Shown: positions 1 through 64,000 of the stretch, piece by piece
Layout of the letters: each line of letters starts with the position of its first letter
How positions within the stretch are numbered: the first letter of the stretch is position 1
DNA from: Vitis vinifera
Lineage: Eukaryota; Streptophyta; Magnoliopsida; Vitales; Vitaceae
Assembly: GCF_030704535.1 (NCBI RefSeq)
Contig: NC_081812.1
Location: 22,977,501-23,041,500, forward strand
DNA: 64,000 nucleotides
Reading direction: 5' to 3'
Notes under the pieces: generated by a model
What the model saw: only the letters and a program-made list of their open reading frames with translations
The model's database searches: none
Told to the model about the DNA's origin: nothing
Made by a program: the position numbers and the translations under genes

Positions 1-1194
1 CAATGATGCACTTTATATATTTATATCTTTTAGAATTTTATATTATTATATGAAATAAAAAAAATCATGTTGAAATCATTAAAAAAATTAATTTTAATAT
101 TTTTATTATATATATGTTAATATTTTAGAATTTTATTAATTTAAATTTTTTTAATAAAATTTAATTCTTAGGTTTTGAAAAATAATTTAAAATTACATAT
201 TAAAATAAACTTTTCAAATAAAAAATTTACTTTATACGGTGAGGTTATTTATTTATTTTTTATTTTTTGGTTTTTGTTTTCAACTTTTAAAAAGTATTTT
301 TAAAAAATAAATCACTAGAAAATTAAAAGGCCAAAGGGAAAAAAAATAACAAGTAGTGTATACCCGATACAACATTGTTACTCAATATAAATTTCTTGTT
401 TTACCATTCAACCTAAGAATATTTTTTGTGTTATAAAAAAATTATATCTTTCAACTTAATTATAAATGTTTGTTAAACTAGACTGAATTTTACATTTTTT
501 ATGAATCTTTGTGCCATTAATCAACTTTATCTATCCCTAAGCATAATTGTCTTAAAATCTATATATTTAACCCTTTAAAAAAAATTACATAAATATAAAT
601 TTATTATTAAAAATATAAGATAATAAATATTAATATTATCTAACCACACGATATAAGATGGTTATGTAAACCATTGAATTATAAATTGAATATGAATTTA
701 TTATAAAAAAATATATGAATTTATTTATTATTAAAGATATATGAATATTAATTTATTACTCATTTTTAAATCAAATAATTATTAATATTATGTGAATTAG
801 TATAATATAATAATAAATTTAAAATAGGACATATATATTTTTTATCCCATGAGAATTGTTCAAAAATACGTAAAGATAAATTTAGTTATAAACTCCTTTG
901 TTTAAATTTTTTATTTTATTTTATAAAATATTAAAAAAATTATATTTTATGATCTCACGTGCAATGCACGTGTTTTTGGACCAGGAGTCAGAAAACAATA
1001 ACCGACATATATGATCGACTGGTGTTTGGTGGGCGGCTAGGTGGTCAAACGAACCTTGTATCTTCCTTCCTAAGACATCCTAAAACAAGAGGAAGCCAAG
1101 TCAGAGTTGTTGCTGTTGGAATCGAATTCTGCATTAAAACCCCCTTCATCTCTCAAATCAATTCTCCCTGCATAAACTGCTAATTTAAGGCTTC
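1..1194. other. AT-rich flank and upstream region of the LigB-type gene
   Basis: No gene is seen in the first 950 bases, which are very AT-rich with long A/T runs. Base composition becomes more balanced from about 955, and this part probably holds the promoter and 5' untranslated leader of the dioxygenase gene starting at 1195. A 74-codon open frame at 959-1183 shows no recognisable protein and is treated as leader sequence. Confidence 0.6.
956..972. promoter_or_regulatory. Paired G-box (CACGTG) motifs
   Basis: Two perfect CACGTG palindromes lie at 956-961 and 967-972, 11 bases apart start to start, about 225 bases upstream of the LigB-type start codon. In plants CACGTG is bound by bZIP (including ABA-response factors) and bHLH (PIF/MYC) proteins. 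The motifs are seen directly; their use as a promoter element is inferred. Confidence 0.5.
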
Positions 1195-3487
1195 ATGGAC
1201 ACCTTCTACATATCGCACGGATCCCCCACCCTCTCCATCGACGAATCGCTGCCGGCCAGGCACTTTCTCAAGTCATGGAAGGAGAAGGTCATGGGGCAGA
1301 GGCCCACTTCCATTCTTGTGATTTCTGCCCACTGGGAGACCCACGAACCCACCGTCAACGTCGTCCCCCAAAACGACACCATCTATGATTTCTACGGCTT
1401 CCCCAAATCCATGTATAAGGTCTGTTGTTCCCCCCATTTCCCTTTGTCTCTTTATTTTTCAATGAATCGGTTGGGACAACTTTTTCTATTCCTTTAAGGT
1501 TTGGCGCTTTTCATTCCAATTTCTTTAAATCTTTGTGGAATGTTTTTGTCTTGTCTGGAGTAATTCTCGTGTGCATCTTTATGGAAAATCTTTTTAGATT
1601 CTGTTTGGTTATTGGGAAAGCACGAAGGAAAGTGAAAGAAAATGTCGAGAAAAAGTTATTTTCTTATGTTTGGATCGTGGGAAAAGGTAAGGGAAAACAT
1701 ATTAAAAAGAAGAGGAAAGATGTTAGAAGAATTTCCATATCATTTTTATCTCATTAGAAAGTTTAGAAAAAGTGCATTACTTAGATGATTTAATTTAATT
1801 CTTTTTGGCTATTTTTTTTATAAATAATTTTCCCTACATTTTATTTTCCTTAAACTTTTTTGCAGCCAAACATGGTCTTAATATTAGGATACAAACCAAA
1901 AAATCTTTTAAATGTGTTCTTAGGAATGGGGTATCCAAACATCATTTGGAGCAAATTTAAAGTAATTCTTAAAACTTTGTCTGATCCCTAAACCAATCAA
2001 GAATCTCTCTCAAGCAAACTCTAAATCTTGCTAATATCTACATAATAATTTTTTGTTGGGAATAAATGTAGAGATCTTAGATGAATTTCTATGTTGGTTG
2101 TTTTCCGATCAAGCTATCAACGTGGTCGGCTTCTTCTCACTGTTTGAATTCTGATCCTGAATATATCAACAAAGGCCTCTAACAAAGAAAGAAGATGAAG
2201 AACAAGTACATGATAAGTATACAAAGTAGACTATTGTGACAAGAAAAAGAAATAAAAGGGGGAAAGTGTAACAACCCAACATGGGCCTGTTCAATACCCA
2301 AGCTATCAACAAAATCTAACAAAGACATGAACTAGTGGATCAGGGAAACAATGACTTGAAATGATAGAACTTGTTGGATTAACATATTGAGCCGACACAA
2401 CATTTTGCCTAAGCCATCAAGGTGTTTGTTGTGCAGTAAAGGATCAATTGGTGTGCAAGTGTGAGTTGATATCGTCATAACAGATGTTTGTATGAATCTT
2501 AATTCATGGATATATGATTAACAACACATTGATTGGTAAAGAATTCAGGGATAACATTGAAGAGGAGGAAGTGGGCTTAAGAATAAGGTAGAAAGAGAAG
2601 AGACAAAGAGATTGATTTTGTTTTTTGGATGCTATTGATGGAAAATTATTTAGAATTCTTTTATCATTTTAATATGCTTACATTCTGTTGCTTGTTAAAA
2701 GTGGTATTAGGTGTGAAGGATTGTGGTAAGGTGGAGTTTAGTTGTATTTAATCCATTTCCCTCTTATTTTCAGCTCAAATATCCTGCTCCTGGGGCTCCA
2801 GAGTTGGCAAAGAGGGTGAAGGAATTGCTCATGGCATCCAACTTCAAGTCTGTGAAAGAAGATAAAAAACGGGGGCTTGATCACGGGGCATGGGTCCCCC
2901 TCATGCTTATGTACCCAGAAGCGGATATCCCAGTGTGCCAGCTCTCCGTTCAGACAAACAGGGATGGAAGTTATCACTACAACATGGGGAGGGCATTGGC
3001 CCCTCTCAGGGAGGAAGGCGTCCTCATCATTGGTTCTGGAAGTGCCACTCACAATCTGAGGGCCCTCAATCCCAATAGTGAATCGGTTGTGCCTTGGGCA
3101 TATGAGTTTGATACCTGGTTGAAAGAAGCTCTCCTTGATGGAAGGTAATCATTCAATTACTATATATATCCACTATTCTTTGCCATAAAATCAAGCAACA
3201 TAAAATGGAGTTGCTCCTGTGCATTGAAGCAGGGGCAGTCATTTGTTTTGTTTCATTTTCTGACATTTATATTTACATGTTCGTGTTCAAGATATGAAGA
3301 CATAAATCACTATGAAGAGAAGGCACCGCATGCCAGAGAGGCCCACCCATGGCCGGAACACTTCTATCCATTGCATGTAGCCATGGGTGCTGCTGGCGAA
3401 AATGCAAAGGCCAAACTCATCCACCATAGCTGGAGCCTCGGTACTCTCTCTTATGCCTCTTACCAGTTCACAACAACAGCCACCTGA
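1195..3487 (+). CDS. LigB: LigB-type extradiol ring-cleavage dioxygenase (DODA-like), 3 exons
   Basis: Exons 1195-1419, 2774-3144 and 3292-3487 join in frame with GT-AG introns to a 263-residue protein, close to the usual plant LigB length of about 270. This family is class III extradiol dioxygenase subunit B: a non-haem metal enzyme that opens catechol rings. Candidate metal or catalytic histidines are visible: H8 in the N-terminal HGSP motif, H46 and H50 in AHWETH, H112 in LDHGAW, and a later SATHNL motif. In betalain-making Caryophyllales the last region is changed (HPxxxTP-type). The HNLR form here is typical of the general LigB clade, so betalamic acid synthesis is not expected. No targeting signal is evident, so it is probably cytosolic. 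Intron 1 (1.35 kb) holds a small foldback repeat. The first ATG gives the conserved MDTFYISHG start. Confidence 0.93.
1590..1880. repeat. AT-rich foldback element (MITE-like) in LigB intron 1
   Basis: The segment opens with TCTGTTTGGTTATTGGGAAA and closes with CAGCCAAACATGGTC, so TGTTTGG and CCAAACA form a short terminal inverted repeat around an AT-rich core. Similar segments appear at about 5156-5446, 6447-6719, 12768-13058 and 60995-61305. A non-autonomous DNA transposon family is likely. No clear target duplication could be fixed, so the superfamily is unknown. Confidence 0.45.
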
Positions 3488-4654
3488 AATTTCCATCATC
3501 AAATCTTGCTGTTCTTCGGTCCTTCCTTCGTGAATAAGTACACTCTGTTACTGACATGTTAATTCATCCCTGCTTGTATGATTAATATATAGCAACCATT
3601 ATAAGATTGAAACATGTTATTGGAATTGTCATTCTTATAAGTTGGTATTTACGTTTGATGTTCATTCAACCTCATTGAAAAAAATAATTTTTCTTAGCAT
3701 TTTGTTTTTTCTTTCATCAACACTTAACCAAATATGACCTGGTTGGCTTCTTGTTTCATGGAGAGGACCTCATGGATCGGAAAGCCTAGGGACTCTAAAA
3801 GGACCATAATCTCAATTCTAATTACTCTCTGAATAGTGTAGGTAGGTAAAGAAGGAATTCATTTTGAATTATTTCCTAGCAGGAGGATATAGTTGAAAAT
3901 ATTATCCCATAAGTCAAGCAGGGGAATCCCAAAAAGTATGAGGATCGAACTTGACTTCTCCATATGTGTTGAATTGGGTGATGGTTACTTTTTGAAAATT
4001 TTATCAATTAACAATCAGGATATAAGAAAATGAATGTGAAATGTAAAGAGTAGCAAAGGTGCGGATAATGATTTTTACATGGTTCAATACACCGATCTTT
4101 TATTTCCTTTATAAGCTTTGGGGTAATTCATAAAGTTAAGAATTATTTTAACCAAAATTTTTCTTTTCCTTCTTTTACACTTGAATAGCCTTAGGATTCA
4201 ATGAACTTTATAAGCTTGCAATTTATGACATATATGAAAAATTCTTTCAAAGGATAGGGTATGAAATTTATGACTAAGAGGAGTGCTTTTAACAAAAGAA
4301 GGTAAATTCAAGCTTGCAATATTCTAAAAGGCTTTAAAGTGGGTATTTAATAAAAAGATATATGATCTACAAATGTTTGGTAAACAATAATATGTTCAAG
4401 GAATTATAAATGTAACCTTTGGTGCAAACTAATCCTTAAATACTAGTTTTCATAAGAGATTTGAGTTGACCACATGACATTTTAGAAGAGATTGGGTTAA
4501 CCATACGACTAGTTATTAGAAAATGATCGAAAACACTTATTTTTTTTGGTTTCATATTCAAATATTAACTTAATTCTTTATAAAAGTGCTTGAAATGCCA
4601 CAAACTAAAAATACCTTTATAAAATCGCTTTCAAACATGCTTTTATTTATCAAA
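3488..4654. other. Intergenic region after the LigB-type gene
   Basis: The first 100-200 bases are probably the 3' untranslated region of the dioxygenase gene. The rest is AT-rich with no credible open frame or RNA gene. Confidence 0.5.
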
Positions 4655-5945
4655 AAGGAAATATTAAATAGATGAAAATTAAGGTAAATTTTTTTTCCAC
4701 TCGTATACTTACATTCACTTATTTAAAAAAGAATTTTAAAACTAATGAATGAAATATTAATTTTATTGAGAATCTTTGTATCACCATTTAAATATAAATT
4801 TATTATAATTATTAAAAATTTTAAATTGGATATCATTTCTTGATATTTGGGGAACCATTTTTTTTTTAATATAAGTTAGACATATGATAAAATTTTAAAA
4901 TTCATTTTAAAAAATTTAGAAAATCATTTGAAATTATTGTCATACTATCATTTAAAAGGTATGTTTTGATGTATAACATTACTAAAAACATGATAAAAAC
5001 ATTTTTTTATTTATATTTAAATGTTTTCTTTATAAAAGTGCTTAAAAGGCTACAAACTAAAAATATTTTTTATCAAATTACTTTCAAGCAGATTTTTATT
5101 TTATTTAAATAAATCTAATTGTCTATATTTTGAAAATTGAGTTTCAAATATTAATGTTATGTTTGATCCGGGGAAGCACTAAGGAAAAAAAATATTAAGA
5201 AAAATGATTTTTTCATATTTAGTTTCAACATGAAAAATACGAAAGAAAATAAAATATAATTAAAATTAGTTATAAATTTATATATTTTAAAATTATTTAA
5301 TCTTTATATATATATGATGGAAAATAAGTGAATTAAATTTGAAGCAGCATATGAAATAATTTATTGATTTAAAATTTTTTTTTTTCTTCACTTTCCTTCT
5401 CTAGTTTCTTTCCCTCACATTTTTCCAAAACCAAACATAATCTAAATGATTCAAAAAATGGAATTATTTTGCTTCACCAAACTTTTAAGACTATTAAGTC
5501 ACCATCATATAATTGACTAAATTTATATATATAGTGGGCTGTGGATGAACAAATGTGATGAAGCCACACCATCATATAATTGATTAATACCTCTTATAAA
5601 ATTATCATTACAACCTATGTTTCTCAAACTATGTTGTAGCATTCACAAGCTATTAATCTACTCTAAATAAATGGGTTGTTGAGGAAATGATACAACTTGG
5701 CATTTTATATGGAAAATTGAAAAAGATGCCCTAATATAAATTGACTGCAAGTTGTAACTTTTTATTATATTAAATAAGCATTCAATTAAGTCTCCATACT
5801 TCATAACATTTTATTATTTATGACTGAATAAATAATTTCATGAATCACCACACAATGGAGTTGAACAAGTCAGGATTATTATTATTATATGAAAACATTT
5901 CTTGACTATTAAGGCACCAAGATTCATACAATATTTAATATTTGG
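4655..5945. repeat. Tandem non-coding duplication, copy 1
   Basis: This 1.29 kb stretch is repeated directly downstream at about 5946-7170. Shared landmarks in the same order include the ACTCGTATACTTACATTCA block, the ATATATAGTGGGC..GTGGATGAACAAATGTGATGAAGCC block and the GTTGTAGCATTCACAAGC block. Each copy contains a TTATGTTTGRTCC...CAAAC foldback repeat. A related AGTGGATGAACATATATGATGAA block lies near 14006, upstream of the second NLR. No coding potential was seen. Confidence 0.75.
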
Positions 5946-7170
5946 AAATATTAAATAGATGAAAATTAAGGTAAAATATTTTCCCACTCGTATACTTACA
6001 TTCATTTATTTTAAAAAGAATTTTAAAACTAATGAATGAAATATTAATTTTATTGAGAATCTTTGTATCACCATTTAATTAAAATTTTATTATAATTAGT
6101 AAAAAAAATTAAATTGGATATCATTTCTTGATATTTGGGGAACCATTTTTTTTTTTTTTAATATAAGTTAGACATAAGATAAAATTTTAAAACTCATTTT
6201 TTAAAATTTAGAAAATCATTTGAAATTATTGTTATACTATCATTTAAAAGGTAATGTTTTGATGTATAACATTACTAAAAACATGATCAAAAACATTTTT
6301 TATTTATATTTAAATGTTTTCTTTGTAAAAGTACTTAAAAGGCTACAAACTAAAAATATTTTTTATCAAATTACTTCCAAACATATTTTTATTTTATTTA
6401 AATAAATTTAATTTTCTATATTTTGAAAATTGAGTTTCAAATATTAATGTTATGTTTGGTCCATAAAATATTGAAAAAAATAATTTTTTTATATTTGATT
6501 TCAAATACGAACAAAAATTAAATATAATTAAAATTAGTTAGAAATTTATATATTTTAAAATTATTTCATCTTTATATAGAAAATAAAAAAAAGTGAATTG
6601 AATTTGAAATAGCATATAAAATAATTTATTAATTTAAATCTTTTTCTTAGTTTTCTTCACTTTTTTTCTCTATTTTCTTTCTCTCACATTTTTCGAGATT
6701 TTTCGAGAATCAAACTTAAATGATTAAAAAATTAGCTTCACCAAACTTTTAAGACTATTAAGGCACCATCATGTAATCGATTAAATTTATATATATATAG
6801 TGGGCGGCGGATGAACAAATGTGATGAAGCCACACCATCATATAATCGATTAAACTATGTTGTAGCATTCACAAGCTATTAATCTACTCTAAATAAATGG
6901 GTTGTTGAGGAAATAATACAACTTGGCATTTTATATGGAAAATTGAAAAAGATGCCCTAATATAAATTGACTGCAAGTTGTAACTTTTTTATTATATTCA
7001 ATAAACATTCAATTAAGTCTCCATACTTCATAACATTTTATTATTTATGACTGAATAAATAATTTCATGATTCACCACCCAATGGAGTTGAACAAGTCGG
7101 GATTATTATTATATGAAAACATTTCTTGACTATTAAGGTATCAAGATTCATACAATATTTGATATTTGAT
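5946..7170. repeat. Tandem non-coding duplication, copy 2
   Basis: This is the second copy of the preceding unit. It is slightly shorter, having lost a short part around the duplicated 'caccatcatataatcgatta' block. The join between copies falls at a shared 'aatatt' run near 5940, and copy 2 ends near 7165 at the same 'gattcatacaatattt' landmark that ends copy 1. The 61-codon open frame at 6220-6405 is chance in AT-rich DNA. Confidence 0.75.
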
Positions 7171-7524
7171 GAGGGTCATTTAGAAACAAGTCATTAGGAG
7201 TACTCTCTTTTTCTTTTCTTTTTTTTCTCCTTTTAACTTTTTTAATTGGCTTGATAATGTGAACTCATGGTATGATGAGCATAAATTTATTTATTTGAGT
7301 GGTCCCTTGTTAAAGAATAATTTGTGTTTTCATTTGTTTGACATTAAGAAATTTGAAATAAGGTCACATATCTAATAAATTTGAAATATATACTTGAAAA
7401 GATTAGTCTGCTTGGAAAGAAAATAAGAATAGTCCTGGGAATTAGTTAAATATTGAATTTTTAATTTCCAAACCGTGTCATGTGAACTGCACCCACTTGT
7501 TATTTTAATATCAAGTTTCAAGAG

Positions 7525-7530
7525 TTGACC
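7525..7530 (+). promoter_or_regulatory. W-box (TTGACC) upstream of NLR 1
   Basis: TTGACC lies about 130 bases upstream of the probable start codon at 7659. The same motif in the same context (GAGTTGACCA) lies at 14759-14764, about 122 bases upstream of the second NLR. W-boxes are bound by WRKY factors in defence genes. Conservation between the paralogues supports a function, though the short distance may also mean simple shared ancestry. Confidence 0.5.
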
Positions 7531-7562
7531 AGATTCATTTACATCACTGACGTATCAATTAT

Positions 7563-10283
7563 ATGGATGCCATAGCCTTGCTGCATCCCTCACAAACTTT
7601 GAAGAAACCAGTCCTCCTCTCGGATCCATTGCTTGCCCTTTCCTCCTTGCTTCAAAGCATGGCCGAATCATTTGCCTTCGACTTAGCAAACAAAGTTCTG
7701 GGAAAAATAGCTTCGCTTGCTCTCCAAGAAGTTGCCCTTGCATGGGGTGTCACGGCTGACCTTGATGGTCTCAAGGATACACTCTCTGTCATTCAAGCGG
7801 TGATCTCAGATGCTGAGGAGCAGCAATCTAACAGCCGCCAGATCGCCGATTGGCTTCGAAAGCTCAAAAAAGCTCTTTACGAGGCTGAAGATGTGCTTGA
7901 TGACTTTGAGTATGAGGCTTTACGCCGGAAAGTTGCAAAAGCTGGGAGCATCACAAAACAGGTACACAGTTTCTTTTCAACTTCAAATCCACTTCCATTT
8001 AGCTTTAAAATGGGTCGCAAAATGAAGAACTTGAAAGAGAGGTTGGATAAGATTGCAGCTGATAGGTCTAAATTTAATCTCACTGAGAGAGCAGTTGTAG
8101 TGGACACAACGCATGTAGTGCATAGGAAGAGGGAGATGACCCACTCCTACGTGGATGTTTCCAATATTATTGGAAGAGAGCAGGACAAAGAAAATATAGT
8201 CAGCATTTTGATGAAATCAAGTAGCGATGAGCAGGAGAATGTTTCTGTTATTCCCATCATTGGGATCGGTGGTATGGGAAAGACGGCTCTTGCTAAATTG
8301 GTGTATAATGATGGAAGGGTGGTTAAACATTTTGATAAAAGAATGTGGGTTTGTGTATCTGATGAGGATAATGAAATTGAGACGCTGACAAAGAAGATCC
8401 TTATTTCTGCAACCATGGGAGGCACTGGTACCTTGTCTATGGATCAATTTCAAAATCTCAGATTTTCGCTTGCTGAATTTTCCATGGATGAATTGCAAAC
8501 TCAACTAAGAAATGCATTGGATGATAAGAGATATTTGCTTGTTCTGGATGATGTTTGGAATAGCGATCGTGAGAAATGGCTCAAGTTAAAAGAGCTGCTC
8601 ATGGGTAGTGCAGGTGGCAGTAAAATCGTGGTGACTACTCGCAAAAAGTCAGTGGCTTCAGTCTTGGGTACTTTTCCGGCACAAGAATTAAAGGGTCTTC
8701 CTGATGAGGACTGTCAGTCTTTGTTTCTCAAATGTGCATTTAAAGATGGACAAGGTAAGCAGTATCCCAATCTCGTAAAAATTGGGAATCAGATTGTTAA
8801 GAAATGTGGAGGGGTTCCTCTTGCTGTAAGAAGTTTAGGGGGCTTGCTTTACTCAAAGCTAGAGGAACGTGATTGGGAATTGGTGAGAGATAACGAAATA
8901 TGGACATTAGAGGAGAAGGACGATGGAATCTTGCCTGCGTTAAAGTTAAGCTATGATGAGCTTCCATCTCACTTAAAACCGTGCTTTGTTTTTTGTTCCA
9001 TGTTTCCAAAAGATTACGAGTTGAACAACGTTGAGTTGATTCAACTTTGGATGGCGCGAGGTTTGATTCAGCCATCTAGCCATAACCAAGAGTTGGAAGA
9101 TATTGGCAACCAATGTATTATTGAATTGTGTTCCAGATCTTTCTTCCAAGATGTTGAAGATTATAAAGTTTCTGTTTTTTTTAAAATGCACGATCTAGTG
9201 CATGATCTTGCACTGTCTATAAAAAAAATTGAGTCCAAAGAGGTTGAAGATGCGTCCATTACTGACAATGTTCCAGAACAAATTTTAGCACTTCTCCAGG
9301 AGAAAAACAATATTAGAACCATTTGGTTTCCATATAGTGAGATAAATGCGACGGCTGAATATGTGGGTACTTGCAGTTCAAGATTCAAATACATGCGAGT
9401 TTTAGATTTAAGAGGGACTGATTTTGAGGAGTTGCCAAGTTCCATTGGTAATATGAAACATTTGAGATATTTGGACATTTGTGGGAATAAGAGGGTCAAG
9501 AAACTCCCAGCTTCCATTTGCAAGTTGTACCTTTTGCTGACATTGTCGTTCAAAGAATGCACTGAACTGGAGGAATTGCCAAGAGATATGGGTAACTTTA
9601 TCAGTCTGAGGTTTTTGGCAATAACCACGAAACAAAGAGCTTGGCCAAGGAAAGGGAATGGGTTGGCTTGCTTGATTTCTCTTCGTTGGTTGTTGATTGC
9701 AGAATGTAACCATGTGGAATTTATGTTTGAAGGATTGCAAAACCTCACTGCTCTTAGAAGCTTGGAGATTAGAAGGTGTCCAAGTCTGGTGTCTTTGCCA
9801 CCAAGTGTGAAACACCTACCTGCATTAGAGACTTTGATGATTTTTAATTGTGAAATGTTTAATTTTATGGATGAGGATGGGGATGAAGAGAATGACATTC
9901 AAGGCATCAGTTGTAGACTCCGCTCATTGATGGTTGTGGATTTACCAAAATTGGAAGCTTTGCCCGGGTGGCTCATCCAAGGGCTTGCTGCTAGCACCCT
10001 GCATTACTTACTTATTAGGAGATGTCACAAATTCAAAGCATTGCCAGAGTCATTGGAGAATCTCACATCACTCCAGGAACTTCGAATTGACGATTGCCCT
10101 CAACTTTCAACTCTGTCAGGAGGGATGCACCGCCTCACTACACTAAAAGTTCTAAGTATTCGTGATTGTCCCGAGTTGAGTAAAAGATGCAAACCAGAAA
10201 TAGGAGAGGATTGGCACAAGATTGCACATGTCCCAGAGATATATATTGATGGAGAAGCTATTAAATCAACAACCAATAATTAG
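7563..10283 (+). CDS. CC-NBS-LRR disease-resistance protein (RGA-type NLR), single exon
   Basis: This is a cytoplasmic immune receptor of the CC-NB-ARC-LRR class, expected to sense pathogen effectors and switch between ADP and ATP states. The ATG at 7659 (residue 33 of the open frame, total then 874 aa) is the likelier start because MAESFAFDLANKVLGK begins the Rx-type coiled-coil region and matches the start of the second copy. Numbering from there: P-loop GIGGMGKT at about 202-209, kinase-2 LLVLDDVW at 293-300, RNBS-B GSKIVVTTR, GLPL-type CGGVPLAV near 383-390, RNBS-D CFVFCSMFPKDYE, and MHD at 510-512. Irregular LRRs follow from about 575 to 860. The frame is uninterrupted and all switch motifs are present. 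Relative to its paralogue it lacks 11 residues just after MHDLVHDLA. A GTAAG donor directly after the stop codon suggests an intron in the 3' untranslated region. Confidence 0.95.
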   Translation: MDAIALLHPSQTLKKPVLLSDPLLALSSLLQSMAESFAFDLANKVLGKIASLALQEVALAWGVTADLDGLKDTLSVIQAVISDAEEQQSNSRQIADWLRKLKKALYEAEDVLDDFEYEALRRKVAKAGSITKQVHSFFSTSNPLPFSFKMGRKMKNLKERLDKIAADRSKFNLTERAVVVDTTHVVHRKREMTHSYVDVSNIIGREQDKENIVSILMKSSSDEQENVSVIPIIGIGGMGKTALAKLVYNDGRVVKHFDKRMWVCVSDEDNEIETLTKKILISATMGGTGTLSMDQFQNLRFSLAEFSMDELQTQLRNALDDKRYLLVLDDVWNSDREKWLKLKELLMGSAGGSKIVVTTRKKSVASVLGTFPAQELKGLPDEDCQSLFLKCAFKDGQGKQYPNLVKIGNQIVKKCGGVPLAVRSLGGLLYSKLEERDWELVRDNEIWTLEEKDDGILPALKLSYDELPSHLKPCFVFCSMFPKDYELNNVELIQLWMARGLIQPSSHNQELEDIGNQCIIELCSRSFFQDVEDYKVSVFFKMHDLVHDLALSIKKIESKEVEDASITDNVPEQILALLQEKNNIRTIWFPYSEINATAEYVGTCSSRFKYMRVLDLRGTDFEELPSSIGNMKHLRYLDICGNKRVKKLPASICKLYLLLTLSFKECTELEELPRDMGNFISLRFLAITTKQRAWPRKGNGLACLISLRWLLIAECNHVEFMFEGLQNLTALRSLEIRRCPSLVSLPPSVKHLPALETLMIFNCEMFNFMDEDGDEENDIQGISCRLRSLMVVDLPKLEALPGWLIQGLAASTLHYLLIRRCHKFKALPESLENLTSLQELRIDDCPQLSTLSGGMHRLTTLKVLSIRDCPELSKRCKPEIGEDWHKIAHVPEIYIDGEAIKSTTNN

Positions 10284-11700
10284 GTAAGAAAGAAACCTTC
10301 TGTCCATATAACTAACATAATTATACTCTTTTTCTTGTTTTATTTTTTTGTTAGATTCATATATCAACTACCTTTTTCTTGATTCTATCTTGTCATTGGA
10401 GACCTAATGTCTATTATATCATGCATGTGTCAATGAATCAACTCAATAAGATGGCTTTTACTAGTAGTTTCGTAAGCATGTACTTGTGTTTTTATTTACA
10501 ATATTCTCACAAATTTTTCAACCTGCAAAGAATTTGATCAGATGAAACTTATGATTCTTTATTCACCTTGTACACTAGATAGTGCCTATGAAATGGTGCT
10601 TCTCAATTCGTATTTGATGCGTGCTCTTTGATGTTGAATTATAAGAAAATAATCACTTGACCATATTAAAGATGATTCGCATGCAGCATATGAAAGGGGC
10701 GGAGGCAAATTTCGCTGCTATGAGATTGGAGATGTTGAATTGACACACAAAACTTTGAGGCATACTTATGCTGATTGGAAATGCTGCTTTCTTTTGAGAT
10801 GATAAAAGAAGTTTCTTGATTTGGTTTTTCTGGCTAGTGCGTTACTGTTAATTTCATTGTGTTATAATTGTTGAATTGAATTGAATTCTTAGTTGGTGTG
10901 TTTCTTTGTATTCTACTTTAAATATCGATCTTCATATCATGTCTATTGAAACTATGAGAGTCAGATGTCTGAATTGATTTGATTGCTTTTATTGTCTAGA
11001 GTGTGTTGATTTGTTTTAGATGTGAACTTATTTTAGAAGGATGCTAACTAACACAGGGGAAGAAAATATCAAGAAAACACGAGGAAAGAGAAAATGAAAG
11101 AAAAATAAAAATATTTATGTTTTTAAAAATAAAAAATTATTTTTAATTACATATCTTTCATACTCATTTCACTTATTTTTCTTTTTTCTTTTTTTTTTAA
11201 TGTAAAAATTAAATAAGCACCGGTAAACCATTGCCTGAGGGGGCTGCTAAACCTGCAATGCCTCCATGTTCTTCGAATAGAAGATTGCCCTCAGTGATCA
11301 TCTCTAGTAGAGGGAATGCAACTGAATATTAACACTCTACAAGGATGGAAACAACGCTTTCTTCCATTAATTGGTTTCAGAACTGCCCTTGGAGATAATA
11401 CAGTCACCAGAATCCAGAATGAATTGAGTTGCCTCCACACCTTGCATCCACTTCAAGTTTTGTTTCGGGTTTGAAGCAGCTGCAGCTTCAGAACTGCTCT
11501 TGAAGCTCATTGATTGAGCTGTCTCAGCTGGTGTTTGACTGTTGATGAGTTCGTTTTATCAGTAGTGCTGCATTCTTGACTGGTGTGTTTGTTTGTTTCT
11601 TTATTTTGTTTTTCAAATCTCCATGGTCAGTTGTTTTCACTTTTCAGTGTTAAGATGTTCTGCAATTTGTAATAAAGTTCCAAATTGTTGAGAGTCGGAC
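10284..11700. other. 3' flank of NLR 1, shared with the second copy
   Basis: From the stop codon onward this segment aligns by eye with 17536-18870 downstream of the second NLR, with the same order of landmarks (TCATATATCAACTACC, GATTGGAAATG, TTTTGAGATGAT, CAGTTGTTTTCACTTTTCAGTGTTAAGATGTT). It probably includes a spliced 3' untranslated region plus old duplicated DNA. No further complete gene was found. Confidence 0.6.
11222..11440 (+). pseudogene. Relict LRR-encoding fragment downstream of NLR 1
   Basis: Bases from about 11255 read as a decayed LRR (cognate of CLHVLWIEDCPQLSSLLEGM in the second copy), resembling the repeat near the NLR C-terminus that reads LQELRIxDCPQLSTLxxGMH. The frame does not stay open. 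The same relic sits downstream of NLR 2, so it predates the segmental duplication. It probably derives from the end of another NLR. Confidence 0.6.
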
Positions 11701-12054
11701 CATAGTGGTTCTCAGTCTTCCCGCCCTAGTATGGTGTGATAATCAGAGTTTGTCTCAAATCCAAAAAAGATTCAAAGAGAGAAAAAAAATCTAGAATTTC
11801 TTATTAAGAATTCTGTTAAATATAGGTCCAACATCATTAACATTTAAATAGATTTAGTAAAAGAAAATAAGGATTAATTTATCCTTTCTTCTAAAAAAAA
11901 GAAAATAATTTTAAAATAATAATTAAATAAATAAAAAATATAATAAATAAATAAATATATAATAATTAAATATATAATTCTAATATAGCAACTAAATATA
12001 TTAATAAAGTATAACACACTTCATCTGGGAGGAAGACTTGAAGTGTGCTAAGCC

Positions 12055-12572
12055 TTGAGGGCAGAAAGCATTTCTTTCCTCCAAACGAATGAAACTGTGC
12101 TAAGCCTTGCATCCAGTATCTGCTCTGGTGTTTCCGCTCTTGCTGGAGCACTGTGAACCCACTTCACCAAATCTATTCCTTCGCCAAAAGCCTCATCAAC
12201 CGGTAGTCGGGTAGTAAGGATCTCAAGCAGAACAGCGCCATAGTTATATACGTTTCCAGGTGCTGTAACTTGCATAGTATATGCATATTCTGATCAACAA
12301 ACAACAAAAAGTTCATCGGTTTGAAAGGGAGAGAGAAAGACAGAAGGATGTGACGAAAGAAGCATATTAAATTAGAGAATGATAATAAGAGAGTACCTGG
12401 AGGAATGTAACCCAATGAACCTGCAACTGCACTGATACTCGCAGTGCCTTTGGATGGATCTAGGAGTTTTTATATGAGATTGAGATTTGACATCTCAATC
12501 TCTCCCACCAAAGGGTTGAAATCAGCATCTAGAAGTATGTTTCCTGAGGAGACGTCGAAAAGGAAAGCCATT
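12055..12572 (-). pseudogene. Truncated copy of the PXC3-like receptor kinase (3' end only)
   Basis: On the minus strand this matches the last part of the kinase gene at 19511-22290. It has an exon 2 fragment (12055 to about 12290, reading MQVTAPGNVYNYGAVLLE...), the intervening intron with the same splice sites, and about 170 bases of exon 1 (GSFGYIPP and the stretch before it). Because the intron is retained, the copy arose by DNA duplication and not from an mRNA. Homology stops abruptly near 12572 upstream. The end of the coding region (…MKKVVEMLQEIKQN) is missing at 12055. An insertion after the SKLLDPS region and a roughly 22-base loss near the HLD motif show decay. No promoter or receptor part is present, so it is non-functional as a kinase. 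Confidence 0.9.
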
Positions 12573-14758
12573 GAGAATTTTTTGTGACAATTCTGCAACC
12601 ATTTTCTTCTCCAAAAATAACAATAGTTCAAAGTGCATAAAAAATTATTGACAGAAATATCTTGTTGTGAGAAAGATTATTAGATAGTGCCAATTGAGCA
12701 CATGTAGACAAATTGGACGATTATGGACATTTGACTAAAGCACCAGTACAAAAAACTTTTACGTCCGTTTGGTTTCGAAAATACTAAGAAAAGAAAAAAA
12801 ATGATTTTTTGATGTTTGATTGTCTTATAAAAAATATAAAAGAAAATAAAATATAATTAAAACTAATTAAAAACTTATATATTTTTAAATTATTTAATCT
12901 TTATATTGATGAATTAAAATAAATAAAATAAATTTAAAGTAACAAAAAAAAATAATTTATCGATTTTTAATCTATTTTTTATTTTCTTTCATTTTTTTTT
13001 CCTTTATATTTTTTTTCTCTTATATTTTCCCTCAAATTTTCTGGAAACCAAACATAGCTTTAGGATGTATTTGGCTCCTGAAAAATTTGTCATAAGAGAA
13101 AGAAGATAGAAAGGAAAAGTAAAAAATAAAAAATAAAAAAAAAATTTAAAATTAATAAATTATTTTTATATATTATTTTAAACTTATTTAATTTATTTTA
13201 ACTTTTTCAATTCCAAACTAATTTTAACTATATTTTATTTTATATGGTACAATCAAATATGAGAAAGTCATTTTTTTAGTAAATCATTTTAGTCATTTAT
13301 AAATGATTTGAAGAGGATTTCCTCGTATTTAGAGTGTATTTGATTATGATTCTAAAAAATTGTTTTAATCTTTTAACACTTACATGATAAAAAATTTTAA
13401 GTGTTAGAAAAATTAAAAACACTTCATAAAATTATTATCATATGGACTCTTAATATTTGAAAGTGTTTTTCTTATAAAAATTAGATATTTAATAAATATT
13501 TAAAAAATCACTTTCAAAAATCTAGGAAAACATACCAAATGGTGGTTTAGGCTATAATTTTTTAAGTATTTCTTTTTTATTCGTAACACATAATTATGAT
13601 AAAAACACTTTTTTATTTTTTTTTATTTTATATATTCAAATATTAACTGATTTTTTTTAATAAAAATGTTTCCTAAATAATCTTTAGAAACAAAAATGCT
13701 ATAAACTAAAACTATCATTATCAAAATCGCCACCAACCAAGTTTTTTTTTTTTTTAATTTGAATAAATAACGAAATAAAATCCCTATATGATTGTATATG
13801 TTTTTGAAGGTTAAGTTACAAATATTGAATGATTTAAAAAGTGAAATTAGGTAGCTCCAACAAACTTTGGGTGGCTATTATTAAAAATGGTTTATTTTTA
13901 TCCCTAAAATAATTTTTTTGACCAATGACTCCAATTACCCCACTAATATATTTGGATAATGGAGAACCATTTTCAAAATATATAAATAAATAAAAATAAA
14001 TTTGCAAGTGGATGAACATATATGATGAACCAACACCATCTAACAATTCATTACAATTTCAATAACAAGTACACATAATATTAATCGTTAAAACTTTCTT
14101 AACAAACAAATACATTTAAAAAAACCATAATTAATATTTAATTAATTACTGATTATCTTTTACTTTAATTACAAAAACTAAAGTACAATAACCTGGATTA
14201 ATAAACTTGGACAACTTTTCACTTTCTTATCTTCCAAACACTTCCTCTCTCCTCTCTTTATCTCATTACAAAGAAGAAATTAAATACATTTATTAACTTG
14301 ACAACTATTTATGAAAAATATATATACTAAGCCATAAATTTAATTATTTATACTAATGGGTCTTTTGCTAATATAAGCACTTGTTGGTTTAAGTTGCAGG
14401 CCTCAAACTCCTTGAATTAATTATATATTTAATTAATAGCATAACCAAGATGATTATATATTTATATTAAGACAGCTCATCAAGTAAATAAATTAAGTTG
14501 TGAAGGTTGACCAATCACACGGTTTGCATAATCAAATGCTTCCGGATGCATTCGCCCATCTAATAAATTAGTACCATTTATTATAAGCCTTCAATCATTC
14601 CAGGGAAAGACATTAAATTATTATCACGTGCCAGGAAAATTTCCAATTTTGGCCTTGGGACATGAACTCAATGGAATTCAATAGCTGCAGCTATTGGCAA
14701 GTTGGCACCTTATAATCAACTGCATCCACTACTAAATTTAATTAGGCTGAAGCCAGAG
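12573..14758. other. AT-rich spacer between the two NLR segments
   Basis: No gene is seen. The region holds several small AT-rich foldback repeats (one at 12768-13058, a further one from about 13065) and, near 13980-14045, sequence related to the 4.65-7.17 kb tandem repeat, as expected if NLR upstream DNA was duplicated too. A 70-codon minus-strand frame at 13834-14046 has no recognisable product. Confidence 0.5.
12768..13058. repeat. AT-rich foldback element (MITE-like)
   Basis: It begins CGTTTGGTTTCGAAAATA and ends TCTGGAAACCAAACAT, giving short inverted ends (TTTGGTTTC / GAAACCAAA) around an AT-rich core of about 290 bases. It belongs to the same loose family as the repeats in LigB intron 1 and near 5156, 6447 and 60995. 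Confidence 0.5.
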
Positions 14759-14764
14759 TTGACC
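14759..14764 (+). promoter_or_regulatory. W-box (TTGACC) upstream of NLR 2
   Basis: The motif lies about 122 bases upstream of the probable ATG at 14886, in the same GAGTTGACCA context as the W-box before NLR 1. Confidence 0.45.
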
Positions 14765-14885
14765 ACATTCATTCACATGCCTGGATGCCGATGGAACGTG
14801 GAAGGGACGTTCTTCATCTCTGCGTATTCAACCCATCATAAACTGTGCAGAGAACCTTTACTGATCTAATAGCCATCGCTTGCCC

Positions 14886-17535
14886 ATGGCCGTATCATTT
14901 GCCTTCGACATAGCAAACCAAGTTGTGGGAAAATTAGGCTCACTTGCTCTCCAAGAAGTTGCCCTTGCTTGGGGTGTCCAAGCTGACCTTGAAGATCTCA
15001 AGAATACGATATCAACCATTCAAGCCGTGATCTCAGATGCTGAGGAGCAGCAATCCAAAATCCGCCAGCTCAGTGATTGGCTTCGAAAGCTCAATAATGC
15101 TCTTTACGAGGCTAAAGATGTGCTTGATGAATTTGAGTACCGAGGCTTTACGGCGGAAAGTTGCAAAAGGTGGGAGCATCGGAAAACAGGTACACAGTTT
15201 CCTTTCAACTTCAAATCCACTTGCATTTCGCTTCAAAATGGGTCACAAAATGAAGAACCTGAGAGAGAGTTTGGATAAGATTGCAGCTGATAAGTCTAAA
15301 TTTAATCTCACTGAGAGAGTGGTTGTTGTGGATGGTGCGCATGTGGTGCATAGGAAGAGGGAGATGGCCCACTCCTACGTGGATGCTTCCAATATTATTG
15401 GAAGAGACCAGGACAAAGAAAATATTGTCAGCATTTTGATGCAATCAAGTAGTGATGAGCAGGAGAATGTTTCTGTTATTCCCATCATTGGGATTGGCGG
15501 CCTGGGAAAGACAACTCTTGCTAAATTGGTGTACAATGATGAAAGGGTAGTTGCACATTTTGATAAAAGAATGTGGGCTTGTGTGTCTGATGAGAATTTT
15601 GAAATTGAGAAGCTAACAAAGAAGATTCTTATGTCTGCAACCAGGGGAAGCGCTGCTGAATCGTCTATGGATCTATTTCAAAATGACAGATCTTCACTTG
15701 CTGACTTATCCATGGATGAATTGCAAACTCATCTAAGAAATGCATGACACAATAACAGATATTTACTTGTACTAGATGATGTTTGGAATAACGATCGTGA
15801 GAAATGGCTCGAGTTAAAAGAACTGCTGATGGGTGGTGCCGGTGGAAGTAAAATTGTGGTGACTACGCGCAAAAATTCAGTGGCTTCAATCATGGGTAAT
15901 TTTCCCACACACGAATTAAAGGGTCTTTCCCACGATGATTGTTTGTCTTTGTTTGTCAAATGTGCATTTACAGATGGGCAAATTAAGCATTACCCGAACC
16001 TTGTAAAACTTGGGGATGAGATTGTTAAGAGATGTGGAGGGGTTCCTCTTGCAGTAAGAGCTTTAGGGGGCTTCCTTTTTCGAAAGGTGGATGAACATGT
16101 TTGGGTATCGGTGAGAGATAATGAAATATGGAAATCAAAAGAAGATAGAATTTTGCCTGTATTGAAATTTAGCTATGATGAGCTTCCATCTTACTTGAAA
16201 CAATGTTTTGCCTTTTGTTCACTGTTTCCAAAAGATTTTGAGTTCAACAACAGGGAGTTGATTCAATTTTGGTTGGCACATGGTCTCATTCAGCCATCAA
16301 GTCAAAACCAAGACTTGGAAGATATTGGTAATGAATATATTACTGAATTGTGCTCCATATCTTTCTTTCAAGATGTGCAAGATTGTAAATTTTGTGTTTA
16401 CTTTAAAATGCATGATCTGGTGCATGATCTTGCAAAGTCTGTAGCACAATTTGAACAGCACACTCTAGATGCTATAGAAAAAATCAATTCCAACGAGGTT
16501 CAACATGTTTTGCTTTCTGGCGATGATCCAGAAGAAGTTCTAACACTTCTCCAGAAAATAACCAAGCTTCGAACCATTTTGTTTAGAAATGGAGGGGCCA
16601 CTAGTCTGTCATTTGTGACTACTTGCGCTTCCAAATTCAAATACATGCGATATTTGGATTTAAGTGACTCTAGTTTTGAGGTGTTGCCAAGTTCCATTGG
16701 TAACATGAAACACTTGAGATATTTGAGCCTCTTACGGAATAAGAGGATCAAGAAACTCCCAGCTTCCATCTGCAAGTTGTATCATTTGCAGACATTGATA
16801 CTTGCTGAATGTTCGGAACTTGAAGAATTGCCAAGAGATATGGGGAACTTGATCAATCTGATGTTCTTGTCGATAACCACAAAGCAAAGAGCTTTGTCGG
16901 GGACAGAGAATGGGTTGGAATGCTTAATTTCTCTTCGTTCTTTATTGATTTACGCATGTAACAATCTGGAATTCATTTTTGAAGGGATGCAAAACCTCAC
17001 TGCCCTTAGAACATTGGTGATTGTAGGGTGTCCAAGTCTGGTGTCTTTGCCAACAAGTGTAAAACACCTGCCTGCATTAGAGAACCTGGTATTTGGGGAT
17101 TGTGAAAGGCTGAATTTGATGGATGGGGATGGGGATAGTGAAGACGATATTCAAGGCTCTAGTAGTAGACTCTGTACCTTTATCATTGGTGCTTTACCAC
17201 AATTGGAGGCTTTGCCCCAATGGCTCGTCCAAGGACCTACTACTAGCAACCTGCACTGCTTGGGTATCAATGGATGTCACAACTTCAAAGGATTGCCAGA
17301 GTCACTGGAGAATCTCACATCACTCCAGGAACTTCGTATTGGTGATTGCCCTCAACTTTCAACTCTGACAGAAGGGATGCATCGCCTCACTACACTAAAA
17401 GTTCTTAGCATTGATGATTGTCCTGAGTTGAGTAAAAGATGCATGCCAAAAATAGGAGAGGATTGGCACAGGATTGCTCATGTCCCAGAGATAAATATTG
17501 ATGGGGAATCTATTAAATGGACAACCAATAATTAG
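14886..17535 (+). pseudogene. CC-NBS-LRR gene, broken copy (paralogue of NLR 1)
   Basis: The sequence aligns along its whole length with NLR 1 and keeps every motif: MAVSFAFDIANQ start, P-loop GIGGLGKTT, VLDDVW, GSKIVVTTR, CGGVPLAV, CFAFCSLFPKDFE, MHDLVHDLA and the LRR tail to the stop at 17535. Two lesions interrupt it. A one-base insertion (extra C at about 15140, GAGTACCGAGGC against GAGTATGAGGC) shifts the frame in the coiled coil near codon 85. A TGA at 15745-15747, where NLR 1 has TTG GAT, stops the frame between RNBS-A and kinase-2. A 568-residue frame from 15829 could still encode NB-ARC C-terminal half plus LRR. A sequencing error could mimic the one-base insertion, but it would not explain the TGA codon. 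Confidence 0.92.
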
Positions 17536-18870
17536 GTAAGGAAGAAACCTTCTTTACATATATCTAACACAGTTATACTCTTTTCCTTGTTTTATTTTCT
17601 TGTTAGATTCATATATCAACTACCCTTTCTTGATTCCATCTTGTCATTTGAAACCTAATGTCTATTATGTTATTCATGTGTTAGTGAATCAACTTAATAA
17701 GATGACTTTCACTAGTTTTATAAGCATGCACTTGTGTTTTTATTTTCAATATCCTAGGAAAACTTTCAAGCTGCAGAGAATTTGATCACAGGAAACATTG
17801 ATTTTTTATTCACCTAGTACACTAGATAAGGCCCATGAAATGGTGGTTCCTAAACCAATTTTCATGCATGCTCTCTGATGGTTATATTATAAGTGAATAT
17901 TCAGTTAACCACACTGAAGATTATTCACAGCGCAGGGAAGGGGCAAAGGCAAACTTCACTACTGCCAGATCAAAGACCTTGAAGCGGCACACAAAACTTA
18001 AAAGGCATTCTTTTGCTGATTGGAAATGTTGCCTTCTTTTGAGATGATGAAGAAGCTTCTTGATTTGGTTTTCTTGGTGGGTGTTTTACTGTTAATTTCC
18101 TTATATTATCATTGTTGAATTGTATTGAATTCTTAGTTGGGTGTGTTTCTTTTGTATTTTACTTTAAATATCTTCATCAATGTCTATTTAAACTATGAGA
18201 GTCAAATGACTTAATTAATTTGATTGCATTTATTGTCTAAAGTAAGTTGATTTGTTTTTAGATGTGAACTATATTTTAAAAGGATGCTAACTAACCATAA
18301 TTCCGAGTAGAAAATATAAATTAAAAATGCATAAATCTATATATTTTTCATGGGTAAACCACTGCATGAGGGAGGGGCTGCAAAACCCCCAATGCCTCCA
18401 TGTTCTTTGGATTGAAGACTGCCCTCAATTATCATCTCTCCTAGAGGGAATGCAACTGAGTATTAACGCTCTACAAGGATGGAAACACTGCGCTCTGTTA
18501 ATTGGTTTCAGAACTGCCCTTCCAGATAATACAGTGGACAGAATGGATTGAGTTGCCTCCATCCCTTGCATCCACTTAAAGTTTTGTTTTGTATTTGAAG
18601 CAGCTGCAGATATGGTGATCCTGCAGATAAGCCAGTAATGCTTTAATGCATTCTTCTTTTGGCTATGAAGCACATTGATTCAGCTTTCTCAACTGGTGTT
18701 TGACTGTGGATTAGTTCGTCTCATCAGTAGTGCTGCATTCTTGACTGCTGTGTTGGTTTCCTTATTTTGTTTTTCAAAGCTCCACGTTCAGTTGTTTTCA
18801 CTTTTCAGTGTTAAGATGTTATGCTATTTGTTATGAAGATATAAATTGCTGAGAGTCAGACCATAGTCTT
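17536..18870. other. 3' flank of NLR 2, shared with the first copy
   Basis: It aligns with 10284-11700. A GTAAG donor again follows the stop codon directly. The stretch contains the LRR relic listed separately and no other gene. Confidence 0.6.
18352..18560 (+). pseudogene. Relict LRR-encoding fragment downstream of NLR 2
   Basis: The frame around 18395-18550 reads CLHVLWIEDCPQLSSLLEGM followed by non-LRR sequence, matching the relic at 11222-11440. It lies outside any complete gene and lacks a start, NB-ARC or regular LRR series. It may be transcribed as part of the NLR 3' untranslated region. Confidence 0.6.
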
Positions 18871-19510
18871 GTTGGTTTTGGTTTGATGATCTGTTTCATG
18901 ATAGTGAAGATGTGGGGAAGCATCAGTCCCTTCAAACTAGAATCAACTTCTGCCGTTGGCATTGCCCCTTTAGGCTGAACCAAAGATATAAAGCAAGTGA
19001 GAAGGTTTGATTGCCCTGTTTCATGTAAACCAGGAGAAATTTGGTAGGCATAATCAGTAACTTCACATGGTAATAAATCTCTAATTCCTCAACTAACCCA
19101 GTTGGTTTTCAGAGACTCGGATATATATTAAATGAACATTCACAAGCATCTCTTCCACATATAAATACCTTGAAACCAAAACCCTCAATAATACAATTGC
19201 AGGTCTAATAAAGACAGAAACTCAAAAGTGTGATGTAATCCTTTCTTATTGGCCGACCCTTCTTGCATTTTACCCAACACAACCTCTATTTCCAACTCAA
19301 ATGCATTGCAACTGCCATTTATCCTAAGGCTTTGGTACAGAACAAGATGGACATGAGCCCACTGCCTTCTCCCTCTTGGATGGCATTTTGAACTCATAGT
19401 TAAGTTGAACATATAAAATTTTGCCTCCATTTCTTGAAGACGGGAGAACTTCCTGACTACTGGATTCTTGCATTCATGGACTCAAGAGGATGTCGAAAAT
19501 GCAAATGACT
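18871..19510. other. 3' flank of the PXC3-like gene
   Basis: The stretch lies between the NLR-derived 3' flank and the stop codon of the minus-strand kinase gene, and probably contains the kinase 3' untranslated region. The corresponding place in the first copy (about 11700-12050) is unrelated AT-rich DNA. No gene was found; the 81-codon frame at 19185-19430 has no recognisable motif. Confidence 0.5.
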
Positions 19511-22290
19511 TCAGTTTTGCTTTATTTCTTGGAGCATTTCCACCACCTTTTTCATTTTAGGCCGTTTGGCAGGAGTGTTGTCGGTACAGAGTAAGGCAAC
19601 CTTAAGGGCAGAAAGCATTTCTTTCCTCCAAGCGAATGAGACCGTGCTAAGCCTTGCATCCAGTATCTGCTCTGGTGTTTCCCCTCTTGCTGGAGCAGTG
19701 TGAACCCACTTCACCAAATCTATTCCTTCACCAAAAGCCTCATCAACCGGTAGTCGGGTAGTAAGGATCTCAAGCAGAACAACCCCATAGCTATATACGT
19801 TTCCAGGTGCTGTAACTTGCATAGTATATGCATATTCTGATCAACAAACAAACAAAAAGTTCATCGGTTTGATAGAGAGAGAGGCAGAAGGATATGAAAT
19901 ATTAAACACAAAAGAAGCATATTAAATCAGAGAATGATAATAAGTGTACCTGGAGGAATGTAACCAAATGAACCTGCAACTGCACTGATACTTGCAGTGC
20001 CTTTGGATGGATCTAGGAGTTTTGATATCTCAATCTCTCCCACCAAAGGCTTGAAATCAGCATCTAGAAGTATGTTTCCCGAAGAGATGTCAAGATGAAT
20101 AATTGCCACATGATGAAGGAAAGCCAACCCTTCTGCTACTCCAGTAGCAATGTTGAGTCTTGTAGGCCAGTCAGGTTCATATTCTGATATCTTTGTTGGA
20201 TCATGAAGAAACTGAGCTAATGTCCCATTGGGTAAGTAATTATGTAACAAGAGAGCAACATCTTCATAGATTACAAATCCAATAGGTCTCATTAGGTTAT
20301 CATGACAGAGTTTGCTCAGCCTTTCAAGCTCTCTAATCATCTTGTTCTGGTGATGAATGATGGTTCGATCCATTGATCTCAGACTCTTCACTGATAGAAT
20401 CAGCCCAGAAGGCATAACTGCCTTGTAGACAGTGCTAAAAGTCCCGCTGTTAAGCTTATTTGAATCCTTTAGTGTAGCCTTAACCACAGCATCAAAGTCT
20501 ATTGCCTGTCTGAGATTATCAACAAACACATTCCCAGCTATTATCACTGCCCGGTTGTTAATTCCATCATCTGCAACACCTCCTGCTTTGGCAGCTTTTT
20601 CTTGTCTCTCCCTCATCATGAACAGCAAAACAACTACCGTCACTGATACAAAAACAGCCAAGCCAGAACCAATAACGGCTAAAATAATCCTGTAAGAAAC
20701 CTTGTGATGGTAGCTCTCGTGATCAGAACCATTAGTCCCACAGGAAGAACTCAATGGCTCACCACATAGCCCTTTATTCCCCAAAAAGCTGGAATTCGGG
20801 CTCTTTTGAAATGGTACAAAGGTGGGAACTGGGCCAGTGAATAAATTATTCGAGAAATTAACCTCTATCAAACTCAGCATACCCTTCAGTGCAGATGGAA
20901 TATTCCCAGAGAGCTGATTATTAGATAGATCCAAAGAAACCAACTTGTCAAGCTTCCCTAATTCAAGGGGCAACAGTCCATGGAGATGATTGAAGCTCAA
21001 ATTCAAGGCTATCTGTAAGTTCTTGATGTGACCAATCTCAGGAGGGATACTTCCAGTTAGATAGTTACTGCCCATTTGCAATTCAAGCAGTTTTACACAA
21101 TTCCCAATCTCATGAGGTATCTCCCCTCTTATTGAATTCTGACTCAACAGCAGATACTGCAGTCTCGATGTGTTGCAGAGATCTCCAGGAATTGTGCCAT
21201 TGAATCTGTTATTGCTCAGGTCAAGCTTGTTCAGATTCTTGCACCTAAGAATTGATTCCGGAATATCTCCAAACAGACTGTTACCGGAGACAATCAGTTC
21301 CTGCAAATTTGTGAGCTGCCCAAGTCCTGGAGGGATCATTCCTGTGAACCCATTTGAGGCTAAATTCAAGAGAGTGAGATTAGAGCACTGAGCAAACTCT
21401 GGGACAATCTCACCAGAGAGATTGTTATTATCTGCTTCAAAGTAAGTAAGGCTGCTAACATTGCCAATTGACCTTGGAATGTTTCCTATAAGATTGTTAT
21501 TACCAATCCGGATATTTGAAAGACCCTTGCATTTCCCAACCAATTCAGGTAGATTGCCAGTTAATTCATTCTGTGTCAGAACCAAAACTTCCAGCTTCCC
21601 TGAAGCAAAAATGGTATCTGGTATCGCCCCTTCAAGCTGGTTGGAGTGAAGGTTCAACAGCTGAAGTTCTGAATGGGACCCCAGATTATCTGGAATTTTA
21701 CCAGCTAATTCATTCTCATAGGCTGTGAAAACTCTCAGATTGGTCAAGTTCCCCACCCAAATTGGGATAGAACCATTGAATTTATTGCCAGATATTTGAA
21801 ACTCCTGCAGTTTTTCTAGGCTCTGAAGTTCGTCAGGTATTTCTCCTATGAGCAAGTTATTGGAAAGGTTCAATGATCTAAGGTTCCTGAGGCTACCCAA
21901 CTCTATAGGAATTGAGTTGCCAAACTTATTCCAAGATAAATCCAGAAACACAAGCTCGGATAAATTCCCAAAAATTGAAGGAATTGATCCATGGAAATTA
22001 TTATCAGAAAGGTCAAGCGACTTCAGAGATTTGAGCCCAGAAATGAGAGTCAAGTTACCTCGGAGGCCACGGTGAGAAAGATCAAGCCTCTCCACAATCA
22101 ACTCGTCCGCTGCACAACCAATGCCTCGCCAAGAGCAGTAGTCTGAGTTGTTGACATCCCACCCAGGTACTCCAAGCTCTTTGTTAATTGCTAACAATGT
22201 GGCTTGATCATGAAGCTGAGCATCCACAACTTGTGAAATTGACAGAGACCCCATTAGCACAAGAGACAACAGGCATACAAATGCCATCAT
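19511..22290 (-). CDS. PXC3: LRR receptor-like kinase, PXC3 type (atypical kinase), 2 exons
   Basis: Exons 22290-19950 and 19836-19511 join in phase (GYIPP|EYAYTMQV) with GT-AG splice sites, giving 888 residues; Arabidopsis PXC3 (At2g41820) is about 890 and strongly similar throughout. In order: signal peptide (1-24, ending VVDA), LRR N-cap with YCSWRGIGC, about 20 LRRs, SSCG cap, one membrane helix (about 533-555), then a kinase domain. The protein sits in the plasma membrane; PXC genes are linked to vascular development. The kinase looks atypical: the catalytic HRD is HLD (about 731-733), DFG is replaced by GEI (about 751-753) and the glycine loop is poor (SGTFSTVY), while the VAIK-type lysine (LSVK) is present. 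I chose the ATG at 22290 over 22383 because it starts the signal peptide directly. A duplicated stub of its 3' end lies at 12055-12572. Confidence 0.96.
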
Positions 22291-23300
22291 GGGGTTGTCT
22301 TCTTTTGCTGGTGAAATGCCTCTCCAATGAACTATAGTTTCTTTCTTACCCAAACCCCCAGAACCCCAACCAGAAGGCCGCAAAACCCAGTGACTGCAAG
22401 ACTGAATCTTCTGTACTTTCCCTCAACAAAAAATGTCTGATGAAAACCCACCTTTCCTTTCAGTGATTGTCCTCCCCTCAACCGTTTCTGGAGAGAGAAC
22501 AAAAAATCTCAGGATTTGGAGGAAATATCCTGAACAAACACCCACTTCTTCTTCAAGAATCACAGATTTATGGTAGCAACTGTACAAAGAGATTCAGAGC
22601 TTCCTGTGAAAACCATCAAAGGCACTCATTCACCAAGAAAATGCCCATGAACCCCAAACCCCAGACCCCAAATCACTTCATCAGTTTCTGAACAAAACCC
22701 ACTTCAGATTTCTTGAAACCGAAGCACTTCACAGCACACCAATCCCTCAATTTAGGGAAAAAGCATGGCAATCAAGGATTCAACCACTAAAACTCGTAAA
22801 AAAAAAAAAAAAATCCCATATCAAAAAAAAAAAAAAAAACCTCGCAGAAGCCAACAAACTCAAACAAACAAAAGAACTAGAAAAAAGGGGGTCTATCATA
22901 GAACATGGGTTCCACATGAAACACCAACAAGTAACAGCAATGCACAAAGCACAGCAGCAAAACTTCAAAAAAGAGAGGAGAGGAAAGAAGTGTACAATGT
23001 AATGGTACAGGGTTCACGGACCAGGTGTTTTACTGTGTCCCCGAGAGAATTGATAGAGAGAGAGAGAGAAAGAGATAGTTTTGGGAGTCAGAAAAGGAGT
23101 TGGAAAGAGAAAATTCTCCTCACGTAGCTTCACGAGAAATGAGCAGTCATGAGTGAATGAAGCTGCATAAAACTCAGACTGCTAGTACCATGGCATACGA
23201 TACTTCCAAGGATACACTTGAGCACCCAAGGAACCCAAGGCCTAGGCTCGCTCTGCTGTCTCCTCTCGCTCTAATTCTCACTAGTGGCTAATCATCCTCA
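22291..23300 (-). promoter_or_regulatory. Leader and promoter region of the PXC3-like gene
   Basis: The kilobase upstream (right) of the kinase start is less AT-rich than the surrounding intergenic DNA. It carries A-runs at 22798-22840 and a GA tract at 23055-23085, which reads as CT-rich leader on the gene strand, a common feature of plant 5' untranslated regions. The open frame at 22765-23127 is low-complexity lysine-rich translation of A-runs and is not a gene. Confidence 0.45.
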
Positions 23301-26300
23301 CTCTCCATCTCTGCTTTTCTTTTTTTGGTAATTAACAATGAATAAACTTCCTTAACTTTAAACAAAATAATTTATTGTCAATATTTTTAATATGTTAGCG
23401 TATATTAAAGTTCAACTTGTTTTCTTAATTATATTGTTCAACTTGTTTTCTTAATTATATTCCTTGGTTACTTATAGATTCCTTAAAAATTCGATGAATT
23501 TTAAAATGGATGTTAGATTTTAGAGCGTTGCTTTGTAAAAAGGAAATTTTCATATTATATTTTGTTAAAATTCATAAGAATAAATTAATTTTTCTTTTCA
23601 TATTCTCATGGAAAAAAATAGATTTTTAAATTTAAATTTTTTAATTTATAGTACTTTTGTTATTGATATTTTTATTAGATATAATTTCAAGTTGAATCAC
23701 CATACAGCCTTTTAGAATAATTTTAAGAGGGTTAAAAACACTTTATAATTTTTTAAAACGTTTTTTAAAATGAATTAGCAAACATCAAGCAATTCTCATT
23801 AAAAACATTTTGGATATAAACACTATCAATAAAAATGATCCAAAATGGGGGCCTTCATTTTGCAAGCTATTATCATCAAAAGCATAATTTCATAAATGAG
23901 AGAAAAAGTGATTTTAGACAATGATCGATGAGCTTCCAACTTTGGCACCCTACTTTCTCTCTAGATGCCTTCAAATCTAAGAAGGCCTTCATTGTATGCC
24001 CAAAAAAAAAAACCCTCATAAAGAAATGAACTTTTTAAAAAATAAAAAAATCAGATCCCATTCTGAAAATAAATATAGATTTGAGAAGAGAACAAAAAAA
24101 GAAAAGGTCCATGCAGGGTCCAAAAGATAAACCTAGGATTCCCTTCTCCATGTAGAGGCTATCCATATCTTACATCAAGTGTATTATTCTCAATGGGCAT
24201 TTCCTATCTTACACCACTCAAAACTCAACCCCATCCCCACTTAGTGATGAATCTTTGTGTCAGATTATCAAAGTCATTAAAAAAGCAGAATTGTAAAAAA
24301 AAAAAAAAAATTAAAAAAAGAAGAAGCAGAACTTCTGATAAATGCTTTTTTGGGGTTTGTCTCATACAAATGGTCCCTTACACTGATTGAATGGTCTTGA
24401 TCAACACAACAAAAGGGTTGATACCATTGCCTGGATCCATCTCCCCATTGAGCTTTGTAACGGTGTCCCCACTTCCTGGAAAAGTTGCCATCTTTCCATT
24501 CTACATCATTCTTTCAAGCTAAAGTCATACTATCCCACTTCCATTTGGTAAATTTCCTTTTCATCTCTCATATGTTATTGGGCTGCAACCCTCAAAAACA
24601 TTCTACAAAAACAATTTTTGAAAACAATTGTTAAAAACAAATTTTAATTTTAAAAAAAAAAATTCTTTTAAATAATCTATTTTTAAAATAAATTCTTAAA
24701 AAGGGTTTTTTAAATCTAAATAGTTTTTGAAATGGGGGAAGCAGTAGGCTGAAATTTTGTATGGAAAGATGTTATAAAAGTGGATTATCAATTAAAGGAC
24801 AAAGTTATGATGACAGGGCTGTCTGAGAAGAGATGGGACAGCCTGTGTTGTTGCAAAAAGTGGCCGGATCTAAGGTTTTGCACCTTCTCTTGTGGTTGGG
24901 TTGTCCAAATCTTTTTACAAGACCTCTGTAGCTGTATCATTGCTTTTTTTTAAAAAAAATTATTTTAATGTTTTTTTTTTAAAAAAAAAGTTTACTTTGG
25001 GAAAGCACATTTTGTCCTTTAATTGTTCCTCCTGTTCTTTCATTCATTCTTCCCATATACATGCAATGTATTTGTTAATACACCAAGTTCTGAAAAGTGA
25101 CTTGTAATGAATGCTTTATCTTCTGTTTGGATGCCAAGAAAACCCACTCTGGATAGCAGGGACAGTTTTGAATTACTGCCAAATTTTCTCTCTTTTTCTT
25201 GGCTGACAATCAAAATTTTTTAATGTGACAAATTGATTCATCAATTAAAGCTGTGATTAGACCTATTTCCAACTATGAGGAAAAAAGTTTACAAATCATT
25301 AGCATTTATTTTCAAATGTGTTTTCTTGCCCTACATGTTGGTGAGAAAATAAAAGGTCCCCCATTGTTGATTCCCATGGGTTCTTTCTCAAACACAATTT
25401 TTCCAGTGGTTCCACACCCACAAAGAAAAATAGAGGAAAAAGAAATCCTATTGATCTCATCTCATATGGTCAGCACAACCAAACAAGGCCCAATAAATAA
25501 GGGTTTGTTTGGCAATATTTTTAAAAATATTTATAAAAAAATAATTTTAAAGGTAAGTTCTTTAAATTTAAAGTCAAATTTTTATTTAAAAATTCAAATA
25601 TAAAAAAAAAAGTGTTTTTGAATTCTTCTCTATTATACACTTACAAATAACACAAAAAAAAATTAAAATATTTTTCATATTTTCAATCATAGCTCAAAAT
25701 ATTTTATAGAAAATCATTGAAAACATTTTAAATTTATTCTAAAAAATAACTTATTTTCAAAATAAATTCTTAAAAAATTATTTTTTAGGGTAAGATTTGT
25801 TAAAATATTTTATGAGTTTAAAAGTATTTTAAAAAATAAAAAATCATTTTCAAGAACAGAAAATTGTTCCAATTTCATACATGTTCATAATATACCTATT
25901 GTTGATTCTTATGGGTTCTTTCACACCCAGAAACGAAAATAAAGGTGACACAATTCTATTCATCTCATCTAAGGTGGTCCAAATTTTCAGGACAAGAAAT
26001 CAAATCATTTATAGGAAGCACAGCCAAACAGAGCCCAATAAATAAGAGAACAAGTTTTCCAACTTTGAATTTGTAAGTTAGTGAATTATTGAAGAACCTC
26101 ATGTCTCCTGCACCTTGAACTTTGAAGTCATTGCCCCAACAAAAAAACAAATAAAAAAGGGACCCAAAATGAATTATTTCATATGGTCTGTGGGGGCACC
26201 CAGTAATGGGCAAGGGGCGTGGCATCTCCCAGACAAGTAGGGACAAGACATGTCTGTATGACAGTAAGCCGACCCACCACCATATGATAATAAAAATAAA

Positions 26301-29050
26301 AATAAAAATAAAATTAAATTAATAAAATAATAATAATAATTAATAATAGAAAAATAAAGGAGGCCACAATGTCCACATTCCCTTTTGAAAATCCCTTCTT
26401 CTGAATTAGCTTTATGTTAAAAAGAGGAAAGACAACATGATAGACGGCCAGTTCCTTTTGCATAAAACACTAGGTGAAGCTTGATTATGATGATCACTAG
26501 ATGAAGCTTTCCAGGTACTCATCACAAGTTTAATCAAAAATAAATTAGGAGTGAACGATGATTAAGGCGGGAATGTTGCAGGAATCAAGGATTTGGTAGT
26601 GGCATGAGGAGCACCATGGCACCATTTCAAAATGATTAAGGGGGTTCAATCATTTTTTTCTCCACTTTTTCTTTATTTTTCTCAATGGTTTTCTTCTCCT
26701 CCTCCTCTTTTAGATACCTTTTTCCATCACTTTTTCCTTTTCTTTTCCCTTTTTATGTGCCGAAACAAACATAAAGGTTGATACAAGGCGCGAAAATAAA
26801 CCGACATTTGTTACTAACAAGGCATATGTGGAGATAGAACAAGCCGAACCCTCCTACAAAAAAATGACCCTTAAGTAAATGTGACTGTATTTATTGATAT
26901 CACTCTTAAGTTCATTTCTTGATGATGTATTAATGGAGTATGAGCAAATTTGTGCTATTCAACCATGAGAATGGCAATACAATCAATGGATCGAAGCCTA
27001 AATTCCTATAAAAGTAAGAGCTTGCGACAATTGAACGTAAAATCAATTCCTATTCATTCGTAGAAAAACATACGACCACTCATAGCCCACCACTTGTCGC
27101 GACTGAAAAAGAGGGCCTAGCAAATGGGGTGGCTGCATTATGACAAGAAACTAGAAACACTCAACTCATAATCAAAGGCAGCTAAAAGAAGGTTAGCTTT
27201 GTGTCCCCATTAATGGACAGACAGACTTGACTGAAGACAGTGGCCTCAAAGCTCAATTTAGTCAGTTTCTTTAACTAATCGTAGACCATGTTTAATCACC
27301 TACTCTGTTGGTCTAAGGAATATTAGCTTGAGACCCTAATCAAATTTGCCCTAAAGCTGGCAAGTTCTATGATTAGACAAACCATTGCCAAGGTTGATTA
27401 CACAACAGGGTATTATTCTATATCAGATAGAATAGTACTAGGGCATCTATGGAACAATCAAGAGGAGTCATGATAGTATCATTAGTAGCATCCCTCCCTC
27501 CCTTGAAGCTCTAAAATAAAAACAGGGCTCATGAGAATGCCTGTTGGCAGAGCTCATCACAAAGATGGGGTTCGATTTATTTTGGTATTAAAGGTGGAAG
27601 GCAGAAGAGATCTATGAGTCAAAAGGCATAGTGAAATTTGTTTCAAGTTTCAAAAGAGGGAGAGAAATGTGGAGGAGAGAGTGATTTTGGGAGATGGGGT
27701 AAAAAGCCATTTGGGAAAACTCTGCTTTTCAGGGTGCATGAATCACAATGAAGATGGGGTAACAATTAAAGTGGCAATAATTTTATTAGCTAATTAATGG
27801 TACTCAAGAGGAGGGCTTGGATGGTGGCATCATTAGGTGAGTTTAATTTAAAACTAAGTGGCTTTATGCAAGTAGTCAAATGAGAAAATAAATAAAGATC
27901 ATTCACTCTTGAGATATTTAATCTCAATTTAAAAAATTAGGAAAAAGCTTGGTTTAGAAAAGTTTGTTATTTTTGTTAAGAAGCATGATATTGAACCTAA
28001 ATCCTATAAATGTAAACTTTTAAGGAAATTAGTAGATAAATACAATATTAAAACTTAGTTTGGTAAGAAATATTTAATTGAAGTATTTCGAATATAAAGT
28101 ACAATGATATCAAATTGATAGATATTAAACCTCTTATTTAGGTTGTTGAAAGCATATACTGAAATTTTTGCCTTCGAATATCTTTAAATAATGACACCAA
28201 GTGAGATTACATGTGAGGTACAATGCAATGATATTTGATTGTACATATAACATTACCTAATTTTGTCACCATAATTGAAATTAAAAAAAAAAAAAAAAAA
28301 AGTAAGGTGGTTTTTGTTTTTTTGACTTTTTGTTGAAAGCAATATATTTTCAGAATTTAAGTTGTTTGTTTTTCCATTTTTTTTCATAATTTATTATAAA
28401 TTTTTTATTAAATATAAAAAAACCAAAATATGTAGCTTTTTATAAATAAAAAATAATATTTTTTACTTTTTAATATTTAATAAAAATAAAATACTACAAA
28501 AACAAATAACTTAATATTTAACTCTATTAAATATTAAGGTTCTATTTAGAGTTAAGTAAAAAAAATAAACACCACCTTAGTAATGTTGAATAGTGAAATA
28601 GATAATGTTATTAAAAAAGTTGCAAATCATTTTTTAGCAAATATGAGCATAAAAATGAGAATTTTGTTTGCAATAAATGCTAGTATAGTGTTTTGAATGT
28701 GGTCATAGAAATAGAGTGATTGCATCAACAAAATCCTGAAATTGTAGTAAGAAGAACAAAAAATGAAGGAGAAGCCAGCTTTATTACTTTACAAGGACAT
28801 GACTATTGACTCCACTAAGCTTGCGCCAATATCATGTGGATGGGTGATGGTGTGGTAAGGCACTTTAGGTGACCAGCAAAAAAAAAAAAAAGAAGACTGA
28901 AAAAGCAAATGGGATTTCACTGTAGAATCTCCATTGATAGAGATTGTGGCTTTCTCTTTAGTAAACATGCATCATGAGGCTTGTATCATGGATTGTCTCA
29001 CTTATTTGAGGCATCAAGGGTCCCCTCTCTCTCTCTCTCTATCTCTCTCA
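23301..29050. other. Long intergenic region without a recognisable gene
   Basis: Both strands were read. There are only short, unrelated frames, A/T runs and small AT-rich repeats (about 24600-24735 and 25500-25860, which share the AAAATAAATTCTTAAAAA style). A TAAAA/TAA microsatellite lies at 26283-26350. No tRNA, rRNA or conserved protein fragment was seen. Confidence 0.55.
26283..26350. repeat. A/T microsatellite
   Basis: Successive AAAAT units pass into TAA units (ATAATAATAATAATTAATAA). Confidence 0.8.
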
Positions 29051-29052
29051 TA
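29022..29052. repeat. CT microsatellite
   Basis: A CTCTCTCT run immediately precedes the first unit of the tandem duplication below. A second CT/CA run at 29200-29220 precedes the second unit, so the repeat tract was part of the duplicated block. Confidence 0.8.
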
Positions 29053-29366
29053 TAAACTGTAACCACGGTACATCTATCTGTATGTATATTCCATATATAT
29101 AAGAACCACCTACTGTATAATGGCAGAGGCCTAATTGGCAGAAAATATGGCAACCAATTGTTGAAAGACAAAGGCCCATGGGCCTATCTTGGCCTCTCTC
29201 TCTTTCTCTCTCACACACACATAAACTGTAACCATGGTACTTCTATCTGTATGTATATTCCATATATATAAAACCAGCAAGTGTAGAATGGCAGAGGCCT
29301 AATTGGCAGAATAAGGCAACAAACGGTAGAATGGCAAAGGCCCATGGGCCTATCTTTGCCCATTGT
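29051..29366. repeat. Tandem duplication of a promoter-like block with GGCCCATGGGCC sites
   Basis: Two direct copies (about 29051-29197 and 29220-29364) share the ATAAACTGTAACCAYGGTAC start, the TATCTGTATGTATATTCCAT middle and the AAAGGCCCATGGGCCTATCT end. Each holds one perfect GGCCCATGGGCC palindrome (29173-29184 and 29339-29350). Back-to-back TGGGCC is the site II motif found in promoters of many plant housekeeping and ribosomal genes, bound by TCP factors. The downstream DNA (29390 on) looks like a leader, so this may be a doubled core promoter. Confidence 0.7.
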
Positions 29367-30317
29367 GTACATTCTCTTCATCACCCTATTCTTCGTTCAT
29401 CTCTTGCTGTTTTTGGATATTCATTTGTGGATTTTGGGCATGAATGACAAAGGACCGTATATTTATTTCTGTGGATTTCTTGGGTTGTTATTGCATCATC
29501 TCTCATTTCTCTGATTCCATTTTTAGGAGTAACCTGACTTTGCCTCTAATCTACTGTGTCATATCATAAGCTTTGTTGCATTCCTGTTTCTCTCTTAAAA
29601 CCACTTTGTATTCACCTATTGGTCTTCAGCCCGTGGATGGAACAGGGCTTTACCTGAAGACCTTTTTTATACACTACTTTTGTAAAAGTTCCTTTTATGT
29701 TTTTCCCTGTTTCTAATGGAATGGGTCATAAGAACGATGCAAATTGGACTGGGTTGATGGGTCAGGTTTCTCAAACTGTTCATCGTGGTGGTGTGGCATT
29801 TCTGCAAGTGGGGTTGGAGAAAGAAACTTTGTGGAGGTCAAGCTTAAGATTGGTAGTAGTGTGGTATATGTGTAACAGATGGGGCCTCGAATTTGAATGA
29901 GATTGATGTTGTATCTCTTGCATGTCGCTCGTTGGGAGTGTATGTTACAGGACAATGAGTTTCAGAGAATTGAAGGATCCTTAAAGGGAAACCCAGGGAT
30001 CATTTCTTGGTGTACTTGGCATCGTTTCTGGGTTCAAACAAGGTTTCTTTGGAATGGATTTACCTGTCCGATTGTCTGATGCTCCAGAAGGAATGCCTTA
30101 CCATGACTTGGGTGAGATCATGCATCAGATGACCTTCCTTTTCCAGTAAGGCCTCCCATACAAGTTTCAGTTCTATGGGTACAATCACGCGGGAGTTGGT
30201 TTCCTGTAGGTGAAGACATGAAGCACCAGGACTAGAATGCCTTAAGCAGTGAGCTCCCCGAGAAACGAATAGCTCAACCCCGGATGCCACATATTCCTAG
30301 TGACAGTCGGTCTACCT
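29367..30317 (+). other. Unidentified coding-like sequence, possibly a decayed gene
   Basis: Composition is more gene-like than the flanks. A CT-rich leader-like stretch is followed by short open frames at 29697-29900 and 29897-30079. Part of 30055-30150 reads as plausible protein (LPVRLSDAPEGMPYHDLGEI) but no frame stays open for long. I do not recognise the product. The copia element sits at 30323, and similar coding-like sequence resumes at 38571-38640, so the host sequence may have been interrupted. It could be a pseudogene, a non-coding transcript or a gene whose exons I cannot assemble. Confidence 0.35.
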
Positions 30318-30322
30318 TCATA
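30318..30322. repeat. Copia target duplication, left (TCATA)
   Basis: TCATA directly precedes the left LTR and recurs directly after the right LTR at 38571-38575, which defines the insertion. Confidence 0.95.
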
Positions 30323-30904
30323 TGTTAGAATTCAACCAAGATCCTTGTTATAACTCAACCAAGATAAATACCCTATTTATATATACTGGAATATTTAACA
30401 AGGTGAATACCCTAACTTCATATATACTGGAATATTTAACAAGGAGAATACCCTAATTTCATATATACTGGAATCTCCTGATTAAAAACAATGAGTAGAA
30501 AAATAATAGCGGAAGCATACCTGAATCCATTGAAGGAGAAACCTTATAGGAAGAAAACCCTTTGAGATGGTCTTCCAATTCTAGCCACTAGATTCTGTGT
30601 CAATTTCTCTCTGAGAGGATTTTCAGAAATTGAAATGCGTAGTCGTAGAATGGGGACCATAACCCTATTTATAAACCGCTAGGGCAGTTTTAATTTTATT
30701 ACAATTATATTTCTGCCCCTCATAGAAATAATAATTGTCTAATAGTATCTACACAATAATCTCATGACAATTATACCCTTAAGCCAATTAATCAATTATT
30801 AATTAGATCACTATATTTAGGCTTAATTAAATGATAGCACACACATTTTAATTATTTACATGTGTGGCCCAAATTATAGATTAATTACAAAAATTAATCT
30901 AACA
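30323..30904 (-). repeat. Copia 3' LTR (left in the window)
   Basis: 582 bases running from TGTTAGAATT to ATCTAACA, nearly identical to 37989-38570. A purine-rich tract (CAGTGGGAGAT on the minus strand, 30905-30915) lies just inside, as expected for the polypurine tract. Confidence 0.96.
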
Positions 30905-32118
30905 ATCTCCCACTGGGCCACATGCATATGTAATCAAATAAATGTGCTTAACCTTATGAGCTCAAAATTTGCTATCATGTCCTTAGGGTATATCCGAACA
31001 ATCTCGTCCATTAACTATACTGACATAGGATCAAGGTGGTCTTTGTTACATCAATCGTTACTAGACCAATCAATGGTCACATATATCTGCACAACTAAAT
31101 GACATAGATCAATCATGAGTGCATAGCATGGAAATTACATGCAATGTGATCTATTCATGCCTATTTCCAACTGGTCCAACTTAACTTTATTGAGATCAAA
31201 TCTTTAGCATAATTTAACAGAGTGCAATAAAATGAATACTTTATTTCTGCAGAACACAATCCAAATGTATAGATAAAGTCTAAACATAACATAGAGCAAT
31301 ATACAATGAATAATACAAACTCCCACTAAATTTGGATATCCTCAAATGAGACAACACCCATATGAGCAATGTGCTCATGAAAGACCTTGGGTGGTAATCC
31401 CTTTGTAAGCGGATCCGCTATCATGGAGTTTGTTCCAATATGCTCTATGGATATCTGTCCACTCTGTACTTTTTCTTTTACAACAAGGAACTTGATATCA
31501 ATGTATTTTGATTTTGTAGAACTCCTGTTGTTATTGGAATATAAAACTGCTGATTTATTGTCACAAAATATCTTCAGTGGTCTTTCAATACCATCTAGAA
31601 CACGCAGCCCAGTGACAAAATTTCGTAGCCATATTCCTTGATTGGATGCCTCATAACATGCTACAAACTCTGCTTCCATGGTGGATGAAGTTACGAGTGT
31701 CTGTTTGGCAAACCTCCATGAAATTGCTCCACCAGCCAACAGATAAATATAGCCTGATGTGGATCTTCTGCTGTCTTGGCATCCAGCAAAGTCGGAGTCG
31801 GAATACCCAATCAACTCTAACTGATCCAATCTCCTATATGTAAGCATGTACTCTTTTGTTCTCTGTAAATATCTCATAACCCTCTTGGCTGCTCTCCAAT
31901 GATCCATTCCAGGGTTACTTAGATATCTGCCTAACATGCCAACAATGTACGCAATATCCGGACGTGTACATACCTGAGCATACATTAGACTCCCCACAGC
32001 CGAAGCGTAAGGAATCTTCTGCATTTCTTGACTTTCTAAACTATTTTTAGGGCATTGATTAAGACTGAATTTGTCTCCTTTAGCGATAGGGGTATCACCT
32101 GGTTTGCTATTTTGCATG

Positions 32119-34116
32119 CCATATGATTACTACCAAAAAGTGCTATTTTGTAGACCTAATTATAATGGTTTTAAGCACCTTTGAGTAGTAATCATATTCA
32201 TTTAACCCAATTAATTCATTAAGGTCCTTAGTAATTGGTTTTAACCATTTTGTGGCAAGTTTACATGTTTTTATCAGCTTATGAATCAATTCAAGCATGC
32301 CAAATGATGGAGGAGCTACTTGGACAAGTTATGGAAAAGCTTTTGGAAGCTCAAATTCATGAAGAAACCAAGCTTTGGAGCTCCATAGCCCTTTGCCAAA
32401 GTCGTTCAAAGTATGCAAGGAGAGAAGCAAGGAGAGAGGAAAAACAGAGTGAAGAAAACAGAGGAAAGCTTGATGCAGTCTTCTTGTGCACTTTTGGAGC
32501 ACTTCCCGAAGTCCATTTTGTACATTCTATATACCATTTCAAAGCTCAGGAAGTCAAGAATCCAATGCTTCAAACGGTGCACGATTCGGAGTTGAAACGA
32601 AGAAGTTACAGCCACTTCAAGTCAATCACTCTAAAGTGTTGCGAAATCAGCCTTTTGTTGCGAGAATTTCACAGCCTTTTTGCACAGTGCTTTGGATTTC
32701 CCTTGAAGTTTCACGCCGCGATGGAAGCCAAACACCACAAGATGAAAGCCAACTTCGCAGCGGTGCGGAACCAGCTTGTTGATGCGAAAATATTTCGCAG
32801 CCCTCTTGAGTGTCTGCGAAATCTCGCAGACACCATTTTCTCTTGCGAAATGGTTCCTGGAGCTTCCCAATATTTGCGACCGACACTTTTGAATATTTTT
32901 CTTCAGATATTTTTGTATAAATTTCCATTTTCTCCTTGTATTCAACCACTCATGTAATTCCGTAGCTAGGAAGTATCCAAGGAAGGGTAAATTACCTTCC
33001 TATATAAACTCCCTTGCATCCACTGTAATCATATATGTAATATCAATCAATATATAGAATATACAGAGCCTTGCTCTGTTTTTCCTTCTCTTTCATTTTT
33101 CATTTCTTTTTATTTCTAGCCAACCAAACTTTGAGGATTTTTCCTCAGAGGATGAGAGGCTAAGCTTTTTGTCTCTTGGAGTGAGGAAAGTCGGGTAATT
33201 TTCCACATGCATAATTTGGAAGTTTTGTTGTTTTAGTTTTTAATGAAGAGAAAGTGTGACCCGTTAATGGTTTTTATCTTTTTAGTTAACTTAAAACGCC
33301 TTTAAATCACCTGGGCCAACACTTGGTAAGGCAAGTGATCTCCGTCCATGGAGATGCACTAGTTTACCCCTTGCGAGCCTTTGGGAGGTGACTTGAAGGT
33401 AGGATTTTCTAGAATAGCCAACACTTGGTAAGCTTTTGGACTCCAAGGAGACATCCATTAGTTATCTCTTGCGAGCTTTTGACGGGTAATCCAAGGTTAA
33501 AGATCACCTTGAATGGCAAATGCTAGGTGAGAGGCACGAGCCATTGCAAGATGCATCAGTGAGAGGGATTTAGTGTTTGAACCCATTAATGGGAAGCATC
33601 TATACAACACCGGTTAGAGAATTAACTATATGTTAATTCTCTAATGCGAGGAAAAGAAACAAGTGACCGGAACTCCCTTTTTGTATGAGGAACCTGAGCC
33701 TAGTGATCTGAACTCCAAGAAACACTTTTCTTTATAAGTAAAATCAGTTACTATTTTTTATTAGTTTAAAACCGAACTTTTTCCATTTAAACAAGTTTAT
33801 GTTTTCTTTTAAAGCTAACCTTGAAATGAAAAGGCACCAATTCATCTTTGAATTAATATCAATTGTGAAGTGAAAACCCATCCCAGTGAACGATCCTAGA
33901 GCCACTATGCTATAGTAGCTTTGTCTTTGCTACCCTAGTATATGGTGTAATAGGTTATAAATTTTGTTGATTACTCCCTCAATCAAGGAGCACCAGCTGG
34001 ACACGAATCAGCTGAGACACCAATTGGGCACGAATCAAATGGCGCCATTGCCGGGGATCGAACCCCGAATCAGATAGTGCCATTGCCACTTCCGCTGCTA
34101 GGGACGAATCACCATA
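32119..34116 (+). mobile_element. Nested long-LTR (Gypsy-type) remnant inside the copia element
   Basis: The insert 32124-34111 begins TG, ends CA and is flanked by a CCATA target duplication (32119-32123 and 34112-34116). Most of it looks like one LTR of about 1.9 kb (32124-34037), with a TATATAAA box near 33001 and a transcript-like region after it. Two bases later comes TGGCGCCATTGCCGGGG (34040-34056), the primer site style of Athila/Tat-Ogre Gypsy elements. Its continuation (GGGATCGAACCCC) is the complement of a tRNA T-arm. About 55 bases then lead to the right edge. So it is a single LTR plus a scrap of internal DNA, with no protein genes. It is younger than the copia insertion. Confidence 0.85.
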
Positions 34117-37100
34117 CCTTTGGAGGACTTTATCAATATAGGTCCTTTGTGACAATCCTAAAATACCCCTAGAACGATCTCGGTGTATCTGGATTCCTAA
34201 GACAAAGGAGGCATCACCAAGATCTTTCATCTCAAAATGTTTTGATAAAAATCTCTTGGTGTCGTGCAATATGCTAATATCATTTGTGACTAGTAATATG
34301 TCATCGACATATAAAACCAGGAAAATATACTTACTCCCACTGAATTTGTGATACACACATTCATCCATAAGATTTGCCTCAAAACCATATGAGACAATAA
34401 TTTGATGAAACTTGAAGTACCACTGACGAGAAGCTTGCTTGAGCCCATAAATGGATTTAGTTAATTTACAAACCATATTCTTTGAGTCTTCAGATACAAA
34501 ATTTTCTGGTTGTACCATATAAATTGTTTCATCAATGTCACCATTGAGAAACGCTGTTTTAACATCCATTTGATGTAACTCAAGATCATAATGTGCAACT
34601 AGTGCCATGATTATCCTGAAAGAGTCCTTCGTAGAAACTGGAGAGAAGGTCTCTTTGAAGTCAATTCCTTCTTTTTGAGTAAAGCCTTTAGCTACAAGAC
34701 GTGTTTTATATCTTTCTACATTACCATTTGAATCCCGCTTGGTTTTAAATATCCATTTACAACCAATGGGCTTCGTACCAACTGGTAATGGGACAAGTTC
34801 CCAAACTTTATTGTCTTGCATAGATTTGTACTCTTCATTCATGGCTTCAATCCATTTCTGAGAGTTGGAACTTTTCATGGCTTGCTGGAAGTTGATTGGA
34901 TCATCTTCCATCATTCCACTTTCTACCTCACGTTCCTGGAGATATACGATATAATCGTCCGAAATTGCATCTCTCTAGTGGATCTCCTTAATGACATATT
35001 TTCTTGAGGTTGTTGAGTTTGTTCTTCAGGAGCAATGTCCTCATTTGCAATTAAGGGTTGAACAATATTGTCTGTTGGTTGAGGATCCAAATTTACTTCT
35101 TGATCAATGATAGGTAGTGAAACCTGTACATTATCAAAAGCAATAGTAGATCCATCTTCCTCCTCAAAGACAATATTCCTAGCCTGATTTCTCCCCCCAA
35201 ACTCAACATCCTCAAAAAATGTTGCAGTTCCCGTCTTAAAAATTGACCTAATAGCAGGATCATAAAATTTAAAACCCCTTGATCGCTCTGCATAGCCAAT
35301 AAAGTAGCTGCTAACTGTTTTAGAGTCCAATTTCTTTTCATGAGGCTTATAAGGTCTCGCTTCAGCTGGACATCCCCAAATATGAAAATGCTTTAAACTG
35401 GGCTTTCGACCCGTCCAAAGCTCATAAGGCGTTTTAGCAGCCGCTTTAGTTGGCACCCGATTTAGGATATAAGCTGTCATTTTGAGTGCTTCACCCCAGA
35501 GTTTTTCGGGTAAAGTAGAATGACTAATCATACTCCTTACCATGTCCTTAAGGGTTCGGTTTCGTCTTTCTGCTACACCATTCATGCTAGGTGATCCTGG
35601 CATGGTGTATTGAGGGACGATCCCACATTCCTCTAGGTATTTAGCAAATGGTCCTGGATGTTGTTCACCTGATCCGTCATATCTACCATAGTATTCACCA
35701 CCACGGTCAGATCTGACGCTCTTTATTCTTTTGTTGAGTTGTAACTCAACTTCTGCTTTAAATGTTTTGAACACATCCAATGATTGTGATTTCTCATGTA
35801 TAAGAAATAGGTAGCCATATCTTGAGTAGTCGTCTATGAATGTTATAAAGTACTGTTGACCATTCCAAGATGCCGTAGGGTATGGTCCACAGATATCTGT
35901 ATGAATTAATTCTAAGACGTCTGTAGCTCTATTGGCACCTAATTTCTTTGTTTTGGTCTGTTTTCCTTTAATACACTCAACACAAATATCAAAATCTGAA
36001 AATTCAAGTGAATCCAAAATCCCATCGGACACAAGTCGCTCAACTCTAGATTTAGAGATATGACCTAGGCGTTTGTGCCACAATGAGGTCGAATTATCTT
36101 TATTCAATTTACGTTTTGTACCTCGTGATTCCACATGCAAGGTTTCATTATAGGACGGAATAGTTTCCAACAAATATAGATTATCATAAACATTAAGTAA
36201 ACCGGTTCCTACAGCATTTGAATTAATAGATAATGTAAATTTATTGTTTCCGAATGAACAACAATAACCTGATTTGTCCAAAACAGAAACTGAAATTAAA
36301 TTCCGTCTGAAAGACGGTACAATAAAAGTATCTATTAAATCCAAAAAATAACCAGATTTCAATAATAATCTAAAGTGCCCTATTGCCTCTACTTCTACCG
36401 ACTGACCGTCTCCGACATAGATGCATCTTTCAGCATCACTTGGTTTTCGGTAACTCAGGCAACCCTGCATAGAAACACAAATGTGAGTAGTAGCACCAGA
36501 ATCTAACCACCATGTGTTTCTAAATACTGAAGCTAAATTAACTTCAGAACAGACCAAAGTAAGAAACATAGCTTTCTTAACACGCCAAGCAGCATACTTG
36601 GTACATTCCTTCTTAGTATGTCCAGGCTTATTACAGAAGAAACATGTTACCTCAACTTTCTGTTTCTTTTGTTCTGGACCATTAGAAGCAGCAACCTTAT
36701 TATCCTTATTCTTTCGTTTGCCCTTATCCTTAGAAGTGCTAGCCAGATGAGCACTTTCGGTCTTGTCTTGCTTCAATCTCTCTTCCTCTTGCACACAGAA
36801 TGAAATGAGCTCATTAAGAGTCCATTTATCCTTTTGACAGTTATAACTGACCTTGAATTGATTAAATTGTGCAAGAAGAGAGATGAGAACCAAATGCACG
36901 AGTAAATCATCAGATAACTCAAGTTTCAAAGCCTTAAGTTTTGAAGCAAGATGAGACATCTCCATGATGTACTCCCGAACATTACCCTTGCCTTTATACT
37001 TCATTGAAATCAAGCTTGCTAAAAGCGTGCTCGTTTCAGCCTTATCGTTTTTGGCAAAACGTTTCTAAATTTCCGCAAGGAAGTCACTGGCATTAGTAAC

Positions 37101-37858
37101 CTCATCGGTTACCGCACCCCTGAAAGCTTCTGGAATGCCGCGCTTCATGATCATAAGACTTAGCCTATTTGAACGTTCCCACTTACCCCAATAAACCTCA
37201 TCCTCTTGAGTACTTTGCTCATTGAGTTCATCAGGTTTGGGCATTCTCAAGGCCAAGTCTATATCCATGCAACCTAAGAGAATCATCATATTCTCTTTCC
37301 AGTCCTTAAAATTAGTCCCATTTAACATAGGGACATTATTGATGTTGGCAGATATAGAAGTAGTTGATATAAAAGCTGAATCGAGAACAAAATAAAATGA
37401 ATCAAATAAACCATCATGCTCACATAAAATAAGCAATTAAACACATAATCTTTAAATTTAAAAGCAAATTATGACATTTCAAGATACCTAGCACAACATT
37501 AATATCAAGTCTTTGGACAGTAATATTAACTGTAAGTGGTACTCTTGTTGTAGTGATCAAACATTGATGATAAGTTATGTCAAATAATAAATCTATCTTT
37601 GGATTGATTTATTATTCACATTAAGTTACCTTTATAATCATCACATATTTATCACCACAAGTATGTATGCAATTTGACCAAATATTAACTTTCCTTTGGG
37701 CCAGTCAATACCCGCATGAATCACATACACACAAATATCTAACACCCCGAACAGACTAATCTACACGGAAGATGTCACTTTGGTGATTTTCCGCTTTAAT
37801 TAGCCTATTTAAAATGCTAGATCAATAACTTAAATATTAATATCATAAAATGCTATTA

Positions 37859-37891
<33 letters not shown>

Positions 37892-37973
37892 AAAATTATC
37901 AACTCAATATTTCATAAATCTTAATCCATTGACATATATTAAAATAATAACTCAAAGAATTAATCAAGGAGTA

Positions 37974-37987
37974 GGCTCTGATACCAC
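37974..37987 (-). other. Copia primer-binding site (initiator Met tRNA type)
   Basis: On the minus strand this reads GTGGTATCAGAGCC, one base inside the 5' LTR. TGGTATCAGAGC is the usual plant retroelement site complementary to the 3' end of initiator methionine tRNA. Confidence 0.93.
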
Positions 37988-37988
37988 T

Positions 37989-38570
37989 TGTTAGAATTCA
38001 ACCAAGATCCTTGTTATAACTCAACCAAGATAAATACCCTATTTATATATACTGGAATATTTAACAAGGTGAATACCCTAACTTCATATATATTGGAATA
38101 TTTAACAAGGAGAATACCCTAATTTCATATATACTGGAATCTCCTGATTAAAAACAATGAGTAGAAAAATAATAGCGGAAGCATACCTGAATCCATTGAA
38201 GGAGAAACCTTATAGGAAGAAAACCCTTTGAGATGGTCTTCCAATTCTAGCCACTAGATTCTGTGTCAATTTCTCTCTGAGAAGATTTTCAGAAATTGAA
38301 ATGCGTAGTCGTAGAATGGGGACCATAACCCTATTTATAAACCGCTAGGGCAGTTTTAATTTTATTACAATTATATTTCTGCCCCTCATAGAAATAATAA
38401 TTGTCTAATGGTATCTACACAATAATCTCATGACAATTATACCCTTAAGCCAATTAATCAATTATTAATTAGATCACTATATTTAGGCTTAATTAAATGA
38501 TAGCACACACATTTTAATTATTTACATGTGTGGCCCAAATTATAGATTAATTACAAAAATTAATCTAACA
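37989..38570 (-). repeat. Copia 5' LTR (right in the window)
   Basis: 582 bases, same length and ends as the left LTR, followed by the TCATA target duplication at 38571-38575. A TAA microsatellite lies in the leader region just inside (37858-37893). Confidence 0.96.
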
Positions 38571-39439
38571 TCATAAACTTTGAAGATGGAAGTCCCATCC
38601 CTTTGAACTTAATCAATTTGCAGTGGAATTGACCAACAATGGAGTCCATATTCTGGAGGATGATATTTCAAGACATTATTTCCAATGGACTATGGGTTTG
38701 TGAAGGATAAAAAATAAAATAACACTAGACCCAAATATTTGGTACACTGTACCTCAATATTTAGTATAAAGAAATAAAATATCCCTCTTATTTAATCCTA
38801 TTGGAAGATATTTCTGAAATTTGTGTTTAATAACATATAAATTATTATATATTTATGAATAAGATATTTAAAATTTATGAATATTGTATTACATTCCTAA
38901 ATAAAATACTTGTCAAACCATATTATATATTAAATATATTAAGAAATTTTGTACATAGTGTATTAGAAAAACTATTATCTCAATTACTTATTTTAAATTT
39001 TGATAAATTCATATAAGAAAAAATGATATTTAAATATATATTTCATTTTTATTTTTATTTTAAAATATTTTTTGAATTTTTATTTTAAAAGTTATGTTCG
39101 TTTATAGCAAATTTTGTCTCAAAAATTGGCAACATTTTGCTCCTGAAAATCAACCAAAATAAATAAGTAAATGCAAATATGTAACTACAAAATCAATTAA
39201 TATTTTAATGACGTAAAATGCTTTGAAAAAAAAAAACATACAAGGAATATAATGTCAATACACATGGTCAAATTTTGCCAGTTTTAATTAATTGTTATCT
39301 AGAATCAATGGATAAATTCAGATTAGATAACAAAAACTTGCAAAATTTGACAATAAGTTTGTACCCTTGAAAACACATGCAACATTACAAGAAAAATTAA
39401 ACACAGAGAATAAATATCATCTCTATCCTACACTCCGAC
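38571..39439. other. Region between the copia element and NAC copy A
   Basis: The first 70 bases look coding-like and may continue the unidentified sequence left of the copia insertion. From about 38691 the DNA is AT-rich and contains a dispersed block (ATGGGTTTGTGAAGGATAAA ... AACTATTATCTCAATTACTT) that recurs near 41820, 43380, 44380, 47490 and 49020-49850. No gene is seen. Confidence 0.5.
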
Positions 39440-39532
39440 TCATATTGCTTGTGGTAGATTGGCGGTGGCCTGTACCCCACTGTTATCAATAGCCACCACT
39501 TTAACCTCCGCATTCTCTTCATGATCCTTGCT

Positions 39533-40932
39533 CTAATTACTCCCTCCCTTCATGTACACCTTGCACAATACCCAATCATCCAACTGCAAAAAATCGAGAC
39601 TTGAGATTTGATATGGCATGTTGGATGAAAAAAATCAAGTTCTTGATATAGTATAAGTATGATTTCTTTTAATTTGATCCATAATTTAAAGACTTGAAAT
39701 TTTATTCGACCATAACATTTACGTGACAAGGAATGAGTGGCAATAAATGGTATTAAAGTCATCCAACTCGTAGGGAAACTATTTATATGAAATAAAACAT
39801 GACTTCTTTGATAAGGAATTGAAATAGAACCTCTACTCCATACCTTCGTGGGATCAGATCCATTGTTGTTATTGGGAGGAAGACTCTTTTGATTAAGCCT
39901 GTATTCATGCATCTTCCATTTGGTTTTTATTCCACTAGATTGGTTGCCATCATAGAAATCTAGGGCCTTTCGGAAGCCGATAACTTGACCATCTGAAATG
40001 ATGGCCTTGTCAACGCCAGTTGCCTTCCAGTAGCCATCCAAGCCATGGGCGACTGATCGGCTTGGCCTCGTCCCATTCGGGTACTTTCGCTCTCGCAAAG
40101 TAAAGAAATACCATTGCTTCTCTCTATGCGCATTGCGGTTGTGATTATTGTCTGATAGAAATTCACGAACGTAAAGAAGATCCATATATTAGAAAAAATA
40201 TAAATGTCAAAGATGCAAAGCATGTATAAAAGTAAAACATCCATAGGTTTTTTTTCACTAAATTATCTAGCCTTTCTTTACCCTGCAAATATTAGTGGTA
40301 TCCAAGGCTAAGAACGCTAAAAACCCTAACCCAAGAATCGAGAAGAAAAAGAAACGGTGTTTGCAACCAAAGAAACAGCAGAAAAAGTCATTTGTCAGAT
40401 TCTTTGTTTTTTATAAAGAAAAAACCATGAGGAAAAGAAACGATCAAGTCAGCTTCCAAAGCTATTTTTGTTTTGAAACTGGGTGCCTGAAAAGAAAAAG
40501 AAAAAAACATACAACAAGAAAATAATGAACCAAGAAAACAAATCGCTTACCGACGAGGACGTCAGGACGGTAGTCATAGAGAACAACGGTGCGAATTCGG
40601 TTGATGGGCAATGGCTCGTTGTTCACTTTCCTCAACAAGTAATCCTTAATCAGCTGTTCATCGGTGGGAAGAAATCTGTACCCTGGTGGACAGCTTCTGA
40701 AATACTCATCCGCCCAGGCCACTTGTTCTTCTTCGATCTCTTTAACACCTTGCTGGACGGGTTGGCGTCGTTGCTCAACCTGGAATTGATCGTTCTCCAT
40801 CCATGCCTCCCCCGAAAGATCCGGGAGAAACGAGAAAATCTGCCCGTAGTTGAGCCCATCTTCATTAGCCGGAAAAGGTTGCAGCCGGTCAGGGAGACGA
40901 CCTTGGCTATTGTTGTCTCCGTTCCCCTCCAT
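39533..40932 (-). CDS. NAC-domain transcription factor, copy A, 3 exons
   Basis: Exons 40932-40551, 40151-39844 and 39583-39533 join in phase to 246 residues. NAC proteins are plant-specific nuclear DNA-binding factors. A 80-residue N-terminal extension with an acidic stretch (EIEEEQ) precedes the NAC domain (about 82-240): subdomain [21 protein letters not shown], then [11 protein letters not shown] with [20 protein letters not shown] and [10 protein letters not shown], and E with KMHEYRL and DWVLCKVY. The protein ends almost directly after subdomain E, so the usual long C-terminal activation region is absent. The terminal TAG (39533-39535) looks like a gained stop, because the frame stays open for 30 codons beyond it. 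The ATG at 40932 is preferred over 41061 because a TATAAAATA box lies between them at 40991-40999. The NAC subgroup is uncertain. Confidence 0.9.
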
Positions 40933-40990
40933 TGCCGTGGAATCGAGATAGAGAAAAGTTGGTGGTAGGAGGATTGAGAGATAGACGTTG

Positions 40991-40999
40991 TATTTTATA
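40991..40999 (-). promoter_or_regulatory. TATA box of NAC copy A
   Basis: TATAAAATA on the minus strand, about 60 bases upstream of the ATG at 40932. The same box occurs before copy B (about 46712-46720). Confidence 0.65.
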
Positions 41000-41061
41000 G
41001 GGAGAAAAACACCAACTATGACTCGTTTAAAAGTAAGAAGTAATTCTGTTTTATTGGTCAA

Positions 41062-44000
41062 TCACTTAATTACTCGTCAGTTGAATTATGACTCTTTAAT
41101 ATCATGTCAAATTAACAATTAAACGAACCACAATCCTTTACAAAATAGTTAATTCAAAAAAGTTTGAAAATGATGTTTATCGGATGTCAAATAAGTCGTC
41201 TTATTACTTATCTTATCCTATCATATTAATAAATATATTATAATATAGGATATCCATTAAACTAAAAATATTATAATGTAGGATATCCATTAACTAAAAA
41301 TTACTCTAGTCCTAATTAGTTGAATACAAAGTTGATATATATATATATAATATGTTTGTTTGATGGGAGAAAATAAAAAGGGAAATAAAATTATAAAGAG
41401 AATGAATATTATTTAATAGTGATAATTAAAATCCTGATAAAAGTGAAATCTAGAGGGCAACGGATAATGTTTCTACTAGAGTGTTTTTAATGACAATGTT
41501 TATCTAGAAGTGTTTTGAAGAGAATCACATATCAAGTGTTTCTCCATAAAACATTATAATTTTTTTTTAAATGTTTCTTAAAATTTATCAAATATATTTT
41601 TTTTTAAAAGGAAAAAATAATTTTTAGATTAAAAACGCTTCATAAAAGCATTGTCAAACGAAACCTTAGTTTTCATATTGATTAATTTTTTATTTATATT
41701 TTTATCTAAATAAATAATTCAAATATATTAATGAATATGAATAAAATTAATTTTCAATTTCTACTTTCTAATTCCCGTTGAATGGAATATAATTTTGTTA
41801 ATTAAGGAACTATTTCAAGTAGACTTATGGGTTTGTGAAAGGGATAAAAAATAATATAAAAAACATTAGATCCGAATATTTGTATAATGTATCTCCATAT
41901 TTGGTATAAAAAAGAATAAAATATCCCCCTATTTAATATTATTTGAAGATATTCCTACAATTTATATTTAATAACATATAAATTATTATTTATTTGTTAA
42001 TCATATTTATGATTAAAATATTTAAAAATTTATAAATACTGCATTATATTGATTAATAATATACATATCAAGTCATATTATATATTAAATATACCAAAAA
42101 ATTTTGTATACAGGATATTAGAAAAACTATTCTCTGGATTGCTTATTTTAAATTTGAACTAAGTTCATAAGCTATGTTTTGATTGGTTGGATATGATATG
42201 ATAAAATAAGATATGTATATTATAGGATATCATATCCCATTTGATAGGATATGAATATCTTAATTGGATATGATAGGATAGAATAAGATATGTATAATAT
42301 AGGTTGTCATATCTTATTTAATTAGATATGAATATGTTAAAATATGATATTCGTAAATATACATATCTTATGAATATAATATTTTAAGATAGTATATTCA
42401 ATTAGATTTATTATATTATATTATACTTATATTTAATTTATTAAATAAATAAAAATAATATGAAATATATATTATTTTCAAATGTTTAAAATAAAATTAA
42501 TATCATATTCAAACATTTTCTATTTTAAAAAATGAAATTTATTTATGTTTGAAAATATTTGAACTTTACAAATAATTTCTTTTATTATGTTATTTAATAT
42601 ATAAAAATAATTTATATATAATATATTAACATTATTTCATAAATATTTAAAAAAAATTCTTTTTTATTATAAATTAAAAATAATATTAAAAAAAATTTAA
42701 TCATAAATTTAATTTATAATCAAAAAAATTATTTTGTAAAATGAGTATATTAAAAAAATAAAAAATAAATATTTGATATTTGATTCTTATCTCTCTCGTA
42801 AAAAATTTTCATAACATAATTAATATAAATAAAATAAAGGAGGATGAATAAGAAAAATAAATTTATGGTGCATATTTCTTCTGCAATATTTTTCATAAAA
42901 CAATTAATAAAAAAAACAAAAGAATTGATGAGAGAGAATAATCTATAACTTTTAAGATTTTTATGTCATATCTCTCCTATAATTTAATAGTTCTATTTGA
43001 AGGGATATTTATAAGATTTCAAATAAATTATGACGAATATTTATCCTTTTTATCTTATCCTATTTATAATGTAGGATATCTAATAAATAAAAAATTAGTC
43101 TTAATCCAAGTTGGTTGGATGAAAATAGGATACGTATCTTTGTGTTTGTTTGATAGGTGAGATTAAAAATACAAATACGATGAGAACGAAAAATGATCAC
43201 TATTTTGAAGAGATGATTATCCTTAATAAAAGTGAAACTTACTTTTCATACTAATTAATTTTTATTTATATTCTCCTTTTTAAACAAATAATTCAAATAT
43301 ATTAAATAAATAAAAAATGATTTTTCAATTTTAACTTTCTAGAATATAATTTTTTGATTAATGTACATATTCTAAAAGTATTTAATATTATTGAAAGATA
43401 TTTCCACAATCTATATTTAATAACATATAAATTATAATATATTTATTAATAATATTCATGAATAAAATATTTAAAATTTATAAATATTGTATTATATTCC
43501 TAAATAATATACTTTTCAAACGATATTATATATTAAATATGCTAAGGAATTTTGTATATAGTGTACGATATTAAAAAAAGTTATTATCTCAATTATTTAT
43601 TTTAAATTTCAATAATTCCATATAAGAAAAAATGATACATCAAAGTGATATTATATTGAAATTTTGTTACGAAAAATTTAAAATAAAAGGTAACATTTTG
43701 CTCCTGAAAATCAACCAAAATAAATAAATAAATACAAATGTATGACTAAAACATCAATTGATATACTAAATATCAATTTGTGCAAAATTATTAACCAAAT
43801 GCCATCTTGCTTCTCTGCACTTGAAATTTAATTCTAAAATTGAACTCTACAGTCATCAAAAAGGAAATTTAATTCTAAAACAATCATCAAAAAGTAAGTT
43901 CTAAAGTTGTGTATGTGCATTTATCTTATTGTTTTATAAAAGGAAATATCCCAATAAAACAATATAATTTAATAAACTTGTTTTCTAAGTTAGAATATAT

Positions 44001-44336
44001 TATAAAAAAATATTTTAAAATACCTTAAATTATTTTGAAAAGCAACCTATTTTAAAAATAAATTCCAAAAATATTATTTTTAAGTTAGAATATATTATAA
44101 AATTGTTTAAAAACACCTTAAATTATTTTGAAAGACAACATTTTTTTAAAATAAATTCTTAAATAATTATTTTTAAGAAAAAATGAACGTGTTTTTTAAG
44201 TTAGAAAAGTGTTTTATATTCGATAAAAAAAACTGTTTCAAAGAATAAAAAACCCTTTTAAAAAATAGTTTTTAAAATGGACCTAAAATTTCTATAAAGT
44301 CTCTTAATAAGACCTAATCAATTTCTCTTAATAAAT
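41062..44336. other. AT-rich region between the two NAC genes
   Basis: No gene is seen. It holds clusters of ATAGGATATGA-like units (about 42180-42380), a foldback-like block near 41470-41665 (GTGTTTTTAATGA ... AAAACGCTTCATAAAAGC) and two copies of the dispersed AT-rich block. All have counterparts in copy B (for example 47810-47990 and 47120-47340). Confidence 0.55.
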
Positions 44337-45066
44337 TTGTGTTTAACAACATATAAATTATTATATATTTCCGAAATTTGTGTTTAATAACATATAAATT
44401 ATTATATATTTATTAATAATATTTATGAATAAAATATTTGAATTGTATGTATATTGTATTACATTCCTAAATAAAATACTTGTCAAACCATATTATATAT
44501 TAAATATACTAAGAAATTTTGTACATAGTGTATTGGAAAAACTATTATCTCAATTACTTATTTAAATTTTGATAAATTCATATAAGAAAACATGATATTT
44601 TAATATATATTTAATTTTTATTTTTATTTTAAAATAGTTTTTGAATTTTTATTTTAAAAGTTGTGTTCGTTTAGAGCAAATTTTGTCTTAAAAATTGGCA
44701 GCATTTTGCTCCTGAAAATCAACCAAAATAAATAAGTAAATGCAGATATGTGACTACAAAATCAACTAATATTTTAATGATGTAAAATGCTTTGAAAAAA
44801 AAAACATACAAGGAATATAATATCAATACACATGGTCAAATTTTGCCAGTTTTAATTGTTATCTAGAATCAATGGATATATTCAGATTAGATAGCAAAAA
44901 CTTGCAAAATTTGACAATAAGTTTGTACCCTTAAAAACACATGCAACGTTACAAGAAAAATTAAACACACAGAATAAACATCATCTCTATCCTACACTCC
45001 GGTAGATTGGTGGTGGCCTGTACCCCACTGTTATCAGTAGCCACCACTTTAACCTCAGCATTCTCT

Positions 45067-46654
45067 TCATGATCCATTGCTCTTATTACTCCCTCCCTTC
45101 ATGTACACCTTGCACAATACCCAATCATCCAACTGCAAAAAAAATCGAGACTCAGATTTGGTATGGCATGTTGGATGAAAAATATCAAGTTCTTGATATG
45201 GTATAAGTATGATTTCTTTTAATTTGATCCATAATTTAAAGACTTGAAATTTTATTCGACCATAATATCTACGTGACAAGGAATGAGTGGCTATAAATGG
45301 TATTAAAGTCATCCAACTCGTGGGGAAAATATTTATATGAAATAAAACATGACTTCTTTTATAAGGAATTGAAATAGAACCTCTACTCCATACCTTCGTG
45401 GGATCAGATCCATTGCTGTTATTGGGAGGAAGACTCTTCTGATTAAGCCTGTATTCATGCATCTTCCATTTGGTTTTTATTCCACTAGATTGGTTCCCAT
45501 CATAGAAATCTAGCGCCTTTCGGAAGCCGATAACTTGACCATCTGAAATGATGGCCTTGTCAACGCTAGTTGCTTTCCAGTAGCCATCCAAGCCATGGGC
45601 GACTGATCGGCTTGGCCTCGTCCCATTCGGGTGCTTTCGCTCTCGCAAAGTAAAGAAATACCATTGCTTCTCTCTATGCGCATTGCGGTTGTGATTATTT
45701 TCTGATAGAAATTCACGAACGTAAAGAAGATCCATATATTAGAAAAAATATAAATGTCAAAGATGCAAAGCATGTATAAAAGTAAAACATCCATAGGTTT
45801 TTTTTCACTAAATTATCTAGCCTTTCTTTACCCTGCAAATATTAGTGGTATCTGTTGGGACATCATTTGTTTTACCATCTGAGCTACTAGTCCAGATGGT
45901 ACCAGGAGGGCAACGTCCTAAACCTTAAGGTCTGGACCCAAGTTCGAATCCTGGGGAGGCCACTCTGTGATGCCCCTGACTGGCACAGAGTCAAATATAC
46001 TCAAAACAAATGACATCCCAACAGTATCCAAGGCTAAGAACGTTAAAAACCCTAACCCAAGAATCCGTTTGCAACCAAAGAAACAGCATAAAAAGTCATT
46101 TGTCAGATTCTTTGTTTTTTATAAAGAAAAAACCATGAGGAAAAGAAACGATCAAGTCAGCTTCCAAAACTATTTTTGTTTTGAAACTGGGTGCCTGAAA
46201 GAAAAAGAAAAAAACATACAACAAGAAAATAATGAACCAAGAAAACAAATCGCTTACCGACGAGGACGTCAGGACGGTAGTCATAGAGAACAACGGTGCG
46301 AATTCGGTTGATGGGCAATGGCTCGTTGTTCACTTTCCTCAACAAGTAATCCTTAATCAGCTGTTCATCGGTGGGAAGAAATCTGTACCCTGGTGGACAG
46401 CTTCTGAAATACTCATCCGCCCAGGCCACTTGTTCTTCTTCGATCTCTTTAACACCTTGCTGGACGGGTTGGCGTCGTTGCTCAACCTGGAATTGATCGT
46501 TCTCCATCCATGCCTCCTCCGAAAGATCCGGGAGATCTAGAAAGGAGCTATACAACAAAATCTGCTCGTAGTTGAGCCCATCTTCATTAGCCGGAAAAGG
46601 TTGCAGCCGGTCAGGGAGACGACCTTGGCTATTGTTGTCTCCGTTCCCCTCCAT
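45067..46654 (-). CDS. NAC-domain transcription factor, copy B, 3 exons
   Basis: Exons 46654-46258, 45701-45394 and 45132-45067 join in phase to 256 residues. The protein is nearly identical to copy A, with the same NAC subdomains and splice sites. It differs by a five-residue expansion (EQILLYSSFLDLPDLS against [11 protein letters not shown]), a few substitutions (HPNGT for YPNGT, KATSVDK for KATGVDK, EN for DN at the exon 2 start) and another C-terminus. Here the stop of copy A is a lysine codon, but an extra base near 45076 shifts the frame, so the protein ends GGSNKSNGS. Like copy A it lacks a long C-terminal activation region. The G-to-S change lies in the highly conserved GYWKATG motif, which might affect DNA binding. 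Intron 1 contains a 171-base inserted element. Confidence 0.88.
45848..46028. mobile_element. 171-base foldback insertion with an internal tRNA-like arm, in NAC copy B intron 1
   Basis: Copy A reads AGTGGTATCCAAGG without interruption. Copy B has 171 extra bases (45853-46023) flanked by a GTATC duplication (45848-45852, 46024-46028). The ends are inverted repeats of about 21 bases (TGTTGGGACATCATTTGTTT against TGTTGGGATGTCATTTGTTT). Inside are a hairpin (ACCATCTG ... CAGATGGT) and a tRNA T-arm-like segment, CCCAAGTTCGAATCCTGGGG (45938-45957). TG...CA ends with a 5-base target duplication would fit a solo LTR of a very small (TRIM-like) element; the long inverted ends would fit a MITE. I cannot decide which. 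Confidence 0.85.
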
Positions 46655-46708
46655 TGCCGTGGAATCGAAATAGAGAAAAGTTGGTGGTAGGGGGATTGAG
46701 AGATACAC

Positions 46709-49043
46709 GTTGTATTTTATAGGGAGAAAAACACTCTAACTATGACTCGTTGTTTGAAAGTAAGAAGTAATTCTTTTTTATTGGTCAATCAATTAATTAC
46801 TCGCCAGTTGAATTATGATTCTTTAATATCCTGTCAAATTAACAATTAAACGAACCACAATCCTTTAATCAAAGGATGTTTACAATATGTCAAATAACTC
46901 GTCTTATTACTTATCTTATCCTATCAATAATTAAATATATATAAATATATTATATTGTAGGATATCCATTGAACTAAAATTAGTCTAGTCCTAATTAGTT
47001 GGATACAAAGTGGATATATATCTATGTTTGATGGGTGAAAATAAAATGATAAGGAGAGTTAATATTATTTAATAGTGATAATAAAAATCCTACTAAAAGT
47101 GAAATTTAGAGTGCAACCGATAATGTTTCTACTTAAGTGTTTTTAATGAAAGTGTTTCTCTAAAAGTGTTGGGAAGATAATCACATATAACGTGTTTTTT
47201 CATAAACATTATAAATTTTTTTTTATATACTTTTAAAAGTGTTTCCTAAAATTTATCAAATACCTATTTTTAAAAAAAGAAAAAACAATTTTTAGATTAA
47301 AAACGCTTCATAAAATCATTGTTAAATGGACTTTTAGTTTTCATATTGATTAATTTTTTATTTATATTTTTATCTAAATAAATAATTCAAATATACTAAT
47401 GAATATTAAGAAAATTAATTTTCAATTTCTACTTTCTGATCCACGTTCAATGGAATATAATTTTGTTAATTAATGAACTATTTCAAGTGGACTTATGGGT
47501 TTGTGAAAGGTATAAAAAATAATATAAAAAACATTAGAACCGAATATTTATATAAGGTATCTCCATATTTGGTATAAAAAAGAATAAAATATCCCCCTAT
47601 TTAAAATTATTTGAAGATATTCCCACAATTTATATTTAATAGCATATAAATTATTTTAAAAATTTATAAATACTGCATTATATTGATTAATAATATACAT
47701 ATCAAGTCATATTATATATTAAATATACCAATAAATTTTATATATAGGATATTACAAAAACCATTTCCTCTATTGCTTATTTTAAATTTCAACTAAGTTC
47801 ATAAGCTATATTTGATTGGTTGGATATAACATAATAAGATAAGATATGTATATTATAATATATCACATCCCATTTGATAGGATATGGATATGTTAATTGA
47901 TTGGATAGGATAAGATAAAATATGTATATATTATTTGATAGGATATGAATATCTTAAAATATGATATTTATGGATATATATATATCCTATGAACATAATA
48001 TTTTAAGATAGCATATTTAATTAGATGTATTATATTATATCATATTTATATTTTATTTATGAAATAAATAAAAATAATAGGAAATGTATATTATTTTTAA
48101 ATGTTTAAAATAAAAATAACATCACATTCAAACATTTTTTATTTTAAAAAATGAAATTTTGTTATGTTTGACAATATCTATGATTAAAATATTTGAACTT
48201 TACAAATAATTTTTTTATTATGTTATTTAATATATAAAAATAATTTTTATATATCATATATTAACATTATTTTATAAATTTTTTATTATAAATTAAAAAT
48301 AATATTTAAAATTTTTCTTTTTTAATCATAAATTTAATTTATAATCAAATAAATTATTTTATAAAATGAGTATATTAAAAAATAATAAATTGATAAAATA
48401 AATAAATATTTGATATTTGATTCTTATTTCTCTTGTAAAAAAATTTTATAACATAATTAATATAAATAAAATAAAGGAGGATGAATAAGAAAAATAAAAT
48501 TATGGTGCATATTTGTTCTACAATATTTTTCATAAAACAATTAAAAAAAGAATTAATGAGATAAAATAATTTATAACTTTTAAGATTTTTATCTCGTATC
48601 TCTCGTATAATTTAATAGTCTTATAAGATGTCAAATAAATTATCACAATTATCTATCTTATCCTATTATCAATCCGATATTTATCGATATGTTATAATGT
48701 AGGATTTCCAATAAACCAAAAATTAGTCTTAATCCAAATTGGTTGGATAGAAATATGATACATATCTTTGTGTTTGTTTGATAGGTGAGATTAAAAATAA
48801 AAATAGGATGAGAATGAAAAATTAACACTATTTTGAAGAGATAATTAACCCTGATAGAAGTGAAACTTAGTTTCTATACTAATTAATTTTATTTATATTC
48901 TCCTTTTTAAATAAATAATTCAAATATATTTAAAAAATGCAAATAAAATTGATTTTTCAATTTCAACTTTCTAGAATATAATTTTTTGATTAATGTACAT
49001 ATTCTAAAAGATTATTTTCAATGGTTTATGGGTTTGTGAAGGA
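46709..49043. other. AT-rich upstream region of NAC copy B
   Basis: Counterpart of 41000-43380 in copy A: promoter-proximal DNA followed by ATAGGATATGA-type clusters and dispersed AT-rich blocks. No gene is seen. Confidence 0.5.
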
Positions 49044-49542
49044 TAAAAATTAGGGAGAATTATGTTTTGGGGGTAGATGGGCCCCCAAATTAACAAAAGG
49101 TCCATGTAACTTTTCAAATTGAGCCCAAGACCCAATGAAAATATGGAAATTGAGTTGAAGGATATCATCCTTCAGTATTTCCAAAAATGCCCTTTGTTGA
49201 TTTTGAGAAAAAAAATTAATATTTTTGAAAAATACTTTTATTTAATTTAATATTTTTTAAAAATAAATTTATTTAATTTAATATTTTTTAAAAATAAATT
49301 TATTTAATTTAATATTTTAAAAAATATTTAATTTAATATTTTTTTAAATACTTTAATTTAATTTAATATTTTTGAAAAAAAAATTATTTAACTTAATTTT
49401 ATAAAATATTTTATATGTGTTCTTAAAGGGTATATTTGTCCGTTACTATTTCATATCCTTCAACTCAATTTGAAGAGTTATATGGACCTTTTATTAATTT
49501 GGGGACTCATCTACCCCAAAAGATAATTCTCCCTAAAAATTA
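49044..49542. mobile_element. Mutator-type MITE, 481 bases, 9-base target duplication
   Basis: The element 49053-49533 has inverted ends of about 60 bases starting GGGAGAATTAT(G/C)TTTTGGGG and a perfect 9-base target duplication, TAAAAATTA (49044-49052 and 49534-49542). Nine-base duplications with long inverted ends mark Mutator-like elements. It has no coding capacity and is absent from NAC copy A, so it inserted after the duplication. Its ends resemble those of the 7.8 kb element at 50731-58533. Confidence 0.92.
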
Positions 49543-50730
49543 AGGAATATTTAATACAATGAATCTCAATGTTTGATATAAAAGAATAAAATATTCCTCT
49601 TATTTAATATCATTAAAGATATTTCCAGAGTCTATATTTAATAACATATAAATTATTATATATTTATTAATAATATTCATGAATAAAATATGTAAAATTT
49701 ATTAATATTGTATTATATTCCAAAATAATATACTTTTCAAACCATATTATATATTAAATATGCTATGGAATTTTGTATATAGTCTACGTATTAAAAAAAA
49801 AACTATCATCTCAATTATTTATTTTAAATTTCAATAATTCCATATAAGAAAAAATGATACATCAAAGTGCTATTTAAATACATATTTAATTTTAAAAATA
49901 ATTTATGAATTTTTATTTTAAAAATTATGTTCCTATATAGCCACTTTTACTATATAGTGAAATATTGTTACCAAAAATTTAAAATAAAAGGAAACATTTT
50001 GCTCCTGAAAATCAACCAATATAAATAAATAAATAAAAATGTATGACTAAAAAATCAATTGATATATTAAAGATCAATTTGTGCAAAATTATTAACCAAA
50101 TGCAATCTTGCTTCTCTGCACTTGAAATTTAATTCTAAAATTGAACTCTACAGTCATTGTATACCTTTTAAATAAACCCATAACGTAAGTTCTAAAGTTG
50201 TGTATGTGCATTTATCTTATTGTTTTATAAAAGGAAATATCCGAATAAAAAAATATAATTTAATAAACTTGTTTTCTAAGTTGGAATATATTATAAAAAA
50301 ATATTTTAAAATACCTTAAATTATTTTGAAACGCAACCTATTTTAAAAATAAATTCCAAAAAGATTATTTTTAAGTTAAAAATTGTTTAAAAATGTCTTA
50401 AATTATTTTGAAAGACAACATATTTTAAAAATAAATTATTAAATAATTATTTTTAAGAAAAAATAAACGTGTTTTTTAAGTTAGAAAAGTGTTTTATATT
50501 CTATAAAAAAACAAAACCCTTTTAAAAAATAGTTTTTAAAATGGACCTAAAATTTCTATAAAGTCTCTTAATAAGACCTAATCAATTTCTCTTAATAAAT
50601 TTCAAATTAATTAAATATCATATTTTTAAAATTATACACATGTGCATAGCATGTGACCTGCCTGCTTCGGTAAGCGGTAACAAGCTTGGATCGTGATTAC
50701 GGACTGTCCTTTGGAACATGATAAAACGAA

Positions 50731-50795
50731 GGGAGAATTGTGTTTTGGGCCCAGTTGGGCCCAAAAATTAACAAATGGTCCATATATCTAACAAA
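50731..50795. repeat. Left terminal inverted repeat of the 7.8 kb element
   Basis: Begins GGGAGAATTGTGTTTTGGGC and pairs with the reverse complement of 58470-58533. It holds the self-complementary GGGCCCAGTTGGGCCC core. Confidence 0.88.
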
Positions 50796-50879
50796 ATTAA
50801 GCCCACCACCCAAGTAAAGTCTCAATATTGATAAGAAGGATATCTCATTTATAATATTCCGAAAATGCCCTTGGCTGGG

Positions 50880-51140
50880 GATTTAAAAAAAAAACCTGAA
50901 ATCCACGTTGGATTTCCCTTTGTTTTCCCCAAATTGGAGTCGTTTTCACATTCCCGGCTTCGTCCCCCTCTTCCGCCCAAAGAATGCCCTAATCCTTAGT
51001 CCCAATCTCGTGATCTCTCAAGCTCGTGTTTCCCAGCCTTCTGATTGTTGGTGTAGACAGTCTCGTTTTCCATCTGTATCGATCCATTGGTTGCTCAGAA
51101 AACCAAACCAAGACCAACAAATTTGCCCTCTCTAGCAAAG
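50880..51140 (+). other. GC-richer block next to the left end of the element
   Basis: A 75-codon frame at 50908-51135 lies in sequence with more balanced composition than the rest of the element. It starts just inside the terminal repeat, where Mutator-like elements often carry captured host gene pieces. I do not recognise the protein. It could equally be the element's own leader. Confidence 0.35.
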
Positions 51141-52200
51141 CCATCTTTATGATCACAGATAAACCTGCTTGCTCAAGTGTTTAATATGAATCTGTATCCC
51201 TCCTTCATTATTGCTACAAACATGATGCAGAAGAATCCAACAGGATGGAAATGACCAAGTTGCTTAAGCTGGACAAACAGTTAGCTTGGATTTGTAGTCC
51301 CTATTCTATATGAATTTGTTTTGTTTTGTTTTGTTTTATTACAGTTTAAGAGACAACTATTTGGTTCCTAGTATTTTCAAGTAGAGTATTGCTATTTAAG
51401 CGAATTGGACTCATTGGTTTGCTTCTTTCAACCTAACACATGTTATGAGGGATCCTAATTTTGTGAAAAATTACATCATGGGTCATTAGGTCATCAGATA
51501 ACTAAACAAGCAAAAACAGTTTTCCAATAAAGTATTTTTCTCTTAAGTGGTCATGTGAGTTTGTAAGTAGTGTGAATGGCCAAGATTAGAGGTGAAGCTT
51601 TGTGTTGTGAGGAAGTTGGTCTAATGGGATTTTAAAAAAAGAAATAGAAACAGACTACTCATTGTATAGAAAACTAATGTAACAGTACCAAAAAAGAGGC
51701 TGAAGTATAACAATTATCCTTCAAAGAGGGATATGACAACATAAACAGTACAACACAAAGGAACGAAAAAAACACAACAGAAACTAACAAAGCTATGCAA
51801 CTCAAGATGAGAAAAAAGTCCTAAAAAAGGGCATTAAAAGTGAGGGCCCAAAATTACCACATTTGAATTTTTGGGTTGCAGAGATAGAGGTTACTAATCT
51901 GTATGGGTCTTGGTTTCTCTTTGATTTCGGTTTTAAATGGGAGCTGAGCTAGTTTTAGCTGAAAGTGGGAAAGTCCTAGAAGGTGAGTTGTTTGTTAGGT
52001 TAATCAGCCTTCGAGTTTATTTATGGTTCAATGAATTCTCCAGAGAAGTGGGTGATCGGTGTTTGGTTGCAAAATCAATGAATTCATTTATGGGTTCAAT
52101 GAAGGCATACTCAAGAGAAGCTGTTTTTATTATTATTATTATTAATATTATTATTATTTTTAATGATTCTCATATTAAGGGGCCCAAGGGCAATTTTTTT

Positions 52201-52325
52201 AACTATTTGTTTCCAAAATCAAAACAATAAGTATGGGAAAAAAAAATGTGGGTGCTAAACAATAACTATTTGTTTCCAAAATCAAAACATTAAGTATGTG
52301 AAAAAAATTATGTGGGTGCTAAAAA
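52201..52325. repeat. Two-unit tandem repeat of about 63 bases
   Basis: AACTATTTGTTTCCAAAATC...ATGTGGGTGCTAAA occurs twice in a row (from 52201 and from 52264) with a few changes. Confidence 0.85.
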
Positions 52326-52403
52326 ATTTTGTATGAAGTTAAAGTACAACCTCCATCTTTCAACTGATCCATCTGATCGGCTGTTACAGGCGAAGGTGTG
52401 TGT

Positions 52404-52488
52404 GACCGGTCGTCCATATAGGTAACCGGTCGACCGGTTACACTTTCCCGGTCGCTTACCGGTCGAGTACCGGTCGTGGACCGGTTGA
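52404..52488. repeat. Cluster of seven CCGGT motifs
   Basis: Seven CCGGT occurrences in 85 bases, several inside ACCGGT palindromes and one back-to-back as ACCGGTCGACCGGT, in otherwise AT-rich DNA. Confidence 0.8.
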
Positions 52489-53370
52489 GGTGGCCCACTC
52501 ATTATCTCTCACATAGTTGCTTGCATCTTGGAGAGTCAACATTGTATGACTGTGGTTTTGCATTATATGGGGTTAAATTATGAACTAGAAATCATGCATA
52601 TTGAAATGACATCGCTTTTTAAGTTTTCAATATGATTTGCCTTGGATCCATGTCCGAAGGGCCCGACACAGGGCAGGTGAAGGGGATAATACAAGGCACC
52701 ATTCGAAAGTTATCACTACCCTCACATAAAGGCTACGGGTTACTTCAATTATGCAACCGTATATGGAAGGGGTCCTTCCAATTATATCCAGTTATAGTAT
52801 GGTTATATAATGCATTCGGATAAAATTTCAAGATTATAAATACAGTAACTAATAGATCAACATGTCCATTATGTCAAGACTTAAGTAATGGTAGTAATTC
52901 AAAAAACATTATGAAATATGTATATCAATTGATATTTTGTTGTTGTTTATATTTAATTGAAAACTCCTAACACAAGTATGATCATAACATGTTAATTCAG
53001 TTTTGTTCCTTGTAGTCTCCACATTCGCTTTCTTCAGCTGTAGCAACCATCAACTCATCAAAGTTCTCGGTCGTGCGAACCAAAAATTCAATCTGAGAGC
53101 GAACAAAAAAAAAGCGTAAAATCAGTCTCGCATCCTCCAAGGTGCCTTGAAACAGTAGGAATTAATGACTCATAATAAATTAATATGATATCATGTCACA
53201 ACTTGGATGTTTTCTTCCCCTTTTTTATGCACACATACAACACTTGCAGAAATCAAGGCATTTAGAAGATACTATGTCACTCGAAATTAGTTTGTCATGG
53301 TAGGCAACATTATGTGACATCGAAAGTAAGGAGGATGAATATAGGAAGAAGGGAGGTTTGAAAGAATATT

Positions 53371-55860
53371 GAAAAAAGAAATGAACAAAGAATTTTGCGA
53401 AAATCGTTTGAAATCCTTCAAGTTAGGTAGCCTTGTACACCCTTGTACAGTTAGCACATTGGCCTTGTACACATAGTGTAAATGCCTTGTACAGTTGGAG
53501 AAATCCGACATAGCTACAGCTGAATGAGTGTAAATGGGCGGGATAGCCACTCGCCGATGTCATGGGTCAATGAAAAGGGGGAAAATGAAACCCAATTTAG
53601 GTTCCCATTCATCATACGTGTGCTAGCACATTTCAATGAATGTGTACGAAGGGAAATGAGGAGAGAGTACAAGGCATGTCCCCTTTTGAAAAAAGAAATG
53701 AGCAAAGAATTTTTCAAAAATCGTTTGAAATCCTTCAAGTTAGATAGCCTTGTACACCCTTGTACAGTTAGCACATTGGCCTTGTACATTTAGTGTAAAT
53801 GCCTTGTACAGTTGGACAAATCCATAATAGGGACGACCAAACAAGTGCATATGGGTGGGAAAACAATGCTTCCACTCTTATGGATAAGAGAAAATGATGA
53901 AAAAGTTAAGCCTCGTTTCGCTTCATATGCATCATTAGTAGGGGAGCTAATAGAATGAATTAACATGGTAGCCATCACATAAAATGCGTGCAATGAGGCA
54001 CCATTCAAGCAATATGTGTGAGGAATGTCCCCAACGATTGGAAAAAGTAAATGAGTAAGTTCTTCAAAATCACTTGAAAACCCTTAAGATACACGCCCTT
54101 GTACACCCTTGTACAGTTAGCACATTGGCCTTGTACACTTAGTGTAAATGCCTTGTACAGTTGGACAAATCCATAATAGGGACGATCAAACAAGTGCATA
54201 TGGGTGGGAAAACAATGCTTCTACTCTCATGGATAAGGGAAAAGGATGAAAAAGTTAAGCCTCGTTTCGCTTCATATGCATCATTAGTAGGGGAGCTAAT
54301 AGAATGAATTAACATGGTAGTCATCACATAAAATACGTGCAATGAGGCACCATTCAAGCAATATGTGTGAGGAATGTCCCCAACGATTGGAAAAAGTAAA
54401 TGAGTAAGTTCTTCAAAATCACTTGAAAACCCTTAAGATACACGCCCTTGTACACCCTTGTACAGTTAGCACATTGGCCTTGTACACTTAGTGTAAATGC
54501 CTTGTACAGTTGCAGGAAATTGACCTAGGTACACTTTAATGAGTGCATATGGGCCGATTAACCATTTCCCAATGTCATGGCTCAGTGAAAAGGGCGAAAA
54601 TGAAACTCAATTTAGTTTCCTATTCATCATAAGTGCACTAACTAGTCCCCACAGCTCACCTTCTGCACCATACCCATTTATTCTCTAGAATATAAACCTA
54701 ACAACCAGATTATAAAGTGAGGAATTTTCAAACAGCTGAAATGCCAATTTTTAGGAGATTTTTTTCGACAGATTAACTGGAAGTTTCTTTCATTTACTTA
54801 GCTTGTGCTTCATTCGTATGAGGCAAGATGGATATGATCAAAGCCTCATTTATACCCCACCCTGCACCCTAAAACACGTTGTTATTAAGTTCAAAAATTT
54901 TTAAGAACACCCCAACGCCAGATCAAAACAGACGTTTTTCCTCAAACCTTGTAAACAAACATCCACCACATCATCAAAGGAACCAACATGAAATCAAAAT
55001 CTCAAAAAATTTAATCACACCCACCCTCATTTTGATTTGGGAATGATGATGGTCACATACATGCGAAGGCTTTTCTGAGTTGCTCACAATCCTCGGCTAC
55101 ACGATTGGGGGACATTCATAGTTGGCTTCGTCTTTGACCATGGTGTTTACGGAGGGAGAGAAACGGGCAGGAGAGTGGTGACCTTTTTTGCCATTATTTG
55201 AGATTTTTCAGTCAGCATGACATGGAATTTCAAGTTTAACCACTTTAATTTACAACCAGCTGACTTGGAACTAATGAAGGACATATTGGTCAGTTAATAT
55301 CTCATAGCCTTCCTATTAATTTTGTTAGATATATGGACCATTTGTTAATTTTTGGGCCCAGCTGGGCCCAAAACACAATTCCCCTTTTATTCAAAACCAT
55401 TTGAAATCTTCAACATATATAACATTGTACACACTTGTACAATTAGCACATTTGCATTGTACACTTTGTGTAAATGTCTTACACAATGGCAAAAATTTGA
55501 CATACCTAAAACTAAAAGTGTGCATATGGGTGAGCTACCATGTTCCAATGTGATGCCTAAGGAAAAAGGGGGAAGTGAAACCCAATATAGGTTCTTATTC
55601 ATCATTATTGTGGTTGGTCATCCAATCAACATGTATGAAGTAATAAAATGGAATGGGATGAGTGCGTGATCAAGGAATGTGTGTGAGGAAATGTTCCTCA
55701 TCCTTTCAAAATGGAAATGATTTTAAAACAATTGCAAATACTTCAACATAGGTACCTTTGTACACCCTTGTACATTAAGCACACGTACCTTGTACACTTA
55801 GTGTAAATGTCTTGTACACAGACAGAAAATCCATATAACCACTATTGAATGTCTGCTCAT
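53371..55860. repeat. Satellite-like array with CTTGTACA-rich cores, interrupted once
   Basis: Six related units of about 310-350 bases have cores at 53431-53497, 53748-53815, 54097-54164, 54446-54512, 55423-55489 and 55756-55822. The cores carry up to four CTTGTACA motifs in fixed spacing: CCTTGTACACCCTTGTACAG, then GGCCTTGTACAC, then GCCTTGTACAG. Units 3 and 4 are nearly identical; units 5 and 6 are the most diverged. Between units 4 and 5 the array is broken by about 0.7 kb ending in a sibling element's right end. The short frames in the track of this region are translations of the repeat. Confidence 0.88.
54650..55384. mobile_element. Right-end fragment of a sibling Mutator-like element nested in the array
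   Basis: About 200 bases up to 55384 match the right end of the outer element (58330-58533), including GGGCCCAGCTGGGCCCAAAA and CACAATTCCCC. The left edge is not clear: no left inverted end and no 9-base duplication were found, and part of one satellite unit is missing across the junction. It is probably a truncated insertion, with 54650 only an estimate for the left limit. Confidence 0.65.
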
Positions 55861-55864
55861 GCAT

Positions 55865-58330
55865 AGGTTAATTATGTTTGCAATCTTTTGGTTAATAAAA
55901 TAAGGACAAACTGAAGTATCAATTTGTTCCCTATACTTTTGTAACAATACAAGCAAATTAAAAAAAAACAGCAATCTGTCCATTAATGTGAAGCTATTCG
56001 AAGTTAATTCCAACTTTCCAGCTACAATTCAGAAGAAGATTATATGTTAAGCATGACAAATTATTATTCAAACATATATTTTATTCAGTAAAAAGCATGC
56101 CTAAAGATGGGTTCCATTCAACTAGTCAACAACTTTTTAAACATCACATGTGGCACCAGGCCTAACAATTGTCTATAATTTACAAGGAAACTCTGAAGAA
56201 GACCAAAATGCTTCTAACTGTGGCTCACTTTTAGAGTAGTCACCCTTTTCTCCTCCAAGCAAATCTTCAGAGCCAAACAGGAAGACATTATTTTCTTATG
56301 TCCGCAATTCTCCTTCTCATCCTTTCTCTCCTGATCCAGTACTTTCATTTCTAAACCTGCTTCAATTTAATGCCAATGATTAGCAATTTCAAGCTTCCTG
56401 TTTATTCCCATAAACACTAAATATTTCCAATTAAAATTACATGAGATAAATGTAGATGAAATTTACACCAAACTAATTGGGCACAAATTAAATTTTTAAT
56501 TCATTTGTTGCAAGAATATACATTGATCAACGAAATAAGAATTGTTTCAGATACTAATCAAAAGAATGAGAAAGGAAAAGTTGGGTGGAGTGGGCTAAGA
56601 CAAGAAAAATCTTCAAAAAGAAAATTTAGGAATTCAAGCAGAAAGCAAAAGGTCATGAGTTTGATAAAATCAAGATAGCTAATAGAATTTTTAATAGAAT
56701 GTGAAATAGTCATGAACTTACAACTAACACAAAGAGCAAGAGAGATTTTGAGAGAGTGGATCCTAAATTAATCTCATGATATCAGTTTCTATGAGCCCCA
56801 AGCCTATAGAGCTTATAAAGCCTTATTACAAAAGTCTCCAGCCACATAGAAAGACAATAGGACCAAAAGTAGCATTAACTGCGCATGCATCATGTAACCA
56901 GGTCAAGGTATACAAAACGAAAAGGAAAAATGTAAAAAATGGAATAACCTAGAATGTTCCAGAGGAACACAACACCTTATGCATATACATCTTGCCCAGT
57001 GTTTGTGAGCCACAGAACAATAGTTACATTTGAGGCTTTTTTAGAGGTCTGGACTCATCAAATAGAACGGAGGTCTTGCATTGTCCAACTAGTGCACCAT
57101 ATGGCCCACAACCCACTAAAACTGAAGCTGATGGACTACATAGATGTTTGAGAATTTGAAAGTATATATATTGATGTATTGGAACACTTTCGAATCTCAT
57201 GACCAAAAATATATCCCAGAGTTGAGGAATTATTCAAGGTTGACTAAATCAATCCATTGAGAGACAAATTAATTTGAAGGGATGAGAAAGGAGAATGTTA
57301 TTACAATCAATATTGTATACAGGAAAAAACAATCAAGAAGACATCGATTTCTCTATTACCAACACACAACATTTGCATGTTAGGACAGATTACAAAATAA
57401 TATTTTTAGATCTTGATCAAAAATCAAAGTTAGCTTGTGGCTTCCGCACATTACTTAATGAAAAGACTAACAATATCATATGCTGCATTTATTCAATTAA
57501 TACACAATCAAGACAGATTAGGGAATCTAAAATGGAGCTTAGAGTTCATCGATTGAGATCTTATCAAACTCAACCAATCACATGAAATGATCTTGATCTT
57601 TCACAAGGAAAAAGCAAAATCACAACCATGAAAGAAAAACAAATTAACCAAAAAAATCTGCAAGTAAACAATGAACAATGAAATCACAAGCATGCCAATT
57701 GCCAACAAGCCCATTCTTCTGTAAATTCTTTTTTCTCTTTCGTACGAAACCAATAAAACATGAAAAACTCCAAAAATAAAAAGTTTGATTTCTGTTTGTG
57801 GCTCAAGAACATGAATAGAATCCAAAAAAATAAAAGATAAAAGGTGGGAATTTCTGTTAAAATTGCTCAACAACACAAAAGCCAAAGAACTGGGAATTAG
57901 CAAACTTGGTATAATCAAAAGTATACACAAAGCAGAATAGAACCTGTGAAAGGGAAAATTACTTTTGCAAATGGGTATGAACAGAATCAAGGGAAACGGA
58001 ACATAGAAGAACCCAAACAAATGGGAGTTATTAAGTAGCTGAACGACCTACATTTCAACACATCTCCCAAGTTCTCAATCAATCTGAAGAAATAACAACA
58101 ACCCACATAGATACTGCAATCAATCTTGAATCAAAGAAAAAGAAAATCAAATCCAACAACAAAAACAAACCATTAGCAAAGAAAAAGCTACCTATCAGTA
58201 GAGTTTTCACCAGAAGAAACCGTCATTGTATCACAGGTAGTTAAGAAAAATTTCCACTATTTTCTATCCAAAAATTGAATTTCAAGAGGTGGGTGTTGGA
58301 GAGAAAATCAGAGAGAAGAAGGCGATGGCG
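55865..58330. other. Right interior of the 7.8 kb element
   Basis: No transposase or other recognisable protein. Several short frames (for example 56954-57151 and the minus-strand 57601-58020) lack conserved motifs. The sequence is not obviously repeated elsewhere in the window. Confidence 0.45.
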
Positions 58331-58469
58331 GATGTGAATAAAAATAAGGGAGAATTCACTCTGGTGACATGGCATTTCAAGTTTACCAGCCGTGAAACCC
58401 ACAACCATTTGAGTTAGAAATGTAAAGGGCATTTTCGTCTGTTAACATCTGATATCCTTATCATTAATT

Positions 58470-58533
58470 AGGTCAGTTACATGGACCTTCTCTTAATTTT
58501 TGGGCCCAGCTGGGCCCAAAACACAATTCCCCC
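58470..58533. repeat. Right terminal inverted repeat of the 7.8 kb element
   Basis: Ends GGGCCCAAAACACAATTCCCCC and is followed directly by the TAAAACGAA duplication. Only 267 bases separate it from the DUF642 start codon. Confidence 0.88.
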
Positions 58534-58736
58534 TAAAACGAAGCTTCATTGGAATCAAGATTTCAAAAAAAGAGCTAATCACGCCTACCAATGACGGGTC
58601 CAAGGTGGGGTGTGGGCCTTATTTTGAAGGAAAAAGGAGACTACCACACACATCTCACGCCTAATTTTATGGCCCTTCAACATGGTTTTGTCAGCCACCT
58701 CTCTCTTTTCCTTTCATTTTCTTCCACTGAGTCTAG

Positions 58737-58743
58737 TATAAAT
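58737..58743 (+). promoter_or_regulatory. TATA box of the DUF642 gene
   Basis: TATAAAT lies 57 bases ahead of the ATG at 58800, which leaves room for a leader of about 30 bases. Confidence 0.6.
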
Positions 58744-58799
58744 TCATGCTCTTAGCTACTCTGTTTTTGTTATCTGAACTGAACCCACCTGCAAAAACC

Positions 58800-60512
58800 A
58801 TGGCTCTGTTTCTCTCACTCTGCCTTGTGTTCTTCTCTATCGTCTGCAGCTCTGCTTCTGCAACTCTTCCTCCATATCTTGATGGTAAATGACCTAGTCT
58901 GGGTGTTTGGTTTTCTGGGTTTGGGTTTGGGTGTCTGGTTCTGATGTTTGATGATGTCTGTCTATGCAGGGCTTCTTCCAAATGGGGACTTTGAGAAAGG
59001 GCCCAAGGCGTCAAATCTGAAGAAGACAGTGATAAAAGGGAAGCACTCACTCCCGGACTGGGAGATCAAGGGCTTGGTGGAGTATGTTTCAGGTGGGCCG
59101 CAGCCAGGTGGGTTCTTCCTGGCTGTTCCTCGTGGGGTACATGCAGTGAAGCTTGGGAATGAGGCTTCGATCTCTCAGAATGTTCGAGTGAGGCCTGGCT
59201 TCATCTACTCGCTCACCTTTGGGGCCACTAGGACTTGTGCCCAAGACGAGGTGTTGAGGGTGTCCATCCCTGGTCAATCGGCAGATCTCCCTATCCAGAC
59301 TCTGTATAGTACTGATGGTGGAGACACCTATGCTTGGGCTTTCAATGCCACCACAGAAGTTGTCAATGTCACATTCCACAACCCTGGGATTCAAGAGGAT
59401 CGCACCTGTGGACCCCTGTTGGATGCTATTGCAATTAAGCAGATGCCACCTCTCAAGCTTACCAGAGGTTTGTTTTAGAGTGTTGTGTTTCTAATATTTG
59501 AAAATTTTTAGTTCAGAATATAGTAAAAATGTTTTTTTAAAAGCATTTTTCAGACATGAAACACCATAGAAAAAATATTATAAATAATTTTTTAATATTT
59601 TACAAGTGTTTTAAAATTTTATTACATATCTAATATTTTTAAAAAATATATTTTTTTATGCAAAATAATAAAATAATTTCAATTTATAAATCTAGTCTTC
59701 TAATTTCTTTTTTTTTTTAAATCCCAAAAAAATCCATTTTGATAAAGATAAAAATAACAACATATCCTTTAAAACTTATATGTAAATAATCAAAATATTA
59801 AAAAAACTTATATTAAAGATGAATTATTTTTCAATTTTATACATGTTGAGATTAGATGAGAGATGTTGATTTATAAATTTGACATTATTTCATCCTATTA
59901 ATTAATTAATTCTGATTAAAAGCACTTTTAAACAGGCTTTTCACTTGCTAATCAATAATTTTAGAGTATTGATTCTCTTGTTGCTATGCAGGTAGTCTAG
60001 CTAAAAATGGAGGATATGAAACTGGCCCACACGTGTTCAAGAACTTCTCAACTGGGGTCCTCCTCCTTCCCAAGCAACAAGACCTGATCTCACCACTCCC
60101 TGGATGGATCATTGAGTCCCTCAAACCAGTGAAATACATAGATTCAAAGCACTTCTCAGTCCCCACAGGACTTGCTGCAATTGAGCTGATTGGAGGGAGA
60201 GAAAGTGCCATTGCCCAAATCATAAGGACAGTGCCCAACAAATCCTACAACCTCACATTTACTATTGGAGATGCCAAGAATGGCTGCCATGGATCCATGA
60301 CGGTCGAGGCTTTTGCAGCTAAGGAAACTGTCAAAGTCCCCCATGCATCTCAAGGCAAGGGTGAGTTCAAGGCTGCAAGTCTCAAATTCAAAGCACTTTC
60401 AGCTAGAACAAGGATAACATTCTACAGTGCCTATTACCATACCAAGCTTCATGACTTTGGTCATATGTGTGGCCCTGTTTTGGATGATGTTAGGGTCTAT
60501 CCCGTCTCTTAA
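58800..60512 (+). CDS. DUF642 cell-wall protein, 3 exons
   Basis: Exons 58800-58884, 58970-59467 and 59992-60512 join in phase to 367 residues, the normal length for this plant family. A signal peptide (MALFLSLCLVFFSIVCSSASA) sends it to the cell wall. Two galactose-binding-like DUF642 domains follow. The first begins LLPNGDFEKGPK near residue 31 and ends at CGPLLDAIAIKQMPP. The second begins SLAKNGGYETGPHVF near residue 196 and ends at CGPVLDDVRVYPVS. Cysteine pairs (RTCAQDE, DRTCGPL, NGCHGS, HMCGPV) are typical. Family members (BIIDXI, TEEBE, DGR1/DGR2) interact with pectin methylesterase and cellulose and affect growth and seed germination. The nearest Arabidopsis match was not determined, but proximity to PXC3 suggests the At2g41800/At2g41810 group. 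The 7.8 kb transposon ends just upstream and probably forms its distal promoter. Confidence 0.96.
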
Positions 60513-62027
60513 ATTAATGTAATTTGTCCTTTTGAATCGACTAGATTTTGTAGTGGTTGAAAGTTCAAACTCAAGTGTTTTGTAACGCTAATATGATATG
60601 GGTGTTTTTTACCTTTTCCAAAAGTAAAGGTTATCATGTGATTAATGCTTTTGATTAAATAAAAAAAATATTCTGTTATCTTTTTATTTATTAATTTTGT
60701 AATAATATGCATTACGCCACTGAAAGGTAATTTTGGCCACTATTAATACGATAGTGTCATGTATGTAAACATAATTTTATGCTTTTATATTTTATTTTAT
60801 TTTTTAAAAACTTTAATCTGACTTATTTGATAATCTTATTCAATAATCAAATTTTATCATATAGTTTAAATAATTTAGTTCAAAACTTACATACCAAATA
60901 GACTTTACTATATATATATATATATAAAGTATCATTAATTTATGTCTCATGTTTAATATCTTGTACCATGGTGTTTTTCTTTTTCATCGTACTCTCATAT
61001 CCATAGGAAAATTTGAGGAAAAATATAAAGGAAAGAAAATATAGAAGAAAAGTAAAAGTGAAAAAAAATAAAAAATAGAATTAAAAATAATAAATTATTT
61101 TTATTTATTATTTCAAACTCATTTTATTTATTTTAATTTATTAATATAAAAATTAAATAATTTTAAAATACATAAGTTTTTAACTAATTTTAATTATATT
61201 TAATTTTCTTTAAAATATTTTATAAAAGAATCAAATATGATAAAATAATTTTTTTAGTATTTTTTTCTTTTTTTTATATTTTTCGAAAATCAAATATAAC
61301 CTATAAATTTATATAAGAACTTTGGGAGTCCGTACCTAAAATTTTCTTTTATTCATATTTGATTTAATTTAGTCATACAAATTAAAACTGTGGAAGTCGG
61401 TACCTAAAATTTTCCTTTCTTTTAATGTATTGCTCACAAGTGAAAGGGCACCTGACCGACCATTATCTTTTTCACCGTAATCCGGAAAAAAGATTTGTTG
61501 TTAAGAACTTAAGATCTCTCTACTTTTCATACCTCCAGGAGGAAAAAAGGAAAGTCTCCACCTTTTCAAACCCCCGGGGAGAAAATATGAAGTGGGTTCT
61601 GACGAGATCTCCATATGATTCGTCATGATTGATGGATGGCCCCCACAACGGTTATTTTTCCAACAAAAATCCAAGGCTACTTTCTCAGTTGCTCGATCCC
61701 ATTTCCCACCCACAATAAATAAATGAATGAATTGAACCATACATTAAAAGCATTATTTTGAATAATAATCTGGGGTCCCAACTCCCAAGTATCTGTAATC
61801 CCGTGACTCTCAAAGTCAAGGAGCCCACCGTTCACGGGGTCATTGTCATCTCTAATCTTTTGATCATTCAGATAAAACTAGTCTTATTTCTTTATTTTTT
61901 CCCTGTCCAGAAGGCATCTCACTGTAATCGTTTCATTCTCCTATTTGTTTTGTCGAAAATCAGTTGATTTTCATTGCATCGACTTCGTTTCCACAGATCT
62001 TGACGTGGGTTTGTTTGTGGTTGCCAG
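60513..62027. other. Intergenic region between DUF642 and SMT1
   Basis: It contains the DUF642 3' untranslated region, AT-rich DNA with a foldback repeat (next entry), a pair of short direct repeats (GTCCGTACCTAAAATTTT near 61330 and GTCGGTACCTAAAATTTT near 61397) and, from about 61420, the probable SMT1 promoter and leader. No gene is seen. Confidence 0.55.
60995..61305. repeat. AT-rich foldback element (MITE-like)
   Basis: GAAAATTTGAGGAAAAATAT near the left and TTTTTCGAAAATCAAATATA near the right flank an AT-rich core that resembles those of the repeats at 5156 and 12768 (for example TAAATAATTTTAAAATACATAAGTTTTTAA against the same motif reversed). Confidence 0.4.
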
Positions 62028-64000
62028 ATGTCGAGATCTGGAGCATTGGATCTGGCTTCTGGGGTTGGTGGGAAGATTGAGAAAAATGAAGTACTCTCAG
62101 CTGTTCAGAAGTATCTCTCCTTCAATCCACCTCTCTTTCTTTACTAAATTTATTCTTCAATCAATATATGGATCGCTACACTTGTTCTTGCTACGAAAAC
62201 TGAAAATGGTTGTTGTTTTTGCTCTCAATAACAAAAGTACTTTTCCCAATATGTTGATATGGAATCAATTCATTGTGTTTTCTAAAGCATTGATGTTGGG
62301 TCCATTGTGCTTTTAGTCATCGACATGACTGTAGGGTAGTTTGATTTCAGACTTTCCGGTCAAAATGCCCTTTTGGGCAAACCCAAGAGTAAGAAAGGAG
62401 ACGGTATTTATAAATTGTACCTACAGTATAAATTTAAAAATCACATTTTGAAACTGGGTCTAAATAACAGTACTTTTCAGTGCTTCTGAAGTGATGATAT
62501 CTTTGTAAAAGCACTTCTAAAAGAGTAAATAGAATCTTGGTTATGAGGCTTCTTAAGATTGGAATCAATGAATTCATTCCATCTCTGTTTGGTCCCTACA
62601 ATGATTTTTCACACTTACACTGCCAAGTTTTGTATCCAGAGATGCCATGTTGAATAGAATGGATTGGTTTAATCCCAGTAGGTATTAACACAAATCCTGA
62701 ATTGTTCATCCAAAATCCTATGTAGGATGGAATGGATTGATTTAATTTTACTGAACTTGCAGCAACAGAATGGTGATTTTTTATATTGTTAATAAAAATA
62801 ATGTCACTGAGGTTTTTATGTTTGGGAGATTTCTGTAGTGACAGCTTGTTTTGACTCTGTAGGTATGAGAAGTATCATGTTTGTCATGGAGGGGACGAGG
62901 AAGAGAGAAGAGCTAATTACACTGACATGGTAAAAGCATTTTGATAAATTTTGATCTGCTGAAAAAAGATTTATTGGATCAGTGGTAAAGGTCTCATGGA
63001 TTTCAGGTTAACAAATACTATGATCTTGCTACAAGCTTTTACGAATATGGGTGGGGTGAGTCTTTCCATTTTGCGTCTAGGTAAGTAGTAATAATTTCCA
63101 CAAGCATATTGCCATAAATATTTGAAGATATATAATTTAACAGATAGCATCATGGTTCCTGTACTGGTAGATGGAAAGGGGAGTCCCTTCGAGAGAGCAT
63201 CAAACGACATGAACATTTTCTTGCAGTGCAACTAGGATTGAAATGTGGACAGAAGGTTTGTTTGATTCAGTTATTGCTGCAGCAGGAGATAGAAATTCGT
63301 CGTATGCATGGCAATTTTCATCCTTCACTAATTTTAACTGTGGTCTTCTAATTAACAGGTGTTGGATGTAGGCTGTGGCATTGGAGGTCCCCTAAGAGAA
63401 ATCGCTAGATTCAGGTAACTAGTGATTCATGTGTTCAACTACATTTCCATACTTGGAAAAATGGTTTCTCTCATTTAGTGGTTTTTTTGGGGGTCTTTTT
63501 CCACTGCAAGAGATAGCCTGATATTAATAACCCTGTACAGTGATACTTCTATTACAGGGTTGAATAACAATGAATATCAAATAACAAGGGGAAAGGTACA
63601 GGATTTTTTTTCTCTTTTGTGATAAGTGGCACACACACCTTGGGAAATTCATTGATTCAACATTCGTTATATATTCTTTTTTTATTTTTTTGTGACCATG
63701 AAGATATGGTCCAAATGATTTTTGTTCAAAATTTAAGCTTGGGAGCCTTGGTTGCTTTACAGGAGCTAAACCGCCTTGCTGGAGTGGACAAGACCTGCAA
63801 CTTTGAGTTGGTTAGATTTATTTTGACTCAAATTTGCTTTCATGTGTGGACAACTTTGTGATGAAGTGCTTTCTCCTAGCTTTCTTATCCTTTTTTCACA
63901 TTGAATTCGATGTCTGTATCATTTAGAACACATAATCTATAGCTCAATGATGTCCGACCCCTTGACAGTTTTTGTTAAATGATAATCAGGCCGACTTCAT
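62028..64000 (+). CDS. SMT1: Sterol C-24 methyltransferase SMT1, 5' part (runs off the window)
   Basis: Eight exons are visible: 62028-62110, 62863-62929, 63007-63080, 63171-63255, 63359-63414, 63541-63595, 63763-63810 and 63990-64000 (continuing). They join in phase to about 159 residues, roughly the first half of a 336-346 residue enzyme. SMT1 transfers a methyl group from S-adenosylmethionine to C-24 of cycloartenol, the entry to plant sterols (EC 2.1.1.41), at the ER. Clear motifs: [39 protein letters not shown]-type sterol-binding region (YEYGWG near 62-67), then SAM motif [17 protein letters not shown] from residue 104, and [10 protein letters not shown]. The eighth exon start GCCGACTTCAT matches family ADFM. 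Exon 7 ends ...CNFEL where relatives have CNFVK, so that donor site (GTTAGA at 63811) is the least certain. Confidence 0.93.

Follow-up and report, generated by a model that had tools for sequence, protein, structure and literature searches.

We analyzed a 64-kb window of Vitis vinifera DNA (the whole stretch under study), in which a large repeat-bounded insertion lies upstream of a DUF642 gene. The gene is located on the plus strand at 58800-60509, where 58800 is the ATG and 60509, the end of the last open frame, is the predicted gene end. Two matches to Pfam PF04862, in two frames (E = 2.3e-64 and 1.1e-13), agreed with the original prediction, which had named this gene as DUF642. Pfam matches in the window also included NB-ARC with LRR, LRR with kinase, and NAM (NAC), and together with DUF642 these genes indicate a plant. 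The insertion is a 7,803-bp element at 50731-58533, placed between two copies of TAAAACGAA (50722-50730 and 58534-58542). A 481-bp member of the same family is located 1.2 kb upstream at 49053-49533, and is flanked by TAAAAATTA at 49044-49052 and 49534-49542. Counted from the positions, the last base of the large element is 267 bp from the ATG, the same figure as originally given. A TATAAA sequence is present at 58737-58742, 204 bp downstream of the end of the element, and therefore neither that box nor the coding sequence is interrupted.

The left terminal inverted repeat (TIR) of the large element, here called L, was found by inverted-repeat and BLAST comparison at 50731-50800 on the plus strand. 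The right end, R, is on the minus strand at 58365-58533, in which the TIR occupies 58464-58533 and the remainder is subterminal sequence. Family termini are of the GGGGGAATTGTGTTTTGGGCCC type. The inverted match between L and R extends over 61 of 71 ungapped positions. L was also compared with every position of the minus strand across the window; the mean score was 19.3 of 71 (sd 3.8), and the best score outside the family was 35. The inverted ends of about 60 bases that had been noted earlier are thus present, and the perfect 9-base duplication noted with them was found at exactly the terminal bases (9/9). In the 64-kb window, TAAAACGAA occurs on the plus strand only at 50722 and 58534, and on the minus strand once, at 11550. 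From the base composition, two fixed positions would match at 9/9 with a probability of about 1e-5. Because the perfect target duplication (TSD) is common to L and R, both moved as one unit. We concluded therefore that a single transposed unit, with a 9-bp TSD, extends from L to R. MULE TSDs are generally 9-11 bp, according to an excerpt of PMC4334395, and the duplications of both the large element and its small relative (9/9 each) are of this length. The L-R TIR, at 71 bp, is shorter than the 100-500 bp stated for the inverted repeats of TIR-MULEs in an excerpt of PMC3903597.

The longest stop-to-stop frame in the element has 148 codons (six frames), consistent with the earlier observation that no frame exceeded about 150 codons, and this frame matched no PDB sequence at E up to 1. 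Further, no Pfam family was detected in the element at E up to 1 in any of the six frames, which were read with X at stops, although strongly decayed coding sequence might escape such a reading. As a control, the same kind of reading detected DUF642 in two of three frames of an intron-containing stretch. Since DUF642 was found despite these introns, exon-sized coding pieces are detectable in this way. A transposase coding region, intact or spliced, which would mark an autonomous MULE, was accordingly not found by Pfam in the six frames. The long inverted ends, the 9-bp TSD and the lack of a Pfam match support the original assignment of the element as Mutator-like, non-autonomous and transposase-less. 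Searches for tRNA genes and for Rfam families at the gathering threshold gave no match across the 64-kb window. The 20-base TIR core had no exact match in viral contigs or in bacterial and archaeal contigs; as these were the collections searched, the zero matches do not address the copy number in the host.

Inverted-repeat and BLAST comparison also revealed a third end, M, inside the element on the minus strand at 55218-55385 (TIR, 55316-55385). M terminates at about 55385 and faces inward in the same orientation as R, and its terminal base differs from the G present at the other family ends. The alignment of M with R comprises 169 columns (78% identity), about 97 of which lie beyond the TIR, where L has no alignment. 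Without gaps, M resembles R over 108 bp at 83%, but resembles L over only 72 bp. On the other side of the element, the TSD, the TIR and the subterminal sequence at 50722-50894 can be aligned to the left end of the small relative over 176 columns (74%). Thus, as L aligns with the left end of the relative and M with R beyond the TIR, left and right ends can be told apart in this family, and M is an additional end of the right type within the element. Within the TIR, L and M are the closest pair (68/71), compared with L and R (61/71) and M and R (62/72). The two ends of the 481-bp relative (64/71) also match each other better than either matches L, M or R. By eye, two TIR sites group L with M, whereas position 4 and the palindrome center group M with R. 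Given these conflicting sites, the likeness of L to M may be due to gene conversion over about 72 bp. The pyrimidine content in 50-bp windows inward of L, M and R reached 0.68, 0.68 and 0.80, respectively. CT-rich leaders of this kind, considered as a hint of captured 5' ends, were suggestive, but the figure was uncontrolled and we set the idea aside.

No matching 9-mer that could serve as a TSD for M was found, and the outer 9 bases of M agree with the flank of L at only four of nine positions. We therefore rejected the possibility that L-M was an independent insertion at the present site with its own TSD. In a scan of 50701-58560, the outer 9 bases of M recurred exactly once, at 57488, beside no detected end, and we read this copy as chance.

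The outer side of M adjoins a repeat array with a unit spacing of 317-349 bp. Units 1-4 are located at 53368-54646, where unit 4 is cut at about 54646, and units 5 and 6 are located at 55387-55934, so that the array is present on both sides of a 739-bp segment (54647-55385) that ends with M. Three of the alignments of the second block begin at 55387, two bases outside the terminus of M, and others begin at 55390 and 55393. The array thus starts within a few bases of the edge of M, which places M at a junction with array DNA, as expected of a transposon end after insertion. Identity among units 1-4 is 63-90%, and a recent duplication of 349 bp seems to have given rise to units 2 and 3. Unit 5 is 66-69% and unit 6 is 58-60% identical to units 1-4, and units 5 and 6 are 60% identical to each other. 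No clean division of the units into two sets is therefore apparent, and this tells against a separate origin of the two arrays. The phases of units 4 and 5 overlap by about 230 bp. BLAST comparison found no array sequence to the left of L. Further, no left end of a separate 739-bp element was found at 54647, either by reading or among the inverted repeats listed (25 of 36).

The CpG content changes near M. The stretch from L to M (50731-55385; 4,655 bp) has a CpG o/e of 0.48, and that from M to R (55386-58533; 3,148 bp) has 0.23 (Fisher p = 0.0002; p = 0.004 without a CpG-rich patch at 52350-52520). The two array blocks differ likewise, with a CpG o/e of 0.47 in the first (23 CpG in 1,279 bp) and 0.13 in the second (55386-55934; 2 CpG in 549 bp; p = 0.03). 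When 51200-54646 (patch excluded, first array block included) was compared with 55935-58200, the counts were 44 and 14 CpG (p = 0.018). The strongest change point in 100-bp bins was at 55231, 55202 or 55171, depending on trimming, which is at most 215 bp from M. The permutation p value for this change point was 0.023 in a first run, and 0.035, 0.043 and 0.051 for the full element and two trims, and for a change at the fixed place M it was 0.007. Note that all of these tests treat neighboring sites or bins as independent, so that the p values are rough. For the DUF642 region the CpG o/e is 0.25, and for the whole window it is 0.44. Because CpG thus also varies outside the element, the step alone does not prove two sources. 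It fits two pieces of different histories that meet near M, and we use it as supporting evidence only.

These results suggest, with a probability that we put at roughly 0.5, that the locus is a three-ended non-autonomous Mutator-like element, in which a 4.66-kb L-M element was nested in the repeat array of a relative and hybrid-end transposition followed. According to this proposal, element 1 (L to M, 50731-55385) would have entered the array of a relative, element 2, the remainder of which is 55386-58533. A MULE transposase, supplied in trans by another copy, would then have brought together the inner L and the outer R as a pair. Everything between these two ends would have moved to the DUF642 promoter with a new TAAAACGAA duplication, and the left-hand TSD of element 1 would have been left behind at the donor site. 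The donor locus would accordingly be expected to show the order array, TTTATTCAA, L-type end. One hybrid-end event would account for the TSD, the likeness of L to M, the array at the edge of M, the lack of a TSD partner and the change in CpG. That L and M are the closest pair of ends, as are the paired ends of the 481-bp relative, lends support to such a composite. The original prediction of one large carrier thus stands as regards a single transposed unit, but the internal third end indicates that the carrier is most likely two related elements joined. A finding that the two ends belong to separate elements with their own target duplications had been named as a refutation of that prediction, and this applies by half: L and R are probably from separate elements, but the perfect TSD that they have in common shows that they moved together.

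A different history would begin with a single L-R MULE that possessed its own array. A relative would have become nested in it, and a later deletion of the inner left part and some of the array would have left 54647-55385 (739 bp) with a solo M. Several features suit this account: the array flanks the 739-bp segment on both sides, unit 4 is interrupted at the left breakpoint (about 54646), and loss of the left part removes the need for a TSD partner of M. Further, the array units do not form two clean groups, and the CpG change point is just moderately significant. However, L is more similar to M than to R, with which it would be paired, so that conversion of L is required in addition to a deletion. 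The CpG difference between the array blocks (0.47 versus 0.13) also speaks against it, as does the best change point, which lies near M and not at 54646. Moreover, units 4 and 5 would not be expected to overlap in phase if an insertion had simply interrupted one array. We therefore regard nesting followed by deletion as rather unlikely.

Still less probable, in our estimation, is the gain of the extra end as captured sequence, or by slippage or recombination within one element. Such origins are discussed for extra-TIR MULEs in PMC3310237, in which the internal TIRs likewise have no TSD. In contrast, the outer junction of M is at its terminal bases and in array sequence, as an insertion predicts, and a randomly captured sequence would be expected to end elsewhere than at a TIR terminus. 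That L and R are a chance pairing of ends, or two independent insertions, is hardly credible. L and R do resemble the ends of different elements, but the 9/9 TSD at the exact terminal bases and the 61/71 match against a best background score of 35/71 oppose this idea, and the common TSD refutes it in practice.

MULEs with extra TIRs have been described previously. Ferguson and Jiang (2012; PMC3310237) reported 61 such elements in tomato, and in 13 of these the extra TIR was solo, either terminal or internal; an extra TIR had to resemble an outer one over 100 bp or more. The internal TIRs had no recognizable TSD, and the authors considered that this argues against nested insertion. Yet nested insertion followed by TSD loss was among the possible sources that they named, together with acquisition, slippage and recombination, and the question was left open. 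Aberrant transposition that uses one external and one internal TIR was also mentioned in that study. The present element resembles their types 4-6 of tomato and maize, which have an outer TIR pair with a TSD and one TSD-less internal TIR and are mostly non-autonomous. Here too, an outer TSD is present and none is recognizable at M, and the likeness of M to R (108 bp ungapped at 83%; 169 columns at 78%) exceeds 100 bp, although that of L to M (72 bp) falls below it. What sets it apart from these types is the repeat array, in which the outer boundary of the extra TIR can be read, and the CpG step nearby. Since extra-TIR MULEs have already been published, the present element is a member of a described class and not a new kind. 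In size, one type 4 element of maize, ZmMULEdt-3, is 10.7 kb by its listed coordinates (PMC3310237).

The element is also similar to Pack-MULEs in being non-autonomous and in having inverted ends and a 9-bp TSD. It differs in that no captured gene fragment was indicated by Pfam (six frames) or by comparison of the 148-codon frame with PDB sequences. Further, at 7.8 kb it is above the Pack-MULE size range quoted in an excerpt of PMC6431247, in which most are 1-2 kb and the set described by Jiang et al. (2004) has none over 7 kb. Alternative transposition, in which complementary ends of separate elements act as a pair, appears in the background section of a paper on a citrus MULE, as excerpted (PMC4334395), and resembles the hybrid-end pairing proposed here. 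The case in that excerpt is a chromosomal deletion that was stated not to match this mechanism, whereas the product proposed here is a transposed composite. Among the literature matches listed, there was no MULE in a DUF642 promoter and no nested hybrid-end MULE composite.

With respect to the neighboring gene, the insertion pushes the former upstream sequence away from DUF642 by 7.8 kb. Given a position 204 bp from a TATA-like box and the two domain matches in open frames, it is plausible that the insertion affects DUF642 expression. A scan for bacterial promoters and terminators upstream of DUF642, a type of scan unsuited to plants, gave no hits.

As the extra end is located in a repeat array, its outer junction is readable, and the nested hybrid-end origin can be tested directly at this locus. 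We propose, more tentatively, that solo internal TIRs in MULEs may arise by nesting followed by pairing of an inner left with an outer right end, and that this locus may be a fossil of such a transposition. If this is true, hybrid-end transposition would be a route by which MULEs outgrow their usual size and carry foreign sequence, and would account for transposase-less MULEs above the usual 1-2 kb.

The large Mutator-like element (MULE) carried a 24-bp palindrome, TTTTGGGCCCAGCTGGGCCCAAAA, in every terminal inverted repeat (TIR). The palindrome was perfect in the third, internal right-type end (55350-55373) and the right TIR (58498-58521), and occurred with one change in the left TIR (50743-50766). 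Inside the element, a CpG-rich patch with repeated ACCGGTCG-like words was observed at 52396-52500, which differed from the surrounding element sequence.

A small, AT-rich MULE of the same family (481 bp; 49053-49533) was located 1.2 kb upstream of the large element and was flanked by its own target-site duplication (9/9). An AT array with a 31-bp period (49216-49406) formed part of its interior. By eye, its TIR hairpin was shorter and had different letters.

Further, a Copia-type retrotransposon was detected in several frames on the minus strand at 31329-37436, of which the Pfam scan covered 34926-37064. The coding sequence of a second NBS-LRR-like gene (14865-17532; Pfam scan, 15748-17532) was scattered across several frames, and a long open NBS-LRR-like gene (7551-10280) was its neighbor.

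Two NAC (NAM domain) gene regions were found on the minus strand at 39553-41061 and 45070-46735, spaced by ~5.5-5.7 kb. Their translations appeared nearly alike by eye. The two regions probably represent a local duplication.
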